Assembly: GCF_008087625.1 (NCBI RefSeq)
Contig: NZ_CP042997.1
Location: 9,486,001 to 9,550,000, forward strand
Length of the DNA: 64,000 nucleotides
Direction: 5' to 3'
Origin: Aquisphaera giovannonii
GTDB taxonomy: Bacteria; Planctomycetota; Planctomycetia; Isosphaerales; Isosphaeraceae
The position numbers and the translations under genes are program-made. Numbering within the stretch: position 1 is the first letter of the stretch; every line of letters starts with the position of its first letter. The notes beneath the pieces are model-generated. The model saw only the letters and a list, made by a program, of their open reading frames with translations, did no database searches and was not told the DNA's origin. Positions 1-64,000 of the stretch are shown here, piece by piece.

Positions 1-414
1 ACGCTCAAGGCGGCCGACCCGGGCAACCCCCGCCAGTTCATCGACGGGCAGGTCTACGGGGTCGCATACTCGTGGCCGCAGGAGCAGCCGGGCCAGGCCC
101 AGGCCGACCCCTCGCTGTTCGTCAGCGCGCTGGTCTGGGACGCGTTCACGTTCACGCCGCCCGCGACCTGGTGGGGCACCGTGCAGCCGATCCTCTCGCA
201 ATACGCCCGCCTCTACCCCTTCATGATGCAGTTCGTGGACCTGGGCGACTACGGGAGCGTCGTGGCCAACCGGAGCCGGATCGAGCAGGTCATGAAGCTC
301 GACCCGGAGCACCCGGGCTACATGCCGGTGACGCGCGACCTCTCGCGGGCCAAGCGCGACATGATCCTCGGCTGGTTCGCCGCCGGGGCGCCGGAGGGCA
401 CCCCGCCGTCGTGA
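1..414 (+). CDS. C-terminal fragment of an unrecognised protein
   Basis: The reading frame is open from the first base of the window and ends in TGA at 412-414, so only about 137 C-terminal residues are present. The fragment is rich in aromatic residues (WDAFTF, TWWGT, YARLYPFMMQF) and ends with a conserved-looking tail (YMPVTRDLSRAKRDMILGWF). I do not recognise the family with confidence. The tail resembles the last helix of haem or ferritin-like oxidoreductase accessory domains, but no metal-binding motif lies in the visible part. An internal GTG at 181 could be read as a start, but the frame is clearly coding upstream of it. It lies about 180 bp before an FMN reductase gene on the same strand, so the two could be co-transcribed. 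Confidence 0.7.
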   Translation, partial: TLKAADPGNPRQFIDGQVYGVAYSWPQEQPGQAQADPSLFVSALVWDAFTFTPPATWWGTVQPILSQYARLYPFMMQFVDLGDYGSVVANRSRIEQVMKLDPEHPGYMPVTRDLSRAKRDMILGWFAAGAPEGTPPS

Positions 415-596
415 GGCGGGGCGGAGGTGACCGGGGGCGGGCCCGTCCGCTCCCGTCCAGCCCCGGGCATCGATGGCCCGGCCTCGGCACCGGCGGGCTC
501 GCGACGCGGAGCTGGACTCCCCGTTCGACCCCGGCTAGGATCGGTCCCGCGGCGACGGCGCGAGCGGCGGGCGAGGGCTGGACGGGAGGGCGAGAC

Positions 597-1205
597 GTGA
601 CAGGAGACGCGACGGCCCGGGCTCTCAATCTCCCCGTGCTGGTCGGCTCGGTCCGCGAGGGCCGCCGGAGCATCCACGTCGCTCGCCACGTCGGCGATGC
701 GCTCGCCCGCCGCGAAGGGATCGAGGCGGGCCTGATCGACCTGTCCGAGTTCGACCTGCCGATCCTCATCGAGCGCCCGCAGCAGGCCGACCGGCCGCCG
801 CCGGGATACGAGCCGTTCCAGTCGAGGCTCCGGGCCGCGGACGGGCTCGTGATCGTCTCGCCCGAGTACAAGGGGGGGATCCCGGGCGTCCTGAAGAACG
901 CGCTCGATCACCTGGAGCCCGGGGTCTTCCGCCGCAGGCCGATCGGGATCGTGACGGTCTCCGCCGGGGGGCTCGGCGGGGTGGGCTGCCTGGCGCAGCT
1001 CCGCCAGGTCTGCCTGTCCATGGGCGGCCTGCCGATCCCGGTCGCCCTCCCGGTGTCGGAGGTCGAGGCCCTGTTCGACGAGCGGGGGGACGCGGTCGAC
1101 GACCGCCTCGCTCGTCGACTCGGCCCGTTCCTCGACGAGCTGATCTGGTACGTCGGCGCCACCGCCCGGCAGCGCAGGCTCGATGCGGCGTCGGGCGGGG
1201 CCTGA
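597..1205 (+). CDS. NADPH-dependent FMN reductase family protein
   Basis: A protein of 202 residues with the flavodoxin-like fold of NAD(P)H-dependent FMN/quinone reductases. The N-terminal phosphate-binding loop is visible as LVGSVREGRRS, and the flavin-contacting signature SPEYKGGIPGVLKNALDHL lies near residues 84-102. Such soluble enzymes transfer electrons from NADPH to FMN, quinones or azo compounds. I chose the GTG at 597 because a purine-rich ribosome binding site (GGGAGGG) precedes it by about 6 bases and the conserved region begins some 15 residues later; a much longer frame from position 72 overlaps the upstream gene and is not credible. It faces the converging minus-strand gene ending at 1217. 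The substrate is not predictable from sequence. Confidence 0.9.
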   Translation: MTGDATARALNLPVLVGSVREGRRSIHVARHVGDALARREGIEAGLIDLSEFDLPILIERPQQADRPPPGYEPFQSRLRAADGLVIVSPEYKGGIPGVLKNALDHLEPGVFRRRPIGIVTVSAGGLGGVGCLAQLRQVCLSMGGLPIPVALPVSEVEALFDERGDAVDDRLARRLGPFLDELIWYVGATARQRRLDAASGGA

Positions 1206-1216
1206 GCCGCCGCCCG

Positions 1217-2707
1217 TCAGCCGGCGAAGGCGGGCAGATGCGCCCGGATCAGGTCCCGGAGCTGCACGGCGAGCCGGTGGTGGGTTTCCTCGTCCTGGCC
1301 GCTGGGGTCGGGGATGTCGCCGCCGGCGTCGAGCCGGCGGATCTTCGCCGTCGCCTCGGGGAACCGGCCAACGAGCGCCAGGCGCTGGTCCTCGGTCATG
1401 CAGAAGACGGCCTCGGCCTGGGCGACGAGGTCGCGGGTGACCTCGCGCGTGACGTGGTCGTGTGGGACGAGTCCGAGGCGTTGCAGGGCCGCCCGCGAGG
1501 CCGGCGTGAAGCTCCGGCCGGGCGTCGTCGTCAGCCCGGCGCTGACCGCCTCGACCCGGCGGAACGCCCCGCCCCGCGACGCCAGGTCGAGGCGCCGCGC
1601 CAGCTCGTCGTTGCAGATCGCCTGGGCCATCGGCGACCGGCTGGTATTGCCGCCGCAGACGAACAGGACGATGCGACGCGGGGCCGCCATCACCGCCCGC
1701 CGCCTGGCCAGGAGCGTCGCGCCCATCAGGACCTCGAGGGCCGCGACGATCAGCACGACGCCGATCAGCTCGGACGTCGACGGCGGCCGTCGTCCGAGCA
1801 GGGAGCACAGCCCATACGAGGCGACGACCCCGGCGAGCAGGCTCGAGCAACGGTTCAGGGGGATGCAGAAGGTGTTCTCGCGGGCATCCAGGTAGATCCA
1901 GGTCCCGAACAGGTAGAGGCAGCCGTACAGCAGCCCGATGAGGACCGCCGGCACGACCGCGGGCGTGGCGAGGAAGACGGTGAAGCCCGCGCGCAACTCC
2001 CCGGCGATGGGGCCCGGGAGGAGCAGGGCGGCGAGGGCCGGCATCGCGGTCAGGGCGACCGCCGCGACGGCCGTCTCCTCGACGAAGTACCGCCGGTTCA
2101 CGTCCGGGTCGTGGTGCTTGGCCAGGTTCGTCATCACGTTGAGGCGGACCACGTAGCCGCCCAGGTACGCCGCGATGTTGAGCGCGGCCAGGGGCGTCAT
2201 CCGGTACGAGTTGACGTCGGAGGTCGCGACGGCGATGGCCGCCAGGCTGAGGCCGAGCGCCGCCCAGGACGAGGGGAGGACGCGCCGGCCCCACAGCCGG
2301 TCGACGACCGGCGCGAGGATCAGGACGCCGCCGCGCATGAGCAGCAGGGCGAAGAGGATCGAGATTCCGGTGAACGTGTAATTGATCGTCGTGGTGGCGA
2401 TGATGACGGCGGTGGCGAGCCCCGCGGCGAGGGTCCCCCACCGCATCGACGGCGACGCCGGCCCGAGGGGGCCCCGGCCGTCCCGGCCCCGGCGGCCGAC
2501 GGAGGCGGCCATCGCCAGCAGGACGAGGGTCGTGGCCACGGCCGACGCCGGCAGGAACGTGAAGCCGCTGACCGGCCCGTTCATCCCCGGCAGGAAGCCC
2601 TGGGACAGCGCCTTGGACAGCCCGCTGTACGGGACGTAGAAGGCGAAGTAGCCGAAGGCCAGGGCCCAGATCGCGAACGCGTCCGGGACGCGTGCTCGGA
2701 TTCGCAT
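1217..2707 (-). CDS. Polytopic membrane protein fused to low-molecular-weight protein-tyrosine phosphatase/arsenate-reductase-like domain
   Basis: A protein of 496 residues in two parts. Residues 1-335 are strongly hydrophobic, with about nine or ten predicted membrane segments resembling EamA/drug-metabolite transporters. Residues 344-496 form a complete low-molecular-weight phosphatase domain: the P-loop is VCGGNTSRSPM, with nucleophile Cys351 and Arg357 in the CX5RS arrangement, and the late IPDPSG segment supplies the general-acid Asp-Pro. The family removes phosphate from tyrosine or, in a subset, reduces arsenate. Membrane transport fused to such a domain is unusual. A GAGGG ribosome site precedes the ATG at 2707. 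It lies 67 bp downstream of the AroDE-like gene on the same strand and is probably co-transcribed. The transported substrate is unknown; arsenical or phospho-sugar export is a guess. Confidence 0.85.
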   Translation of the reverse strand: MRIRARVPDAFAIWALAFGYFAFYVPYSGLSKALSQGFLPGMNGPVSGFTFLPASAVATTLVLLAMAASVGRRGRDGRGPLGPASPSMRWGTLAAGLATAVIIATTTINYTFTGISILFALLLMRGGVLILAPVVDRLWGRRVLPSSWAALGLSLAAIAVATSDVNSYRMTPLAALNIAAYLGGYVVRLNVMTNLAKHHDPDVNRRYFVEETAVAAVALTAMPALAALLLPGPIAGELRAGFTVFLATPAVVPAVLIGLLYGCLYLFGTWIYLDARENTFCIPLNRCSSLLAGVVASYGLCSLLGRRPPSTSELIGVVLIVAALEVLMGATLLARRRAVMAAPRRIVLFVCGGNTSRSPMAQAICNDELARRLDLASRGGAFRRVEAVSAGLTTTPGRSFTPASRAALQRLGLVPHDHVTREVTRDLVAQAEAVFCMTEDQRLALVGRFPEATAKIRRLDAGGDIPDPSGQDEETHHRLAVQLRDLIRAHLPAFAG

Positions 2708-2774
2708 GGCACGGTTTCCCTCGTGTTGGGGCGGGCGCCCGGGCGGCCGCGGAGGAGGGCGGCCCGCCCCGCCG

Positions 2775-4349
2775 TCACGCCCCCGGCGTCAGGATGGGAT
2801 GCCGACGGTCGACCCCGCGGGAGTTCCGCTCGGGGGCGTGCTCCAGCCCGAGCATGCCCTCCGCCAGCCCCGGGGGCATCGGCCGCCCGGTCATCTTGGT
2901 GAACTGGCGGGCCGCCTGGACGGCCAGGACTTCGAGGCCTTCGATCACGAGAGCCCCCGCGGCGCCCGCCCGCTCGGCCAGCGGGGTCGGATCCCCGGCG
3001 TAGACGAGGTCGACCACCGCGCATCCGGGCCGGAGGCCGCCGACGTCGACCGGCGGGGGCTCGCCGCCGCGACCGACCGGGGTGGCGTTGATGAGGATGT
3101 CCACGGCGGCCGCGGAGAGTTCCTTGAGCGCCACCAGGGGCAGCCCCAGGAGCCGCGACGCCGCCTCGCCCCTGGCCCGGCCGCGGTTCGCCAGGACGAC
3201 GCGGGCCCCCGCCTTCGACAGGGCCGCGGCGATCGCGCGGCCCGATCCCCCGCAGCCGATCACGGCCGCCCGGCGGCCCGCGACCGCGAAGCCTCGCCGC
3301 GCCAGCGGCTCGAGCACGCCGCAGGGATCCGTCGTGTCGGCGACCCAATGGCCGTGGCGGAAGGCCAGCAGGTTGGCGGAGTCGGACCGCCTCGCCGCCG
3401 GGCTGATCACCGCGGCGACCGCCTTCGAACGGGCCTTGTTGGGCGCGGCGACGGTGAGGCCCCGGAGCGGGAGCCCCAGCCGCTCCAGCGCGCCGGAGGC
3501 CACGATGGCCGACCAGAAGGCGTCGAACTCGCCGACCAGGAACGGCAGGAACAGCGCGGGCAATCCGGATGCCCGGTAGGCGGCGTTGTGCAGCCGGGGC
3601 GACAGCGAACGCGCCGCGGGATCCCCGGCGAAGCCGAAGAGCTGCCGGACCGGCCCGACCCGGGGCAGCCCGAAGTCCTCGACGAGCCGCCCGACCGCGG
3701 GCCCGCCCGGCTCGGCCGCCGCGTCCCCCTCGACCGTCCCGAAGACCATCGGGGCATCGAGGGCCGCCGAGGCCACGCGGCTCCAGAGCCCCGCCTCGCC
3801 GTCGGCGTAGGCCACGAGGTCGGATCGCCGCGCCCGGTGGAGCAGCTCGATCGGCGGCAATCCGTCGCGGACGTCGGCCGCATCGACCACCAGCCTGTAG
3901 AGAGCGGCCTCCGCGCCCGTCAGCCACCGCAGGCGGTCCTGGAGGCCGCGGAGCCCCTCGCCAGGCCCGCGCCAGCAGACGAGCCGCCTCGGCGGCGGGA
4001 CGGCCGCGAGGGTCTCGGGCCGCAGGTCCTGCGGCTCGAGCTCGACCAGGTCGAAGGCCCCGGCCGCCTCGGCGAGCCGCCCCCCGCGGCCGGGATCCGA
4101 CGGGTCGGCGTCCCCCCCCGAGGCGCGAGTCCTGAGCGCGTAGATCAGCCGCCCCGGGAATCGCTCGCGGAGCCAGGCGGCGGGCACGTCGCCGCAGAGG
4201 TCCGCGCGGACGAGCAGCCAGGCCGCCCCGCGGGCCCGCGCCGCGAGATCCCCACCCACCCCCGGACGGGACGTCGAGGCGACGAGCGAGTGCAGAGCGC
4301 GCGGCGGCGCAGTCGCCTCGCGAGGGAGGAGATTCTTCGATACATACAT
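2775..4349 (-). CDS. AroD/AroE-type fusion (3-dehydroquinate dehydratase I-like plus shikimate dehydrogenase), dehydratase half degenerate
   Basis: A protein of 524 residues with the layout of planctomycete bifunctional AroDE. The N-terminal half (about 20-235) matches type I dehydroquinate dehydratase, with RT at 73-74 followed by SGG. The family's active-site His segment (SxHD) reads CWRG at 125-128, and the Schiff-base Lys segment reads YRL at 151-153, so both catalytic residues appear to be Arg. The C-terminal half is shikimate-dehydrogenase-like: SLSP at 248-251, the catalytic pair Lys305 and Asp341 retained, and a GCGGSG nucleotide loop at 365-370. However, the usual NVT before the Lys site and the NTD motif are altered (LTVAAPNK, TTD). 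It may be a paralogue with a changed substrate rather than the housekeeping enzyme. No clear ribosome site precedes the start; a candidate promoter lies upstream. Confidence 0.8.
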   Translation of the reverse strand: MYVSKNLLPREATAPPRALHSLVASTSRPGVGGDLAARARGAAWLLVRADLCGDVPAAWLRERFPGRLIYALRTRASGGDADPSDPGRGGRLAEAAGAFDLVELEPQDLRPETLAAVPPPRRLVCWRGPGEGLRGLQDRLRWLTGAEAALYRLVVDAADVRDGLPPIELLHRARRSDLVAYADGEAGLWSRVASAALDAPMVFGTVEGDAAAEPGGPAVGRLVEDFGLPRVGPVRQLFGFAGDPAARSLSPRLHNAAYRASGLPALFLPFLVGEFDAFWSAIVASGALERLGLPLRGLTVAAPNKARSKAVAAVISPAARRSDSANLLAFRHGHWVADTTDPCGVLEPLARRGFAVAGRRAAVIGCGGSGRAIAAALSKAGARVVLANRGRARGEAASRLLGLPLVALKELSAAAVDILINATPVGRGGEPPPVDVGGLRPGCAVVDLVYAGDPTPLAERAGAAGALVIEGLEVLAVQAARQFTKMTGRPMPPGLAEGMLGLEHAPERNSRGVDRRHPILTPGA

Positions 4350-4407
4350 GGGACATGTGTACCGAAAATGGCCCGTTTAGGGATGATCCGATCTGATGAC
4401 AGGCGAA

Positions 4408-4437
4408 ACTATAGACACGCTTCTTAGGAAGATCCAA
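4408..4437 (-). promoter_or_regulatory. Candidate sigma70 promoter for the AroDE-like gene
   Basis: Read on the minus strand, TTGGAT (4437-4432) and TATAGT (4413-4408) are separated by 18 bp, inside an AT-rich island that contrasts with the flanking GC. It lies about 60 bp upstream of the ATG at 4349. The boxes are imperfect, so this is an inference. Confidence 0.35.
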
Positions 4438-4791
4438 CGTAAAATCGAGGATTGAACAAGAATCCCCCGGCGGAGGAGATCCGCCGGCCGTCGGGGCTCA
4501 CGCACCGCGCAGGCGCCCCGGCGGAGCCGGGCCCGGTCGCGCCCCGCGGCTTCCGACCTCGAAGCACACCCGTCCTCGTCCTTGGCCCCTCCGCGGGGCG
4601 CCGGCCCGATGGAGCCCGCCCGCCCCTGCCCGATCCCCGCCCGCCGGTGCAAGGGTCGGAGGCCCGGCGCAAGGCCGCTCGCGCGACGCGGCGACGCGCG
4701 GATCCCGGGGAGGCGAACGCCGCTGCGCGAGGGTCGTTCGCGGGGGAAGCGGAGGATTGCTGGGGCCGAGATCAATCTTTGATATTTTTTG

Positions 4792-4820
4792 TTGACCCGG
4801 CTACGGCGACGCCTTACCAT
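4792..4820 (+). promoter_or_regulatory. Sigma70-like promoter of the small-protein/flavin-monooxygenase operon
   Basis: TTGACC (4792-4797) and TACCAT (4815-4820) are spaced by exactly 17 bp. Just upstream is an AT-rich tract with a run of six T (about 4773-4791) resembling an UP element, striking against the surrounding GC. The first gene starts 48 bp downstream at 4868. Confidence 0.55.
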
Positions 4821-4867
4821 CCCCTTCGCACCGTTCAGAAAGACGCCGAATCGGGCGTCCTTCGGGG

Positions 4868-5290
4868 ATGACCGCGATGCCCAACCTTCCTTTCATGAAG
4901 CTCCAAGATCGGGTCCGCGGCGTCGACGGGCGCGTCACGACCGGCGACCTGGAAGGGGGCTGGGTGAACACCGACCCCGCGGGCGCGGGCATCGCGCGGG
5001 CGGTCGTCGAACCCGGGGCCGGGGGGCTGGTCGTGCGGATCTTCGGCTTCGGCGACGGGGGGGCGGCGCATCGCGGCGAGGCGGCCGTCGACGCCGTCTA
5101 TGCCGCGGGCCCCGAGGGCCACGCGGGGGTCGCCTTCACGGCCCGCTTCGACCTGCCGAACGAGGAGATCGACCTGCACGCCAACCTCAGCAAGGGGCTG
5201 CTGATCCTGGCCGCCATGACGAGATACCGCGACCGCTCGAGCGGCGGCGACCACTTCCGACGGGAATTCTTCCGAAGGGCCGATGCCTAG
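4868..5290 (+). CDS. Small conserved protein, paralogue of the next gene
   Basis: A protein of 140 residues with no signal peptide or membrane segment. Its core follows the same pattern as the downstream neighbour: a start block of GGWVNTDPAGAG, a middle block in which a GFGD turn precedes a basic stretch, then DLHANLSKGLLILAAMTRY and an end block of FRREFF. No cofactor motif is seen, and I cannot name the family. The alternating hydrophobic pattern suggests a small beta-rich fold of lipocalin or beta-barrel type. Its last codons overlap the longest possible start of the next gene, and it is the first gene after the promoter at 4792-4820. Tandem duplication within an operon carrying two flavin monooxygenases suggests a substrate-binding or accessory role; that is inference. 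Confidence 0.75.
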   Translation: MTAMPNLPFMKLQDRVRGVDGRVTTGDLEGGWVNTDPAGAGIARAVVEPGAGGLVVRIFGFGDGGAAHRGEAAVDAVYAAGPEGHAGVAFTARFDLPNEEIDLHANLSKGLLILAAMTRYRDRSSGGDHFRREFFRRADA

Positions 5291-5330
5291 GGGCCGTGCG
5301 GTCTCCGGGGCTGCGCCGGGGGGTAGCGTG

Positions 5331-5753
5331 ATGAAGGACGCCGCGGCCTCAGGGATCGCCGAGCGTGGTGACGCCGCGGCGCCGCGGGCCGTGCCGTCGC
5401 TGTTCCTCGGCCGTTGGCTCAACACCAACCCCGGGACGGCGGGCATGGCCGAGGTGACGTTCAGGGAGGAAGGCGGCTCGGTCGTCCTGGGCGTCCTGGG
5501 CGTCGGCGACCCCGCGCCGATCGATTGGGGACCCACGCGGGTCTCGCTCCTCTCGGACGGCGCCGACCTCGCCGAGCCGACCAAGATGCAGGCCGCGTAC
5601 GACTTCGGGTTCATGGACGTGCTGCTCCACGCCTGGGTCAAGCAGGGGGTCCTGGTGATCGCCGTGTTCAACCGATTCCGGGACGGGAGCGGGCGGTCGA
5701 ACTACTTCGACCGGGAGTTCTTCTACCGGGCCGAGGCGGGCGGCGATGGGTGA
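5331..5753 (+). CDS. Small conserved protein, paralogue of the preceding gene
   Basis: A protein of 140 residues from the ATG at 5331, which follows a run of Gs that could serve as ribosome site; an upstream in-frame ATG at 5283 would overlap the preceding gene by 8 bp. The conserved blocks are clearer than in its partner: LGRWLNTNPGTAGM, VLGVGDPAPIDWG, AAYDFGFMDVLLHAWVKQG, VLVIAVFNRFRDGSGRSNYF and DREFFYR. No catalytic triad, nucleotide-binding loop or metal motif is apparent. I do not recognise a named family. The gene overlaps the following flavin monooxygenase start by 8 bp, so translation is probably coupled. The two paralogues are diverged enough that they may form a heteromer or bind different ligands. 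Confidence 0.75.
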   Translation: MKDAAASGIAERGDAAAPRAVPSLFLGRWLNTNPGTAGMAEVTFREEGGSVVLGVLGVGDPAPIDWGPTRVSLLSDGADLAEPTKMQAAYDFGFMDVLLHAWVKQGVLVIAVFNRFRDGSGRSNYFDREFFYRAEAGGDG

Positions 5754-6831
5754 GGGGCTGCGATTCCACTGGAGCATGTCGTCGGCCGGCGATCCGTACC
5801 GCGGGGCCCTGCCCCGCGCCTCGCAGTCGGGGGTGCCCGACCTCGCGCGGCTTGCCGAGTTCTGCCGCACGGCCGAGGCCTGCGGGATCGAGTCGGTCCT
5901 GACCGCCTTCGGCTTCCACCGGCCCGACCCGATCGTCCTGGCGACGGCCCTGGCGGCACGGACCGATCGCGTGTCGTTCATGGTCGCGGTGCGGTCGGGC
6001 GTCTGCTCGCCGACGTCGTTCGTCCAGCAGGTCAACACGGTCGCCGCGGTCACGGGCGGACGCATCTGCCTCAACGTGGTCGTGGGCCACACCCCGGAGG
6101 AGCAGCGAGGCTACGGCGACTTCCTCTCCCACGACGAGCGATACGCGCGGACCGACGAATTCCTGACGATCTGCCGCGCCCTCTGGGAATCCCGCGAGCC
6201 GGTGACGTACGAGGGCTCGTACTACCGGGTCGAGAACGCACGCCTGAACACGCCGTTCGCCCCGGGGGGCCGGGGCGGGCCGGAGATCTACCTCGGGGGC
6301 AACTCGCCGCAGGCGGCCGCGCTGGCCGCGAGGCACGCGTCCTGCCTCATCCGCCTCCCGGATACCCCGGCGCGGATGCGGCCGGAGGTCGAGGCGCTCC
6401 GCGAGGGGGGGACCGAGGTCGCGCTGCTCGTCTCCCTCCTGGTGCGGCCGACCGCCGAGGAGGCGATCGAGGCGGCCGGGGAGATGGTGGGGTCGCTGGG
6501 GTCCAGGCCGAAGCAGACGCACCGCGCCTTCCGGCAGAGGAGCGACTCCGTCGCGTTCACCTCGATGCTCGGCCGCGCCGAGGAGGCGGATTCGCCCTGG
6601 CTGACGCCGACGCTCTGGACCGGGGCCGTGCCCTACCTCGGCGCGCCCGCCGTCGCCCTGGTGGGCTCGCCCGAGGACGTCGCCTCGGCGATCCTCGAAT
6701 ACCGGTCGATCGGAGTCACGCAGTTCCTCTTCATGGGCTGGCCGGACGTCGAGGAGATGACCCGCTTCGCGCGCGACGTCGCCCCGATCGTGCGCGAGCG
6801 TGAGGGGAGCCCGCGGGCGCTGGCCGTCTGA
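5746..6831 (+). CDS. SsuD-like LLM-class flavin-dependent monooxygenase (first copy)
   Basis: A protein of 361 residues of the bacterial luciferase-like TIM-barrel superfamily. It is closest in pattern to the FMNH2-dependent alkanesulfonate monooxygenase SsuD: RFHWSM at the N-terminus, VRSGVCSPTSFVQQVNT, GGRICLNVVVGHTPEEQR, the HDERYARTDEFLTICRALWE block (about 126-145), and EIYLGGNS around residue 182. These enzymes use reduced flavin from a partner reductase and oxygen to oxidise or cleave a substrate. It overlaps the preceding small-protein gene by 8 bp. The next copy lies about 230 bp downstream. Two SsuD-like genes beside a methyltransferase and a dioxygenase, without sulfonate transporter genes, argue for a biosynthetic rather than sulfur-scavenging role; this is inference. 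Confidence 0.88.
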   Translation: MGEGLRFHWSMSSAGDPYRGALPRASQSGVPDLARLAEFCRTAEACGIESVLTAFGFHRPDPIVLATALAARTDRVSFMVAVRSGVCSPTSFVQQVNTVAAVTGGRICLNVVVGHTPEEQRGYGDFLSHDERYARTDEFLTICRALWESREPVTYEGSYYRVENARLNTPFAPGGRGGPEIYLGGNSPQAAALAARHASCLIRLPDTPARMRPEVEALREGGTEVALLVSLLVRPTAEEAIEAAGEMVGSLGSRPKQTHRAFRQRSDSVAFTSMLGRAEEADSPWLTPTLWTGAVPYLGAPAVALVGSPEDVASAILEYRSIGVTQFLFMGWPDVEEMTRFARDVAPIVREREGSPRALAV

Positions 6832-7062
6832 TCCGTCGCGCAATGGTCCATCACGAGATCGATCACCACGCCGGCCGGGCAGACCCCGGACGGTCCCCTC
6901 GCCCGAACCGGGTCCGCACTGGGATGGCCCGACGCCTCCGCCCGTGGCGACGCGGGCGATCCGTCGGCCCCGGTCGGGGAGAGCCGGGGATAGCGTCACG
7001 TCTCATCGAGGTCCCGCGGGGGGCCTCCGGTGCCGAGTGCGAGCCGGGCGGGAGGACGAGCG

Positions 7063-8229
7063 ATGGCCTTGCGGTTCCACTGGCGGATGCTCCAGGGCGG
7101 CGAGGGGGCCGGGCTACCCCGGGGCACGCAGAACCGGACCCCCTCGATCGGCATGCCCGAGCTCGACGGCCAGGCCGAGTTCTGCCGCAGGGCCGTCGCC
7201 TGCGGGATGGACTCGCTCCTGCTCGACTTCGGATACGCCAAGCCCGACCCGATCCTGCTCGCCGCCGCGCTGGGGATGAAAGCCGGCGGCATCGGCTTCA
7301 TCGTCGCCTACCGCTCCGGCCTGATGTCGCCGGTGACGTTCGTCCAGCAGCTCAACACCCTCTCGGCGCTGATCGGCGGCCGGTTCTCGCTCAACATCGT
7401 CGCGGGCCACTCCCCCGACGAGCAGCGGTCGTACGGCGACCACCTCGACCACGACCGCCGGTACGCCCGGACCGACGAATTCCTGGCCGTCTGCCACGCC
7501 TTCTGGGAAGGCCGGCGCGACATCGACTTCGCGGGCGAGTACTATCGGATCGAGAAGGGGAACCTCAACTCCGCGTTCCAGTCCGAGCGGAGGACGTCCC
7601 CCGAGATCTACATCGCGGGCAGCTCGGAGGCGGCCCGGCGCCTCGCCGTCGCGCGGGGCACGTGCTGGATGCAGATCGGGGACACCGTCGAGAGGATCGC
7701 CCGGGCCGCCGAGGCCGTGCGGGGCGAGGGGATCGACGTGGGGCTGCGGCTCTCGGTGATCGCGCGGCCGACTCGGGAGGAGGCGGTCGCGGCGGCCCGC
7801 GCGCTCGTCGACGGGCTCGGGCCCGGGGGCGCGGAGAAGGACGTCGAGGGGGCGTTCATCCGGAGGAGCGACTCGCAGTCGATGCGCGACATGTACCGGC
7901 GGGCCGGCGAGGAGTGGCTCTCGCCGACCCTGTGGGCCGGCGCCGTGCGGAGCCACGGCCCGGCCTCGATCGCGCTGGTCGGATCGCCCCGGGACATCGC
8001 CGGGGCCATCCTCGAGTACGAGCGGGCGGGCGTCACGCAGTTCATCCTCTCGGGCTGGCCCAAGGTCGAGAGCATGGAGTACTTCGGCCGGGAGATCCTG
8101 CCGATCATCCGCCACGCCGAGCGTGCGGCCGGCGGGCAGGCCCCCCGCGAGCCCGGGTGCGAGGGCGTCCCCGCCCCGCATGCCGGGCGACGGCCCGCGG
8201 ACGTGGCGGGCGAACGGATCAATCTCTGA
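7063..8229 (+). CDS. SsuD-like LLM-class flavin-dependent monooxygenase (second copy)
   Basis: A protein of 388 residues, paralogous to the gene ending at 6831 and sharing its main blocks: RFHWRM, YRSGLMSPVTFVQQLNT, GGRFSLNIVAGHSPDEQRSY, HDRRYARTDEFLAVCHAFWE, EIYIAGSSEAARR. I chose the ATG at 7063 because GGGAGGA sits about 8 bases upstream and the paralogue starts at the same point; an in-frame GTG at 7030 is less likely. The C-terminal tail after residue 350 is Ala/Gly/Pro-rich and probably disordered. The 231 bp gap before it contains no gene but may hold its own regulation. The methyltransferase gene follows after 34 bp. Both copies presumably need FMNH2; a flavin reductase is not inside this operon, though reductase-like genes exist at 597 and 50108. 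Confidence 0.88.
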   Translation: MALRFHWRMLQGGEGAGLPRGTQNRTPSIGMPELDGQAEFCRRAVACGMDSLLLDFGYAKPDPILLAAALGMKAGGIGFIVAYRSGLMSPVTFVQQLNTLSALIGGRFSLNIVAGHSPDEQRSYGDHLDHDRRYARTDEFLAVCHAFWEGRRDIDFAGEYYRIEKGNLNSAFQSERRTSPEIYIAGSSEAARRLAVARGTCWMQIGDTVERIARAAEAVRGEGIDVGLRLSVIARPTREEAVAAARALVDGLGPGGAEKDVEGAFIRRSDSQSMRDMYRRAGEEWLSPTLWAGAVRSHGPASIALVGSPRDIAGAILEYERAGVTQFILSGWPKVESMEYFGREILPIIRHAERAAGGQAPREPGCEGVPAPHAGRRPADVAGERINL

Positions 8230-8263
8230 TGGTCGGCCCACAGTCCCTTCATTTGGAGGCGGC

Positions 8264-9010
8264 ATGATCGACAAGCTGCTGGCACCGCCACCCGAGCTGG
8301 ATTACGGCATCCGGGTGGACAAGTATCACCAGATCGGCGAGGAGTACAGCCGGCACTGCCGGGAGCTCGCCGGGCTGGCCCCGGACGGACGCGTCCTGGA
8401 CGTCGGCTGCGGCTTCGCGCCGCTGGCGGCCGGCCTCACCTCCTATCTCTCGCCGGAGGGGAGCTACGTCGGGATCGACGCGGTGCCCAACGGCGTCGAG
8501 TGGGCGTCCCGGACGATCTCGCCGCACTACCCCAACTTCCGCTTCGCCTGGATCGACGCGTACAACCAGACCTATCGGCCCAACGGACGCCTCGACCCGC
8601 GCAGCTACCGATTCCCGTTCGAGGACGACGAGTTCGACCTCGTCTACATGCGGTCCGTGTTCACGCACATGCTGCCCGACGACGTGGAGAACTACCTCTC
8701 CGAGGTGCGGCGGGTGATGAAGCCCGGCGGCCGCTCGCTGATCACGTACTTCCTGCTCAACAGCGAATCGACGCGGCTCATGGGGGGGGAGGGGTCGTTC
8801 ATCAACTTCCCGCACGACTACGGGGTCTACAGCAAGCACTACCCCGGGCCGGAGGGGAGCATCGCGTACCGGGAAGGCCACGTCCGCGAGCTCTATCGTC
8901 AGGTCGGGCTGACGATCGTCGGGCCGATCCACTTCGGTTACTGGTGCGGCCGGGAGTCCGGCCGGAGCTCCCAGGACATCATCATCGCGACGAAGCAGGA
9001 GAAGGGGTGA
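8264..9010 (+). CDS. Class I SAM-dependent methyltransferase
   Basis: A protein of 248 residues with a standard class I methyltransferase domain. Motif I is VLDVGCGFAP (about 43-52), followed by an acidic strand end in YVGIDA, motif IV as DEFDLVYMRSVFTHM and the post-motif RRVMKPGGRSLITYF. This layout occurs often in sugar and natural-product methyltransferases. A ribosome site GGAGG lies 5 bases before the ATG at 8264; the longer frame from 8123 overlaps the monooxygenase gene and is rejected. The stop codon overlaps the start of the next gene (TGATG), so the dioxygenase is translationally coupled. The acceptor is unknown; the adjacent glycosyltransferases make a sugar or glycosylated metabolite plausible. 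Confidence 0.88.
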   Translation: MIDKLLAPPPELDYGIRVDKYHQIGEEYSRHCRELAGLAPDGRVLDVGCGFAPLAAGLTSYLSPEGSYVGIDAVPNGVEWASRTISPHYPNFRFAWIDAYNQTYRPNGRLDPRSYRFPFEDDEFDLVYMRSVFTHMLPDDVENYLSEVRRVMKPGGRSLITYFLLNSESTRLMGGEGSFINFPHDYGVYSKHYPGPEGSIAYREGHVRELYRQVGLTIVGPIHFGYWCGRESGRSSQDIIIATKQEKG

Positions 9011-9837
9011 TGGGCCGGCGCCTCTCCGCCGCGGACGTCGCCCGCTTCGAGGAGGACGGGGTCCTCTTCCCGGTCGCGGCCCTGGATCCGGGGCCGCTCG
9101 CCGCGTTCCGCTCGGGCTTCGAATCGGTGATGGAGGCGCTCGGCGACGATCGCCGTCCCGAGCGGTTCGGCCAGTGGCACCTCTGCTTCCGGTGGGCCTA
9201 CGACCTGGTGACCCACCCGCCGATCCTCGATGCGGTGGAGGACCTGCTGGGCCCGGACATCCTCGTCCACTCGGCGTCCGCGTTCGCCAAGCGCCCGGGC
9301 AGCCCGGAGTTCGTCTCCTGGCACCAGGACGGGTACAACTGGGAGCTCGACGTCCCCAGGCTCGCCTCGGCGTGGGTCGCCCTCACCGACAGCACGCCGG
9401 AGAACGGCTGCCTCCGGGTCGTCCCGGGGTCGCATCGGCGTTCGCGGCTGGATCACCTCGCGCGGCATCACGAGCACAACATGCTCGGCAGCGGCCTCCA
9501 GGTCGCCGACGAGGTGGTCGAGTCGCAGGCCGTCGACGTCGCGCTCAGGGCCGGCGAGATGTCGTTCCACCACGTCGACATCGTCCACGGCTCGGGGCCG
9601 AATCGCTCGCGCGGGCCGCGCATCGGCTTCGCGATCCGCTACACGACGCCGGGCGTGTCCCAGCGGCGGTCGCATCACGAGGTGGTCCTGGCCCGCGGCT
9701 CGGATCGCCACGCCCGGTTCGACGTCCGGGCCGCGCCGCCGTCCGGCTCGATCGCCGACGGCTGGTCGGCCCAGAGGGCCCTGGCCGGGCGGATGAGCGA
9801 GGCTCAGGTCCCGTCCTCGCGGCGGGCGGAGAAGTAG
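9010..9837 (+). CDS. Phytanoyl-CoA dioxygenase (PhyH) family Fe(II)/2-oxoglutarate oxygenase
   Basis: A protein of 275 residues with the double-stranded beta-helix of PhyH-type oxygenases. The iron-binding triad is visible: His105 and Asp107 in SWHQDGYN, and His193 in DIVHGSGPN. A basic residue in RGPRIGFAIRY about 10-17 residues later fits the 2-oxoglutarate-binding site. ENGCLRVVPGSH is another family hallmark. Such enzymes hydroxylate or halogenate small molecules and are common tailoring enzymes in natural-product clusters. The start codon overlaps the methyltransferase stop. The 3' end overlaps by 34 bp the 3' end of the convergent glycosyltransferase-like gene on the other strand. It is the last gene of the plus-strand operon that begins at 4868. 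Confidence 0.9.
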   Translation: MGRRLSAADVARFEEDGVLFPVAALDPGPLAAFRSGFESVMEALGDDRRPERFGQWHLCFRWAYDLVTHPPILDAVEDLLGPDILVHSASAFAKRPGSPEFVSWHQDGYNWELDVPRLASAWVALTDSTPENGCLRVVPGSHRRSRLDHLARHHEHNMLGSGLQVADEVVESQAVDVALRAGEMSFHHVDIVHGSGPNRSRGPRIGFAIRYTTPGVSQRRSHHEVVLARGSDRHARFDVRAAPPSGSIADGWSAQRALAGRMSEAQVPSSRRAEK

Positions 9838-10721
9838 GCCGCCACGTCGGCATGGAGCCCGGGCTTGTCGGAGCCCCATTCGTAGAGGTCCCCCTCGAGG
9901 ACCAGGTCCCGGCGAGGGTCGAAGTCGTGCCGCAGCAGGATCTCATCCCGGGCGCAATAGCGGCGGTCCTCGAAGGAGCCGTGCCACAGGTGGTAGACGT
10001 CGATCGGGAGGTGATCGATCCGCGGCGCCCGCCCTTGGCGGACGCGGCGGCACCAGGCGTCTGCGTCCTCGGTCATGGCGGCCGTGGCCATCGAAGAGTA
10101 GTGGTACAGCCCCGTCGAGTCGTAGAGGCAGTCGGCGAGGATCGAGTCGCCGTTGCCGAGGATCGACCGGTCGTACAAGCCCGCGTCGGAGAGGAGCGAC
10201 CTCCGGGCCGCCCACGCGAAGCCGGGGACGGCGAACGGGAGCTCGCCGGCGCGACGCCGGGCCAGCCAGTCGGGGGCCCCCGCCGCCTGGGCCACGAGCC
10301 CCACGTCGTCCCCCAGGCTCCGGCCGGCGTACCGCCGATGCCCCGGCGGCAGGTGGACCACGCGCCCGAAGAGCTGGACGATGTCCGCGTCCTCCAGCCG
10401 CTCGGCCAGCATGGGGAGCCACCCGGCGTCGCCGAACAGCAGGTCGCAGTCGAGCCAGGCGCACGCCGTGCAGCGATCCGGGAGGCGGGAGACGGCGGCG
10501 TTGATGAGCCGCTCCTTCATCCAGAGGCGGCTCCGCCCCCTCAGGTGGAGGACGGACGAGGAGGCGGGGAGCTCGAAGGGGTCGTCGTCGAACGCCAGCT
10601 CGACGGTGAGCAGCGGCACGCCCTGGGCCTCGAGCGACTCGACGAACAGCCGGTAGTTCTCGCGGCGGGTGCGATATCCGACGGGGTTGAAGTACGTGGT
10701 GATGCAGGCGACCTCGTGCAT
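9804..10721 (-). CDS. Glycosyltransferase-like protein (GT-A type)
   Basis: A protein of 305 residues from the ATG at 10721, which has a G-rich ribosome site upstream; a start 48 bp earlier is possible. The N-terminus (ACITTYFNPVGYRTRRENY) and the segment ACAWLDCDLLFGD provide a nucleotide-sugar-like entry and a DxD-type motif (DCD). A later segment around NGDSILADCLYD may contribute the acceptor or metal site. The pattern fits glycosyltransferase family proteins that act on surface or secreted glycans, although the exact family is uncertain. It is transcribed divergently from the large fusion gene at 10802 and converges on the dioxygenase gene with a 34 bp overlap. Confidence 0.72.
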   Translation of the reverse strand: MHEVACITTYFNPVGYRTRRENYRLFVESLEAQGVPLLTVELAFDDDPFELPASSSVLHLRGRSRLWMKERLINAAVSRLPDRCTACAWLDCDLLFGDAGWLPMLAERLEDADIVQLFGRVVHLPPGHRRYAGRSLGDDVGLVAQAAGAPDWLARRRAGELPFAVPGFAWAARRSLLSDAGLYDRSILGNGDSILADCLYDSTGLYHYSSMATAAMTEDADAWCRRVRQGRAPRIDHLPIDVYHLWHGSFEDRRYCARDEILLRHDFDPRRDLVLEGDLYEWGSDKPGLHADVAAYFSARREDGT

Positions 10722-10801
10722 GGACACCCCCCGCGCGCGGGCACCTTCGAGGGCGGGCGCCGGCTTCACGAGACCCGGCGGACGCCGGAGCGGATCGATT
10801 G

Positions 10802-13210
10802 ATGGGATCGCAGCCCTTGCACCGCGAGGACGCAGATCATAGCGGCCGTCGGCCGGGATTCCAACCCTCGGCCGCGGCGGCAGGCCACCACCGGGCGGCC
10901 GCGCGACTGGCGCGGGAGCATTGCCCCGCGGCGACGACGGCGGCGGGCCTCGGGCCGGACGCCGGCCCCGCCCTCGCGCTGGTCGACTGGATCGCGCGTC
11001 GCACGACCGTGGCCGGGGACTTCCGGCGACGGCCCGGGGGGCGAGACGCCTCGGGGACGGGCCCGGCTCCTTTCGCGGCCGGCGAATCCTTCGACCTCAT
11101 CCTCTGCCTCGACCTCCCGGGCCGGGCCGAGCGGCCGGAAGTCCTGCTCCGCGGCCTGCTGGAGATCGGGGGGCGTGTCATCGTCTCGGTGCCCCTCGCC
11201 GGGACGGACGCCGCCGCGGACGCCGAGGAACCCGGGGACGTCGATCCCCTGCTCCTCCAGCGATGGGCCAGGCGGCGGTGGCTCGCGTCGGAGATGGTCC
11301 ATGAGGGGGGCCTCTCGCGGCTGGTCGCGGTCTTCCGCGGGGGCGGGGCGGCGTCGCCGTGGGACTTCGGGGACTCGGAGGAGGATCGCTCCTGGATGGG
11401 CGGGATGGCCGCCGCGATCGACGCGGTCCGCCTCCCCCGGCGACGGCCCCGGTCGGACCGGGTCCTGAAGGCCGAGTCCCGGCCGGACGACCCGCTGCGG
11501 CGCGAGGTGGTGGGCACGGTCGGCGTCTACATCGTCCGGGCCCTCCTCGGCGCGATGGGCTTCGACGAGGGCCGCAAGTTCGGCTGGCGGCTGGAGCACA
11601 AGCTCGTGCAGGCGAGGGTCTTCAACCACTACCTCGGGCGCGAGTTCCCGGCGTCCTGGGGGGTCGATTCCCTAATCCGGCGCGGCCTGGCCGACCCGCT
11701 CATCGACGCCCTGCTCGCCCGCCGGGTGATCGCCAAGGAGGCGCTCGGGCATCTCTCCGGCGACTACGGCGAGCCCGAGGCGACGCACGAGGTGCTGGCC
11801 AGCCTGATGCGGGACGGCCGCCCGCCGGCCGCGTCGGCGCCGGCCGAGGAGGCCTGGGTCATCCAGGAACGGCTCGAGATCGAGCACGAGTACCGGGTGC
11901 ACAGCCTCGAGGACCTGGTCCTGCCCGGCATGACCTTCAGCCGCTACGGGCCGTTCTGCGTCCCGGGGGATCGCGACGAGGTGAACGCGTACGTCGCGTC
12001 GATCCTGGCGAGGCTGCCCGACGCCCTCGTCGGCGAATCCCTGTACGCGTGGGACATCGCGCGCGTGGCCGGCGGCGGCCTCCGCGTGGTGGAGGCGAAC
12101 CTGGTGGGCTTCCACCCCGTCTACGAGCGCGGATTCCAGGCCAGCGGGTTCTTCCAGTATCACCCCCAGGGCCCGCCGCTGCTCGTCGACCTGCTGAGGC
12201 ATGCGGAATCGACGTACAACGTGCGCTTCGAGCTCCTGGGCGACTGGAGCGGCGAGCCGAACCGCCACGCGCTCTACCTGAGGGTCTTCCGCCACTACCT
12301 CGATCGGCCGCCAATCCACGCGGTACCCTCCGGCGAACGGCCGGCCGCCCTCCCCGCGCCCGAGCGGGTCGACGCGGTGCTCCATCTCCGGGCCGAGGAG
12401 CTGCCGAGGTTCGCCCTGCTCCGGGATTCCATCGCGAGCACGGGGGCGCCGATCGGCACGCTCCACGTGGCCGTGCCCGACGCGGAGATCGAGGCGGTGA
12501 TGGCCCATGGCGCGACCTCGGGTCCGGGCTGCGTGCTTGTCCCGGAATCGGAGCTGGTGCCGATGCGACCCGGCCCCGACGGGCCGCCGGATCGCGCCCT
12601 GGGGCAGGTCGCCCGCCTCGCCCTGGCGGCCCGGATCGGCGAGGAATTCTGCCTCGACCTGGCCCCCGACGTCGTCTCCGTCCGTCGATTCCGGGTCTCC
12701 GACCTGATCCGGGAGGGGAAGGCCTTCCACTCGCGCGCGATTGGCGCCGAGCGGGCGGATCGCTACCGACGCGCCGAGGAGCTGCTGGGCCTGCGGCGGT
12801 CGGGCTGGGCCCACGGCACGCTGCCCTTCCTGTTCGTCAAGCGGACCGTGCTCGCGATGCTGGACTACCTGGCGTCCCGGGCGGCCGCGGCTCCCGGCGG
12901 CGACGGCGACTGGAGGGGATACTTGCTCCGCCGGGCCGAGTGGGACCTCGGCGAGGCCTACTTCACGTTCGCCGAGGCCTTCGGCCTCGAGGAGCGGGAT
13001 TACTTCCCCGGCGAATGGGGCCTGGCGGGGAATTGCGCCTGGTCCGTCGAGGACTGGGAGACGTGGGATCCGTCCGCCTCCTTCGAGGAGTACATCTCGT
13101 TCTACTTCTCCGTGCTCCGCGTGGGGCGGGTGCCGGCGGGGACGATCCGCCGCCGCCTGGCCCCCCACCTCGGCACGGGCATCCTCGGCCCCCAGCGGAA
13201 GGACGATTGA
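10802..13210 (+). CDS. Three-part fusion: methyltransferase-like, ATP-grasp-like and DUF6492-type glycosyltransferase-like regions
   Basis: A protein of 802 residues. Residues about 90-140 (FDLILCLDLPG, LLEIGGRVIVSVPL) resemble the second half of a Rossmann methyltransferase, but no glycine-rich motif I is seen, so this part may be inactive. Residues about 195-490 look ATP-grasp-like: FGWRLEHKLVQARVFNHYLG near the start, WVIQERLEIEHEYRVH in the middle, and VVEANLVGFHPVYERGFQ as the likely metal/ATP-binding end. Residues about 510-800 match the DUF6492 glycosyltransferase-like pattern (VDAVLHLRAEELPRF, FCLDLAPDVVSVRRF, FPGEWGLAGNCAWS). The combination suggests activation and transfer within glycan or glycopeptide assembly. 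The ATG at 10802 is chosen over the adjacent TTG. The next gene starts 3 bp after the stop. Confidence 0.7.
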   Translation: MGSQPLHREDADHSGRRPGFQPSAAAAGHHRAAARLAREHCPAATTAAGLGPDAGPALALVDWIARRTTVAGDFRRRPGGRDASGTGPAPFAAGESFDLILCLDLPGRAERPEVLLRGLLEIGGRVIVSVPLAGTDAAADAEEPGDVDPLLLQRWARRRWLASEMVHEGGLSRLVAVFRGGGAASPWDFGDSEEDRSWMGGMAAAIDAVRLPRRRPRSDRVLKAESRPDDPLRREVVGTVGVYIVRALLGAMGFDEGRKFGWRLEHKLVQARVFNHYLGREFPASWGVDSLIRRGLADPLIDALLARRVIAKEALGHLSGDYGEPEATHEVLASLMRDGRPPAASAPAEEAWVIQERLEIEHEYRVHSLEDLVLPGMTFSRYGPFCVPGDRDEVNAYVASILARLPDALVGESLYAWDIARVAGGGLRVVEANLVGFHPVYERGFQASGFFQYHPQGPPLLVDLLRHAESTYNVRFELLGDWSGEPNRHALYLRVFRHYLDRPPIHAVPSGERPAALPAPERVDAVLHLRAEELPRFALLRDSIASTGAPIGTLHVAVPDAEIEAVMAHGATSGPGCVLVPESELVPMRPGPDGPPDRALGQVARLALAARIGEEFCLDLAPDVVSVRRFRVSDLIREGKAFHSRAIGAERADRYRRAEELLGLRRSGWAHGTLPFLFVKRTVLAMLDYLASRAAAAPGGDGDWRGYLLRRAEWDLGEAYFTFAEAFGLEERDYFPGEWGLAGNCAWSVEDWETWDPSASFEEYISFYFSVLRVGRVPAGTIRRRLAPHLGTGILGPQRKDD

Positions 13211-13213
13211 CGC

Positions 13214-14521
13214 GTGGAACCCAGGCACCTGCTGCGAGTGCGAGGGCCGGAGGAGGCCCTGGCCGCCCTGGCCTCGGTACCCCCGGGCGCCTGGCTCATC
13301 CTGTCGGTCCGCCCCGGGCCTCTCGCGGAGGCGGATGCGCCGATCGACTCGGTCGCCGAACTGCTCATGCCGCCTTCCGGGACGATCGCCGTCCTCGATC
13401 CGAGGCTCACCGAGTACGGTGCGGAGGCGCTGGCCGTTGAATTCCTCCGGGCCCTCCATCGCCCGGGACTCATGACGCTGCTCGTCCCCCCGGCGGAGAT
13501 CCCGGCCGTCAGCGGGAAGAACCACGGGCCGGTGCTCTCCTTCGTCGGGCCCGCCTCGCTCCTGGCCGGCTCGCCGGCCGGCCCGGCGGGTCGGCTGCCC
13601 GAGGAGCTCTGCTTCCTGGCACTCCGGGCCGTGATGCACGGGGCGAAGGTCGGCGTGATCGCCCGGGAATGCCCGTCGCGGGCCGACGACTCGCCCCCCT
13701 GGGTCCCGGGCGAGGCGGGCGACGCCATCCCGCAGACCGCCCTGATCATGGCCCATCGGGGGCCCTGCGAGCTGCTCCGGGCTGCGCTCACCGGCCTGGC
13801 CGCGAGCGACCCGGCGCCGGACGCCCTGCGGGTCGGCCTGGACCTCGAGGAGGATGAGCTCGGCCCCTATCTCTCGCTCGCCCGGGAGTTCCCCCGCGCG
13901 TCCTTCTACGTCGGCTCGCACGCCCCCGTGGGCCCCTACGTGATCCGCCAGGCGATCGCGGACGAGGCGCCCGAGGAACGCCTGGTGTTCCACGACTCGG
14001 ACGACCTCTCCACGTGCGATCGCTTCCACTGGCTGCATCGCGACCTGACGATGAGGGGCCCTGCGCTGGTGGGGAGCCACGAGCTCCGGTACGACGAGGA
14101 CGACCGGGAAGTCCGGGCGGTGCGGTTCCCGCTCGACGCCTCCGCGGCGCTGGCGATCGAGCCGAAGCACCCCCAGCTCCACCCGACCACGATGCTGACC
14201 GCCGAGGGCCTGCGCCGGTCGGGGGGCTTCTCGACGGATTGCGTCTTCGGCAACGATACGCAGCTCATGCTCCGGGCGTATTTCCACATGCCCCTGAGGA
14301 ACGTCGACCGATTCCTCTACATCCGCCGCGACCGCTGGGAGTCCCTGACGAACGCGCCGGAGACCGGCATGGAGAACCCCCTCCGGATCGCCCGCAACAT
14401 CGCCTGGAGGTCGGACTTCGAGGCCGTCAGGGCGGGGCGGATGCGCCTCGAGGATTCCTCGCTGATGGCGATCGAGGGGCGCGGGGCCTGGGCCCTCCGC
14501 CGGCTCGACGCCGCCCGATGA
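13214..14521 (+). CDS. Glycosyltransferase-like protein with DxDD motif
   Basis: A protein of 435 residues starting at GTG, three bases after the preceding stop, with the ribosome site GGAAGGA inside the preceding gene. The C-terminal two thirds look like a GT2/GT-A transferase: TALIMAHRGPCELLRAALTGL opens the fold, LRVGLDLEEDE follows, and LVFHDSDDLSTCDRFHWLH carries the DxDD metal-binding motif. The segment LRRSGGFSTDCVFGNDTQLMLRAYF corresponds to the acceptor/catalytic ED-like region. The N-terminal 160 residues are less recognisable and may be a separate binding domain. Its stop overlaps a possible start of the next glycosyltransferase, so the set is one transcription unit. Confidence 0.72.
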   Translation: MEPRHLLRVRGPEEALAALASVPPGAWLILSVRPGPLAEADAPIDSVAELLMPPSGTIAVLDPRLTEYGAEALAVEFLRALHRPGLMTLLVPPAEIPAVSGKNHGPVLSFVGPASLLAGSPAGPAGRLPEELCFLALRAVMHGAKVGVIARECPSRADDSPPWVPGEAGDAIPQTALIMAHRGPCELLRAALTGLAASDPAPDALRVGLDLEEDELGPYLSLAREFPRASFYVGSHAPVGPYVIRQAIADEAPEERLVFHDSDDLSTCDRFHWLHRDLTMRGPALVGSHELRYDEDDREVRAVRFPLDASAALAIEPKHPQLHPTTMLTAEGLRRSGGFSTDCVFGNDTQLMLRAYFHMPLRNVDRFLYIRRDRWESLTNAPETGMENPLRIARNIAWRSDFEAVRAGRMRLEDSSLMAIEGRGAWALRRLDAAR

Positions 14522-14565
14522 ACGACCGTGCCGTCCCACACCGATCCCACGCGGGAGCCAGCCCG

Positions 14566-15144
14566 ATGGCCGAACGCACGCTGAAGGTCTCGATCATCAT
14601 GCCGACGTACCGGCGGCCGCACACGATAGGGCAGGCCATCGGCTCCGTCCTGGCGCAGACGCACGCCGACTGGGAGCTGATCGTCTCCGACAACGCGGGC
14701 GACGGCTATCGGTTCGACGACCCGCGCATCGTCGTGTTGGATTCGCGAGGGGTCGCCAGCGCCGCCTACGCGCGGAACCGGGCGATCCCGCTCGCGACCG
14801 GCGACCTCGTGAGTTTCCTGGACGACGACGACGAGCTCGACCCGACCTACCTGGAGACGCTCGCGGGAGAGTTCCGCTCGCGGCCGGCGTTGCAGATGGT
14901 CAAGTGCCAGATGATCCGGCGGGGGGAGCTCAACGAGACGTACGGGACGCCGACCGTGCTGGTGCGACGGCCGCTCGCCACGCCCTCGTGGGAGCCGATG
15001 TGGCGGCAGGACCGGAGCTATTTCCAGGCGATCATCGACCGGCACGGGCTGTCCGAGGCGGCCGGCACCCTCGCCATCCTGCCCCGGGCGCTCTGCCGAT
15101 CCGGCGTGGATCCGACCGGCGGCCTGCGGGCGGGGGGGCTCTAG
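14566..15144 (+). CDS. Family 2 glycosyltransferase, short
   Basis: A protein of 192 residues (208 if the overlapping ATG at 14518 is used; 14566 has the better ribosome site, GGGAG about 9 bases upstream). It is a classic GT2 domain: VSIIMPTYRRPHTIGQAIGS at the start, DWELIVSDN, ARNRAIPLATGDLVSFLDD with the DDDDELD metal-binding cluster near residue 85. It is shorter than typical GT2 enzymes (about 250-320 residues) and stops soon after the SWEPMWRQDRSYFQ region, ending in a Gly/Leu tail. It may be a minimal domain or slightly truncated. It sits inside the plus-strand glycosyltransferase run. Confidence 0.8.
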   Translation: MAERTLKVSIIMPTYRRPHTIGQAIGSVLAQTHADWELIVSDNAGDGYRFDDPRIVVLDSRGVASAAYARNRAIPLATGDLVSFLDDDDELDPTYLETLAGEFRSRPALQMVKCQMIRRGELNETYGTPTVLVRRPLATPSWEPMWRQDRSYFQAIIDRHGLSEAAGTLAILPRALCRSGVDPTGGLRAGGL

Positions 15145-15243
15145 CGACGCCGCCGCCTCGCGGGCCGGGCCGCGATGGCACCGCGCCCCAGGGGCAGGCG
15201 CGATCCGGCGGGGACTCCATCGACGCGAACGTGGGGAGATTCG

Positions 15244-16182
15244 GTGAGGATCGCATCCGTCACGATGATCGGCCGATTCCCGCACGGCATCGGCCTCCAC
15301 GTCCGCAACCTGCGGTGGGCGCTCTCCGGGCGCGACCACAGCGTGATCGTGACCTTCGGCTCCTACATCGAGCAGCTCGGCCTCCGGAGCGACGATCGGG
15401 TCACCTACATCGCCTGCGGGGAGCCCGGCGATCCCCGCCGATTCTTCCCCTTCTGGAAGGAGTTCCCGCGGATCGTCCGCGACCGCGGCATCGACCCGGA
15501 ATGGTTCCTGTTCATGGAGCAGGACATCTGGTTCCACGCGCCGATCGAGGGCGACCCGCCGCCCGGGGCGGGCGAGATCCGCGCCTTCCTCCCGCCGAGC
15601 GAGGTCTATCACGCCGTGCTGAGGGGCGGAGAGCTCTACCACCCGAGGGTCTGGGAGGGCGCCAACCTCGTCCACGGGCCCCTCGTTCACCGCGCCATCG
15701 ACTACGGCATCGACTTTTCGGGGCATGCCGACCTGTTCATCCGCGCGGACAAGGAAGACTGGGATCGGCGGGCGGGGGGTACGATCTCGTTGCGCGAGTA
15801 CGAGCGCCCGGACACCATGGACGAATTCACGCTGTACTGCGCGCTCGTCGAGGGGACGCGGATGACGCACTCGCCGAGGGCGGCCCACCTGCAAGGGCCG
15901 GAGGCCCTTCACCGGCTCAGCCCAGAGATCTACGAGGGCTGCGGCGCGGAGAAGCTCGGTCGCGTCGCCGATCAATGGCGCGATTACATGTGCGCTTCGG
16001 CGGCCGTCGCGGTGTATTACATCGCCGGCAACTGGGACCGCGAGGCCGACTGGCGACGCATCCAGCGGCGCTACCGGCCCGAGTTCCGGAGCCTCATCCC
16101 CTCCGCCCGGGAATGGATGGAGCCGCGGGAGTACGAGCGGCTCGAGAGGGTCGTCGCCGGATTCTCGGCGGGCCCGGGCTGA
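15244..16182 (+). CDS. Glycosyltransferase-like protein
   Basis: A protein of 312 residues from GTG at 15244, with GGGGAG 7 bases upstream. The N-terminal region (IASVTMIGRFPHGIGLHVRNLRW) and the segment EWFLFMEQDIWFHAP look like a GT-A nucleotide-sugar site with a variant acidic motif (EQD). Further conserved-looking parts are NLVHGPLVHRAIDYGI and DEFTLYCALVEGTRMTHSP. The exact family is not recognised. It closes the plus-strand run of glycosyltransferases, and a minus-strand fucosyltransferase-like gene converges on it 42 bp beyond its stop. Confidence 0.65.
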   Translation: MRIASVTMIGRFPHGIGLHVRNLRWALSGRDHSVIVTFGSYIEQLGLRSDDRVTYIACGEPGDPRRFFPFWKEFPRIVRDRGIDPEWFLFMEQDIWFHAPIEGDPPPGAGEIRAFLPPSEVYHAVLRGGELYHPRVWEGANLVHGPLVHRAIDYGIDFSGHADLFIRADKEDWDRRAGGTISLREYERPDTMDEFTLYCALVEGTRMTHSPRAAHLQGPEALHRLSPEIYEGCGAEKLGRVADQWRDYMCASAAVAVYYIAGNWDREADWRRIQRRYRPEFRSLIPSAREWMEPREYERLERVVAGFSAGPG

Positions 16183-16224
16183 ACGACCCGTCGGGTGCGG
16201 TCGTCGCGCGGCGAGCCCCGGCCG

Positions 16225-16971
16225 TCAATCCGCGACGTGGAGGTCGGTCACGAGGGTGCGGCAATTCCTGGGATCGCAGATGCGCGGCCAGTTGCCCTCG
16301 ACGAATTCGACCGTCTGGTAGCCCGTGCGGTCCTCGACGACGGGGCTGAACACCCGCCCCTCGCCGAGCAACGCGGCCCACCAGCTGAAGGTGGAATTGG
16401 CCCGCAGCACGACGTCGGCGTTCATGACGGCGAAGAAGTCCGCCAGGAATCCCAGGCCCGGCCCGTCGAAGGCCGGCATGGGCGGCCTGAGCTCCTCGCA
16501 GACCCAGATGAGCGCGTCGACGTCGAGCCCGAATCGCCGGCAGGCGTCCAGGTAGGACGGCTTGGTGACGATCGCGAAGACCTCCTGGAGGTCGAGGTAA
16601 TCCCCCCGCCTCAGGTTGGCCGCGATGTAATAGGGCCTCGGCGGCTCGAACAGGGAGGTCCACTCGGGCCGGAACGCGTACCAGCGGCGGAGCTCGGCCG
16701 TCGAGAGGCGCCCCACGGCGTCCTGATACTGGAAGAAGCCGAACAGGTCGACGTCGACCCGTCCCCAGGGGAGTTCGTCGAACGCCGCCCGGGGGAGCGT
16801 CCGCGAGAGGGGCGGGTCATCGATCCCGAAGAGCCGTTGACCGATCCACGCCGGGGTCTCCAGCCTGGCGCCGTGCAGCTCGGCATACTTCCGCGCCACG
16901 GCATATTGGAAGAGCTGGTTCCCGAACCGGCCGTAGCTGCCGAGGCAGGAGATGGAGACGATCGCGCTCAT
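16225..16971 (-). CDS. GT11-type alpha-1,2-fucosyltransferase-like protein
   Basis: A protein of 248 residues with family 11 hallmarks: the N-terminal GRFGNQLFQYAVARKYA block (about 14-30), the donor-binding NLRRGDY motif in place of the usual HxRRGDY (about residue 121), and the C-terminal NSTFSWWAALLG block (about 203-214). These enzymes use GDP-fucose to form alpha-1,2 linkages on surface glycans. It is shorter than E. coli WbwK-type enzymes by about 40 residues but holds all three motifs. The start at 16971 leaves the conserved block properly placed; an upstream extension to 17028 is Pro/Gly-rich and rejected. It completes the glycosyltransferase cluster at 9.8-17 kb. Confidence 0.85.
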   Translation of the reverse strand: MSAIVSISCLGSYGRFGNQLFQYAVARKYAELHGARLETPAWIGQRLFGIDDPPLSRTLPRAAFDELPWGRVDVDLFGFFQYQDAVGRLSTAELRRWYAFRPEWTSLFEPPRPYYIAANLRRGDYLDLQEVFAIVTKPSYLDACRRFGLDVDALIWVCEELRPPMPAFDGPGLGFLADFFAVMNADVVLRANSTFSWWAALLGEGRVFSPVVEDRTGYQTVEFVEGNWPRICDPRNCRTLVTDLHVAD

Positions 16972-17065
16972 GACCCCAGAAGCTCCGCTTCCCGGCCGCG
17001 CACCGGGGATGGGCGAGGGGCCGGGCAATCTCCCCGGCCCGCGCGACTCCCGCGGGCGGCCCTGC

Positions 17066-18772
17066 CTACCGGGGCGGCATCGGCCCTTCCGCGTCGGCCC
17101 ACAGGCCGGTCGGCACGAAGCGGCGACGCGACAGATCGAGGTTGATGACGGAGACGCCCGTGGAGCCGACGTGACGATTCGGCTGGAAGGTCAGCGGGGG
17201 AGCCAGCCCGGTCCGGAAGTCGCGGAGCTGCTCGAGCGCCGCGACCAGCCGCTCGCGATCGAGGCCCCGGCCCGCGCGGCGGATCGCCTCGACGAGCACG
17301 TCGGCGGCGGCCAATGCGGCGAGCTGTGCGGTGCGGTGTTGCTGCGACGGCCCCGCCGGGCCCAGGAGGTCCCGGTATCGGGCGAGCGATCCGGCGGTCT
17401 GGTCCGAAGGGGCGATCGGCAGGCCGACTTGCAGATGTCCGTCCAGGGAGGCGGGGAGTCCCAGGACGTCGCCGTCGGCCAGGGTGCCCGGGAACAGGAC
17501 GGATGGCTTCCGGCCCCGCTCGGCCAGCGCGGAGAGGAGCGGCGTCGATCCTCCCGGGGGGCCGAGGAAGACGACGGACTTGACCTCCCCCAGCGCTTCG
17601 GCCGCGGCGTCGACGCTCCCGGGCGCCCCGGAGAGCTCGACGTCGATCGGGGATGCCAGCTCGGCACGCCGGCAGCGGTCGCGGAGGGCTTTCGCCAGGG
17701 CCCGCTGCCGCGCGTCGGGGCCGTGGACGATGGCGAAACGATCTCCCGGGCCCCCGGCGCGGAGGGCCTGGCGGAGGAGCGCGAACGCCTGGTCGTCGGG
17801 GCCCGCCAGCAGGAAGAAGGTCCATCGGCCCGGCCGGGGCCGGTCGAACGCGGGCGGGGCGACGACTCCCACGAGCGGGACCTGCCGCCGCTCCGCGGCG
17901 GCCGCGATCTCGGGCTCCACGGCCCCCAGCCTGGCCGCGAGGATGGCGAGGACGGGCTCGCCGCCGGACGTCAGGTCCCCGATCGGATCCCCCCGCCCAT
18001 CGCCCTCGGCCGGGCCCTCGACGTACCGGAGCTGGATCCGGCGATGATAGACGCCGCCACGCCCGTTCAGGACCTCGACCTGGCGGTCGAGGAGGCGTCG
18101 CAACTCCTCGCCCAGGCCGGCGGAAGCATCGCCGGGGGGGAGGACCACGCCCAGGCGGATCTGGTCGCCGGTGATGCCCGGGTCGCGGTCCCTCTCGAGC
18201 TGCCGGAGGTAGGCGATCAGGTCGGCATTATCCCCGATCGACAGGCGGTAGCGCGGCATCGCCTGGTCGAGCGGGGCCCCGCCCGAGTCCAGGCCCATGG
18301 CGATCGCCCGCGTGAGCAGGCCCTCGGTATAGGGCGGCCGCCGCCGGCCGTCGGGCCGGTCCAGGCCGTATGGCCGGGTGAGCGTCGCCCAGGTCACGTC
18401 GGAAGGGACGGTCGCCCCCTCGGCGACCCCACGCCCATCCCGGCCGTGGCAGTTGACGCACGCGAGCAACCGGGCGGGGACCGGGACGGAGCCCCCGACC
18501 ACCCCGGTGATCTCGCCGCCCGATGGGCTCTCCCCGTTCAGGTAGATCACGCGACCCCGAGCGAGGCGGCCCGCCTCGGCCTCGGCCTCCGGGGCGGCCT
18601 CGCGAGACTCGCCCCCGGCCGCGACGGCGATCGGCCGATCGGCCCGCCCGCAGGCGGACGCGGAGGCGGCCCCGGCCAGGAGCAGGGCCGCGAGAAGCCG
18701 CCGGACGATCGGCCGCCCGGGGCATCGCGTGCGATCGGTCGCGTCGCCGGGCGTCCCGTCAGTGCTTGCCAA
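17066..18772 (-). CDS. Lipoprotein fusing cytochrome c and a periplasmic ligand-binding domain
   Basis: A protein of 568 residues. A lipoprotein signal ends at Cys41 (LAGAASASAC). Residues about 65-190 form a c-type cytochrome with the haem site CVNCHG (Cys105 to His109) and a likely axial Met172 in QAMPRY. From about residue 200 the protein follows the type 1 periplasmic-binding fold of LivK-like receptors (IRLGVVLPPGD, LLDRQVEVLNGRGGVYHRRI, FFLLAGPDDQAF, VVFLGPPGG). Such proteins bind a small molecule; fused to haem this could be a redox sensor or an electron-delivering binding protein. The start overlaps the stop of the tandem SCO gene by 14 bp, so it is the last member of a coupled four-gene operon. 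Confidence 0.87.
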   Translation of the reverse strand: MASTDGTPGDATDRTRCPGRPIVRRLLAALLLAGAASASACGRADRPIAVAAGGESREAAPEAEAEAGRLARGRVIYLNGESPSGGEITGVVGGSVPVPARLLACVNCHGRDGRGVAEGATVPSDVTWATLTRPYGLDRPDGRRRPPYTEGLLTRAIAMGLDSGGAPLDQAMPRYRLSIGDNADLIAYLRQLERDRDPGITGDQIRLGVVLPPGDASAGLGEELRRLLDRQVEVLNGRGGVYHRRIQLRYVEGPAEGDGRGDPIGDLTSGGEPVLAILAARLGAVEPEIAAAAERRQVPLVGVVAPPAFDRPRPGRWTFFLLAGPDDQAFALLRQALRAGGPGDRFAIVHGPDARQRALAKALRDRCRRAELASPIDVELSGAPGSVDAAAEALGEVKSVVFLGPPGGSTPLLSALAERGRKPSVLFPGTLADGDVLGLPASLDGHLQVGLPIAPSDQTAGSLARYRDLLGPAGPSQQHRTAQLAALAAADVLVEAIRRAGRGLDRERLVAALEQLRDFRTGLAPPLTFQPNRHVGSTGVSVINLDLSRRRFVPTGLWADAEGPMPPR

Positions 18773-20000
18773 CGGATGAGTTCCCGTCGTCCGCGACGGC
18801 CTGCTCGACCTTGGCGAGAAGGCCGTCGGCGTCGCGCGGATCCAGGTGCTTGAGCCAGAGCCCCGTCGCCTCGTTGCCGACGACGATCGTCGTGCTGTGG
18901 GCCTCGCGGGACTCCACGTACTGGCCGAGCCGCCGCTCCACCTGCTCCAGGTCCTTCTTCTCCCCGGTGAGCAGGTGCCAGCCCGGCCGTGCCTTGAGCC
19001 TGCGCGCGTATTCGGCCATCTGCGGCACCCGGTCCGTGGCCGGGTCCACGGTCAGGGAGAGCAGGACCACCTGCCTGTCCAGGCGGTCGCCGAGGCGGTC
19101 CTGGAGCTTCGTCAGCGCGTCCGCCATCACGAGGCAGCTGCCCTTGCACGAGGTGAAGAAGGGATGGACGACGACGACCTTCCCCCGGATCAGGTCGCTG
19201 TAGAGCCGCAGCCGCCGGCCATCCTGGTCCACGAGCGTCGTGTCGGTGAAATAGTTCCGCCCCCCGCGGATCCGGAGGGCCGCCTCCATCATCGCCATGA
19301 GCTCGTCGGTACCGGCGACCCTCCGGCTGCTCCACCCCTCGCGGCTGTCCCCGTCGAGGACGAGGACGCTCTGCGAGTGGTCGGTCTTCTGCGGGGAATA
19401 CACCTGCAACGCCTTGAGCAGGGTGACGAGCTGGTCGAAGCCCGCCTCGCTGGCCGTGACCTGCGTCCACCCCGGGCGTGCGCCGTAACGGGCGGCCCAT
19501 TCCTTCAGGCGATCGGGGCGGTCCACCGCGGGATCGACGCTGATGGAGATCAGGGCGCACTCGGTCCCCAGCCTCTCCCCCAACCGATCCTGCAGCTTCG
19601 CGAATCCGGCGCCCAGCAGCGGGCAGGCGGCCTTGCAGGAGGTGAAGACGAAATTGATCGCGACCACCCTGCCCTTCACCAGGTCGCGGTAGAAGTGGAC
19701 GGGCTTGCCGTCCTGGTCGACGAGCTTCACGTCGGGGATGTCGATGGTGCGCGGCTTCCCGGGCGAGGGAGGGCTCGCGGGATCCGAGCCGGCGTCGCGG
19801 GCCCCATCCACCTTGCAGCAGGCCGCGGCGGGCGCCTCGGTCGCGGGGACCGCCTGCGCCCCCGCGGCCGCCACATCCGGGAGCGGCCGGGACGAGGAGT
19901 CCGGCTCGACCCGGCACCCCCCGAGGACTGCGGCGGTGGCGATCAGGAAGAAGGAGGCGGCCGGGGACCGCACAGCCCGGCGTCGGGGCCCATTCATCAT
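18759..20000 (-). CDS. Tandem SCO1/SenC-type copper chaperone/thiol redox lipoprotein
   Basis: A protein of 413 residues. A lipoprotein signal ends at Cys29 (AVLGGC). Two SCO domains follow. The first has CKAAC (Cys122, Cys126) with His208 in TDHS; the second has CKGSC (Cys285, Cys289) with His368 in EAHS. Thus both copies keep the CxxxC plus distal His copper site. The repeats share the phrase KLQDRLGxRL and so come from an internal duplication. SCO proteins deliver copper to CuA sites of oxidases or act as thioredoxin-like reductants. The upstream gene's stop overlaps the start codons in ATGATGA, with GAAGGAG as ribosome site, giving tight coupling. The likely client is the giant copper protein encoded first in this operon. 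Confidence 0.92.
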   Translation of the reverse strand: MMNGPRRRAVRSPAASFFLIATAAVLGGCRVEPDSSSRPLPDVAAAGAQAVPATEAPAAACCKVDGARDAGSDPASPPSPGKPRTIDIPDVKLVDQDGKPVHFYRDLVKGRVVAINFVFTSCKAACPLLGAGFAKLQDRLGERLGTECALISISVDPAVDRPDRLKEWAARYGARPGWTQVTASEAGFDQLVTLLKALQVYSPQKTDHSQSVLVLDGDSREGWSSRRVAGTDELMAMMEAALRIRGGRNYFTDTTLVDQDGRRLRLYSDLIRGKVVVVHPFFTSCKGSCLVMADALTKLQDRLGDRLDRQVVLLSLTVDPATDRVPQMAEYARRLKARPGWHLLTGEKKDLEQVERRLGQYVESREAHSTTIVVGNEATGLWLKHLDPRDADGLLAKVEQAVADDGNSSVGKH

Positions 20001-22099
20001 CTCGACTCCTTCGCTTCCACGGTGAGGAACCAATGCCGGTTGACGTCGAGGCCGCCGGACGCGGACTGGGCGTAGAGATAGTGCGTGCCGGGCCGGGGCG
20101 GGATCCATCGGACGGAATAGACGCCGGGATCGTGGCCGGAGGCCGCGGCGGGCAGGCGGCGCTGGGCTCCGCCGGGGGCCATGGAGAGGACCGTGACGTC
20201 CCCGAGCCTGCCCGCCGGCGAGCCCGTCGCCCGGTCGGTGATGCGGAAGCGGATCTCGACCGGCGTCCCGGCCGTCGCGGCGGGCGCCTCGAGCGCCTTC
20301 ACGACCAGGTCGGCCCCCGCCCGTTTCCGGCGCGTCGGGTCGGGGAGGACCTTGACGGCGAAGTAATGGGTGATGCGGGGCGAATCGAGCAGGAACGCCA
20401 AGTTGTACTCCCCCGCCAAGCCCAGCCGGCCCACCGTCTCGTAGACGCCCGGGCTCCGCTCGCGCAGGCTGCGGTCCAGGGTCAGCGTCGCGCGGGGCAT
20501 CCTGCCGTAGTTCGAGAAGCTCCCCATCGGGGCCGACATCCCCTGCTTGTAGTAATAGATGGTGCGGTCGGACGGGTTGGCCACCAGGACCGCGTCGTCG
20601 CCCGGGACCGGGGCGATCGAGGCCGCCAGGCTGGGCTCGACCTTCCGGGCCGACGGCGCCTTCTGCCCCGCCGGGAAGTCGATCACGGAGACCGGCCGGC
20701 CTTCCTCCCCGAGCCCGCCGAGGGGGATGATCTGGACGATCGGGCTGTCGAGGTGGCGGACGTAGGCCAGCGTGCCGGCGAAGACGACCTGGTCGGGATT
20801 CTTGTCCGTCCCCGCCCTCTGGACGAATCGGCCCGCTGCCGCGTCCAGGACGTGGACCGCGCACGCCCCGGGGTTGACCGCCAGGCCGACCGTGCCGTCG
20901 GGCGAGAACCGGAGCTGCGTGATCCCGGGCTCCGCCACCGCGCGGCCCACGACCTTCAGGTCCTCCGGCGAGAGGATCGTCACCGAGCCGTCCTGCGAGT
21001 CGGCGACGTACACCATCTGCGAGGCGCCCGACCAGGCGATCGACCGCGGCGCGGGGCCCGTCGGCAGGTCCGCCACCCTGGCCAGCCGCGCGACGTCGAC
21101 GACGGAGACCGTGCCGTCGCCGCCGTTGGTGACGAAGACGTGCCGCCCGCCCCCGTCGAAGGCGAGCTCGTGGGCCCCCCTGCCCGTCGCGATCCGCCCC
21201 GCCAGCCTGGGCCCCTCCGTGGAGATCGCGGCGATCCCTGGCCGTGCGGGGTCGTCCAGGGCGGCCCAGAGGTAGTGGCCGTCGGGCTGGAGGGCCAGGC
21301 GGGTCGGCCGGTCGAGCCCGTCGATCGCGGCGACCTCCGACCACGTCGCCGTGTCCACGACGGCGACCTGATTCGCGGACGGGCACGAGACGTAGAGCCG
21401 GGAGCCGTCGCCCGAGAGCACCCAGTCGGCGGCGTTCCCCTTGAGGCGGACCATCGTCAGCAGCTTCGTGTTGCCGAACCCGAAGAACGGGTCGACGACC
21501 GTCACCGTCGCGTCGTCGTTCATGGTCAACGCGTAGAAGACGTTGAGGTCGAGGCTGGGCCGGCTGAAGCGATCCCCGCGGAGGAACCGGGCGATCATCC
21601 TGGCGGCGTCCAGGGCCTCCCGGCCTTCCCCCTCGACCCGCGGCACGAGCCAGGCCGCGGGATGGGACTTGGCGACACCCACGCCGTCGGCGTCCCCGGT
21701 GATCGTGAACCGGAAGACCGCATCGCGGCCCTCGCGGAGCCCCTCCTCCGCGGATTCGGCGCCGCGGGCCGGCAGCAGCTCGAAGGCGACCCGGACTCCC
21801 TGGTGCTCGTAGGTCTGGGCCCCGGGGCCCGGCTTCGGGGGATCGGGCGGCCTCGAGGCGACGGGGGCGGGAGGCGCTGGTTGTCGCGCCTCGGTCCGGT
21901 TGGCGGCCTCCTGGGGCCGGTCCCTCGAATCGCAGCCGACGGCGTGGAGCCCCAGGGCCCACGCGAGGAGGGCCGCCGCGGGTGGGCGCCATGCCGGGGC
22001 GTGGCCGGGTCGCCGGCGGGGTCGGACGTCCCGGGACGAAGGCGGGCCGGCCGAGGGGACCTGGAGCCCGGCCGGCCGGACGCATGGAGAGCTTATCAT
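19997..22099 (-). CDS. Beta-propeller (YVTN/cytochrome D1-like repeat) lipoprotein
   Basis: A protein of 700 residues from the ATG at 22099. A hydrophobic stretch ends in the lipobox-like HAVGC (about residue 52), so export and lipidation are likely, although the signal is preceded by an unusually long Arg/Pro-rich leader. Repeated blades of about 40 residues are visible: WVLSGDGSRLYVSCPS, VAVVDTATWSEVAAI, ELAFDGGGRHVFVTNGGDG, TVSVVDVARLARVADL, MVYVADSQDGSVTIL. These are YVTN-type WD40-like propeller repeats. A C-terminal region (about 590-700) is beta-rich and Ig-like. Propellers of this type bind partners or haem d1; no clear haem ligand is seen. It lies 15 bp after the giant oxidase gene and overlaps the SCO gene. 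Confidence 0.88.
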   Translation of the reverse strand: MISSPCVRPAGLQVPSAGPPSSRDVRPRRRPGHAPAWRPPAAALLAWALGLHAVGCDSRDRPQEAANRTEARQPAPPAPVASRPPDPPKPGPGAQTYEHQGVRVAFELLPARGAESAEEGLREGRDAVFRFTITGDADGVGVAKSHPAAWLVPRVEGEGREALDAARMIARFLRGDRFSRPSLDLNVFYALTMNDDATVTVVDPFFGFGNTKLLTMVRLKGNAADWVLSGDGSRLYVSCPSANQVAVVDTATWSEVAAIDGLDRPTRLALQPDGHYLWAALDDPARPGIAAISTEGPRLAGRIATGRGAHELAFDGGGRHVFVTNGGDGTVSVVDVARLARVADLPTGPAPRSIAWSGASQMVYVADSQDGSVTILSPEDLKVVGRAVAEPGITQLRFSPDGTVGLAVNPGACAVHVLDAAAGRFVQRAGTDKNPDQVVFAGTLAYVRHLDSPIVQIIPLGGLGEEGRPVSVIDFPAGQKAPSARKVEPSLAASIAPVPGDDAVLVANPSDRTIYYYKQGMSAPMGSFSNYGRMPRATLTLDRSLRERSPGVYETVGRLGLAGEYNLAFLLDSPRITHYFAVKVLPDPTRRKRAGADLVVKALEAPAATAGTPVEIRFRITDRATGSPAGRLGDVTVLSMAPGGAQRRLPAAASGHDPGVYSVRWIPPRPGTHYLYAQSASGGLDVNRHWFLTVEAKESR

Positions 22100-22113
22100 G
22101 TGTATTGGCCGGA

Positions 22114-25100
22114 TCACGGTTTGAGTGGCATCTCCTGCGGGAGGAAGCGGGTGGCGTCCTCGGGGCGTCGGTCGCGGGCTTCCGCCGGCAGTTGGGGCTT
22201 GACCTTCTTCACCTGCACGGGCTGCACGACGAGCCGGGCCGTGCCGCCGTCCGAGGACGAGAGCTGATAGGCCCCGATCGGCTGGCTGACGACCGCCGTC
22301 AACTGGAACGTCCCGTCCGCGGGGTTGACCGTCGCCGGGTTGCCGACGGCCTGGCCCCCGGCGTCGAGCAGCGAGACCTCCTTGGCGAAGCCCGGCGCGT
22401 TGAGCTTCTTCCACACCCTGCCGCTGACCGTGATGAGGTTGCCCTGCAGGAGGACCGATCGGACGTTGATCTGATCCGCGCCCTCCTTCCCCACCCGGAA
22501 GATGCCCCAGAGGCCCGCCTGCAGTTCGGTGCTCTCGAAGCCCCGGTAGAGGTAGTCGCCGACGATCCCCGCCTCGCCCCCCGCATGGTCGAGCAGGATG
22601 TTGAACTGGGAGTTGGGGGGGACGCTGCCCAGCGTCCCGATCCGCAGCGACGGCGAGTCATTGCCGAGGACCCGCGATTCGGTCCCCTTCTTCGTCGGCG
22701 TCCAGTTCCACACGTGGCCGTGGATGGTGAACGGGGTGTAGGAGTTGCCGCCGGGGTGGAGGACCCGGAACCGGACCGGCAGCTTCTGCGGCGCGTGGAA
22801 GATGGGAGTCTGCGGGTCGGAGAAGTTCGGCATCTTGGGATCCGGGACCACCACCGAGGGGAGGTCGGAGGTGGCGTCCGTGATGTCGATCGCGTTGAAG
22901 TCGGGGAACGCCTGGTCCGTCTGGTAGTTGAACCGGTAGGCGATCGGCTCGGTCCTGTAGTTGATCGCCTGGAGGATCATCGCGCTGGAGGCGGGGACGT
23001 TGTCCTGGATCATCAGGACGAACTCCCGGAACTGCCCCTTGTCGCCGCCGAGCGTCACGGTGGCCTGGGCCCGGCTGTCGGTGTCGGCGACCCAGGTGGC
23101 CCCCTCGGGCTCGATCACCAGGGCGCCGAAGAGCCCGTGGTTGGCCTGCGACTCGCTCGGGCTGGAGGCCGGGTCGCTCGGCGTCAGGTTGACGGCCCCG
23201 AACTCGACGGGCCGGCCGTTCCCGGCGGCGTCGATCTCGCCGGCATACCAGGTGTAGGAGACGGAATCCCCGGGCGCCTCCGCCGTCTGGTTCGCGTTGT
23301 TGCCGCCGTTGAAGCCGTCGGAGGTCGTGACGTCGTAGCTGAGGAGCTGGGGATGCAGCCCGGCCCTCTGGCGGCCGCCGTTCGCCCCCGGGAGGGCGAT
23401 CCTGTTGGTCAGCTTGACGCGGATGAGGTCGCCCGCATTGGCCCTGAGCACGAGCGGCTCGGGGATGTAGCCGGGCTTGAACTGGTTGTTCGCGTCGTCG
23501 TAGTCATCCTTCGTCACGTACACGACCGCGGACGGGTCGTTGAGCTTGCTGCTCCCCCGGTTGTAGTAGACCAGGCCGTCCGGGTTCGCCGTGCCGTCGG
23601 CGTTCTTCACGCTCGCGGGCGAGACGGCGAAGACCTCGAAGTCCTTCACCTTCCCGGCGGCCACCAGTCCGTCGTAGAACTTCTGGACGTTGGCGAGCGC
23701 GCCGGACGGGGCGGCCATGCCGGGATTGGTGGGCAGCGGCGCGAGGGAATCGGCCTTGCCCTGGTAGGCCCGCAGGATGCCCCAGTTGCCGTTGAGCAGG
23801 CCGCGGGTGTCCGAGCTGGCCATGTAGAGGTAATCGGCCGCGGGCGGCGTCGTCGGCACGAGCTGCTTCGCCGCGCTCGGCGGGAGGCGGAACAGCATCT
23901 CGTAATGCTCGGAGATGGACATGACCTGCGTGCTGACGTACCCGGAGTCCGGATTGCCGGCCTCCTGGAGCCACCTCAACCCGTGCAGGTTGAACGAGTG
24001 GGGCAGGAAATGCGCGCCGATGAGGACGCGGACCTGGACGTCGTCGTTCTCGTAGGCCCGCAGCAGGGGCGTGTAGGGATCGAGCGGGCCGGCACCCGGG
24101 TACGCATTCGGGTACTTGAAGCTGGATCCGGGCCCGATCGGATTCTGCGGGTCGCCCTGATTATTGAGGAGCGGGTCGTTCCTCGCGATCGATGCGAACG
24201 CGTGCGAGGGGTCCATCGGGTTGAGGTTCGGGGGGGCGATCCGGGCGGAGATCGGCTCGCTCCGATAGTTGATCGAGCGGGTGCCGGGCTCGGGGCCGGA
24301 CGTGATCAGCGTCGGCTGGTTGACCTTGTTGTTGTCCCGGAGCTTGGGCGGGTTGATCGCATTGCTCGGATCCGTCCAGCCGAAGGTCGGCGGGAACGGG
24401 CTGGGAATCTCTGCTTGATACTTCTGATAAGCCACCGGCGCGGAAGGCGGCGAGACACTCCCGCTCTTGTAGGCGAGCTGCGTATCCTGCAGCTCGAGCG
24501 CGAACTCGCGGTAGCTGCTGGCCTTGTCGGCCGAGGCGATGATGGCCTGCCAGCTCGTGGGGCCCCCGTCCTTCGTCGGCGAGCCCGTCCCCGAATCGTA
24601 CGGCGCGGCGTCGCGGCCGCCCAGGGCGAGGCCGGTCGACGAGTCGCTCCAGCTCGAGCCCCGCGGCTCCACGAGGAGCGCGGCGTAGAGGCCCGCCTGC
24701 TGGTGGGTCGAGGGGCCGAGGTGGTCGTGGGTGAAGACGCTGCGCAGCGTCCTGTCCTTCGGCGACTTCGGCGGCTGCGGGTTGTCGGTGATCGGGTCGG
24801 CGAACCACCGCTGGACGGTCGCCTGGGCGCCGTCCCAGGCGTTGACGTGGTTGCCGTTGACGTCGACGATCGGGGCCCCCGGGCCGAAGAAGGGGATTGG
24901 CTTGGCCTTCAGCGTCTTCCTGCCGCTCAGGCCCGGCAGGAAGATGCCGCCGGCCTTGTTGATGGCCTCGATCCGCTCGCGGACCTCGTCGGGGCTGAAC
25001 GTGCCGTCCTCGTAGTTGAAGCCGTTGGCCCCGCCGTCGGACGAGGTCACGTCGAACTTCACCAGGTGGATGTGCTGGCCGATCACGTCGGTCGGCGTCC

Positions 25101-28100
25101 GGACCTGGAAGTCGTCCAGCTCGTAGACGTTCGGCACGAGGTTGGCCTGCCAGTACTCGACGACGTCCCCGCTGTTGGCCCGGAAGAACAGCGGCTCGGC
25201 GATCCGCCTGTTCTCCAGGGTGTCGCGCACGTCGCCCCAGAGCGACAGGATCCGCTGCTGCGGGTAGTGCCACCCGCTCTTGTTGAGCACCACGTCGAGC
25301 TGGATGTCGGCGGCCTTGTAGACGACATGGCCGCCGAGCTCCTCGGGCTTCGTGTACGGACCGCCGGTCGGGTCGGCATACGGGGCGCCGGGGGCCCGGG
25401 GCTTGCCGTTGGTGAGGAACAGCCCGGTCCCCCCGTCGGGCGTGTCCGTCGGGTGGGACTTGAGCTCGTGGAACGCCATGGCGACCTGCTCCTCCGGCGT
25501 CCCCTGCTCCGGCAGCTCGACGGCGCTGAGGTGCTCGTTCAGCTTGGTGAAGTCGTAGGCGTTCTGCTTCTGGTAGGAGACGTCCCCGCCCATGATGATG
25601 TGCCGCGGCAGGCCGCCGTCGAGCGTCACGCCGCCGTCGACGGCGAAGTCGAGCGGGGGATGGGGCGACCGGCGCCCGCCGACGCCCGGGACGAAGAAGG
25701 GATACCCGGGGTTATCCTGGGACCCGGGGTCGACCGGGACCGCCTTGTACCCCGACAGCTCGTTGGGGCGGCTCGGGTCCCCCACCTTGACGATCTTGAC
25801 GGGCGCGGGGATCGGGGCCATCGGCAGCGTGGGGATGGGCACGACCGCCGGGATCGGCGTGCCGCGCTCGATCTCGCCGTCGGGCAGCGCCCGGGAGTCC
25901 GCCGCGGCGCGACCGTCCGGGTCGAGCGGCGTGCCGGCCTCGAAGACGTCGTGCGTGCGCCAGAGCGACCACATCCCCTGGGCGAAGTGGGGATAGAAGT
26001 GGCAGTGGAAGATCGAGTCGCCCACGGTCAGGTTGCGGTTCCCGCTGCCGTAGATGATCTCCTGGGTGAAGCCGTCGCCCGGGGTGATCGTCTGGCTGTC
26101 CAGGAGCAGGCTCTCGTCGCTGCCCGGCGTCCGCAGCCACTGGTGGGCGTGCAGGTGGTGGACGTGGGTGATGTTCCCCCCCGCGTGCAGGACGCGGAAG
26201 CGGACGTGATCATTCAGGTAGCTGTGATAGACGTTGGACGGGTCGTCGGGGAAGTAGGCCTTGGTCGCGGCGGCGGGGGTCTCGACGGCCTCCAGCCCCA
26301 CGTCCTCCTCCGGGGGCCTCCGCCGGGGGAAGCCCCGGGGGACCGGCGGCGAGGACCTCGACGACATGAGGGGCCTCGCGGCTCCCGTGGCCGGCGGGGC
26401 GGCCTCGGCGGCGGGGGGGAGCGGCTCGCTCGGGCCGTGCCCGCCCCCGGCGTCGCCGGCCGGGGCATCGGCGGCGGCGGCGTGCCCGGCCGCGTGGCCG
26501 CCCGTCACGGCGGCGATCTGCGGCTGGAAGTCGCGCTGGTACTGGCTGTTCGCCGGATGGTCCACGATCATGGCCGGGTCGCCGACGACCCAGGAGCTGA
26601 GGAAGAACTCCTCGTACTTCGACTCGACGCTCCGCGCCATGGGGCCGACCTTGATGCGATTCGCCCAGATCTCGGCGCCGATGCCCGCCATCCCGTAGTT
26701 GATGGCGAAGTTGTCCTGCCCCGCCGACATCGCCGACGACGTCCGGGTCTCGGGCTGCCCGGGGCCGGGCGGGTTGAACTCCGGGAACGCCTGCACGGCG
26801 GTCAGGGCGTCGTGATAGTGGATCGAGAATTCCCGGTAGGGCTTCCTCGCGTCCGGGTAGACCGGATTGGGACGCCCCGCGGGCTCGGGCAGGAGGCCCT
26901 GGTACGGCCCGGTGACGATCGCGGTGAGGTCGGAGTGGACGATCTCGAGGGCCGGCTTCCCGTGGTCGTCCGGGGCGGGCTTCGTCATCCTGAGGATCGG
27001 CGTGCCGGCCGGGATCGGCGTCTTCAGCCCGCCGCCGTCGGGCGAGAGGTCCTCGTAGCTCGTGCCGGCGGGGTAGGTCGCATCGTAGTCGATGACCGGG
27101 TGGCCATGCGGGCCCCGACGGTTCGGCTTCGAGGCGAGCTCGAGGTCCTTCCTGGTCACCTGGCTGCGATACCATTCGGCCCCTTCCGGCTCGACGGTGA
27201 CCGAGCCGAACAGCCCGGCGGTGAGCTGCGCGGCGTCGAGGCTCGCCCCGAGCTGCGCGGCCGTGCTGTACAGCAGGAAGGCCCCCTCGGCGCGTGCGTA
27301 GAAGCGGTAGATCTTCGTCTCGCCCGGCTTGCAGTCGGACGAGTTCGCCGCCGCCTGGCCGTCCAGGTTCAGCCCCACGTAGGAGGCGTCGGAGTCGACG
27401 GTGCCGATGAGCTCCATGCCCGAGACGTGCACGCCGGCCGTGCGCGTCGCGGGGTGCTCCAGGGGGAACGGGACCTTGGGCGGAGACTCGCTCAGCAGGT
27501 TCGTGAACGTGATCTCCAGGCAATCGCCCACGTTGGCCCGCAGCACCACGGGCCGGGCCCGCTTGCCCGGGCGGAGCGTCACGCAGCCGGCGCCGATCGA
27601 AGCCTTCGGATCCGACGAGTTGGGGACCACGTCCCGCTTCAGCGCGAAGATCATCCCCTGCGGCATCGCCGTCCCCAGGCGGTTGCAGAGGAACCCGTAG
27701 TCCAGGGCGACGACCTGCGCCTTGACGACGCGCTTGATCCGCGGGTCATCCAGCCCGCTCGGGTCCTTCGGGCTGTCATTGGGCGCGAGCTTCAGGGGGG
27801 GCCGGGCGAGCATGCCGCCCATGTGACGGCCGTGCCGGCTGCAGAAGAAGCCCAGCGTGGTGCCCGGCGGCAAGCCCGGCTTGACGGTGGCCTGCGCCAG
27901 GATCGTCCCGGCGGCCTGCGGGGCGGTGCCCCACACGGTTTCGGTGCCGACCGTCTGCGGGCCCAGGGCCGGCAGGCCGCCGCCGCCCTCGAAGGAGAGG
28001 AACGCCTCGGCCTGCGCCTGGGTGTCGAAGACCACCCCGTGCGTGCCCGAGACGGCCCTCCAGGCGATCGTGTCGCCGGACTTCACCTCCACGTCCGCCG

Positions 28101-28641
28101 CCGCCTTCGTGCCGACCATCCAGGTCGGGGTGCCGCCCTGGATCACGCCGTCGATCTGGATGACGTTCGTGGCGGTCGGGACCTTCAGGGAGCCGCTCAT
28201 CATGCGGCCGTGCTGGGTGCAGAAGAAGCCCAGCGTGGCCCCCGCCGGCACGCCCGCCTTGACCGTCGCCCGGGCCAGCGTGCTGCCCGCCGGCAGCGGC
28301 GGCGTCCCCCAGCCCATGGCCCCGTCGGCCACCGCCGTCTGCGGCCCCAGCGCCGGCAGCCCCCCGCCGGACTGGAAGGCCAGGAGCGACTCGGCCGTCG
28401 CCTGCGCGTCGAAGAGCGCGCCGTGGGTGCCCGAGACGGCCTTCCAGACCACCTCGTCCCCCGGCTTGACCGCCACGTTCGTCGCGTCGCTGCCGCCGAC
28501 CACCCACTTCACCATCCCGCCGGCGATCACCCCGTCCACCTCGATCGTATCCGAGCGGGCCGCACGGCTTCCCGCGCCCAGGAGCAGCAGGGCCGCCGGA
28601 ACGATCGCCAAGAAGCTCGACAACCCACCTGGCCTTCTCAT
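22114..28641 (-). CDS. Giant secreted multicopper oxidase-like protein with multiple cupredoxin domains
   Basis: A protein of 2,175 residues with a Sec-type signal (FLAIVPAALLLLGAGSRAARS). Residues about 30-285 are two cupredoxin repeats, each ending in a plastocyanin-like site (FFCTQHGRMM, FFCSRHGRHM). Copper motifs follow: HVHHLHAH at 826-833 (HxxHxH type), HCHFYPHFAQGM from 879 (HCHx3Hx4M type), HIH at 1190-1192, HDH at 1305-1307, HSFNLH at 1548-1553, HGH at 1974-1976. The ligand set of a multicopper oxidase is present, but the order is rotated relative to laccases, where the two HxH motifs come first. The size recalls the large bacterial Mn(II) oxidases (MnxG/McoA-type), so metal oxidation is plausible but unproven. 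A GGAGGG ribosome site precedes the ATG. It heads the operon with propeller, SCO and cytochrome genes. Confidence 0.9.
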   Translation of the reverse strand: MRRPGGLSSFLAIVPAALLLLGAGSRAARSDTIEVDGVIAGGMVKWVVGGSDATNVAVKPGDEVVWKAVSGTHGALFDAQATAESLLAFQSGGGLPALGPQTAVADGAMGWGTPPLPAGSTLARATVKAGVPAGATLGFFCTQHGRMMSGSLKVPTATNVIQIDGVIQGGTPTWMVGTKAAADVEVKSGDTIAWRAVSGTHGVVFDTQAQAEAFLSFEGGGGLPALGPQTVGTETVWGTAPQAAGTILAQATVKPGLPPGTTLGFFCSRHGRHMGGMLARPPLKLAPNDSPKDPSGLDDPRIKRVVKAQVVALDYGFLCNRLGTAMPQGMIFALKRDVVPNSSDPKASIGAGCVTLRPGKRARPVVLRANVGDCLEITFTNLLSESPPKVPFPLEHPATRTAGVHVSGMELIGTVDSDASYVGLNLDGQAAANSSDCKPGETKIYRFYARAEGAFLLYSTAAQLGASLDAAQLTAGLFGSVTVEPEGAEWYRSQVTRKDLELASKPNRRGPHGHPVIDYDATYPAGTSYEDLSPDGGGLKTPIPAGTPILRMTKPAPDDHGKPALEIVHSDLTAIVTGPYQGLLPEPAGRPNPVYPDARKPYREFSIHYHDALTAVQAFPEFNPPGPGQPETRTSSAMSAGQDNFAINYGMAGIGAEIWANRIKVGPMARSVESKYEEFFLSSWVVGDPAMIVDHPANSQYQRDFQPQIAAVTGGHAAGHAAAADAPAGDAGGGHGPSEPLPPAAEAAPPATGAARPLMSSRSSPPVPRGFPRRRPPEEDVGLEAVETPAAATKAYFPDDPSNVYHSYLNDHVRFRVLHAGGNITHVHHLHAHQWLRTPGSDESLLLDSQTITPGDGFTQEIIYGSGNRNLTVGDSIFHCHFYPHFAQGMWSLWRTHDVFEAGTPLDPDGRAAADSRALPDGEIERGTPIPAVVPIPTLPMAPIPAPVKIVKVGDPSRPNELSGYKAVPVDPGSQDNPGYPFFVPGVGGRRSPHPPLDFAVDGGVTLDGGLPRHIIMGGDVSYQKQNAYDFTKLNEHLSAVELPEQGTPEEQVAMAFHELKSHPTDTPDGGTGLFLTNGKPRAPGAPYADPTGGPYTKPEELGGHVVYKAADIQLDVVLNKSGWHYPQQRILSLWGDVRDTLENRRIAEPLFFRANSGDVVEYWQANLVPNVYELDDFQVRTPTDVIGQHIHLVKFDVTSSDGGANGFNYEDGTFSPDEVRERIEAINKAGGIFLPGLSGRKTLKAKPIPFFGPGAPIVDVNGNHVNAWDGAQATVQRWFADPITDNPQPPKSPKDRTLRSVFTHDHLGPSTHQQAGLYAALLVEPRGSSWSDSSTGLALGGRDAAPYDSGTGSPTKDGGPTSWQAIIASADKASSYREFALELQDTQLAYKSGSVSPPSAPVAYQKYQAEIPSPFPPTFGWTDPSNAINPPKLRDNNKVNQPTLITSGPEPGTRSINYRSEPISARIAPPNLNPMDPSHAFASIARNDPLLNNQGDPQNPIGPGSSFKYPNAYPGAGPLDPYTPLLRAYENDDVQVRVLIGAHFLPHSFNLHGLRWLQEAGNPDSGYVSTQVMSISEHYEMLFRLPPSAAKQLVPTTPPAADYLYMASSDTRGLLNGNWGILRAYQGKADSLAPLPTNPGMAAPSGALANVQKFYDGLVAAGKVKDFEVFAVSPASVKNADGTANPDGLVYYNRGSSKLNDPSAVVYVTKDDYDDANNQFKPGYIPEPLVLRANAGDLIRVKLTNRIALPGANGGRQRAGLHPQLLSYDVTTSDGFNGGNNANQTAEAPGDSVSYTWYAGEIDAAGNGRPVEFGAVNLTPSDPASSPSESQANHGLFGALVIEPEGATWVADTDSRAQATVTLGGDKGQFREFVLMIQDNVPASSAMILQAINYRTEPIAYRFNYQTDQAFPDFNAIDITDATSDLPSVVVPDPKMPNFSDPQTPIFHAPQKLPVRFRVLHPGGNSYTPFTIHGHVWNWTPTKKGTESRVLGNDSPSLRIGTLGSVPPNSQFNILLDHAGGEAGIVGDYLYRGFESTELQAGLWGIFRVGKEGADQINVRSVLLQGNLITVSGRVWKKLNAPGFAKEVSLLDAGGQAVGNPATVNPADGTFQLTAVVSQPIGAYQLSSSDGGTARLVVQPVQVKKVKPQLPAEARDRRPEDATRFLPQEMPLKP

Positions 28642-29628
28642 CGCTGCCCTCCGCCGGTTCGCCGGGATCCTTCGTCGTGGTTCCACAAGCCTCGAACCCG
28701 CACACCCTCTCCCCGATGGTGGACGCCGGCGACGAGTCGCCGACCTGCGGCTTCCCCGGGAAGGCGCGCGACGAACGGCCGATGACGCCGCAGCCTTCGC
28801 GCCCTGCCCCCGCGAGGAAGAGCCCCTCCAGCCAACCCGCCGACCCGGCCCGCTCCCGAGGGCCCGGGCCAGTTCGGCGACGGGACGCCGGCCGTCGGGA
28901 GGGCCCCGGGGCCGTCCCACGCGGACCCTCCCGGGCCGCCTCCCTCCCCCTCGCAGCCCCGGCCCCGGACGTCCGGGGCAAGGCTCATGTGCCGTCAGTC
29001 CGCGTCGCCGTTACAGCGTGGATCTCCCGCCGCACCATGCCCGACACGCCGCGGGAAGGATTCCCCGAGGGCGGCGATGAGTTGACGACCGGGCACGGAC
29101 GAACATCCGCAGATCATTTCATTTGCAGTGAATTGAAGGCCCTCGCGACCCCCGCCGGGACTATAGCAAGGCCGTCCGGGGGGATCAAAGCAAATCTTCA
29201 AAAAGGCCGATTAAGTATGCCCGGCGACCGGACGGTACGGAGAAACGCCCCGGCGAGTTGACGCCCGACGCCGGCCAATTGCCGCGAAATACGCCCTCCA
29301 CCCCCCCCGCGCCAGGCCGCCGGGATTCGCCGAGGTTTTCCGTTGACAATGCTCCGGAAGGTTGCCAGTTTATGACGGCCGCTCTCAATAAGACTCTCAT
29401 CAAGATCGTGGGACATGACCCACGCGCGAACTCCAGAATTCGGCGGACGTCGCTCCCCGCTGGCAGCCATCAAGGCCCGCAGCCCCGGGGCGTCCCGGGG
29501 CCCGCAGGCCCGGGCGGAGGTCGCCCGTCGATCTCGACGGCGGTGAGGCCGGCGGGGCGGCCCATCGGCCGGTGCCCGTGCGAGGTCACCCGAGCATTCC
29601 TCCGCCGGGAAGGGAATGATCCCCCATC
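28642..29628. other. Long intergenic region with an AT-richer core
   Basis: No convincing gene is found in these 987 bp; the open frames are Arg/Pro/Ala-rich and lack ribosome sites. The part at about 29090-29420 is clearly less GC-rich than its surroundings. It probably holds the promoters of the divergent oxidase operon (minus) and acyl-CoA dehydrogenase-like gene (plus), but I could not identify a well-spaced pair of boxes on either strand. Confidence 0.5.
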
Positions 29629-30864
29629 ATGACGACATCTCCCCACGGGTCGGGCGGCGAGCTGATCGAGCGCATCTCGGCCCTGGCGCGGGGGAAGTTC
29701 GCCGCCCGCGCGGATCGCTACGACCGCGAGGCGGCGTTCCCCGCCGAGGACTTCGAGGACCTCTTCCGGGCCGGGCTGCTCGCGCCGGCCGCCCCCCGCG
29801 AGCTCGGCGGCCTGGGGCTGGGCCCCGAGTCCGGCCTCTACACGCTGTGGATGCTGACCAAGGAGCTGGCCAGGGCCGACATGGCCCTGGCCCGATGCTG
29901 GGAGGGGCACGTCAACTGCCAGGTCCTGCTCAGCGCCCTGGCCGACGAGCGGCAGCAGCGTCGGTGGTTCGAGGGCATCGTCGGGCGCGGCGAGATCTGG
30001 GCCGCCTGGAGCGGCGAGCCCCAGGCGCGAATCCCCGGCCAGAAGGCCCGGTTCGGGACCGCCGTGCGGCCGGTGACGGGCGGCTACCTCGTCGACGGGA
30101 CCAAGGTCTTCGCGACCGGCTCGCGGACGGCGAGGTGGGCGATCCTGCTGGTGAACCTCCAGGGCCCGGGGGGCGCCCGGCACTCCTCCGCCGTCGACGG
30201 GCTCCTCCTGCTGGCCTGCGACCTGGCCGACCCCAGCGTCCAGTTCGACGAGTCGTGGTGGGATCCGATCGGGATGCGCGGGACGGTCAGCTATCTCGTC
30301 CGCTTCCGCGAGACGTTCATCCCGGCGGAGAATCGGATCGGCCACCCGGGACAGTACCTCCGCGAGGGGTGGCAGGCCCTGTTCAGCCCCCATTACGGGG
30401 CGACCTTCCTGGGCGGGGCGGAGGGCGCCTGCGATTATGCGCTCGATTACATCCGCGCCCAGGACAAGGCGGGCGACCCCTACGTCCAGCAGCGGGTCGC
30501 GACCATGGCCCTCAACCTGGAGAGCGCCCACCTCTGGCTCCGGCGGGTCGCCGACCTCTGGCAGGCTCGCCGCGCCGCCGAGGCGAGATCGGCGGGCATC
30601 CGCGCCCGCTACCTGCTGGAGGCATGGGCGACGGACACCGTCCGGCAGGCCCTGCACACCTGCGGGGCCCGCGGGCTGATCCGGCCGAGCCCGCTGGAGC
30701 GGATCTATCGCGACCTGTCCTTCTACGTGCTCCACGACAATTCCGACCAGGTCCTCGCGACGATCGGCCGCGAGATCCTCGGCCAGTCGCACGACGCGTC
30801 GTTCTTCAACGCCCCGCCCCGCCCGGCCTCCGGCGACGCGAACGGCCGGCGGCCCGAATCCTAG
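29629..30864 (+). CDS. Acyl-CoA dehydrogenase-family flavoprotein
   Basis: A protein of 411 residues with the acyl-CoA dehydrogenase fold. The N-terminal helical part holds FRAGLLAPAAPRELGGLGLG, the middle beta domain has IWAAWSGEPQAR and GGYLVDGTKVFATGSRTARWAILLV, and the C-terminal helices include the terminal R-x-D-L segment ERIYRDLSFYVLHDNSDQVLATIGREILG. The pattern is nearer to the DszC/hydroxylase-type subgroup of two-component flavin monooxygenases than to true fatty-acid dehydrogenases, since the usual catalytic Glu region is not recognisable. So oxygenation with reduced flavin is an alternative to dehydrogenation. The ATG at 29629 fits the conserved N-terminus, though its ribosome site is weak. 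It is a single gene with no obvious operon partner. Confidence 0.82.
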   Translation: MTTSPHGSGGELIERISALARGKFAARADRYDREAAFPAEDFEDLFRAGLLAPAAPRELGGLGLGPESGLYTLWMLTKELARADMALARCWEGHVNCQVLLSALADERQQRRWFEGIVGRGEIWAAWSGEPQARIPGQKARFGTAVRPVTGGYLVDGTKVFATGSRTARWAILLVNLQGPGGARHSSAVDGLLLLACDLADPSVQFDESWWDPIGMRGTVSYLVRFRETFIPAENRIGHPGQYLREGWQALFSPHYGATFLGGAEGACDYALDYIRAQDKAGDPYVQQRVATMALNLESAHLWLRRVADLWQARRAAEARSAGIRARYLLEAWATDTVRQALHTCGARGLIRPSPLERIYRDLSFYVLHDNSDQVLATIGREILGQSHDASFFNAPPRPASGDANGRRPES

Positions 30865-31219
30865 ACGTCCCATCCGGCGGCAGGGGCGGCGACCCGGCCC
30901 CGCGAGGAGGGGGCGCCCTCCCGCGGCGTCGAGCGGCAGTCCGATGGCCGGCGAGGCCCGATCCGCCGGCCTCGCCACGGCGGACGGGACCGGGCGATGC
31001 CTCGCGGGCCGAAAGAACGAATGAAGAGGTTCGCGGATGCTCACGGACCTTCATTCGCCGCCGGCCTGGCCGACCGAGGACGGCCCGGCGCCATCGCTCG
31101 TCCCTTCGCCTTGCTCCGGTGCGAATTCGGTTGCGAGAGACGCACGCGACGCCCGGGCGACCCGGCGTCCGGCTCAGGCCCTTCACGCGATCGTGACGTC
31201 AGATCAAGGAGCCACATCC
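30865..31219. other. Intergenic region upstream of the DUF1559 gene
   Basis: These 355 bp hold no convincing gene. The DUF1559 frame is formally open through much of this stretch, but the translated sequence before 31220 is not pseudopilin-like. A short dyad, TCACG-CGAT-CGTGA at about 31183-31196, lies just upstream of the ribosome binding site; its significance is unknown. Confidence 0.45.
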
Positions 31220-32206
31220 ATGGCGCGCAGGCGGGGCTTCACGCTGATCGAGCTGCTGGTCGTGATCGCGATCATCTCCGTCCTGATCGGGCTGCTCCTG
31301 CCCGCCGTCCAGTCGGCCCGCGAGGCGGCCCGGCGGGTGCAGTGCACCAACAACCTCAAGCAGATGGGCCTGGCCCTGCACAACTACGAGGGCTCCACCG
31401 GCTCCTTCCCCTCGGGGGTCATCTCGGCCCTCGCGAACCCGAGCTGGACCATGCCCCCCGGGCAATGCACGGCCTTCCCCGCCGACATCGGGCCGGGCTG
31501 GAGCCTCTTCGCGCTGATGTCGCCTTACCTGGAGCAGCAGGTCCTGACCAACTCGCTGAACTTCAGCCTGACGATCGCCGACCCGAGCAACCAGACGACG
31601 CGCCAGACGCGGATCGCGACCTACGTGTGCCCGAGCGACGATGCGACGACCGGCGTGTCGATGTACGACTGCGGCGATCCGCCCGTCGCGAGCAATCTAC
31701 CGCAGCCCGTCCTGCCCAACCTCGGTCCGAATAGCTACGTCGGCTGCCTGGGCGGCGCCACCGGCGGCTACCCCACGTCGCTCGTCGGCTGCTACGAGTA
31801 TCAACCCTTCAACGGCATCTTCCACCGGAACAGCCGGGTCCGCATCGCGGACATCACCGACGGGACCTCGAACACGGTCGGCATCGGCGAGCGCGACGAC
31901 TATTTCGTGACCACGACCTGGGTCGGCGTGATCCCCGGGGCCGAGGCCATCTACAACCCGCAACGGGGCAAGGGCTGCAGCAACTGGCGGCCTCCGCTGG
32001 TCGCCGTCCTGGCCCACGGCCGCCAGTTCACCGTCAACGCACCGGACGCCAGCCCGGGGGCCTTCCAGTCGCAGCACCCGGCCGGCGGCAACTTCCTGTT
32101 CATGGACGGCTCGGTCCGGTTCGTGAAGTCCACCATGAGCCTCCCCACCATGTGGGCGATCTGCACGCGGAATCTCGGCGAGATCATCTCGGGCGAGGCC
32201 AACTGA
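31220..32206 (+). CDS. DUF1559 (SBP_bac_10) pseudopilin-like protein
   Basis: A protein of 328 residues with the textbook type IV pilin-like N-terminus RRGFTLIELLVVIAIISVL, cleaved after Gly by a prepilin peptidase, then the planctomycete signature LLLPAVQSAREAARRVQCTNNLKQMGLALHNYE. The C-terminal H-x-G-G-x-N-x-x-F-x-D-G-S-V segment (HPAGGNFLFMDGSVRF) identifies the DUF1559 family, which is massively expanded in Planctomycetes. The function is unknown; the pseudopilin start suggests assembly at the inner membrane or in the periplasm. The start at 31220 is fixed by the AAGGAG ribosome site and by the leader. Confidence 0.95.
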   Translation: MARRRGFTLIELLVVIAIISVLIGLLLPAVQSAREAARRVQCTNNLKQMGLALHNYEGSTGSFPSGVISALANPSWTMPPGQCTAFPADIGPGWSLFALMSPYLEQQVLTNSLNFSLTIADPSNQTTRQTRIATYVCPSDDATTGVSMYDCGDPPVASNLPQPVLPNLGPNSYVGCLGGATGGYPTSLVGCYEYQPFNGIFHRNSRVRIADITDGTSNTVGIGERDDYFVTTTWVGVIPGAEAIYNPQRGKGCSNWRPPLVAVLAHGRQFTVNAPDASPGAFQSQHPAGGNFLFMDGSVRFVKSTMSLPTMWAICTRNLGEIISGEAN

Positions 32207-32366
32207 CCGCCCGCAAGGTCGTCGGCCCCGCGCCGGGAAGGTGCGAACGCAATGCCCCCGCGGCGTCCCTTCGTGGCGCCCCGGAGGGCACCATCTGGTG
32301 ATCCGGCCCACGCGGGGTCAAAATACCCTCGACCCGACCAATCCCGCGGAGAGAGGGACCCCTGCC

Positions 32367-34535
32367 ATGCAACGCCGCTTGCCCGCCCTCGTCGCGGCCC
32401 TCTGCCTGGCGAGCGCCATCCCGGGCGCGGCGGGCTCGACCCCCGCGAACCCGCCCGAATTCGACCGGGACGTCGCGCCGGTGCTCGCCCGGCGCTGCCT
32501 GCAATGCCACTCCGGGGCCGATCCCAAGGGGAAGCTCGACCTCTCGAGGCGGGAGGCGGTGCTGCGGGGGGGCGAGGGCGGGCCGGCCGTCGTCGCGGGG
32601 AAGGCCGATGAGAGCCCTCTCGTCGAGCAGGTCGAAGGCGAGGCGATGCCCCCGAAGTCCCCGCTGCCGGCCGCGGAGCGGCGGCTCCTCAGGGCCTGGG
32701 TCGAATCGGGCGCGCGCTGGGGGACGGACCCGATCGACCCGCTCCGCGCCTCGACCGACCGCCGCGCGGGGCGCGACTGGTGGTCGCTCCAACCGGTGAG
32801 CCGCCCGACGCCGCCGGGGACGAGGCGACCGGCCCCGCACCCGATCGACGCGTTCGTGCTCCATCGGCTGGAGGCCTCGGACCTCGGATACGAGCCCCGG
32901 GCCGACCGCCGCACGCTGATCCGCCGCCTCGCCTTCGACCTGACCGGCCTGCCGCCGACGCCCGGGGAGGTCGCGGCATTCGAGGCCGACGCCCGCCCCG
33001 ACGCGTACGAGCGCCTCGTCGACCGCCTCCTGGCGTCGCCGCGCCACGGCGTCCGCTGGGCCCGGCCCTGGCTCGACCTGGCCCGCTACGGCGAGAGCAA
33101 CGGGTTCGAGTTCGACGAATTCCGCCCGAACGCCTGGCGCTATCGCGACTGGGTCGTGGACGCCCTGAACCGGGACGTCCCGTACGACGAGTTCATCCGC
33201 CTCCAGGTCGCCGGCGACGTCCTCCGGCCCGACGACCCGTCGGCCATCGAGGCGACCGGCTTCCTGGTGGCCGGCGCGTTCGACACGCCCGGGCAGAACC
33301 AGCAGAGCGAGGCCATGCGCCGGGTCGTCCGTCAGGACGAGCTGGAAGACGTCGTCGGCACCGTCGGCCAGGCGTTCCTGGGGATCACCGTCCAGTGCGC
33401 CCGATGCCACGACCACAAGTTCGACCCCGTGACGGCGACCGACTACTACCGGCTGTCCTCGGCCCTGTCGGGCGTCCGGCACGGCGAGAGGGACCTCGGG
33501 CCGCTCGAACCGACTCCCGCCGGCAAGTCGCGGCGTGCGTATGCCGTCTCCCCGCGCGAGCCCGAGGTCACGCGCCTCCTGGCCCGGGGCAACCCCGCGA
33601 CGCCCCGCCAGCCCGTCACGCCCGGCGGCGTCGCGTGCCTCGCCGGATTCCCGGCCGACTTCGGGCTCCCCGCCGACGCGAAGGAATCGGAGCGGCGGGC
33701 CCGGCTCGCGGCCTGGCTCACCGACCCGAGGAACCCGCTGACGCCGCGCGTCATCGTCAACCGGCTCTGGCAGGCCCACTTCGGCACGGGGCTGGTCGAG
33801 ACGCCGAGCGACCTCGGCTTCAACGGTGGCCGGCCCTCGCACCCCGAGCTGCTCGACTGGCTCGCGTCCGAGCTCGTGGCCCGCGGCTGGAGCCTCAAGG
33901 CGATGCACCGGCTCATCGTCACCAGCGAGGCCTACCGCCAGGGGTCCCGGCCCGACCCCGCCGGCCTGCGGGCCGACGCGGGCGACCGCCTGCTCTGGAG
34001 GAAGGCGCCGATGCGGCTCGAGGCCGAGATGGTCCGCGACGCCATGCTCGCCGTCTCCGGGGCGTTGAACGAGCGTCAGGGCGGGCCGGGCTACGCCGAG
34101 TTCGCCGCGAGCCAGGCCCCGGGGACGCCCGCCGTCCTGTACACCCCCGTCGAGCCGTCCGGCCCCGACTTCGACCGCCGCACGCTGTACCGCACCTGGG
34201 CCCGAGGCGGCCGCAACGGCTTCCTCGACGCCTTCGACTGCCCCGACCCCTCGACCTCGACCCCGCGCCGCCCGTCGACGACGACGCCGCTCCAGGCGCT
34301 CGCGCTGCTGAACGACGCCCTGACGCTCCGCCTGGCCGACCGGATGGCCGACCGGCTCCGCCGCGAGGCGGGCGCCGAGCCGGCGCGGCAGGTCGAGCTC
34401 GCCTACCGCCTGGCCTTCGGCCGGCCGCCCTCGGGCGACGAGCGGGCGAGGGCGGCCCGCATCGTCGAGCGGCACGGCCCGGCGGTCCTCGCCCGCGCGA
34501 TCTTCAACAGCAACGAATTCCTGTACGTCGACTGA
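32367..34535 (+). CDS. Planctomycete cytochrome c-type protein with DUF1549 and DUF1553 domains
   Basis: A protein of 722 residues with a signal peptide (LVAALCLASAIPGAAG) and an N-terminal haem-binding domain of PSC1 type (CLQCHSG, Cys44 to His48). DUF1549 follows at about 145-355 and contains RLAFDLTGLPPTP, WLDLARYGESNGFE and a second CxxCH (CARCHDH). DUF1553 occupies about 430-700 (NRLWQAHFGTGLVETPSDLG, HPELLDWLASELV, NDALTLRLADRMA). It is shorter than many family members, which carry extra carbohydrate-binding domains. The family is planctomycete-specific, exported and genetically paired with DUF1501 proteins, as here (40 bp downstream). The biochemical role is not established; electron transfer during polymer breakdown is one proposal. 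Confidence 0.95.
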   Translation: MQRRLPALVAALCLASAIPGAAGSTPANPPEFDRDVAPVLARRCLQCHSGADPKGKLDLSRREAVLRGGEGGPAVVAGKADESPLVEQVEGEAMPPKSPLPAAERRLLRAWVESGARWGTDPIDPLRASTDRRAGRDWWSLQPVSRPTPPGTRRPAPHPIDAFVLHRLEASDLGYEPRADRRTLIRRLAFDLTGLPPTPGEVAAFEADARPDAYERLVDRLLASPRHGVRWARPWLDLARYGESNGFEFDEFRPNAWRYRDWVVDALNRDVPYDEFIRLQVAGDVLRPDDPSAIEATGFLVAGAFDTPGQNQQSEAMRRVVRQDELEDVVGTVGQAFLGITVQCARCHDHKFDPVTATDYYRLSSALSGVRHGERDLGPLEPTPAGKSRRAYAVSPREPEVTRLLARGNPATPRQPVTPGGVACLAGFPADFGLPADAKESERRARLAAWLTDPRNPLTPRVIVNRLWQAHFGTGLVETPSDLGFNGGRPSHPELLDWLASELVARGWSLKAMHRLIVTSEAYRQGSRPDPAGLRADAGDRLLWRKAPMRLEAEMVRDAMLAVSGALNERQGGPGYAEFAASQAPGTPAVLYTPVEPSGPDFDRRTLYRTWARGGRNGFLDAFDCPDPSTSTPRRPSTTTPLQALALLNDALTLRLADRMADRLRREAGAEPARQVELAYRLAFGRPPSGDERARAARIVERHGPAVLARAIFNSNEFLYVD

Positions 34536-34575
34536 CCGGCGATCGCCGACACACGCCCCGCCCGGAGGCCCGCCC

Positions 34576-35997
34576 GTGGACAGACGCGACTTCCTCTCCT
34601 GGGCCCGCAACGGGCTCGCCGGCGCCGCGGCGGCCGGCCTGATGATCCGCGACGGCACGCTCCGCGCCGCGGCCCCCGGCGAGGCCTCGCCCCCCTGCCC
34701 CCACTTCCGCCCCCGCGCCACCCGCGCCATCCACATCTGCCTCGCCGGCGCGATGAGCCACCTGGACACCTTCGACTTCAAGCCGGACCTGGTGAGGCTG
34801 CACGGCAAGTCGCTGGTCGCGAGCGAGCGGCCCGACGTCTTCTTCGGGCAGGTCGGCCTGCTGCGGAAGCCCGACTGGGCCTTCCGCCGCCGCGGGGCGT
34901 CGGGCCTCTGGGTCTCCGACCTGTTCCCGCACCTGGCCGAGCTGGCCGACGAGCTGACGGTGATCCGCTCGATGGTCGCGGAGACCTCCAACCACACGCC
35001 GGCGACGTTCCAGGAGAACAGCGGCTTCCGGCTCAACGGGTTCCCCGCGATGGGCTCGTGGCTGAGCTACGGGCTGGGGAGCGAGGCCGACGACCTGCCC
35101 GCGTTCGTCGTGATCCCCGACGCCCGCGAGCTGCCGGCCGGGGGCAGCATCAACTGGTCGAACGGGTTCCTCCCCGCGCGGCACCAGGGCGTGGTCATCA
35201 AGTCGCGCGGCAACCCGATCGACGACCTGTTCCCGGCACGCCCGATCCCCGCCGAGGCCGACCGCGCCGCGTTCTCGCTCGCGTCGGCGATGAACGCCGA
35301 CCACCTGGCGTCCCGCGGCGGCGACGACGTCCTGTCCGCGAGGATCCGGGGCTACGAGCTGGCCGCGCGGATGCAGGCGGCGGTCCCCACCGTGACCGAC
35401 CTCGGCCGCGAGCCGGCCGAGACCCTGCGGCTCTACGGGGTGGACCGGCCCGAGACGACCGACTTCGGCCGCGCCTGCCTGCTGGCCCGTCGCCTGCTCG
35501 AGCGCGGGGTGCGGTTCGTCCAGCTCTTCTCCGGCGGCACGTTCGGCGCCCCCCGCCGGAACTGGGACGGCCACGAGGACATGCGCGCGAACCACGGCCA
35601 GGAGGCGTTGCGGATCGACCGCCCGGTCGCCGGGCTGCTGCGCGACCTCCGCCGCCGCGGCCTGCTCGACGACACGCTCGTCCTGTTCACCACCGAGTTC
35701 GGCCGCACCCCGTTCGCCCAGTCGGCCGCGGACGTCGTCGGCACCGGGCGCGACCACAACCAGTACGGATTCACTGTCTGGCTCGCCGGCGCCGGGCTGA
35801 GGCCCGGCCTCGCCTACGGCAGCACCGACGAGATCGGCTGGAAGGCCGCCGAGCACCCGCTCACCTGGTACGACTTCCACGCCACCGTGCTGCACCTGCT
35901 CGGCATCGACCACGAGCGGTTGACCTACTACCACAACGGCCTGCGGCGGCGTCTGACGAACGTGCACGGGCGGGTCATCCAGGGGATCCTCGCCTGA
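34576..35997 (+). CDS. DUF1501 family Tat-exported protein
   Basis: A protein of 473 residues beginning at GTG with GGAGG upstream. The N-terminus DRRDFLSWARNGLAGAAAAG is a twin-arginine signal. The body matches DUF1501 (sulfatase/alkaline-phosphatase-like fold): HICLAGAMSHLDTFDFKP, SMVAETSNHTPATFQENSG, LFTTEFGRTPFAQ, GRDHNQYGFTVWLAGAGL and HEDMRANHG-type His/Asp clusters that probably bind metal. It is the partner of the DUF1553 gene 40 bp upstream and very likely co-transcribed. Confidence 0.95.
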   Translation: MDRRDFLSWARNGLAGAAAAGLMIRDGTLRAAAPGEASPPCPHFRPRATRAIHICLAGAMSHLDTFDFKPDLVRLHGKSLVASERPDVFFGQVGLLRKPDWAFRRRGASGLWVSDLFPHLAELADELTVIRSMVAETSNHTPATFQENSGFRLNGFPAMGSWLSYGLGSEADDLPAFVVIPDARELPAGGSINWSNGFLPARHQGVVIKSRGNPIDDLFPARPIPAEADRAAFSLASAMNADHLASRGGDDVLSARIRGYELAARMQAAVPTVTDLGREPAETLRLYGVDRPETTDFGRACLLARRLLERGVRFVQLFSGGTFGAPRRNWDGHEDMRANHGQEALRIDRPVAGLLRDLRRRGLLDDTLVLFTTEFGRTPFAQSAADVVGTGRDHNQYGFTVWLAGAGLRPGLAYGSTDEIGWKAAEHPLTWYDFHATVLHLLGIDHERLTYYHNGLRRRLTNVHGRVIQGILA

Positions 35998-36503
35998 ACG
36001 CCGGGAGGCATGAAGCGGCCCGACCGGGACGTCAACGGCATCGCGCCCCGCCTGCCGCTATTCGTCGAATTACCTCGCCTGCTCGTCGAGCACGGCGAGG
36101 CTGCTGAGCACGTCGAGCGTGTTGACACGGTCGGGGCCGAGTCCCGCCATCGACACGTCGCGGACGCGTCCGAGCGGAGCGATCGCCCCCGGGAGTCGGC
36201 CGGTTGCTCCATAGGCCAGGCCGAGATAATTGACCGCCGACCGGGGCACACGATCGTCGACCATCAGCTCGCATCCGAGGCCTTTCGCCGCCGTCCCGGC
36301 CATCCCTACGACCTCGGCCCCCATTCAACCGTGGTCCCAGAGAATGTGCGCGAGAAATCCTTGAGATTTCCGGCTTCCGGCCCGAGCGGTGAAGGATGTG
36401 GACTCGTGCAGGCGGTAGGACCGGGTGCGGCCAGCGACCCGCGGCCACCCGTCGGCCGCGGCGGGGAGGCCCTATCCCTGGACCTCATCTGGAATTAGAT
36501 CAG
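35998..36503. other. Gene-poor interval with TPR remnant
   Basis: Apart from the TPR fragment at 36070-36324 this interval between the DUF1501 gene and tRNA-Gly holds no supported gene. The other frames are low-complexity. The decay here may mark an old rearrangement next to the tRNA, but no att-like repeat is seen. Confidence 0.45.
36070..36324 (-). pseudogene. Remnant of a tetratricopeptide-repeat (kinesin-light-chain-like) protein
   Basis: In the minus-strand frame about 60 residues match the repeat pattern of planctomycete TPR proteins: VNYLGLAYGATGRLPGAIAP, then LGRVRDVSMAGLGPDRVNT, then LDVLSSLAVLDEQAR and a stop. Intact members carry many such 42-residue units, usually behind a Ser/Thr kinase domain. 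Here only one and a half units survive, with unrelated sequence on both sides and no start signal, so this is a decayed fragment. Confidence 0.55.
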
Positions 36504-36575
<72 letters not shown>

Positions 36576-36576
36576 A

Positions 36577-37121
36577 AGACGATGGCCGGTACGCGAGTAC
36601 GGAGGCCGGCGGAAGTGGGGAGGTTCGCGAGAGGCGAAGGCTCCTCGATCCGCGAGATGTACGATAGCAGCAACGCGGGCGGCAGGCAACAGGGTCGGCG
36701 GGATCTTCTCGGACCGAGGGCAAGGTCCGGGCGGCGGGACGACGGGACGCTCGCGGTCCACAGCCTCGGCGAGCGACCGGGTGGGACGGAGGTCGTCGCC
36801 ATGGGGGCAATCAGGGGCTCCGGGATGAGCCCGAGAACCGGCGACCATGCCGGAGAGCTTGGCATAGGCGACGGCCCCGGGGGCCGCATCCGCGAAATGC
36901 GTACCCCCGAGAGGGCCAGGGCTCGTACCGCCTCCCTCCGCATGCCCTGGCCGGCCGGCACCGGTCGGGCGCCCCGGCTCGGCAGGCGGGGTGGATGGCC
37001 GGGGGCGGGGCGGCCGGTCCGGGAACATGCGGGAATGTCCTAAGGGATTCCGGCCGGCCGCGTCATAATGGCAGGACCGTGGCCGATGGCACCTCGCCGT
37101 CCTCGAGAAGGAAGCAAGCCC
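36577..37121. other. Intergenic region, no gene seen
   Basis: These 545 bp between tRNA-Gly and the DUF4349 gene carry only low-complexity frames. A CATAAT box near 37057-37062 could be a -10 element of the DUF4349 gene, but no matching -35 box is evident. Confidence 0.45.
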
Positions 37122-38099
37122 ATGACTCCGCGAGTGCGACCGTTGCTCCTCGTCCTGCTGGCGCTCGCGGGCTGCGGGAGCGAATATCCGAGCGAGGCGA
37201 CGAGGAGCTATCCGCTACCGGCGGCGAAGTCCGAGGCCGCGGCCCGCGAGGCGGCGCCCGCGGACCGATTGGCGGCGAGGACGCCCCCCATGATGGCCGC
37301 GGGGGCCGTCACGGCGTTTCAAGAGGCGCCCGCGGGGCCGGCGGCCGCCGCGGCGGCGATGTCGAGGAAGATCATCTACGACGGCGAGATCGACCTGATC
37401 GTCAAGGACGTCGACCCGATCGCCCGGCAGATCAACGCGATGGTCCAGGAGGCGAGGGGCTACATCGCCGAGCAGAGCACGACCGGATCGCCGGGCTCGG
37501 TCCGATCGATGCGGTGGAAGCTGCGCGTCCCCGTGGAAAGGTTCGATTCCCTGGTCGAGAAGCTCGCGGGACTCGGCGAGCTCGAGAAGAACACGAGGAC
37601 GTCGCAGGACGTGACCGAGCAGTTCTACGACGTCGAGTCGCGCATCAAGAACAAGAAGGCCGAGGAGAAGTCGCTCACCAAGATCCTCGACGAGCGGACG
37701 GGGAAGCTCGAGGAGATCCTCAAGATCGAGACGGAACTCTCCCGCGTCCGCGGCGAGATCGAGGTCTTCGAGGGCCGGCTCCGGATGCTGGACAACCTCT
37801 CGTCGCTCGCGACGCTGACCGTCAGCATCCGGGAGCGCGAGAAGTTCGAGCCCCCGCCCCCCGCCGTGGCCGACTTCTCCACCCAGGTCTCGCGGACGTG
37901 GGAATCCTCGATCAAGGGGATGATCGACCTGGGCAAGTGGATCATCCTCGGGGCCGTCGCCTGGGCGATCTGGATCCCCTTCTACATCGTCGGGGCGATC
38001 GTCGCCTGGATGATCATCCGCTGGGCCTTCCGGCGACTGCCCCGGCTCATCGCCCTCGCGAACACGCCGCTCACGATTCGTAAACCGCAGAACGACTAA
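37122..38099 (+). CDS. DUF4349 lipoprotein
   Basis: A protein of 325 residues. The signal LLLVLLALAGC gives a lipobox Cys at about residue 18. After a disordered Ala-rich linker (25-80) the DUF4349 domain starts at RKIIYDGEIDLIVKDVDPIARQI and continues through RGYIAEQSTTG, WKLRVPVERFDSLVEKLAGLG, a coiled-coil region (about 150-225) and FEGRLRMLDNLSSLATLTVSI. A C-terminal membrane helix (WIILGAVAWAIWIPFYIVGAIVAW) with basic residues behind it anchors the protein a second time. Function unknown; the family consists of envelope-anchored proteins. GAAGGA lies upstream of the ATG. An inverted repeat begins directly after the stop. Confidence 0.92.
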   Translation: MTPRVRPLLLVLLALAGCGSEYPSEATRSYPLPAAKSEAAAREAAPADRLAARTPPMMAAGAVTAFQEAPAGPAAAAAAMSRKIIYDGEIDLIVKDVDPIARQINAMVQEARGYIAEQSTTGSPGSVRSMRWKLRVPVERFDSLVEKLAGLGELEKNTRTSQDVTEQFYDVESRIKNKKAEEKSLTKILDERTGKLEEILKIETELSRVRGEIEVFEGRLRMLDNLSSLATLTVSIREREKFEPPPPAVADFSTQVSRTWESSIKGMIDLGKWIILGAVAWAIWIPFYIVGAIVAWMIIRWAFRRLPRLIALANTPLTIRKPQND

Positions 38100-38268
38100 C
38101 CACAGAGGCACAGAGGGCACAGAGAAGATGGGAAGAGAAGAAAGACCAGAAAGATTGTCCGGCTGAAGCCAAGGCTCAGGCCGCGTCGATCCTGGCAGCC
38201 CAGAGATCTTTTCCGTCCTATCTCTTCTTGGCTTCTCTTCCGGTCTTCTCTGTGTCTCTGTGGTGAGT
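38098..38268. repeat. Long imperfect inverted repeat between convergent genes (possible bidirectional terminator)
   Basis: The left arm (about 38098-38152) starts ACCACAGAGGCACAGAGGG and continues into an A/G-rich tract; the right arm (about 38213-38266) is its near complement and ends CTCTGTGTCTCTGTGGT. The purine-rich arms and about 60 bp loop stand out from the local GC-rich sequence. The element fills the gap between the stop of the DUF4349 gene and the stop of the aldo/keto reductase gene. It could terminate transcription from both sides; I recall similar CACAGAG-type intergenic sequences in related genomes but cannot verify this here. Confidence 0.7.
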
Positions 38269-38272
38269 TCCT

Positions 38273-39538
38273 CTATGCGAGCCGGCGGTCGACCTCGGGG
38301 AGGAGGCGGGCGAAGTCGAGCTTGCTGGGGCAGGCCGCGCGGGCGGCCTCGAGGTCGGCGCCTCGCCAGTCGCGGGCCTCGGCGGGGAGGGCGTCGTAGC
38401 ACTCGCGGGCCTTCGATCGCAGGCCGTGGTGCTCGTGGTAGGTGAGGAACCGCGTCAGGTCGCCGAGCGCGGCGGCGGTGCCGGCGGCGTGGGCGCAGCG
38501 GCCGTCGCAGTCGGCGCAGAGCGTCGGGCCGTGGGCGAGGTCGGCGTCGCGGAGCGACTTCAGGTCGGCCGCCTTCAGCGGCGTGAAGCGGCGGGCGGCC
38601 TCGGAGTTCAGGCGGATCTGGTCGGTGTTGGTCATGGACACGCACGACGAGGCGATCCGCTCGTCCGTCCAGATCGCGTGCAGGAGCGCCTGGAACGGGG
38701 TGAGGTCCCGCTCGGCGAGCATCGGGACCTTCTCCTTGACCTCGTCGAGCATGTTCTTCTGCTGGCCGGTGCCCAGGAAGTGGCCGGCGAGCTGCTTCAT
38801 GGAGATCAGGCCGATGCCCGCCTTGTGGCAGGCGTCGAGCGCCTTGTTCAGCGGGGCGTCCTTGTCCAGCCAGGGGCTGTACTGGACCATGATGGCGTCC
38901 ACGATGCCCCCCTCGGCCGCGGCCTGGAGGATCTGGGCGCGGTTCCGGTGGTGCGTCGAGATGCCCACCAGCCTCGCCTTGCCGGCCTTCTTGACGGCGT
39001 CGGCGGCCTGCTTGAACTCCTTGCTCTTCACGTAGGCGATCGCCTCGTCGAGCGGGTGGTTGTCGCCGAAGCTGTGGACGAAGAAGAGGTCCACGTAGTC
39101 GGTCCCCATGGCCGCCAGGCGCTGGTCGAGCATGGGCATGATCTCGGCGGGCGCCTTCGGCAGGTCCTTGGTGACGACGAAGATCTCCTTGCGGACCGCG
39201 GGCTCCTGCTGGAACCACTGCTTGAAGTCGCCCTCCGACTGGTAGCGCTGGGAGGTGTCGAAGCAGCGGATGCCCTGGGAATACGCGTAGCGGAGGATCC
39301 GCTGGATCCCGGCGCCTCGGCCGGTGCCGGCGTTCAGCATGGTGACGTCGATGCCCGTCTTGCCGAGCGGCCGGCGGGGGATGGAGAGGGCCTTCTCGGC
39401 GCCCTCCGCCTTCTCCTGGCCCGGCTCCTGGGCGACGGCGGCATGGCCGGCGGTCGCGGCGGCGGCCGCGGCGACGGCCCCGGCCTGGAGGAACGTGCGG
39501 CGATCGGTGCTGGTGCTGCCGGATGGATCGTGCGTCAT
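38273..39538 (-). CDS. Tat-exported aldo/keto reductase family protein
   Basis: A protein of 421 residues with a twin-arginine signal (TDRRTFLQAGAVAAAAAATA). The aldo/keto reductase barrel covers about 50-330: IPRRPLGKTGIDVTMLNAGT, the catalytic Tyr in FDTSQRYQSE, the Lys in VVTKDLP, the His in LFFVHSFGDNH, and YSPWLDK. The C-terminal extension has CADCDGRC, a partial iron-sulfur-like Cys cluster; such ferredoxin-like tails are known in this subfamily. Because NADPH is absent outside the cytoplasm, export implies either folding with bound cofactor before Tat transport or loss of the usual cofactor. The ATG at 39538 fits the signal. Confidence 0.92.
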   Translation of the reverse strand: MTHDPSGSTSTDRRTFLQAGAVAAAAAATAGHAAVAQEPGQEKAEGAEKALSIPRRPLGKTGIDVTMLNAGTGRGAGIQRILRYAYSQGIRCFDTSQRYQSEGDFKQWFQQEPAVRKEIFVVTKDLPKAPAEIMPMLDQRLAAMGTDYVDLFFVHSFGDNHPLDEAIAYVKSKEFKQAADAVKKAGKARLVGISTHHRNRAQILQAAAEGGIVDAIMVQYSPWLDKDAPLNKALDACHKAGIGLISMKQLAGHFLGTGQQKNMLDEVKEKVPMLAERDLTPFQALLHAIWTDERIASSCVSMTNTDQIRLNSEAARRFTPLKAADLKSLRDADLAHGPTLCADCDGRCAHAAGTAAALGDLTRFLTYHEHHGLRSKARECYDALPAEARDWRGADLEAARAACPSKLDFARLLPEVDRRLA

Positions 39539-39739
39539 GACCCGCGACTCCCGCGTGGTGGAGGGACGTGGTTCCGGACCGAGGCGACACGCCGACATCG
39601 TATCAACCCGCGGGCGCGCTTCCCACAGCGGTTCCGCGTCGGACCCGGGCCGGCGGGTCCTCTGTGCGCGGCGGTCGTCGGGTGCGATGATGTCCGCAGA
39701 GGGAGGCTGCGGTCGAGTCGAACCGGGGGAACCATTCCG

Positions 39740-41362
39740 ATGAACCTCAGCGACGCGAGGCGAGGCCGCCTGGGCCTGTCTCGCACGTGGCGGCTGCTGC
39801 TGGCGGCGATCATCGCGGGGGCGACCGTCCGGGCTCAATTGGCGGGCAGCCCGGCGAACCCGGCGGGCGATCGGGCGTCTGAGGACCTCCCGCCGCTGGA
39901 GCGGAAGGTCTCGCTGGCCGGCGGCCCCAGGGCGCTCCGCGACGCCCTGACCGACATCTGCCGCCAGGTCGGACTTTCGTTCAAGCCGGACGAGGAGGCG
40001 CTCGCCGCCGCCGGGCTGCAACTCGACGAACGGGTCTCGCCCGCGCTCGCCGGAGAGCCGCTGAAGGAGGCGTTGGGCCGGCTGGCCCGCTGGCGGGCCC
40101 ACCCGGGCGTGTGCCACGAACTCCGCGGCGACGCCTTGGTCCTGACCACAGTCCAGGCCATCCAGGACCGGACGAGCCGCCACCTGCCGGAGTGGCTGAA
40201 GCCGCTCCAGGGTCGCGGGCTCCTCGCCTCGATCGACGGCTCGGGCGCTGTCACGGCGCTGACCGCGGGCGACGTGATGACGGACGAGCTGCTCGCGAGG
40301 CTCGAGTCCCTGCCCGGACTTCGCGAACTGGACCTGAGCGGGACGAGGGCCCTGACGAAAAGAGGGCTGGCGCACCTGGGCGGGCTGCGTGCCCTGGAGG
40401 TCCTGCGACTCCACGGCGTGAACGACGAGGGTGATGGCCTCGGCGATGCGGCGATCGAGTCGGCCTCCCGGATCCCGATCCTCCGCGAGTTGTCCATCGG
40501 CGAATGCGGCACGACGGATGACGGGGTGCGGAACCTGGAGGCGATACCGCTCTTGAGGCGGCTGGAACTGCGCCAGGAGGGGAGGCTGACCGACGCGGCG
40601 CTCGGCTCGATCGCGAAGCTCCGGGGCCTGCGGCACCTCGATCTCTCCAGTTACGTCGGGACCGCGTCCTACGGGAGGATGCGTTTTTCGCCGGAGGGCC
40701 TGCTGCAGCTGGCGAGCCTCCGGGAGCTGGAAGTGCTGTGGCTGCCGGGGCAGGCACCGGCCGCGGACCTGTTCCCGCTGCCGAAGCTCACCGCCCTGAG
40801 CCTCGGCGCGGTGGGGGACGACGCGGCGGCGAGGATAGCCGGGTGCCGCGGGCTGCGGCGACTCGAATTGCTGGACTCGGCGGTCACCGACGACGGGCTG
40901 AAGTCGCTCGCGACCCTGGCGAACCTCCGCGAGCTCTCCCTCACCAGCAGGATCATCACCGACGCCGGGATGGCCCATCTCAGGGCCCTGCCCCGCCTGG
41001 AACACCTGGACCTTCGCGCCACCGCCGTCGGCGACGAGACGCTCGGATACCTGGCGGAGATCAAGACACTAACGCACCTGGACCTGAACGGGACCGGGCT
41101 GCCCGGCTCGGGGGTCGCGTGGCGTTTCTCGGCCCAAGGGCTCCGCCAGCTCAAGCGCCTCCCCGGCCTCCGCACGCTGCGGCTGACGAATCTCCGGGTG
41201 AGCGGCGCCACCGACGCGCTGGCGGAGCTGGTCCAGCTCCGCGTGCTGTCGCTCACGATGACGGACCTCACCGCGGACGAGCTCGCGGCCCTGGAGCACG
41301 CCCTGCCCGACGTCGAGGTGACCGCCATGACGGGCGCCGGCCGCCTCGCGCCGGCGCGTTGA
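39740..41362 (+). CDS. Secreted leucine-rich-repeat protein
   Basis: A protein of 540 residues with a probable signal sequence (WRLLLAAIIAGATVRAQ). An N-terminal alpha/beta region (about 45-130) is followed by about twelve leucine-rich repeats of the cysteine-free, F-box-like type, for example LPGLRELDLSGTRALTKRG, LRALEVLRLHGVNDEGDG, LRGLRHLDLSSYVG, LANLRELSLTSRIITDAG and LPRLEHLDLRATAVGDET. Such repeats form a curved binding surface for proteins. Planctomycetes encode many of these. No transmembrane anchor is seen, so it is likely periplasmic or secreted. It is divergently oriented to the aldo/keto reductase gene. Confidence 0.9.
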   Translation: MNLSDARRGRLGLSRTWRLLLAAIIAGATVRAQLAGSPANPAGDRASEDLPPLERKVSLAGGPRALRDALTDICRQVGLSFKPDEEALAAAGLQLDERVSPALAGEPLKEALGRLARWRAHPGVCHELRGDALVLTTVQAIQDRTSRHLPEWLKPLQGRGLLASIDGSGAVTALTAGDVMTDELLARLESLPGLRELDLSGTRALTKRGLAHLGGLRALEVLRLHGVNDEGDGLGDAAIESASRIPILRELSIGECGTTDDGVRNLEAIPLLRRLELRQEGRLTDAALGSIAKLRGLRHLDLSSYVGTASYGRMRFSPEGLLQLASLRELEVLWLPGQAPAADLFPLPKLTALSLGAVGDDAAARIAGCRGLRRLELLDSAVTDDGLKSLATLANLRELSLTSRIITDAGMAHLRALPRLEHLDLRATAVGDETLGYLAEIKTLTHLDLNGTGLPGSGVAWRFSAQGLRQLKRLPGLRTLRLTNLRVSGATDALAELVQLRVLSLTMTDLTADELAALEHALPDVEVTAMTGAGRLAPAR

Positions 41363-41424
41363 GGCCGGCGACCGCGGCGGCCCCCCGCGGGGCCCAGGAT
41401 CCGGGAAAATCGCGAAACGACTCG

Positions 41425-41452
41425 TTGACATCTACGGGCCGCCTCGTACGAT
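41425..41452 (+). promoter_or_regulatory. Sigma70 promoter of the blaI-like gene
   Basis: TTGACA (41425-41430) and TACGAT (41447-41452) are 16 bp apart. The -10 box is also the start of the left arm of the operator dyad, so repressor binding would block polymerase. The ATG is 38 bp downstream. Confidence 0.75.
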
Positions 41453-41480
41453 AAGGGACGTTGATACGGCCCTTCTCGTA
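41447..41480. promoter_or_regulatory. BlaI-type operator dyad
   Basis: An inverted repeat with 11 bp arms, TACGATAAGGG (41447-41457) and CCCTTCTCGTA (41470-41480), differs by only one mismatch between arms and has a 12 bp spacer. It runs from the -10 box to just before the ribosome site of the BlaI-like gene at 41491. BlaI/MecI dimers bind such dyads, so autoregulation is strongly suggested. Confidence 0.7.
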
Positions 41481-41490
41481 GGAATCAACC

Positions 41491-41907
41491 ATGTCTGATG
41501 TTTCACCGACCCCCCGCGAGCTGGAGGCCCTGAAGGTCCTCTGGCGGCGGGGGCCCGCGACCGTGCGGGAGATCTACCAGGAGCTGAAGCCCCGGGACGG
41601 GGAGCTCGCGTACACGACGGCCCTGAGCCTGCTGCAGACGATGGAGCAGAAGGGGCTCGTGGGGCACGAGTCCGCGGGGAAGGCCTACGCCTACTTCGCG
41701 AAGGTCCGGCGGGACAGCGTCTTCCGCGGGCTCGCCGGAGGCTTCCTGGAGCGGGTATTCGACGGGGCGATGGGGGAGTACGTCGCCCGGGCTCTCCAGG
41801 CGAAGCCCCCGAGCGTGGGCGAGTTGGAGGAACTGGAAGCGATGATCGCAGAGGCCAAGAAGCGGGCGCAGTCGAGGGACGAGAGGCCGAAGGGAGGGAC
41901 GCGATGA
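41491..41907 (+). CDS. BlaI/MecI/CopY-family winged-helix repressor
   Basis: A protein of 138 residues, the usual size. The winged helix is recognisable in PTPRELEALKVLWRRGPATV, VREIYQELKP and LAYTTALSLLQTMEQKGLV; the wing is GHESAGKAYAYFAKV. The C-terminal dimerisation helices follow (FLERVFDGAMGEYVARAL, LEELEAMIAEAKK). Repression is relieved in the BlaI/MecI paradigm by cleavage after a membrane M56 peptidase senses a signal, and the gene for such a peptidase overlaps this one by 4 bp. It has its own promoter and operator upstream. The signal need not be a beta-lactam. Confidence 0.96.
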   Translation: MSDVSPTPRELEALKVLWRRGPATVREIYQELKPRDGELAYTTALSLLQTMEQKGLVGHESAGKAYAYFAKVRRDSVFRGLAGGFLERVFDGAMGEYVARALQAKPPSVGELEELEAMIAEAKKRAQSRDERPKGGTR

Positions 41908-44900
41908 GCCTCGATCTCGGGCGGCTCGGGTACGGACTCGCGGACTACTACGCCCTGGCGACCCTCGTGCTGCTCGGGGCCGGCGCGGCGATGGCCCTGC
42001 TGCGGCAGCCGGCGCGGCGGATGGCGGTCGGGCGCGCGGCGATCGGCGGGCTGCTCGCGCTGCTGGCCATCGGCCTGATCCCGGCGTGGCCCAGGTCGCG
42101 CGTCCTGGGGCCGGTCGCGAGGCCGGATCTCGCGCCGTCGCCCGACGGCGGCCGGGCGATCGGCCCGATCGCAGCCGGGCCGGCCGGGATGGCGCCGGCC
42201 GCCGCGGCGCGCCAGCCGGAGGCTTCGAAGCCGGAGCCGGTCCTGTCGCCGGCCGAGGCCGAGGCGAGGAGGCTCCCGGCCGCGATCCCGGGCTGGCGGA
42301 CGCTCGCGGGCTGGTCGTTCCTCGCCGGGGCCGGGCTGATGGTCGCCTGGCTGGCCGTCGGGTCGTGGCAGGCGGCGGCCCTGCGGCTGCGGTCGCGGCG
42401 GCCGGAGGAGGGCGTTCGGGAATTGCTCTCGCGGGTCGTCGGCGAGGGGGGCGTCGTGCCCGAGTTGCTCGTCAACGACCTGCTCCATCAGCCGGTCGCC
42501 GTGGGCGTGCTGCGGCCGGCGATCATCCTGCCGGCGCGGTTCGTCCAGGGCGAGCCGGAGCACCGCCTGGAGGCGGCCCTCGCGCACGAGTGGGCCCACA
42601 TCCGCAACCGGGACCTCTGGCTGGTGGCGGCCTCGCGGCTCCTGCTGCCGGTCCTGTATGCCCATCCCGCGTACTGGTGGCTGAGGCGCCGGATCCGCGA
42701 CGACCAGGAGGTGCTCGCGGACGCCGCGGCGGCGGGCGTCGAGGGGCGCCTGAGTTATGCGGAGGTCCTGCTGGCGTGGTCGCGGGGCGTGTCCGCCCCT
42801 GCGCCGTTCGCGACCGGCGGCTCGCTCGCGCTGTTCGAGCGGCCGTCCCAGATCAAGAGGAGGATCGTCATGCTCCTGGACCATCGCCTCCGGGTCGAGC
42901 CGACGTGCCCCGCCGGCTGGCAGAGGGGCGTCTCCGCGGTCGCGGCCGCGGCCGTCCTGGGCCTCTCGCTCGTGACGTTGCGCCCGGCGGCCGCCGGAGC
43001 CGGGGCCTCCGGGGCCCCCACCGCGGCCGGGGTGGAGACCGTCGAGGAGATGTCCGCCATGCCCGGCGGCACCGCGCAGCGCCGCGGCCGCCTGCTCGGC
43101 CCGGACGGCAAGCCGTTCGCCGGGGCGAAGGTCTACCTCTCCCATCAGGGCTCGGGGTGGAATCGCCGCCCGGCCCAATCGGACAGGCCCGCCCTCATCG
43201 GGACGACGGCCGACGACGGTACGTTTGGCTACCCGGAGGAAGCCAGGCCCGAGGTCAGATGGCTGTCCCAGCCGGTGGTGAAGGCGGAGGGCTACGGGCC
43301 CGCCTTCGCCGAGCCGGAGGAGAAGGGCGACGTGGCGACGTTCCGGCTGGTCAAGGACGACGTCCCCCTTCGCGGCCGCGTGCTGGACATCCAGGGCCGC
43401 CCGGTCGCGGGCGCCACCGTCCAGGTCGTGGGCGTGCTCTGGCATCCGGGCGGCTCGCTCGACCCGTGGATCGAAAAACTGAAGGCGGAGAAGACGGCGT
43501 ACCCGGTGGAGTACTCGACCCTGAAGTCCTGGTCGCTCCGCGACGTCCCCGGCCTCTTCCCGCCGGGGACGACCGACGCGGAGGGACGGTTCACGGTCAC
43601 CGGCCTGGGCCGCGAGCGGATCGCCTCGCTCCTGATCTCCGGGCCGGGCATCGAGACGCGGTTCGAGTACGCGGCCACGAGGCCGATGGCGACGATGAGG
43701 TATCCCGACTTCCCCGGCAACAACGGCAGCCACGACGTCACGTACCACGGCACCGGGTTCGACCTGGTCGTCGGCCCGGGGCTGGAGGCGACCGGCACCG
43801 TGACCGACAAGGACACCGGCTCGCCGCTGGCCGGGGCGGTCGTCGAGACCGCGGCCCTCTTCGGCAACCCGCTCCGCACGCTCAGCGCGGTCACGGACGG
43901 CGAAGGCCGCTACCGGCTCATCGGCATCCCGCCGAAGACCCAGTTCAACGACGACCAGTCCCTCCTCGTCAGCCTGGCCGGAGGCCCGCCGTACCTGCCC
44001 ACGGTGAAGCCGCTGGGCAAGCCGGAAGGCGGCAGGCCGATCGCGGTCGACTTCCAGCTCAAGCGCGGAGTCTGGGCGACCGGCCGGGTCGTCGAGAAGG
44101 GGACCGGCCAGGGGGTCAAGGCGAACTTCTCCTACTACATCCTCGCGGACAATCCCCACGCCAAGTCCTACCCGCCCTACGGCACGATCCGGGCCGGCAT
44201 GCCCAACGAGACCGAGCCCGACGGCACCTTCAAGCTCGCCGTGATGCCCGGGCCGGGGGTGATCGGCGTCCGCGTGGGGAACGAGCATTACCGGCTCGGC
44301 GCCGGGGCCGAGAAGATCCCCGGCCCGCGGCGGGATGGGGGCGGCCTGGACATGATCCCCGCCGAGCCCGGATATCTCATGCCCAAGAACTATCACTCGC
44401 TGGGGATCATCGACCCCAAGGTCGGCGACGAGTCGGTCTCCCTGGAGATCGCGCTCGATCGGGGCAAGACGGTCCGGGGGAAGGTCGTGGACCCCGACGG
44501 CAGGCCCGTCACCGGGTTCCGCGTGGAGGGGCTCCAGGACCACTTCCGGATGTGGACGCCGAAGCCGCTGCCGACGGACGAGTTCGTCGTCGAGGGGATC
44601 GGCGAGGGGAGCGACCGGGACGTGCTCGTCTGCCACGAGGGCCTGAGGCTGGCCGGCTCGTACGTGATCAAGCCGGACGAGGCCGGGCCCATCGTCGTGA
44701 GGCTGGAGCCGGCCGGACGCCTCTCGGGCCGGATCGTCGACGCCGCCGGCCTGCCGATGGCGGAGGCCGACCTCGTCTCGTTCAACCCGTTCGGGGACGC
44801 GAAGCACGAGCGAGCGCCGTTCGCCGGCCCGGTCAAGACCGACAAGGACGGGCGTTTCCGCGCCGAGGCCCTGATCCCGGGGCGCAAGTACAACATCAAG

Positions 44901-45002
44901 GTCCAGACGAAGGGCCGGCTCACGGACGTGGCGAACGATGTCGTCGTGAAGTCCGGCGAGTCGAAAGACCTCGGCGACCTCACCGTGAAGATGGGCGACT
45001 GA
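41904..45002 (+). CDS. M56 (BlaR1-like) membrane metallopeptidase with C-terminal carboxypeptidase-regulatory-like domains
   Basis: A protein of 1,032 residues. The N-terminal about 330 residues contain membrane helices and the zinc-peptidase motif HEWAH (228-232), followed by RNRDLWLVAASRLLLPVLYAHPAYWW and the downstream Glu/Asp region. After a further helix (about 345-360) come several CarboxypepD_reg/Ig-like beta domains (for example RRGRLLGPDGKPFAGAKVYL, LRGRVLDIQGRPVAGATVQV, VRGKVVDPDGRPVTGFRV) filling the remaining about 650 residues. In BlaR1 the sensor is a penicillin-binding domain; here it is replaced by these modules, which would be outside the membrane. The start overlaps the BlaI stop (ATGA). 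The sensed ligand is unknown. Confidence 0.93.
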   Translation: MSLDLGRLGYGLADYYALATLVLLGAGAAMALLRQPARRMAVGRAAIGGLLALLAIGLIPAWPRSRVLGPVARPDLAPSPDGGRAIGPIAAGPAGMAPAAAARQPEASKPEPVLSPAEAEARRLPAAIPGWRTLAGWSFLAGAGLMVAWLAVGSWQAAALRLRSRRPEEGVRELLSRVVGEGGVVPELLVNDLLHQPVAVGVLRPAIILPARFVQGEPEHRLEAALAHEWAHIRNRDLWLVAASRLLLPVLYAHPAYWWLRRRIRDDQEVLADAAAAGVEGRLSYAEVLLAWSRGVSAPAPFATGGSLALFERPSQIKRRIVMLLDHRLRVEPTCPAGWQRGVSAVAAAAVLGLSLVTLRPAAAGAGASGAPTAAGVETVEEMSAMPGGTAQRRGRLLGPDGKPFAGAKVYLSHQGSGWNRRPAQSDRPALIGTTADDGTFGYPEEARPEVRWLSQPVVKAEGYGPAFAEPEEKGDVATFRLVKDDVPLRGRVLDIQGRPVAGATVQVVGVLWHPGGSLDPWIEKLKAEKTAYPVEYSTLKSWSLRDVPGLFPPGTTDAEGRFTVTGLGRERIASLLISGPGIETRFEYAATRPMATMRYPDFPGNNGSHDVTYHGTGFDLVVGPGLEATGTVTDKDTGSPLAGAVVETAALFGNPLRTLSAVTDGEGRYRLIGIPPKTQFNDDQSLLVSLAGGPPYLPTVKPLGKPEGGRPIAVDFQLKRGVWATGRVVEKGTGQGVKANFSYYILADNPHAKSYPPYGTIRAGMPNETEPDGTFKLAVMPGPGVIGVRVGNEHYRLGAGAEKIPGPRRDGGGLDMIPAEPGYLMPKNYHSLGIIDPKVGDESVSLEIALDRGKTVRGKVVDPDGRPVTGFRVEGLQDHFRMWTPKPLPTDEFVVEGIGEGSDRDVLVCHEGLRLAGSYVIKPDEAGPIVVRLEPAGRLSGRIVDAAGLPMAEADLVSFNPFGDAKHERAPFAGPVKTDKDGRFRAEALIPGRKYNIKVQTKGRLTDVANDVVVKSGESKDLGDLTVKMGD

Positions 45003-45030
45003 CCGGACCGGCCCGGACGGGAGGTGGATC

Positions 45031-46407
45031 ATGAAAGGCCCGTCGTCGATGGACGCTCAGAAAGAGGGCCCGTGGGCCCCCTATCGCCCCTCGCCCGGTG
45101 CCCCCTGGGACCTCCGCCGCGTCGCCCACCTGCACCGCCGCGCGGGGTTCGCGGCGACGCGGGCGGAGATCGAGCGGGACCTCCGCGAGGGGCCGGAGGC
45201 GAGCCTCGATCGCGTGCTGGCCGGGCAGGCCCAGGAGGCGGGCGCCCGCTCCGACCTGGAGGAGATGGCGGCCCGGATCGGCGACGCCGCGGTCGAGTCC
45301 CGCGACCCGGCGCGGCTGAAGGCCTGGTGGGTCTTCCGCATGCTGGCCTCGCCGGACGCGCTCGGCGAGCGGCTCGCGCTGCTCTGGCACAACCACTTCG
45401 CGACGAGCAACCGGAAGGTCGATGACCTGGCCGCGATGCGACGGCAGGTCGACCTCTTCCGACGCCTCGCCCGCGCGCCGTTCGGCGATCTGCTGAACGC
45501 GGCCGTCCGCGACCCCGCGCTCCTCGTCTGGCTGGACGCCCCGGCGAACCGCAAGGGGCACCCGAACGAGAACCTCGGCCGCGAGCTGATGGAGCTGTTC
45601 ACGCTGGGCATCGGCCCCTTCACCGAGGCCGACGTGAAGGAGGCCGCCCGGGCCCTCACGGGCTGGACGGTCCGCGAGGGCGAGTTCCTGGAGAACGCCC
45701 CGGCGTACGATGACGGCGAGAAGACCATCCTGGGCCAACGAGGCCGATGGACCGGCGCGGACCTCGTCCGGATCCTCCTCGATCACCGGGCCACCGCGCG
45801 GCGGCTCGCGGGGCGGCTCTGCGAGACGTTCCTGGGCGAGAAGGCCGTGGAGCACGGGGCCGTGGACGAGCTGGCCGAAGGGCTGCGGACGCACGGCCTG
45901 GACGTGGGCCGGGGCGTCGCGACGATCCTCCGCTCGCGTGCCTTCTTCGCGGCGTCGAACCTCGGCAACAGGATCGTCGGGCCCGTCGAATTCGTCGTCG
46001 GCGCGGTGCGGTCGCTCGGGTGCTTCGACCCGATGCCGAGCCCCCTCCTTCTGGCCGAGTGGTGCGCGCGGATCGGCCAGGACCTCCTCTATCCGCCGAA
46101 CGTCGGGGGCTGGCCGGGGGGCCGGGCGTGGCTCAGCTCGCGGGGGATGATCGCGCGGGCGAACTTCGCGGCGGCGCTGGCCTGCGGGCGAGACGTCGGG
46201 CTGGACGGCCCGCCGACGATGCTCCGGGACGTCGCCCCCGGGCGGCTCGTGGCCGACCTGGCGGCGCGATGCCTGGGGAGAGATCCCGGCGACGCATGGC
46301 GGTCGACGGTCGTCGAGGCCGCCCGCGCCGGTGCGGCCTCCGACGCCGACGCGGCGAGGCGGGCCGCGGCGCTTGTGCTGTCGTGCCCGGAGGCACAGCT
46401 CGGCTAG
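45031..46407 (+). CDS. DUF1800 family protein
   Basis: A protein of 458 residues matching DUF1800 throughout: RRVAHLHRRAGFAATRAEIE at the start, LKAWWVFRMLASPDALGERL, ALLWHNHFATSNRKV, NENLGRELMELFTLGIGPFT, EADVKEAARALTGWTV and LLYPPNVGGWPGGRAWLSS. The family is regularly encoded next to a DUF1501 protein, as here 130 bp downstream, and is thought to act in the envelope, but its role is unknown. No signal peptide is obvious. GGGAGGTGG lies before the ATG, 28 bp after the M56 gene, so it may share its transcript. Confidence 0.95.
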   Translation: MKGPSSMDAQKEGPWAPYRPSPGAPWDLRRVAHLHRRAGFAATRAEIERDLREGPEASLDRVLAGQAQEAGARSDLEEMAARIGDAAVESRDPARLKAWWVFRMLASPDALGERLALLWHNHFATSNRKVDDLAAMRRQVDLFRRLARAPFGDLLNAAVRDPALLVWLDAPANRKGHPNENLGRELMELFTLGIGPFTEADVKEAARALTGWTVREGEFLENAPAYDDGEKTILGQRGRWTGADLVRILLDHRATARRLAGRLCETFLGEKAVEHGAVDELAEGLRTHGLDVGRGVATILRSRAFFAASNLGNRIVGPVEFVVGAVRSLGCFDPMPSPLLLAEWCARIGQDLLYPPNVGGWPGGRAWLSSRGMIARANFAAALACGRDVGLDGPPTMLRDVAPGRLVADLAARCLGRDPGDAWRSTVVEAARAGAASDADAARRAAALVLSCPEAQLG

Positions 46408-46439
46408 CGGCGATTCTTCCCGCCGGACGAGGCTCACGC

Positions 46440-46465
46440 GGTCGCCGGACGGAGCCGGCTCCCAC
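46440..46465 (+). repeat. Copy of the dispersed 28 bp repeat
   Basis: The segment reads GGTCGCCGGACGG then AGCCGGCTCCCAC, nearly identical to the three copies at 59308-59470. It lies in the short gap between the DUF1800 and DUF1501 genes. Confidence 0.65.
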
Positions 46466-46537
46466 GGGGATAGCCAGGTGCCGGTGACCAAACCTGCTCG
46501 GGTCGCATCGATCACTCCATTCACGAGGAGAGCCGCC

Positions 46538-47746
46538 ATGGCCTCGCGTCGCGATTTCCTGAGATCGGCCCTGCGAAACGCCTCGCTGCTGGCGACCGCG
46601 CCGGCCGTGCCGGGGTTCCTTGCGGCCACGGCCCGGGCGGCGGAGCCGGCGGCGGACGGGCGTGTGCTCGTGGTGATCCAGCTCGACGGCGGGAACGACG
46701 GGCTCAACACGGTCGTGCCATTCCGGGACGACGGTTATGCCCGGAACCGCAAGGCGCTCCGCCTGGATGCCGGCACGCTCATCAAGGTGACGGACTCGGC
46801 CGGCCTGCATCCGAGCCTCGCGGGCGCCGCGGACCTGTTGCAGCGCGGGGAGCTGGCGATCGTCCAGGGGGTCGGCTATCCGAATCCGAGCCGGTCGCAC
46901 TTCCGGAGCATGGCCGTCTGGCATTCGGCGCGGCTCGACCCGGACGAGCACGGCGGGCCCGGATGGCTCGGGCGCGTCTTCGATGATCGACTCGCGGCCG
47001 GGGACGGCGTCGGGTCGTACTTCGTGGGCGGGGGCATGGCCCCCGATGCGCTCCTCGGCCGCCGCAGCGCCCCGGGGGTGCTGGAGCGGCCGGGGGACCT
47101 GGTCCTGACGGACGCGATGGGGGCGCGGGCGGCCGCCATGTCGACGGATGGGCGGGACGACCTGCTCGCGTTCGTCCGGCGCACGGCGGTCGACGCCTAC
47201 GCGACGGCCGGCCGCGTAGCGGAGATGCCCGGCGCTAGGGGGCAGGCCGACCCGGGCTCTGGCGAGGGGCTGGCGGGGCGGCTCTCGTTCATCGCCCGGT
47301 TGATGAGGTCCGGTGTCCGGGCCCGCGTCTTCTACACAGGGCAAGGCGGCTACGACACGCACGCCGCCCAGCTCAACACGCACGCGGCCTTGCTGGGCGA
47401 GCTGTCGCGGGCGCTGAAGGGTTTCCAGGGGGAGCTGGAGGCTTCCGGCCTGGCGGACCGGGTCGCCGTGCTGGCCTTCAGCGAGTTCGGCCGTCGGCTG
47501 GCCGAGAATGGTTCCGGCGGCACGGACCACGGCACGGCCGGCCCGGTGATCCTCGCCGGGAAGCACGTCCGGCCCGGCCTGACCGGCGATGCGCCGAGCC
47601 TGACGGACCTCGAGGACGGCGACCCGAGGATGACGGTCGATTTCCGCCGCGTCTACGCGGCGGTGCTGCGGGACTGGCTGGGGATCCCCCCCGCGATCGC
47701 CCTGGACGGGCGGTTCGAGCCCCTGCCCCTGTTCCAGGCTACCTGA
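46538..47746 (+). CDS. DUF1501 family Tat-exported protein (DUF1800 partner)
   Basis: A protein of 402 residues with a twin-arginine signal (SRRDFLRSALRNASLLATA). Diagnostic segments are VLVVIQLDGGNDGLNTVVPF, LHPSLAGAADLLQRGELAIVQ, GVGYPNPSRSHFRSMAVWHS, FYTGQGGYDTHAAQLNTHAA, VLAFSEFGRRLAENGSGGTD and HGTAGPVILAGKHV. The conserved Asp, His and Ser/Asn positions resemble the alkaline-phosphatase superfamily metal site. It differs from the second DUF1501 protein at 34576, which belongs to the DUF1553-linked subtype. The ATG is set by GAGGAG about 8 bases upstream. Confidence 0.95.
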   Translation: MASRRDFLRSALRNASLLATAPAVPGFLAATARAAEPAADGRVLVVIQLDGGNDGLNTVVPFRDDGYARNRKALRLDAGTLIKVTDSAGLHPSLAGAADLLQRGELAIVQGVGYPNPSRSHFRSMAVWHSARLDPDEHGGPGWLGRVFDDRLAAGDGVGSYFVGGGMAPDALLGRRSAPGVLERPGDLVLTDAMGARAAAMSTDGRDDLLAFVRRTAVDAYATAGRVAEMPGARGQADPGSGEGLAGRLSFIARLMRSGVRARVFYTGQGGYDTHAAQLNTHAALLGELSRALKGFQGELEASGLADRVAVLAFSEFGRRLAENGSGGTDHGTAGPVILAGKHVRPGLTGDAPSLTDLEDGDPRMTVDFRRVYAAVLRDWLGIPPAIALDGRFEPLPLFQAT

Positions 47747-47888
47747 ACGGCGTGCCGAGCGGGGTGCCCGGCGACGCGGGCGGTCGCGGGCCGGGCCGGG
47801 GCGGCGGTCGCGGGGGCGGATCGGGTACAATGCCGCGGCGGGCGCGGCCCGCGCCCGATCCCCCACGGACCATGGACCACCTGTTGAC

Positions 47889-48560
47889 ATGCCCGATTCT
47901 CACCCTCATGCGCCCGCGCGGAAGCTCCTCGTCTCGGACTTCGACGGCACGATGACGAGGGAGGACTTCTACCAGCTCGTGAGGCGGTCGCTGCTGCCGC
48001 CCGGCGTGCCGGACTACTGGGGCGAGTACCGGGCGGGGAGGATGACCCACTTCCAGGCCTTGCAGGCCTACTTCGCGACGATCCGCGAGGACGAGGCGAC
48101 GGTCCGGAAGGTCGTGGAGGAGATGGGCCTGGACCCGAAGCTGAAGGAAGACGTGGCGGCCCTCCGCGAGGCCGGCTGGGACGTCGCGGTGACGTCGGCG
48201 GGGTGCGACTGGTACATCCGCATCCTCCTGGCGGAGGCCGGCGTCGAGCTGACGGTCTGGTCGAACCCGGGGCGGTTCGTCGCGGGAGAAGGGTTGCTCA
48301 TGGATCCGCCGACGGAGAGCCCGTTCTACTCGGCCTCGACGGGCGTGGACAAGGCCGGCGTCGTCCGCGACGCGATCGGCCGGGGGCTGACCGTGGCCTT
48401 CGCCGGCGACGGCTTCCCGGACGCCGACGCCGCGCGGCTCGTCCCGGGCGGCCTGCGGTTCGCCCGCGCCGACCTCGCCGCCGTGCTGAGGGACGAGGGC
48501 CTCCCGTTCCGGCCGTTCGAGCGATGGTCCGAAATCGCCGCGGCGCTCGCCGGCCGCTGA
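47889..48560 (+). CDS. MtnX-like HAD-IB phosphatase
   Basis: A protein of 223 residues with the haloacid-dehalogenase fold: motif I as LLVSDFDGTMT (nucleophile and acid Asp), motif II in DVAVTSAGCDWYI, Lys in GVDKAGVV, and motif IV as VAFAGDGFPDADAA. It resembles MtnX of the methionine-salvage pathway and related phosphoglycolate or phosphoserine phosphatases. No other methionine-salvage gene is nearby; instead the gene is followed 12 bp later by a glycerol-1-phosphate dehydrogenase, so a glycerol-phosphate or related substrate is worth considering. It is cytoplasmic, with no signal. Confidence 0.88.
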   Translation: MPDSHPHAPARKLLVSDFDGTMTREDFYQLVRRSLLPPGVPDYWGEYRAGRMTHFQALQAYFATIREDEATVRKVVEEMGLDPKLKEDVAALREAGWDVAVTSAGCDWYIRILLAEAGVELTVWSNPGRFVAGEGLLMDPPTESPFYSASTGVDKAGVVRDAIGRGLTVAFAGDGFPDADAARLVPGGLRFARADLAAVLRDEGLPFRPFERWSEIAAALAGR

Positions 48561-48572
48561 GGAGGGCCGATC

Positions 48573-49625
48573 ATGGAGCTGGTGACTCGCGTGAACATCC
48601 CCTCCGTGGTCCGCGTCAAGCCCGGCGCGCTCGACCGGCTGGGGCTCTACCTCCGGCGCTCGGGGCACTCGCCGGCGGTCCTGCTGTCCAGCCAGGGGCT
48701 CGTGCCCGAGTACCTCGAGCGGGCGGAGCGGAGCCTCGCCGAGCACGGCATCGAGCGGCTCGAGACGGTCGAGGTGGCCGAGGCCAGCTTCGAGTTCGCC
48801 TCGTCCCTGTTCACCCGGCTGCCGGGGAAGGCGGCGGCGGTCGTCGGCCTCGGCGGCGGCAAGGCGCTGGACGTCGCCAAGTACGTCGCGTTCCTCGCCC
48901 GCCGGCCGTACTACGCCACGCCGACGTCGCTCTCCAACGACGGGTTCTGCAGCCCGCAGTCGAGCCTCACGATCGCCGGCCGCCGGCGATCCCTGGCGGC
49001 CGCCCTGCCCCACGCGGTCGTGCTGGACCTGGACGTCTGCGGGCAGGCGCCCAGGCCGCTCTGGCTCTCGGGGATCGGCGACCTCGTCTGCAAGCTGACG
49101 GCGATCTTCGACTGGAAGCTCGCCTTCCGCCGCCAGGGCCTGCCCGTCAACGACTTCGCGGCGCTGCTCTCGGACGCCACCGTCTACCAGTTCCTGGCGC
49201 AGCCGTCGTTCGACCGGGAGGGGGCCCGGCTGCTCGGCACGGCCCTGATGCTCAACGGAGTGGCCATGGAGATCTGCGGGTCCTCGCGCCCGGCCAGCGG
49301 GAGCGAGCACCTGATCTCGCACGCGCTCGACGGGATCTCGAAGCGGCCGAGGCTCCACGGCCTCCAGGTGGGCGTGGCCACCTACCTGGTGAGCCTGCTC
49401 CAGGAGAATCAGAGCGAGCGGATCGGCCGCGTGCTCGACGAGACCGGCTTCTGGGAGGCCGTCCGCTCCGACCCGTTCTCCCTGGCGGAATGGAGGCAGG
49501 CCATCCGCCTGGCGCCGGCCATCAAGGAGGACTTCTTCACGATCCTCTCCGAGCCCGGCGCCCTCGACGAGGCCGAGCGGCTCCTCACCGCGGACCCGCG
49601 GCTGCGGGCGTGCTTCGCGGATTGA
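48573..49625 (+). CDS. NAD(P)-dependent sn-glycerol-1-phosphate dehydrogenase
   Basis: A protein of 350 residues of the iron/zinc-containing alcohol dehydrogenase superfamily. The nucleotide site is VVGLGGGKALDVAKYVA (about 90-106). The block ATPTSLSNDGFCSPQSS (115-131) and the metal ligands Asp170, His246 and His262 (SGIGD, SGSEHLISH, LHGLQVG) match glycerol-1-phosphate dehydrogenase (EgsA/AraM). The enzyme reduces dihydroxyacetone phosphate to glycerol-1-phosphate, the archaeal lipid backbone stereoisomer; in bacteria it supplies special glycerol-phosphate ethers. GGAGG precedes the ATG. It shares an operon with the HAD phosphatase upstream. Confidence 0.9.
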   Translation: MELVTRVNIPSVVRVKPGALDRLGLYLRRSGHSPAVLLSSQGLVPEYLERAERSLAEHGIERLETVEVAEASFEFASSLFTRLPGKAAAVVGLGGGKALDVAKYVAFLARRPYYATPTSLSNDGFCSPQSSLTIAGRRRSLAAALPHAVVLDLDVCGQAPRPLWLSGIGDLVCKLTAIFDWKLAFRRQGLPVNDFAALLSDATVYQFLAQPSFDREGARLLGTALMLNGVAMEICGSSRPASGSEHLISHALDGISKRPRLHGLQVGVATYLVSLLQENQSERIGRVLDETGFWEAVRSDPFSLAEWRQAIRLAPAIKEDFFTILSEPGALDEAERLLTADPRLRACFAD

Positions 49626-50107
49626 GTGACTGTCCCACAAGTCCTGCATCCCAGGCGGCGTCTCGTCGCGACCAGCCTCCGGCAGGAGGAAGGTCCGGAT
49701 CCGCTTCCCCCCTCACGAAGGGGGGATCCAGGGGGAGTGATTTCGATTGCCTCGGCCTGGACCAATACACCCCCTCTGGCTACCCCTTCGTAAGGGGGAG
49801 GACCGGGATCGGCTCGCCTTCTTGAGGGGGATTGCAGGAAGCGTTGCTTATGGGTCAGACCCTGAGCGAATTTCGGCGATGGAGGACCACGCATCGCGGA
49901 TCGGCGGCCCGCACGACGCCCCCGCGATGGCCCGCACGACGCGCCCGCCGGCCGGGGCGCTCCGGGCGCCGGGCGGAGCGGCCTCGCCCCACGGCACGCG
50001 CAACTCGTCGGCGATTCCCCCTCGACGGCCGGCGGCTTGCCCTATAATGAGGCCGTCGCAGGATCGGACCGAGCGGAGATGGCCGCGGCCATCGGGAGGA
50101 GGCATCG
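49626..50107. other. Intergenic region with REP-like hairpins
   Basis: These 482 bp after the dehydrogenase contain two G/C-run hairpins (49707-49725 and 49783-49797) in a less GC-rich segment. The remaining frames show no supported gene. The flavin reductase gene follows with a good ribosome site. Confidence 0.5.
49707..49797. repeat. Pair of palindromic C-run/G-run hairpins
   Basis: Hairpin one spans 49707-49725: CCCCCC, TCACGAA, GGGGGG. Hairpin two spans 49783-49797: CCCCTT, CGT, AAGGGG. Both share a CCCC...CG...AAGGGG core, and the pattern GAGGGGG recurs just downstream near 49825. This fits an intergenic repetitive palindromic element or a miniature mobile element rather than a single terminator. 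Confidence 0.55.
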
Positions 50108-50725
50108 ATGACGGAGACCCACTTCTACGAGCCCTCCCGCGGGCACCGGCTGCCGCACGACCCGTTCAAGGCGATCGTCGCGCCCCGGCCGATCGGCTGG
50201 ATCTCGACGAGGGACCGGGGGGGCCGGGTGAACCTGGCCCCCTACAGCTTCTTCAACGCCTTCTGCGACGATCCGCCGATCGTCGGGTTCAGCAGCCAGG
50301 GCCGGAAGGACAGCCTGCGGAACGCGGAGGAGAGCGGCGAGTTCGTCGCCAACCTGGCGACGCGAGCCCTCGCGGAGGCGGTCAACCTCAGCTCGGCGCC
50401 GGTCGCCCGCGGGGTGGACGAGATGGCGATGGCCGGCCTGACGCCCGCGCCCTGCCGCCTCGTCGCGGCCCCGCGCGTGGGCGAGTCGCCGGCGGCCCTG
50501 GAGTGCAAGGTGATCCGCGTCGTCCGCCTCGCGGACATGCACGGCGAGGAGACGAGCAACTTCCTCGTGCTCGGCCAGGTCGTCGGCGTCCACATCGACC
50601 CGGCGTACCTGAAGGACGGGCTCTTCGACATGACGATGGCCCGGACGATCGCGCGTTGCGGCTACCGCGGCGACTACGCGGAGGTCGATCACCTCTTCGA
50701 GATGGTCCGGCCGCAGTCCGGGTGA
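50108..50725 (+). CDS. Flavin reductase-like (FMN-binding) protein
   Basis: A protein of 205 residues of the flavin-reductase/FMN-binding split-barrel family. Diagnostic segments are FKAIVAPRPIGWISTRDRGG, VNLAPYSFFNAFCDDPPIVG, RKDSLRNAEESGEFVANLA and NFLVLGQVVGVHIDPAYL. This subgroup (PRPIGWIST) binds FMN and may reduce flavin or act as an oxidoreductase in its own right. GGGAGGAGG precedes the ATG. It stands alone; whether it supplies FMNH2 to the SsuD-like enzymes at 5.7-8.2 kb cannot be judged from position. Confidence 0.93.
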   Translation: MTETHFYEPSRGHRLPHDPFKAIVAPRPIGWISTRDRGGRVNLAPYSFFNAFCDDPPIVGFSSQGRKDSLRNAEESGEFVANLATRALAEAVNLSSAPVARGVDEMAMAGLTPAPCRLVAAPRVGESPAALECKVIRVVRLADMHGEETSNFLVLGQVVGVHIDPAYLKDGLFDMTMARTIARCGYRGDYAEVDHLFEMVRPQSG

Positions 50726-50936
50726 GGCCCCGGGGCCACGCCGCCGGGCCCCGGATCGACGCCCCGCCGAGAGCCATTGCAATCCGCCCGGCGCCCCGCT
50801 TACCTAGTAGTCGGGGCCGGGCCTGCGCGTCGTCGTCCGACGCCCCCGCGGCGTGGGACCGGGCCCGCCTCGAATCCAGCCGCCGGCCCTCGGCCCGGCG
50901 ACCCGGTATGCCTCGAAGGGAGCCGCCGCGCGTCTC

Positions 50937-52019
50937 ATGAGTGACATGGGTCCCCTCCGCTACCGGATCGTCGACGGCGTCGCCACGCCCGTCCCGGAGA
51001 AGCCTCGCCCGTCCCCGGCCCAGCTCGCCCGGGCCGCGACGCGGATCGCCTGCTGGACGTACGCGGCCGTGATGGTCGGCTCCTGGGCGTTGAGCCGGTT
51101 CTCGCCCGCGTCGTCCTGGCCGGTCCACATGCTGCTGTATGGCCCCATCTGGGTGACAGCTTTGCCCGCGGCTGCCCTCGTCCCGCTCGCGGCCTGGGCG
51201 CGGCAGCGATGGTCCGCGGCGGCCCTGGCCCTGGCGCTGCTGGGGTTCCTCGGCGTCTCGGGGTTCAACGTCCCCTGGGACGCCCTCCTGGGCGCGTCGC
51301 CCGCGGAGCACAGCCGCACCCTGCGGATCCTGACCTGCAACGTGCAGCGGAGGGACCTGAAGGTGGAGGCGCTCGCGGAGCTGGTGCGGCGGGAGCGCCC
51401 GGACGTGATCTGCCTCCAGGACAGCCGCCTCCGGGAGCCCATCGCGGCGCTGGGGCTGGAGGGCTGGCACGCGCGGGTCTCCGGCGAGTTCGGCCTGGTC
51501 AGCCGCTATCCGATCGAGGGCTTCGAGGAGCTTCGCCCCCCCGACGAACCCGGCCGGCTCGTCGCGGTCCGGGCCCGCCTGGCCCGCCCCGAGGGGGTCG
51601 TGCCGATCGTCGTCGTCCGCCTGATGACGCCCCGCCGCGGGCTGGCCCCGATCGCCAAGAGGGACGTGGCCGGCCTCGCCGCATTCCGCGACGTCGCCGA
51701 GATCCAGCGGCTCGAATCGGGGCTGCTCCGCCGCTGGGTCGAGAACGCGACCGGGGCCTTCGTGATCGCCGGGGACTTCAACCTGACGGCCGAGCAGCCG
51801 CCCTTCCGGCGAGACTGGTCCATGTACCGCGACGCGTTCCAGTGGTCGGGATGGGGCTTCGGGCACACGATGTTCGGCAGCGTGATGCGGCTCCCGGTCG
51901 GCGTGCGGATCGACCACGTCCTCTGCGGGCCGGCCTGGCGCCCCCGCCGCTCCGCGATCGGCCCCGACGTCGGCTCCGAGCATCGGCCCCTCATCGCGGA
52001 CCTCGTCGAGGACCTGTAG
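50937..52019 (+). CDS. Endonuclease/exonuclease/phosphatase-family protein with membrane N-terminus
   Basis: A protein of 360 residues. Three hydrophobic segments lie at about 35-125 (YAAVMVGSWAL, MLLYGPIWVTALPAAALVPL, ALALALLGFLGV). The C-terminal domain starts at LRILTCNVQRRDLKVEALAE and continues with PDVICLQDSR, FVIAGDFNLTAEQP (the GDFN metal site) and SEHRPLIADL (the final SxH catalytic motif). This is the fold of exonuclease III, DNase I and inositol-phosphate phosphatases; membrane-tethered versions are usually predicted to act on the outer face of the membrane. The ATG at 50937 is chosen because the preceding frame is not conserved-looking; ATG at 50946 is also possible. Confidence 0.88.
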   Translation: MSDMGPLRYRIVDGVATPVPEKPRPSPAQLARAATRIACWTYAAVMVGSWALSRFSPASSWPVHMLLYGPIWVTALPAAALVPLAAWARQRWSAAALALALLGFLGVSGFNVPWDALLGASPAEHSRTLRILTCNVQRRDLKVEALAELVRRERPDVICLQDSRLREPIAALGLEGWHARVSGEFGLVSRYPIEGFEELRPPDEPGRLVAVRARLARPEGVVPIVVVRLMTPRRGLAPIAKRDVAGLAAFRDVAEIQRLESGLLRRWVENATGAFVIAGDFNLTAEQPPFRRDWSMYRDAFQWSGWGFGHTMFGSVMRLPVGVRIDHVLCGPAWRPRRSAIGPDVGSEHRPLIADLVEDL

Positions 52020-52140
52020 GGCCCGAATCCAGTGGCCGCGCGGGACGGCGGCAAGTCCGTGCGCCGACACCTTCGAGTCGGGTAAGATGAACAGAACGGG
52101 CCGAGGTGGGATAGCAACCCGTTCCTGGGGTGCGAGCGTC

Positions 52141-52398
52141 ATGAATTCGGTTCCCGTATCCAAGGCGACGCCCGGACAAACTTCCGTGCCCCGAATGAGC
52201 CCGGAGGATCACGGGAAGCGGAACCGGGAGCTTCTCCGGCTCCTCGATTCGCGGGAGTCCGAGGGAGACGAGAAGGAGCAGCGGGAGACGATGGCGATCT
52301 TGCGTGATTCGCTGGGCGTGAATCGCGTGGAGTCATCCCGGAGGCTCTTCCCGCGAACCGGCTCATCCTGCTTGACGCAGGCCCGCTCGGCCCGATAA
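52141..52398 (+). CDS. Probable VapB-like antitoxin of a decayed toxin-antitoxin pair
   Basis: A protein of up to 85 residues (start uncertain: 52087, 52141 or 52195 are in frame). The central block RNRELLRLLDSRESEGDEKE then QRETMAILRDSLGVNRVESS then RRLFP matches a short antitoxin family that, as I recall it, carries an EGDEQEQRETW-type core and ends in a LFP motif, paired with PIN toxins. In intact members the protein would end near LFP; here it runs on for about 14 residues in the toxin's sequence but in the wrong frame. That suggests that the junction with the toxin has been damaged. Confidence 0.55.
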   Translation: MNSVPVSKATPGQTSVPRMSPEDHGKRNRELLRLLDSRESEGDEKEQRETMAILRDSLGVNRVESSRRLFPRTGSSCLTQARSAR

Positions 52399-52736
52399 CC
52401 AATCCGAAAGCGGGGGAGGAGCGTCGCTGCAAGGCGCGGTCGGGGACGCTCGTCCCGGCCGGGATCCAGGCGATGGTGGCCGAGGGTGCGGACCATGAAG
52501 TCCGCCGCGAATTGTTCCGCGCAGGGCGCAGGGGCGGCCTCGTCCGCCTCGACATGCTCGCCCAGCAAACTGGCCATCTCCCCGTGACCACGGCCGCCTG
52601 GCGACGCGCCGCCGAACTCTGGGACGAGGGAGTGGGCGAGGGCCGATCGGGCTCGACCGCGACCACGGCGATCCCGCGGCATCGCCTCCGGCTCTGCCGC
52701 AGCCACCCGGACGGCCGGCGGTCTCGACTCCGATAG
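52351..52736 (+). pseudogene. Decayed PIN-domain (VapC-like) toxin
   Basis: In the frame ending at 52736 the translation reads NRLILLDAGPLGPITNP, then EGADHEVRRELFRAGRRGG, then LPVTTAAWRRAAELWDEG. These correspond to the first catalytic Asp strand, the acidic E-x-x-x-x-E/VRRELLRAG block and the TTAAWRRAAELW block of PIN toxins. No ATG, GTG or TTG lies at a credible start, and after AELWDE the sequence no longer matches; the expected ALDxDxILAA segment is partly recognisable in another frame (GLDRDHGDPAA). So a start loss plus a 3' frameshift is likely. Confidence 0.6.
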
Positions 52737-52887
52737 CACCATACGACGCTCGGCGCACGCTCCAGCCGGACGGACCGAAAACGTCGCAGTTGTTCGCCCT
52801 GTGCACCGCCGGGCGGCGCGGCCCGGGCCCGCCTGGCCCACGCTCACCGTGGCGATCCCCGGCGGTGAGTCTTCCGGCACTGTCGCC

Positions 52888-53727
52888 TCACTCGCGGCCC
52901 CGGAGGTCGTCCGGGGGCCGGTGCGTCCAGCCGCGGCGGATCCAGCGGGCCAGGAGCTCGGTGCGGCTCTGCACGCCGAAGTGCGCGAAGATCCGCTTCG
53001 CATACTGGTTCACGGTGTGGGCGCTGATGCCGAGCCGCCGGGCGACCTGCTTGTCGCTGTCCCCCTCCAGGAAGCAGGCCAGGACCTGGCGGGCGCGGGG
53101 GGGCAGGTCGGCGGGGGAGGGCTCTCGGAATCGAGCGAGGGGCCCGCCCATCAGCGACGTGATGGCCGCGCAGGTCTCGTGGACGATCGTGGTCTCCCGC
53201 TCGGTGTAGGCACGCCGCCCCATCTCCCTGAAGAGCGTGATGTCCTCGAGCTCGCCCGACCCGGCGCCCGCCCTGGCGATCTCGCGGCAGCAGAGGATCG
53301 TCGCGTCCGTCCCGTACGCCTGGCCGACCGTCTGCATGTCCACCGAAGCGTGCCACTCCCGGTCCCCGAATAGATCCCGATTCGTGAGGGCAACGCCGTC
53401 CTCCTCTCGCCACCTCGCGAAGTAATTGCTCACGAACCGGGACGCGCCAGGGACCAGAGTATACTCATGAATGACCTCGAGGATCCGGGACGGGTCGGCC
53501 TCGAAGCCGGGTCGGCCGAGCATCGCCGGCGGCGAGATCATTCCGATCTCTTCGTTGCGCACGGCCCCCTCGCCCGCCAGGCCGAGCTCGCTGTCGGTCA
53601 GTTCGAGCAGGCCGCCGATGCAATGACGATGCCAGGCCCACCAATCGTCGCCCAGGTCGCGGCACTCGTTGACGAGCTTCACGATCGCGCGGACATCGGC
53701 CGCCCGGAGCATCGAGGACTTCGGCAT
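52888..53727 (-). CDS. LuxR-type transcriptional regulator
   Basis: A protein of 279 residues. The C-terminal 65 residues are a LuxR helix-turn-helix domain: LPPRARQVLACFLEGDSDKQ, VARRLGISAHTVNQYAKRIF, AHFGVQSRTELLARW. The N-terminal 200 residues are a ligand or signal domain that I do not recognise; it contains aromatic and Cys residues (DDWWAWHRHC, TILCCREIA) but no receiver-type phosphorylation site. Planctomycetes have many such orphan regulators. A perfect 18 bp palindrome lies 53 bp upstream of its start and may be its operator. The target genes are unknown; the SGNH hydrolase gene is divergent to it. Confidence 0.9.
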   Translation of the reverse strand: MPKSSMLRAADVRAIVKLVNECRDLGDDWWAWHRHCIGGLLELTDSELGLAGEGAVRNEEIGMISPPAMLGRPGFEADPSRILEVIHEYTLVPGASRFVSNYFARWREEDGVALTNRDLFGDREWHASVDMQTVGQAYGTDATILCCREIARAGAGSGELEDITLFREMGRRAYTERETTIVHETCAAITSLMGGPLARFREPSPADLPPRARQVLACFLEGDSDKQVARRLGISAHTVNQYAKRIFAHFGVQSRTELLARWIRRGWTHRPPDDLRGRE

Positions 53728-53779
53728 GAGGTTGGCCCGGACGGTCGTTTATAGGTCGGAATGAACAACTTGGGAGGGG

Positions 53780-53797
53780 ATCCCTGAAATCAGGGAT
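53780..53797. promoter_or_regulatory. Perfect palindrome upstream of the LuxR-type gene
   Basis: ATCCCTGA-AA-TCAGGGAT is a perfect 8 bp inverted repeat with a 2 bp centre. It lies 53 bp before the LuxR-type gene start in the divergent region, at a typical operator distance. Confidence 0.5.
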
Positions 53798-53907
53798 TGG
53801 ATGCGGCGAGGGGTGATGTTATCATCCCGCCCGTCGGTGATGCAAGGCCGAGCCCGCGGGTGAAGCTTGAGTCGCATCGCCCTCCCGGAACGGAGACCGG
53901 CGAGCCT

Positions 53908-53942
53908 GCATGAGCACCAAACCAACTCCTATGTGCTCATGC
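53908..53942. promoter_or_regulatory. Inverted repeat in the leader of the SGNH hydrolase gene
   Basis: GCATGAGCAC (53908-53917) and GTGCTCATGC (53933-53942) are exact complements separated by 15 bp. The dyad is about 160 bp upstream of the SGNH gene start, so it could be a regulator site or an RNA hairpin. Confidence 0.5.
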
Positions 53943-54100
53943 TACAGCGGCGTTCAGGGGCCGATCCCGGCCGAACGTGCTCCGGTGCCGATCGGGGGAG
54001 GGTTGCGCCTCGAGCCGGGGCAAGTCGCCCGCGGGTCCGACGCTCAGGGTGCCCCGCCTCACCCCCCATGCACGGCTTGAATCAAGGGAGCCCAACGACA

Positions 54101-55045
54101 ATGAATGTCTTCCGGAACACCACGCGCCTCGCGACGCTCGCCCTCGCCCTCGTCGCGGCCGCCCCGGCGAGGGCCGGGGATGTCTACCTCTCCCTCGGCG
54201 ACTCGCTCGCCTTCGGCTACGACCCCTCGGCCCCCAACTACCTGACCCCGTCGTACGGCGACCAGGGCTTCGTCGGCCACTTCGCCGACGTCCTTGCCGC
54301 CGTCAACGGCGGCGTCCGCCCCGCGGTGCTGAACCTCGGCGTCGTCGGAGAGCAGTCCACCAGCTTCTTCGACCCGACGGCCCTCTCCCCGACCGGGCCG
54401 CCGCGGGCCTGGCAGCTCAACAAGAATTACGACGGGACGGGAGGGGCGCTCTCGCAGAACGACCTGATGCTCTCGTCGATCGCGAGCCTGCACGCCGCGG
54501 GCGACCACATCGGCGCCGTCACGCTGATCTTCGGGGCCAATGACATCTTCGCCCTGCTCGGCTCCGACGCCTTCAAGAACGCCGACCCCGCCGCCCAGGC
54601 GATGCTGATCGGCCAGACGATCACCGCCGCCCTCACCAACTACGGGACGGTGCTGACCGAGTTGAAGACGGTGGCCCCCGAGGCGCGGGTCTTCCTCCCC
54701 GGCTACTTCAACCCGTTCCCCGCGGCGATCGACCCGACCGACCACGCCCTCTACGACGAGGTGCTGGGCTTCTTCAACCCGAACCTGAAGGCCCTGGCCG
54801 ACAATCTCGGCGCGACGTATGTGGACACTTACGCGCCGTTCGTCGGGCACGAGCTCGAGTACACGAACATCGCCTCGGGCGACTTCCACCCGAACGCGGC
54901 CGGCTACGCCGTCATCGGCAGCAGGCTGGGGGCCGCGGCCGTCCCCGAGCCGTCGGGCCTGATCTCGCTCGCGACGGCGATCGGGGCGGGGGCCGTCGCG
55001 GCGGCGGCGAGGCGACGGGCGTCGGCCCGGCGGCCGGCCGCCTGA
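54101..55045 (+). CDS. Secreted SGNH/GDSL hydrolase with PEP-CTERM anchor
   Basis: A protein of 314 residues. A signal peptide (LATLALALVAAAPARAG) is followed by the SGNH blocks: the catalytic Ser in SLGDSLAFGYD, Gly in NLGVVGEQS, the Asn block FGANDIFALLG, and Asp/His in SGDFHPNAAGYAVIG. The C-terminus is a PEP-CTERM sorting signal: VPEPSG, then a hydrophobic helix (LISLATAIGAGAVAAAA) and an Arg cluster. PEP-CTERM proteins are processed by an exosortase and placed on the cell surface. The likely reaction is ester hydrolysis of an extracellular lipid or acylated glycan. AAGGGAG lies upstream of the ATG. Confidence 0.94.
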   Translation: MNVFRNTTRLATLALALVAAAPARAGDVYLSLGDSLAFGYDPSAPNYLTPSYGDQGFVGHFADVLAAVNGGVRPAVLNLGVVGEQSTSFFDPTALSPTGPPRAWQLNKNYDGTGGALSQNDLMLSSIASLHAAGDHIGAVTLIFGANDIFALLGSDAFKNADPAAQAMLIGQTITAALTNYGTVLTELKTVAPEARVFLPGYFNPFPAAIDPTDHALYDEVLGFFNPNLKALADNLGATYVDTYAPFVGHELEYTNIASGDFHPNAAGYAVIGSRLGAAAVPEPSGLISLATAIGAGAVAAAARRRASARRPAA

Positions 55046-55058
55046 CGCCGCGGCGGGC

Positions 55059-56303
55059 TCAGGCCGGCTGGCGGGCCCCCCGCCGATCGCCGGCGAGGAG
55101 GATGAGCAGCGCCAGGGTGGCGCACCCGGCCATGGCGACGGCCATCGGCCGGGCCGTCCCGTCGTGGAAGACGCCGACGGCGGCCCCGGCCACGGCCCCC
55201 ACCGCGAACTGGAGCATGCCCAGCAGCGCCGAGGCCACCCCCGCGCGGTCGGCGTACGGGGCCATCACGGCGGCGGTCGCGTTCGGCATCATGACGCCGA
55301 GCGTGGAGAGGCTGACGAAGATCGCCGCCACGAGCCCCGCCACGCCCCCGGCCCCCGTCCAGGCGAGGGCCGCCAGGAGCAGGCAGGCCGCCGCGTTGAC
55401 CGCCGCCGCGGCGCGGAGGATCGAGTGGGTGTCGTACCGCCGGGCCAGCCGGCGGTTGAGCTGGGCCGACCCGATGAGGCCCACGGCGTTGGCCGCGAAG
55501 ATCAGGGCGAACGCCCGGGACGACAGGCCGAAGCCCTGCATGAACAGCGACGGCGCCGAGGCGACGTAGGAGAAGATCAGCCCGAGCGCCAGCGCCGCCG
55601 GGGCCGCGTAGGCGAGGAACCGGAGGTCGACGGCCAGCGCCAGGTAGTGGGGGACGACCGAGCGGAGCGGCTCCCGGACGCGGCGGTCCGCCGGGTGCGT
55701 CTCCGGCATGTCCAGCACGACGGCCGCCCCGCAGACGCACGCGAACCCGGCCAGCGCCCAGAAGATGATGCCCCAGCCGCCGAACCCCATCAGCCAGTCG
55801 CCGATCGAGGGCGAGAGGATCGGCGCGATGCCGATGACGAGCATCAGGAGCGAGTAGACCCGCGCCGACTCCGACTCGTCGAACGTGTCGCGCACCACCG
55901 CCCGCGCCACCACCATGCCCGTGGCCCCGGCCAGGCCCATCACGAACCGGGCCAGGATCAGCGTCTCGATCGACCGCGTGAATGCGCAGAGCACCGAGGC
56001 CGCCGCGAACGCGAACGAGCCCCAGATCAAGGGCACCCGCCGGCCGACGCGGTCGGAGATCGGGCCGCAGATGAGCTGGCCGATCGCCAGCCCGGCCAGG
56101 AAGAGCGAGAGCGTCAGCTTCATCGCCCCGCCGTGGACGCCCAGGTCCTGCTCGATCCGCGGGAAGGCGGGCAGGTACATGTCGATGCCGAGCGGCCCGA
56201 AGGCGTCGAGCAGGCCGAGGAGCAGGATGAAGCGGATGCCGGTCGCGGGCGCCGCGGCCTCCGCCTGGGCGCCCGGGAGGCTCGTCAGTTCATCAACGGA
56301 CAT
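55059..56303 (-). CDS. Bcr/CflA-type MFS drug-resistance transporter
   Basis: A protein of 414 residues with twelve predicted helices. Family signatures are PLGIDMYLPAFPRIEQDL at the first helix, GQLICGPISDRVGRRVPLIW (the MFS A-motif loop) and ARFVMGLAGATGMVVARAVV, as in Bcr/CflA efflux proteins. They export drugs or small metabolites in exchange for protons. The gene converges on the SGNH gene with a 13 bp gap and is followed upstream by the ankyrin gene on the same strand, 150 bp away. The exported compound is unknown. Confidence 0.94.
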   Translation of the reverse strand: MSVDELTSLPGAQAEAAAPATGIRFILLLGLLDAFGPLGIDMYLPAFPRIEQDLGVHGGAMKLTLSLFLAGLAIGQLICGPISDRVGRRVPLIWGSFAFAAASVLCAFTRSIETLILARFVMGLAGATGMVVARAVVRDTFDESESARVYSLLMLVIGIAPILSPSIGDWLMGFGGWGIIFWALAGFACVCGAAVVLDMPETHPADRRVREPLRSVVPHYLALAVDLRFLAYAAPAALALGLIFSYVASAPSLFMQGFGLSSRAFALIFAANAVGLIGSAQLNRRLARRYDTHSILRAAAAVNAAACLLLAALAWTGAGGVAGLVAAIFVSLSTLGVMMPNATAAVMAPYADRAGVASALLGMLQFAVGAVAGAAVGVFHDGTARPMAVAMAGCATLALLILLAGDRRGARQPA

Positions 56304-56453
56304 CCATGCTCTCCGGGTGGGGCCGGGGGGGAGGGCCGGCGGGATCTTCGGGGCGGGTCAGACCATCGTACGGCGGGAGGCAAGCCCGATCGGCCCGCGC
56401 CGCGAGGCCCCGGGCGTCCTCGAAGATCCCCGCACACGCCCCGGCCCGGCACC

Positions 56454-57713
56454 TCAACCGTGCCCGCCGGCGAGCCGGATCAGCCGGATGGCCGGCTCGC
56501 TGACCCAGCCCCGATCGTGGAACCGCTCGCCCCACGAGACCGGCGTGACGTCGCGGTACTCGTGCATCGACTCGTCCTCGCCGCCGCGGAGCCGCTTCCG
56601 CAGCGACGCCCGGGCGTTCGGGTCTGCGCCGTGCTCCAGCAGGAGGCGGGCGAACGGGGCGTCCTCCAGCCGGCGATGCTTCTGCGGCAGGTGGGCCGCC
56701 GAGACCACGGCCCCGAAGAGCGCGGTGTGGCCGCCGAAACCCTCGGCGTCGACCGCCGCGCGGGCGTCCGCGTCCATGCCCCGCCCGAGCAGCCAGCGCG
56801 CGACCTCGATCTCATCGTAGTCGATGCACATATGGAGCAGGGTGGCCCCTCCCAGGGGCGTGCCGTGGCTCGCCAGCGATTCGTCCCCGTGGCAGCCCAG
56901 CCCGGGCGGGTAGATCTCCCCGTGGGTGAACGTCCGACCCAGCAACGCCGGGTCCCTCCGGACATGCGCCTCGAGGAGGTCGATGCGTCCCCGATGGATC
57001 GCCATCGGGGGCGTGTCCGGCAGCGCGACGCCGTGCGCCGCGAGGAGCTCCAGGCAGCGGTGCTTGCCGGCGGGGTTCCGGCCGTAGGTCTGAAGCAGCA
57101 GGGCGACGGGGGCGAGCCGGTCGCCGGCCTCGTCGCAGATCTCGGCGTCCCGCTCCAGCAGGAACGCCAGGCCGTCCGCGTTCAGGGTCTCCGCCGGGCC
57201 CATCGCGGCCCCGCGGGGGATCCGCGCCCCCATCTCCAGGAGTTGCCGCGCGGTCCCGATCCGGCCCTGCAAGATCGCGCGATCCAGGGCGGGATCCAGG
57301 TCCTTCGCCCCCAGGCCGCGGAGCATCCGGATGATCCGGTCGCGGCCCAGGTTCGCCGCGTACGACATCGGCGGCCCCCAGTTGCAGCGCTCGGTGCCGC
57401 GGGCCATCTCGTGCAGCGCCCGGGGGTGCCTCAGGATGAGCAGCCGGAGCGCCTCCACGTCGTCGCGCCAGATGGCGTCGACCACGCGGCAGGCGAGGAC
57501 GAGGCGAGGCCAGCTCGGCACGCCGTAGCCCCGCGCCAGGGCGAGCTGCGCATCGGCGAGCTTCGCGGTGGTCGATTCGAGGCGGCGGGGATGGTGCTCA
57601 TTCAGCTCGGCGAGGGCGGCCGGGGCGCCGCCTCGGACCCGGCGGAGCAGGTCCTTCGCCCGGTTCCTGAGCTGGTCGAGGTCGGGGCGGACGGGGAGCC
57701 AGCGTGCGGCCAT
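56454..57713 (-). CDS. Ankyrin-repeat protein
   Basis: A protein of 419 residues from the ATG at 57713, which has GGGAGG upstream; the frame extends further to 57839 but that part is unlike the rest. The N-terminus LDQLRNRAKDLLRRVRGGAP is typical of a cytosolic bacterial ankyrin subfamily. Irregular repeats follow, such as DDVEALRLLILRHPRALHEM, GRIGTARQLLEMGARIPRGA, GGATLLHMCIDYDEIEVARW and APFARLLLEHGADPNARASL. Ankyrin domains mediate protein binding. No enzyme domain or signal is seen. Confidence 0.88.
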   Translation of the reverse strand: MAARWLPVRPDLDQLRNRAKDLLRRVRGGAPAALAELNEHHPRRLESTTAKLADAQLALARGYGVPSWPRLVLACRVVDAIWRDDVEALRLLILRHPRALHEMARGTERCNWGPPMSYAANLGRDRIIRMLRGLGAKDLDPALDRAILQGRIGTARQLLEMGARIPRGAAMGPAETLNADGLAFLLERDAEICDEAGDRLAPVALLLQTYGRNPAGKHRCLELLAAHGVALPDTPPMAIHRGRIDLLEAHVRRDPALLGRTFTHGEIYPPGLGCHGDESLASHGTPLGGATLLHMCIDYDEIEVARWLLGRGMDADARAAVDAEGFGGHTALFGAVVSAAHLPQKHRRLEDAPFARLLLEHGADPNARASLRKRLRGGEDESMHEYRDVTPVSWGERFHDRGWVSEPAIRLIRLAGGHG

Positions 57714-58119
57714 GACAAACCTCCCACGGGGATGCCCGGTGTCCGCGAAGGCGGGCGAGGAGGAGGTTCGCGGGGCGTGATCGCGCCGGATGCGGCAGGT
57801 GGACTCGGTCCTTCCCGCGGACGGGTTGCGCCCTGCCACGCATCCGGAATGTATCCGTGCGTCCCGATCGGGTCAACGTCGCCGCGTTGCGCCAACTGTC
57901 GGAGGTGCCGGGCGCCTCGCCGCCCCTCCCCGCGGGCGTTGGCCGGGGAGGGGACTGAAGATCCCCCCTCGATCATCCGATAACGACGGAGACCGGGGAT
58001 TGCGTCGCGGCGAAGCACGAATCCTCGACGGGGCTGGCGTTGACAGGGCGGGCGGTCCGCGCTATCTGTAGCGGCCATACCGTGGATTCCACATGCTCGA
58101 TTGATCAAAGGCAATCGCC
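57714..58119. other. Intergenic region with the promoter of the alpha/beta hydrolase
   Basis: No gene is supported in these 406 bp between divergent genes. The right end holds a clear sigma70-type promoter at 58040-58068. Confidence 0.5.
58040..58068 (+). promoter_or_regulatory. Sigma70 promoter of the alpha/beta hydrolase gene
   Basis: TTGACA (58040-58045) and TATCTG (58063-58068) are 17 bp apart. The gene starts 52 bp downstream at 58120. Confidence 0.65.
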
Positions 58120-59265
58120 ATGCGCGCGCCAGGGACGGCCGAGAAGGCGCTGATCGTGGGTCTCGTCGCGGCGGCGATCGCCGTCCCCCGGCCCCCCGCG
58201 TCGCGGGCCGGGGCCGTCGAGGACGCGTCGGAGCCCGCCGCGGCGAAGCATGCCCGCTCCACGCCCCCGCCCTACCCCCACGCCAAGGTCCGGCGATACG
58301 ACCTGGGCGAAGGGCCCCGCTCGTACTGGATCTTCGAGCCGGCCGAGCCGAGGCCGGAGCGGGCTCCGGTGGTGGTCTTCCTGCACGGCTGGTTCGCGGT
58401 GAACCCGGCGTTCTACGGCGCCTGGATCGACCACCTGGTGCGGTCCGGGCGCACGGTCGTCTTCCCGCGCTATCAGAACGACGTCGGCACGCTCCCCAAG
58501 GACTTCCTGCCCAACGCGTCGGCCGCGATCCGCGACGCCCTCGATGTGCTGGCGACCGGCACGGGCCACGTCCGGCCGGACTTCAAGGACGTGGCCTTCA
58601 TCGGCCATTCCGCCGGCGGCAACCTCTCCGCGCAGCTCGCGGCGCTGTCCTCCGACGCCCACTCCGGGGTCCCCGAGCCGCGGCTGGTCTTCGCGCTCAT
58701 GCCCGGCGAGGTCCTGCCGGCCCGCGAGCCGACGCTCGACCGGATCCCGGCGTCGACGCTCCTGGTCGTCGCCGTGGGCGAGGACGACCTCCTGGTCGGC
58801 GACATCCGCGGCCGCCAGATCTTCAACGAGGCGACGTCCGTCCCCCGATCCCGCAAGCGCTACCTGCTGTTCCGGTCGGACCGCCACGGCTATCCGCCGC
58901 TGCTGGCCGAGCACGCCGCGCCCACCGGGGCGAACGACCGCCTGGACACCGGGGAGGGCCTCTTCCGGTCGTTCCAGATGAACCTGGGCTCGGTCAACGC
59001 CCTGGACCGCGCCGGCTTCTGGCGGATCGCGGACGCCGCGCTCGCCACCGCGTCGGCCAACCAGACCTTCGACGACGCGATCCGCGACACCGACCGGTTC
59101 ACCCACCTGGGCTACTGGAGCGACGGCCGCAAGGTCACCCCCCCGCTCATCTCCGACAACCCATCCTCCCTGCCCCGCGTCAGCCTCCCCAACGGCATCC
59201 GCCTCATCCCCTGGAGCGCCTCCGCCCGGATCGACGAGGCCTCCCGGGAGACCCGCGTCCGCTGA
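58120..59265 (+). CDS. Secreted alpha/beta hydrolase
   Basis: A protein of 381 residues with a likely signal segment (ALIVGLVAAAIAVPRPPASRA). The fold is alpha/beta hydrolase: oxyanion region VVVFLHGWFAVNP (about 84-96), nucleophile Ser164 in IGHSAGG, and later VVAVGEDDLLVGD and RSDRHGYPPLLAEHA, probably supplying Asp and His. The pattern resembles dienelactone-hydrolase or cutinase/PET-hydrolase-like esterases, though the substrate is not predictable. A consensus promoter lies upstream. An upstream in-frame start is not needed. Confidence 0.9.
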   Translation: MRAPGTAEKALIVGLVAAAIAVPRPPASRAGAVEDASEPAAAKHARSTPPPYPHAKVRRYDLGEGPRSYWIFEPAEPRPERAPVVVFLHGWFAVNPAFYGAWIDHLVRSGRTVVFPRYQNDVGTLPKDFLPNASAAIRDALDVLATGTGHVRPDFKDVAFIGHSAGGNLSAQLAALSSDAHSGVPEPRLVFALMPGEVLPAREPTLDRIPASTLLVVAVGEDDLLVGDIRGRQIFNEATSVPRSRKRYLLFRSDRHGYPPLLAEHAAPTGANDRLDTGEGLFRSFQMNLGSVNALDRAGFWRIADAALATASANQTFDDAIRDTDRFTHLGYWSDGRKVTPPLISDNPSSLPRVSLPNGIRLIPWSASARIDEASRETRVR

Positions 59266-59717
59266 TCGGCCGGGCGGGATAACCCCTCCTGATGATCGGC
59301 CCCATCCGTGGGAGCCGCCTCCGTGCGGCGACCGGGTGAGACTCGGCCTGCGAACATCTTCTCCGCCCGGCGTTCGCGCGGATCGGGGCCCGCCCGGTCG
59401 CCGCACGGAGGCGGCTCCCACCAGGAGACCGGGAGAGCTCGCCCGGTCGCCGCACGGAGGCGGCTCCCACGGGGCGGCCGGGGATGCCTTCGTCGGCGGG
59501 CGTTTTCACGCCCGGGGCAAGCCGCGCGGCCGAGGAACATCCGCGCCGATTGGGCAAGCGCCGACCGTCCCGGCGGACTGCGCCCGGTGCCGCGAATGGC
59601 CCGCGGCGTCGATCCGGCCGGCGCGGCCGGGCGGCCGTCCTTTGGGCTCATTCCGGCGGCCCCTCGGTCCGATACGAGTGGAGGTAGATCGAACGGGGCA
59701 GAAGGGCGGGACGCGCT
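59266..59717. other. Intergenic region carrying three copies of a 28 bp repeat
   Basis: These 452 bp hold the repeat array at 59308-59470 and no convincing gene. The ends of some long frames crossing it are Arg/Gly/Pro-rich translations of the repeats. Confidence 0.6.
59308..59470. repeat. Three copies (one inverted, two direct) of a dispersed 28 bp repeat
   Basis: Copies lie at 59308-59336 (inverted), 59393-59421 and 59442-59470 (direct). The unit begins CCCGGTCGCCGCACGG and continues AGGCGGCTCCCAC. The direct copies are 21 bp apart edge to edge; the inverted copy is 56 bp from the first direct copy, so a large stem could form. A fourth, slightly diverged copy is at 46440-46465. Confidence 0.8.
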
Positions 59718-60584
59718 ATGGAGAGCACGAACAGGACGGACGCGGCGAACCCCTCGATCGGCGCGACGGGCGGCCCGCCGGCGGCGGCCTCGATGCCGGC
59801 CGACGAGGCGAGGCTCCGCGAGGAGCTCAACGCCCTCCGCCGCCAGGTGGTCGCCCTCCAGCGGATCAGCAGCCTGGGGGTCCTCGCCGGCGGGGTCTTC
59901 CACGAGCTGAACAACGCCCTGACGCCGATCGTCAACTACGCCAAGCTCGGGCTGCGGAACCCGGACCCGGCCTACCGCGAGCGGGCCCTGCTCCGGATCC
60001 AGGAGGCCGGCCAGCGCGCCGCGGCCATCGCCGGCGGCATGCTCGGGCTCTCGCGCCCGGGGCGCGACCCGAACCACCGCGCGGCGGTGGACCTGAACCG
60101 GCTGGTGGACGAGGTGGTCCTGCTGGTCGGCAAGGACCTGGCCCGCCACAAGGTGCGGCTGGAGGTCCAGATGCCGGCCCGGCCGTATGCCCGGGTGAAC
60201 CCCGCGCAGATCCAGCAGGTCCTGATCAACCTGCTCATCAACGCCCGCCAGGCCATGCCCGCCGGCGGCGTGGTGACCCTCCGCGTGGCCCCGGACGCCT
60301 CCGGGAGGCTCGCGGAGCTGAGCGTGACGGACCGCGGCGTCGGCATCGCGCCGGAGGACCTGCGGCGGATCTTCGAGCCCTTCTTCTCCACCAAGGCCGG
60401 CCCGGACGACTCCGGCGTGGGCGGCACGGGCCTGGGCCTGGCCGTCTGCCGCGACATCGTGGAGGCCCATCACGGCCGCCTCCGCGCCGAGAGCCGGCTG
60501 GGCCGGGGGTCCACCTTCACCCTGGTCCTCCCCGCCTGCCCGCCCCCCGCCGCCGCCGCCACGCCCCGGACCGGCGCGGCCTGA
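59718..60584 (+). CDS. Soluble sensor histidine kinase (no receiver or membrane segment)
   Basis: A protein of 288 residues. A short coiled-coil leads into the dimerisation/phosphoacceptor helix LGVLAGGVFHELNNALTPIV with His62 in the HELNN-type H box. The ATPase domain shows the N box (INLLINARQAMP), G1 (DRGVGI), F box (FEPFFSTK) and G2 (GGTGLGLAV). It is like NtrB/AtoS-class kinases. It lacks a sensor and membrane segment, so input must come through the N-terminal coiled-coil or a partner. No response regulator gene is adjacent; the next gene is an ECF sigma factor 126 bp downstream. Confidence 0.94.
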   Translation: MESTNRTDAANPSIGATGGPPAAASMPADEARLREELNALRRQVVALQRISSLGVLAGGVFHELNNALTPIVNYAKLGLRNPDPAYRERALLRIQEAGQRAAAIAGGMLGLSRPGRDPNHRAAVDLNRLVDEVVLLVGKDLARHKVRLEVQMPARPYARVNPAQIQQVLINLLINARQAMPAGGVVTLRVAPDASGRLAELSVTDRGVGIAPEDLRRIFEPFFSTKAGPDDSGVGGTGLGLAVCRDIVEAHHGRLRAESRLGRGSTFTLVLPACPPPAAAATPRTGAA

Positions 60585-60710
60585 GCCGGCCCGACACGCC
60601 GGTAGCCCCTCGAAAAAGCGCGAGCCTTCCCGGAAAAATCTGTATGTCCGGCCCGGGTCAGGGGCATGGACAGGCAGATCGGATGCGAAGGCGGAGCGGA
60701 GGGGGCGAAG

Positions 60711-62240
60711 ATGGCGACGGCCGGGGGAGAGCCGAAGGGCTGGGCGCGCGACCTCGACCTGATCGCCGGGTCGGGGGGCGCCGTCGGCCTGAGCGACGCC
60801 GAGCTGCTGGGGCGGTTCGCCCGGGGCCGCGGGGCCGAGCCCGCGGCGGAGGCGGCCTTCGAGACGCTCGTGGCCAAGCACGGGCCGATGGTCCTGGGGG
60901 TCTGCCGCGGGGTGCTCGGCCAGGCGGCCGACGCGGACGACGCCTTCCAGGCCACCTTCCTGGTCCTCGTGCGGAAGGCCGGCTCGGGCTCCGTCCGCGT
61001 GGGCGACTCGCTCGGCCCGTGGCTCTACGGCGTGGCCCGGCGGGTCGCGCTGAAGGCCCGGGCCGCGTCGCGGAAGCGGCGGGGCCGCGAGGCCCCGGCC
61101 GAGGCCGCGTCGGACGCCTCCCGCGACCGGGACGGCATCGACGTCGAGGCGCTCGACGCCCGGCCCATCCTCTATGAGGAGCTGGACAGGCTGCCGGAGA
61201 AGTACCGGTCGCCGGTGGTCCTCTGCCACCTGGAAGGGCTCTCGCACGAGGAGGCCGCGCGTCGGCTCGACTGGCCGGTCGGCACGGTCAGCGGCCGGCT
61301 CTCGCGGGCCCGGGACCTGCTCCGCTCGCGGCTCTCCCGCCGCGGGCTGGGCGTCTCCCCGGCCCTCGAGGCCGGCATGTTCCTGCCGAGGTTGTCCCCC
61401 CCCGTCCCATCCCCCCTGCTCCGCTCGACCGTCCGATCGGCGTCCGCCTTCCTCGCCGGGGGAACGCTCCCGGCCTCCGTCCTCACCCTGACCCGAGGAG
61501 TGATCGCCGCCATGTTCGTCCACAAGCTGAAGATCGCCGCCCTCGCCGGTTCGAGCCTCGCCCTTATGACCGTCGCCGGGGCCTACGCCGCCGGCCAGAT
61601 CGCGGCCAGGCCCGCCGCCCAGGGGCCGCAACGGGATATCCCCGGCCTCCCGAAGGGGGCGACGAGGAGCCAGGACGGCCTGGTCGTGCTGGGGAACCCG
61701 GACATGAAGCGTCCCCAGTTGTCGCTCCCCACGCTGTCCAACGACTCGATCGTCGCCGTCGCGCCACGGGACCGCCGATCGGTCACCGCCATGGTCATCG
61801 ACGACGGCGCCTGGCAGGAATACCGCGCCCCGGAGGGGACCACGCTCGTGCCGATCATGTCGGCCGATGTCCTGGCCCTCATGTACACCGGCGACGACGT
61901 GCGCGAGGTCGCCGCCCTCTCCACCTCATCCACGAGCATGGTCGTGGAGAAGCCGCGGGGGACCTGGGTCCGCCAGCCGCTCCGGCAGCCGGCCAGGGGC
62001 GAGATCATCCCCGTCCTCGGGCAGGGCATGGCCTATTACCACGTCGATTCCGACCTCTACGCCTACAGCGCCACGACGAACACCTGGGACACCCTGCACC
62101 TGGACGGGGCCGAGCCGCCCAGGATCGCCCTCAGGCGGTCCGACATCCTCGCCGAGCAGGGTGACACGCTCTACGTCTTCAGCGCCCGCCGCGGCAAGTG
62201 GAGCAAGGGGCTGAAGGTCCCCGGCACCGAGCCGAAGTGA
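60711..62240 (+). CDS. Planctomycete-type ECF sigma factor with C-terminal membrane-linked sensor domain
   Basis: A protein of 509 residues from the ATG at 60711 (strong GGAGGGGG site; an ATG at 60666 is also in frame). Sigma region 2 includes LSDAELLGRFARGRG, GPMVLGVCRGVLGQAADADD and AFQATFLVLVRKAG; region 4 includes LPEKYRSPVVLCHLEGLSHE and EAARRLDWPVGTVSGRLSRA. After a linker, a single hydrophobic helix (KIAALAGSSLALMTVAGAYAAG, about 275-296) leads to a beta-rich C-terminal part of about 200 residues with repeated motifs resembling a propeller (TWVRQPLRQPARGEIIPVLG, LYAYSATTNTWDTLHLDGAE). This layout suggests a sigma factor and its own transmembrane sensor in one chain, in place of a separate anti-sigma factor. 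Confidence 0.9.
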   Translation: MATAGGEPKGWARDLDLIAGSGGAVGLSDAELLGRFARGRGAEPAAEAAFETLVAKHGPMVLGVCRGVLGQAADADDAFQATFLVLVRKAGSGSVRVGDSLGPWLYGVARRVALKARAASRKRRGREAPAEAASDASRDRDGIDVEALDARPILYEELDRLPEKYRSPVVLCHLEGLSHEEAARRLDWPVGTVSGRLSRARDLLRSRLSRRGLGVSPALEAGMFLPRLSPPVPSPLLRSTVRSASAFLAGGTLPASVLTLTRGVIAAMFVHKLKIAALAGSSLALMTVAGAYAAGQIAARPAAQGPQRDIPGLPKGATRSQDGLVVLGNPDMKRPQLSLPTLSNDSIVAVAPRDRRSVTAMVIDDGAWQEYRAPEGTTLVPIMSADVLALMYTGDDVREVAALSTSSTSMVVEKPRGTWVRQPLRQPARGEIIPVLGQGMAYYHVDSDLYAYSATTNTWDTLHLDGAEPPRIALRRSDILAEQGDTLYVFSARRGKWSKGLKVPGTEPK

Positions 62241-62280
62241 CCCGAGCGCCTCGTCGCCGGCAAGCCGTGGCCGCCCGCGA

Positions 62281-63702
62281 TCACGACCGCTCGAGCGCCA
62301 GCCGGAGCTCGCGGACGGTCCGATGGCGGGCCCCCGGCGGCTTGGCCAGGCACGTCCGGCAGGCGGCGGCGAGGGGGCCCGAGAGGCCGGGGCGGAGCCG
62401 CGCCGGGTCGGCCGCGGGGGAGGGCGAGGCGACGTCGGCCAGGATGTCCGCCAGCGCGCGGCCCGGGAACGGGGGGCGGCCGGTGAGGAGCGTGAAGAGC
62501 AGCGCGCCGACGCCGTACACGTCGGTCCGGGCGTCGATCCGCCCCCACGACCGCGACGCCTGCTCCGGGGCCATGAACGGCGCGGTGCCCTCGATCCCGA
62601 GCCCGCCCACCGGGCCCGCCCCACCGCCGATGGACCGCGCCAGGCCGAAGTCCGTGACGCGGATCGTCCCGCGGCCGTCGAGCAGGATATTGGCGGGCTT
62701 GAGGTCGCAGTGGACGACCCCTCGCCCGTGGGCGTGCTCCAGGGCATGGCACACCTGGATCGTCCAGCGGACCGCCTCCGCCTCGGCGATCGGCCGGGCG
62801 CCGGCGATCGCGGCCAGGCTCGGCCCATCGACGAGGTCCAGGACCAGGAAGCACGATCCCCCGGGCGTGCGGCCGACGCCCCGGATCCCGACGATGCCGG
62901 GATGCCTCAGGCCGGCGAGCGTGCGGGCCTCGCCCAGGAACCGCCGGACGGCGACGGGGTGCCCCAGCAGATTCTTCCTCAGGAATTTCGCGGCGACCTC
63001 GCGGCCGGTCGCGACCTCCCGGGCCCGATAGACCTTGCCCATGCGTCCCGCGCCGATCATCCGCAGCAGCAGGAAGTCCCGATGCGAGACGGCGGCGACG
63101 CCGGGATGCGGATCGGATCGGTCCGCCCGGCCCATCCGCGCCGCCAGCAGCCCTCGGGCCCTGGCGAGGTCCCTCCGCACGGACCGCTCCGACCGGCCCG
63201 TCTCCGACGCGATCTCCGCGACCTGACGCCCTTCCAGGCGGAGCTCGATCGCGAGCCGGCCGTCGGGGTCGAGCGCCGCGAGGATGTGCCCCAGCTCGTC
63301 GGCCGCCGCGGCATCCTCCTCGTGAACCGGGCCGCGAAGGCCCTGGGCGCGGTCGAGCGGCACCTCGACCCGGAACGAACGCCGGGCGGCCCCCTCCCGC
63401 CGGGCGAGCTTCCGCAGCTTGTGGACGGCGATGGCCGACAGCAGCCTCCAGAGGTCGCCGCCGCGGCCCAGGGCGAAGCGCCCCTCCCTCGCCCCGACGA
63501 AGAAGCTCCGATAGACCGAGAGCGCCACGTCCTCGGGATCGGCCCGCCTCGCCAGCGGCGGCGACAGCCTCCCGCGTGCCAGCGCGACGATCCGCGAGAA
63601 GCCGCGGGCGAAGAGGGCCTCGGCGGCCCGCTCATCCCCCTGTCGATAGCGATCCAGGAGGATCAGCGAGGTCCACGGATCGAACGCCTCGGTCCCCCCC
63701 AT
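62281..63702 (-). CDS. ECF sigma factor fused to a Ser/Thr protein kinase
   Basis: A protein of 473 residues. The N-terminal 190 residues are an ECF sigma factor: region 2 as YRQGDERAAEALFARGFSRI and ADPEDVALSVYRSFFVG, region 4 as LAIELRLEGRQVAEIASETG and RSERSVRRDLARARGLL. From about 205 a complete Hanks-type kinase follows: glycine loop GAGRMGKVY, Lys239 in REVAAKFL, Glu259 in GEARTL, catalytic HCDLKPAN (Asp333), DFGLA at 351-355 and APE in MAPEQAS. There is no membrane segment, so the chain is soluble. The kinase could control its own sigma domain. GGAGGG lies upstream of the start. No separate anti-sigma gene is adjacent. Confidence 0.93.
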   Translation of the reverse strand: MGGTEAFDPWTSLILLDRYRQGDERAAEALFARGFSRIVALARGRLSPPLARRADPEDVALSVYRSFFVGAREGRFALGRGGDLWRLLSAIAVHKLRKLARREGAARRSFRVEVPLDRAQGLRGPVHEEDAAAADELGHILAALDPDGRLAIELRLEGRQVAEIASETGRSERSVRRDLARARGLLAARMGRADRSDPHPGVAAVSHRDFLLLRMIGAGRMGKVYRAREVATGREVAAKFLRKNLLGHPVAVRRFLGEARTLAGLRHPGIVGIRGVGRTPGGSCFLVLDLVDGPSLAAIAGARPIAEAEAVRWTIQVCHALEHAHGRGVVHCDLKPANILLDGRGTIRVTDFGLARSIGGGAGPVGGLGIEGTAPFMAPEQASRSWGRIDARTDVYGVGALLFTLLTGRPPFPGRALADILADVASPSPAADPARLRPGLSGPLAAACRTCLAKPPGARHRTVRELRLALERS

Positions 63703-63856
63703 GACGACGCCCTCCGGCCCGCGCGGACGGCCGAATGCCGGCCCGTCCCCATCGCGGCCTGGAGAATACTATAAGCTCCGCCAAATCCCTTCGGCATGAG
63801 GTTCGCGCCACGGCCCGTTGGTCCCCATCGCACGGGAGTCCACCTCCGTGACCACT

Positions 63857-64000
63857 TCACGCCGGTTTCCAATCCCTCCGGAACGCCTCCTTGAGCGTCA
63901 CCGGCTTGCGGCCGAGGATCTTCTCCAGCGCGTCGGAAGGTTCCGAGAACTCGCCTTGGCCGATGGCGTTCACGAAGTCCATCGCAAACTCGGCCCCTCG
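63857..64000 (-). CDS. C-terminal fragment of an NAD(P)-binding (NmrA/SDR-like) protein, cut by the window edge
   Basis: The minus-strand frame is open to the window end; the last 47 codons and a TGA at 63857-63859 are visible. The translation includes FVNAIGQGEFSEPSDALEKI and LGRKPVTLKEAFRRDWKP. The LGRKPVTLKEAF tail is typical of NmrA-like or azoreductase-type short-chain dehydrogenase relatives. The catalytic region lies outside the window. Confidence 0.7.
   Translation of the reverse strand, partial: RGAEFAMDFVNAIGQGEFSEPSDALEKILGRKPVTLKEAFRRDWKPA

Follow-up and report, generated by a model that had tools for sequence, protein, structure and literature searches.

A probable diverged mnxG-type metal-oxidase operon in the planctomycete Aquisphaera giovannonii

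Introduction

What might a giant multicopper oxidase and three further exported proteins, encoded side by side on one strand of a planctomycete chromosome, do together? The question is raised by a locus of Aquisphaera giovannonii lying in a stretch of 64,000 nucleotides, here called the window, for which an earlier note had proposed a single coupled operon encoding an exported copper/haem redox system. The favoured reading, to which we attach a probability of roughly 0.65, is that the four genes constitute a diverged mnxG-type metal-oxidase operon with Mn(II) as the most likely substrate.

Organisation of the operon

The features of the locus are as follows.

22114..28641, minus strand: MnxG-type giant multicopper oxidase (MCO), 2,175 residues, ATG start, Sec-type signal peptide by eye
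27802..28563, minus strand: two tandem N-terminal cupredoxin-like domains (MCO residues 27-280)
19997..22099, minus strand: YVTN-type beta-propeller, probable lipoprotein, 700 residues, ATG start
18759..20000, minus strand: tandem SCO1/SenC protein, probable lipoprotein, 413 residues, ATG start
17066..18772, minus strand: cytochrome c/Peripla_BP_6 fusion, probable lipoprotein, 568 residues, TTG start

Coordinates and translations confirm the observation of four closely packed minus-strand genes with exported products, the Sec signal of the MCO and the lipobox-like cysteines of the other three proteins having been identified by eye. The propeller and SCO genes overlap by 4 bp within the stop/start sequence ATGATGA and the SCO and cytochrome genes by 14 bp, both as previously described; the gap between the MCO and propeller genes is 14 bp, not the 15 bp given before. 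These junctions support the proposal of a single coupled operon, and its reading as an exported system of copper and haem redox proteins is likewise supported. In the cytochrome gene, TTG is the sole start codon seen ahead of the signal peptide and is taken as the putative start. Third codon positions have a GC fraction of 0.91-0.96 in the four genes, and the MCO stretch contains a stop-free run of 2,268 codons, against a longest run of 461 in 100 mononucleotide shuffles.

A promoter scan returned one minus-strand site, at 29188-29160, approximately 520 bases ahead of the MCO start (shuffle mean 0.4). None of the six sites found in a terminator scan (shuffle mean 3.3) lies at the operon end, and an Rfam search at gathering scores matched tRNA alone.

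The giant multicopper oxidase

Multicopper oxidases of the laccase/ceruloplasmin superfamily are recognised by the motifs HxH, HxH, HxxHxH and HCHxxxHxxxxM. All four are found in the MCO, in the permuted order HxxHxH, HCH, HxH, HxH, and it is thus a member of this superfamily. The 12 copper-motif residues (H826, H829, H831; H879, C880, H881, H885, M890; H1190, H1192; H1305, H1307) are invariant in 85 of 85 alignment rows. In a PDB sequence search the top match was Bacillus MnxG (9bxa_A, E 2.1e-92), and the MCO aligns with this solved protein through the copper motifs. A search of recent papers found no cryo-EM structure of MnxG.

Against the NCBIfam model NF041487 (manganese-oxidising multicopper oxidase MnxG) the MCO scores 995.3 bits (E 5e-299, in seven stretches), which falls under the curated cut-off of 3100 bits and so outside the MnxG equivalog; the oxidase of Stutzerimonas stutzeri K1 passes with 3679 bits. 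The MCO is 35% identical to S. stutzeri MnxG, and the two sit in different groups of a FastTree phylogeny with SH-like support, from which the planctomycete loci L008-L018 are absent and L093 was left out as too short. The fork uniting the window oxidase with its nearest rows has a support of 93. Judged by this quick tree, the MCO is a diverged lineage set apart from true MnxG. MnxG orthology in the strict sense was rejected, given the separate tree group and a score far below the NF041487 cut-off.

The N-terminal cupredoxin-like domains

The tandem cupredoxin-like domains at the N-terminus of the MCO are a new feature: none of 81 relatives' frames has such a pair at that position, while one near relative has three such domains placed internally. 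The two domains are identical to each other at 71 of 126 aligned positions, and each carries one His together with CxxHxxxM. Cupredoxins are recognised by a Greek-key beta fold whose copper ligands are H, C, H and M; this ligand pattern is present twice. Fold matches are weak and include plastocyanin and copper nitrite reductase. Structural comparison gave Z 6.3 for nitrite reductase and Z 6.0 for plastocyanin, with two unrelated protein types scoring higher (up to Z 6.9). No cupredoxin family was matched in Pfam at E 5, and the plastocyanin model TIGR02656 gave 19 bits against a cut-off of 87.85. The structure model of the domains has a pLDDT of 67, and a Foldseek search with it at E 0.001 returned no match. 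They probably represent additional modules for copper or for electron relay.

Putative blue-copper modules are seen near giant oxidases in three arrangements: the N-terminal pair in the window, three internal copies in a Thermoanaerobaculia relative, and a separate triplet protein in another planctomycete.

The partner proteins

The propeller scores above cut-off for TIGR02276 and, in Pfam, for YNCE and Cytochrom_D1, and shares 37% identity with its S. stutzeri K1 counterpart. SCO1/SenC proteins carry CxxxC and a distal His in each domain. The tandem SCO protein belongs to this family (PF02630, 111.7 bits against a cut-off of 22.8, in two stretches), with CKAAC at 122 and CKGSC at 285 and with H208 and H368, picked by eye, as candidate distal histidines. 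The cytochrome/binding-protein fusion matches PF13458 at 77 bits and PF00034 at 22.2 bits in Pfam. It has CVNCH at 105 and M172 as candidate axial methionine; C105, C108 and H109, together with M172 and P173, are invariant in 27 of 27 rows. Its structure model (pLDDT 84) shows a type I periplasmic-binding fold. The animal haem peroxidase family PF03098 (MopA type) gave no match in the organism's own genome, in a search whose control likewise gave no match anywhere.

Conservation and distribution

A genome scan retained 80 of 196 confirmed oxidase loci, and exclusion of 25 whose downstream flank was too short left 55 testable loci. A partner match was accepted at 40 bits or more on either strand, inside the available stretch around the oxidase. 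All three partners were present at 39 of the 55, two at one, one at ten and none at five. This co-occurrence of the four families is well above chance. The earlier note had also held that genomes in which the oxidase regularly occurs without the other three would count against a common system, and here the outcome is mixed, since 16 of the 55 loci lack at least one partner. Where at least 6.5 kb was available on both sides (41 loci), 32 had all three partners and 20 had them in the same order directly downstream, an order scored only if the MCO match lay no more than 2.5 kb from the propeller and 6.5 kb from the cytochrome. SCO fusion, scored when two SCO matches share one open frame, was found in 18 of 44 loci carrying all three partners, five short-flank loci being included in the 44. 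By record title, the propeller, SCO and cytochrome/binding-protein partners stand beside the oxidase in at least six phyla, which singles out the partners, beyond the oxidase itself, as a clear target for study.

The counts bear on the idea that the four genes adjoin by chance and share no function. The five testable relatives without any partner could be cited in its favour. Against it stand the overlapping gene junctions and the presence of all three partners at 39 loci, when the 10.5 Mb genome holds only seven SCO matches, two of which are the two domains of the tandem SCO gene. Chance association has next to no likelihood and was rejected as in effect refuted by the co-occurrence counts.

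Within the family the oxidase was found in one of 45 genomes, that of the window itself, some of the other 44 being incomplete. A search for the upstream neighbour of the operon in two genomes of the same genus gave no match in one and proteins 25-27% identical to it in the other. The absence of the oxidase from these 44 genomes and the tree together suggest that the operon may have been acquired by horizontal transfer. This puts a full mnxG-type operon into a planctomycete, in a family from which it seems otherwise to be missing.

Proposed function and alternatives

The substrate, electron path and partner roles that we infer for a diverged mnxG-type operon are these. A reduced metal, most likely Mn(II) on its way to Mn(III) and Mn(IV), would give up single electrons to the MCO. 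Electrons would travel from the type 1 copper to the trinuclear cluster, where, outside the inner membrane, O2 would be reduced to water. The tandem SCO protein probably supplies copper to the MCO or maintains its thiols in a reduced state. For the propeller and the cytochrome/binding-protein fusion, a part in assembly is probable, or else one as an electron relay with a single haem and a pocket for a small ligand. The roles proposed in the earlier note, with the SCO maturing the oxidase, the propeller acting as scaffold and the cytochrome as sensor or relay, stay hypothetical.

Mn(II) is the most likely substrate, ahead of Fe(II) or another donor, in a reaction that would take place outside the inner membrane. 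The substrate may nevertheless differ from that of MnxG, because the MCO scores 995 against 3100 bits and falls in a separate group from S. stutzeri MnxG. The same operon type could act on Fe(II) or on organic electron donors such as a phenol, with manganese oxidation absent or incidental, a possible but clearly less probable reading. That the oxidase lies outside the S. stutzeri MnxG group and far under the MnxG cut-off speaks for it, as does discussion of the related giant oxidases MofA and OmpB in connection with iron in the relevant passages of PMC5566968 and PMC11412304; furthermore, the substrate cannot be read from the copper ligands. It is countered by a partner set shared with the Mn-oxidising mnxG operon and by the first rank of MnxG in the PDB sequence search. 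That the operon serves to handle copper in the periplasm or to defend against oxidative stress, metal oxidation being a side reaction, is improbable. Both the SCO and the cupredoxin-like domains have copper-binding motifs, and for a related Nitrospina oxidase a defence against reactive oxygen that relies on Mn(III) has been proposed (PMC3578206, in the section concerned), yet no copper exporter, CopC/CopD or regulator was found in 20 neighbouring frames tested (Pfam, E 0.01).

Manganese oxidation by an mnxG-type operon stays the preferred reading. A speculative extension of it, for which we would claim little likelihood, is that the N-terminal domains and the cytochrome/binding-protein fusion divert metal electrons to the respiratory chain, rather than to O2 alone at the trinuclear site, so that the oxidation of Mn(II) or Fe(II) would conserve energy; on this view, giant oxidases would repeatedly have gained blue-copper modules around them.

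Comparison with known systems

The Bacillus MnxEFG complex (PDB 9bxa) contains a homologous MCO with identical copper motifs, although its MnxG has 1,227 residues in the PDB chain against 2,175 in the window MCO, and MnxG there requires MnxE and MnxF (PMC5622069, as excerpted). The Leptothrix mofABC and Geobacter ompB clusters can be likened by description: both have a giant MCO and a cytochrome c gene, and Geobacter also has an SCO gene. The window operon differs in that Leptothrix MofB is a peptidyl-prolyl isomerase, and the excerpted description of these clusters mentions neither a propeller nor a cytochrome/binding-protein fusion (PMC5566968). By annotation, plasmids of Roseomonas gilardii and Sphingobium xenophagum carry in a row a large hypothetical protein (the MCO, 34.0% and 31.6% identical, respectively), one or more hypothetical proteins, a single SCO family protein and a cytochrome c.

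The closest parallel is the mnxG operon of Pseudomonas putida GB-1, which encodes MnxG, a YVTN propeller, two SCO proteins, a substrate-binding protein with a cytochrome c domain, and, as the sixth function after MnxG with the SCO pair taken as one, SurA (PMC11409713, Table 4). SurA-like proteins are porin chaperones. As far as that published gene list allows comparison, its first five functions are those of the window, in the same order. S. stutzeri K1, which served as a sequence stand-in for P. putida GB-1, has the window's gene order and an oxidase above the MnxG cut-off. These two operons contradict the view that no system of this composition had been described, and a categorically new system was rejected, the set having already been described for P. 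putida GB-1. Downstream of the window operon, SurA had no match in eight frames tested, a subset of the downstream frames, the nearest of which gave a weak glycosyltransferase 11 match; the frame following the S. stutzeri operon matched no Pfam family.

In P. putida, according to the part of PMC11930936 that treats the mutants, no Mn oxide was seen, under the conditions tested, once mnxG and mcoA were both knocked out, and oxidation was ten times slower in an mnxG deletion. The need for the partners in Mn oxidation and the ligand of the haem-linked binding domain are open to direct testing in Pseudomonas. In gene content and order the window locus is an mnxG-type operon, with an MCO, a YVTN propeller, SCO domains and a cytochrome/binding-protein fusion on one strand. 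It departs from the P. putida GB-1 operon, as listed, in that the SCO pair is fused into one gene and the oxidase has two extra N-terminal cupredoxin-like domains.

Organisation of the operon

Four genes lie on the minus strand of the window, listed here in order of transcription.

22114-28641, minus strand: multicopper oxidase, 2,175 residues, first
19997-22099, minus strand: propeller of the YVTN type, 700 residues, second
18759-20000, minus strand: tandem SCO protein, 413 residues, third
17066-18772, minus strand: cytochrome c/periplasmic-binding fusion, 568 residues, fourth

The coordinates and junctions (a gap of 14 bp followed by overlaps of 4 bp and 14 bp) bear out the four-gene arrangement described in an earlier note, with the first gap corrected by one base to 14 bp. 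Chance frames are excluded by the GC content at the third codon position, which is 0.91-0.96 in the operon genes, and by the length of the oxidase frame. The host genome belongs to Planctomycetota and comprises 10.5 Mb in three contigs; in line with this phylum, genes around the operon carry families of planctomycete type. The neighbouring genes look unrelated to the operon: downstream lies a weak glycosyltransferase 11 match (16225-17028, minus strand) and upstream an acyl-CoA dehydrogenase (29629-30864, plus strand). Further along (32241-35997, plus strand) a planctomycete cytochrome/DUF1549/DUF1553 gene is followed by a DUF1501 gene, a pairing common in Planctomycetota. A tRNA-Gly(ccc) at 36503-36575 on the minus strand is the sole RNA gene detected in the window.

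Identity and proposed function

Pfam yields just two Cu-oxidase matches on the oxidase, both weak and below their cut-offs. The NCBIfam MnxG model matches it in seven stretches with an E-value of 4.7e-299, scoring 995 bits against, and thus below, the curated cut-off of 3100, and the Bacillus MnxG of known structure (9bxa) can be aligned to it at E 2.1e-92. An alignment of 85 rows, comprising the window sequence, 80 frames from the scan of relatives described below and four sequences from plasmid records, reveals four multicopper-oxidase motifs with invariant residues (H826, H829 and H831; H879, C880, H881, H885 and M890; H1190 and H1192; H1305 and H1307). All residues needed for a type 1 copper site and for a trinuclear one are present in the core. 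The motifs run HxxHxH, HCH, HxH, HxH, an order permuted relative to that of laccases.

In the cytochrome fusion, CxxCH and a Met-Pro at M172 are invariant in all 27 aligned proteins, an alignment which took in 26 of the 30 relatives scoring above 450 bits. Fourteen of the 21 invariant columns fall at residues 73-185, in the cytochrome part, and six inside the binding domain (204-542). The latter is modelled as a type I periplasmic-binding fold, and the proteins it matches best carry fatty-acid-binding and Leu/Ile/Val-binding annotations.

By homology, Mn(II) is the most likely substrate of the oxidase, which would act outside the inner membrane and use O2 as acceptor. Copper is probably supplied by the SCO protein. 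Among the passages found in the literature, none assigns a tested role to the propeller or to the cytochrome fusion. The weakest step is the substrate: given how the oxidase has diverged from MnxG, the donor could also be Fe(II) or an organic compound.

N-terminal domains of the oxidase

Residues 27-280 of the oxidase form two domains, identical at 71 of 126 aligned positions. Each carries a histidine followed by CxxHxxxM, the way in which type 1 copper ligands are arranged. Used as a query, this region matched none of the open frames of the 80 loci at E 0.001; a search with the whole oxidase picked up two weak fragments of the region, at 25 and 14 bits, in L097, a locus from a Thermoanaerobaculia bin. 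CxxHxxxM with an upstream histidine occurs in one of 81 oxidase frames from these loci, some of them cut by contig ends, and this too is L097. There the frame (9857-17410) contains three internal cupredoxin-like CxxHxxxM repeats at residues 1872, 2008 and 2150, within a region of about 1778-2159. Scanning 297 genomes of the class found matching domains in three besides that of the window. In one of these, another planctomycete (G385), the domains make up a protein of their own, encoded 1.75 kb downstream of a different giant oxidase. The genes at that locus (L140, 5567-18730) encode, in a row, a 2,065-residue giant multicopper oxidase, an FG-GAP protein, a three-cupredoxin-like protein, an unknown protein and a galactose-oxidase-like kelch protein.

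Structure prediction for one N-terminal domain gave a modest result (pLDDT 67 at best and 41-54 in the other models), and Foldseek returned no match at E 0.001. VIA-align scored the domain model at Z 6.0 with plastocyanin and 6.3 with copper nitrite reductase, but unrelated proteins reached 6.9, and such values can reflect a common arrangement. The reading of these domains as cupredoxin-like rests mainly on the ligand pattern.

Conservation of the gene set

A scan for the oxidase, using one genome per species, gave 196 confirmed loci, of which 80 were kept; 25 of the 80 were too short for their partners to be judged. Where both flanks extended at least 6.5 kb (41 loci), propeller, SCO protein and cytochrome fusion all lay within the retrieved stretch in 32, and in 20 of the 41 they followed directly downstream in the window's order. 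The remainder had two partners (one locus), one (seven) or none (one). Among 14 loci with sufficient flank downstream only, seven had all three, each in order, three had one and four had none. By record title, the loci with all partners belong to Acidobacteriota, Pseudomonadota, Bacteroidota, Myxococcota, Planctomycetota and Chlorobiota; the oxidase itself is spread over ten groups in a quick tree. Fusion of the SCO domains is not peculiar to the window, as 18 of 44 loci with all partners share it (e.g. Pyxidicoccus fallax, Candidatus Jettenia ecosi and Aquimarina). In Methylobacter luteus (L113, 8477-19495) two MnxG-like oxidase genes adjoin.

Distribution and origin

Within the window's family, the oxidase and the cytochrome fusion are each found in one of 45 genomes, that of the window itself. 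Applied at E 0.001 to a sample of 392 genomes of the phylum, the MnxG model finds 27, none above the cut-off; E-values are below 1e-100 in twelve, the window's included, and between 4e-12 and 5e-5 in the other 15. The quick tree places the oxidase within a group of 36 rows (support 100), mainly from Acidobacteriota, Pseudomonadota and Bacteroidota. By tree path it lies closest to L097 and two proteobacterial bins; the sequence most identical to it, at 59%, is that of Pyxidicoccus fallax. Outside this group fall the three other planctomycete rows and the MnxG of Stutzerimonas stutzeri. Transfer between phyla is likely, and the operon is a diverged mnxG type, probably gained horizontally.

Comparison with known mnxG operons

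The earlier note was aware of no published system with this gene set. Table 4 of PMC11409713 sets out, for Pseudomonas putida GB-1, a putative mnxG operon consisting of mnxG, a YVTN family propeller, two successive SCO1/SenC genes, a substrate-binding protein that includes a cytochrome c domain, and lastly a chaperone with a SurA domain; Pseudomonas sp. OF001 carries a similar operon (PMC8218464). The window shares the first five functions of the GB-1 operon in identical order, the two SCO genes there being one gene in the window. Stutzerimonas stutzeri K1, the stand-in for GB-1, has an oxidase scoring 3679 bits, above the MnxG cut-off, with partners downstream in the same order as in the window; compared with the window, its oxidase is 35% identical (703/2,022 columns), its propeller 37%, its SCO domains 34-41% and its cytochrome fusion 38%. 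The claim of novelty is therefore not supported. Within the phylum, putative Mn oxidase genes have been reported for 15 of 29 Planctomycetota genomes from a subsea tunnel (PMC10732223), and a published tree of MnxG-like proteins includes one sequence from a planctomycete (PMC3600357). The operon is of a known kind, and its added N-terminal domains are the new feature.
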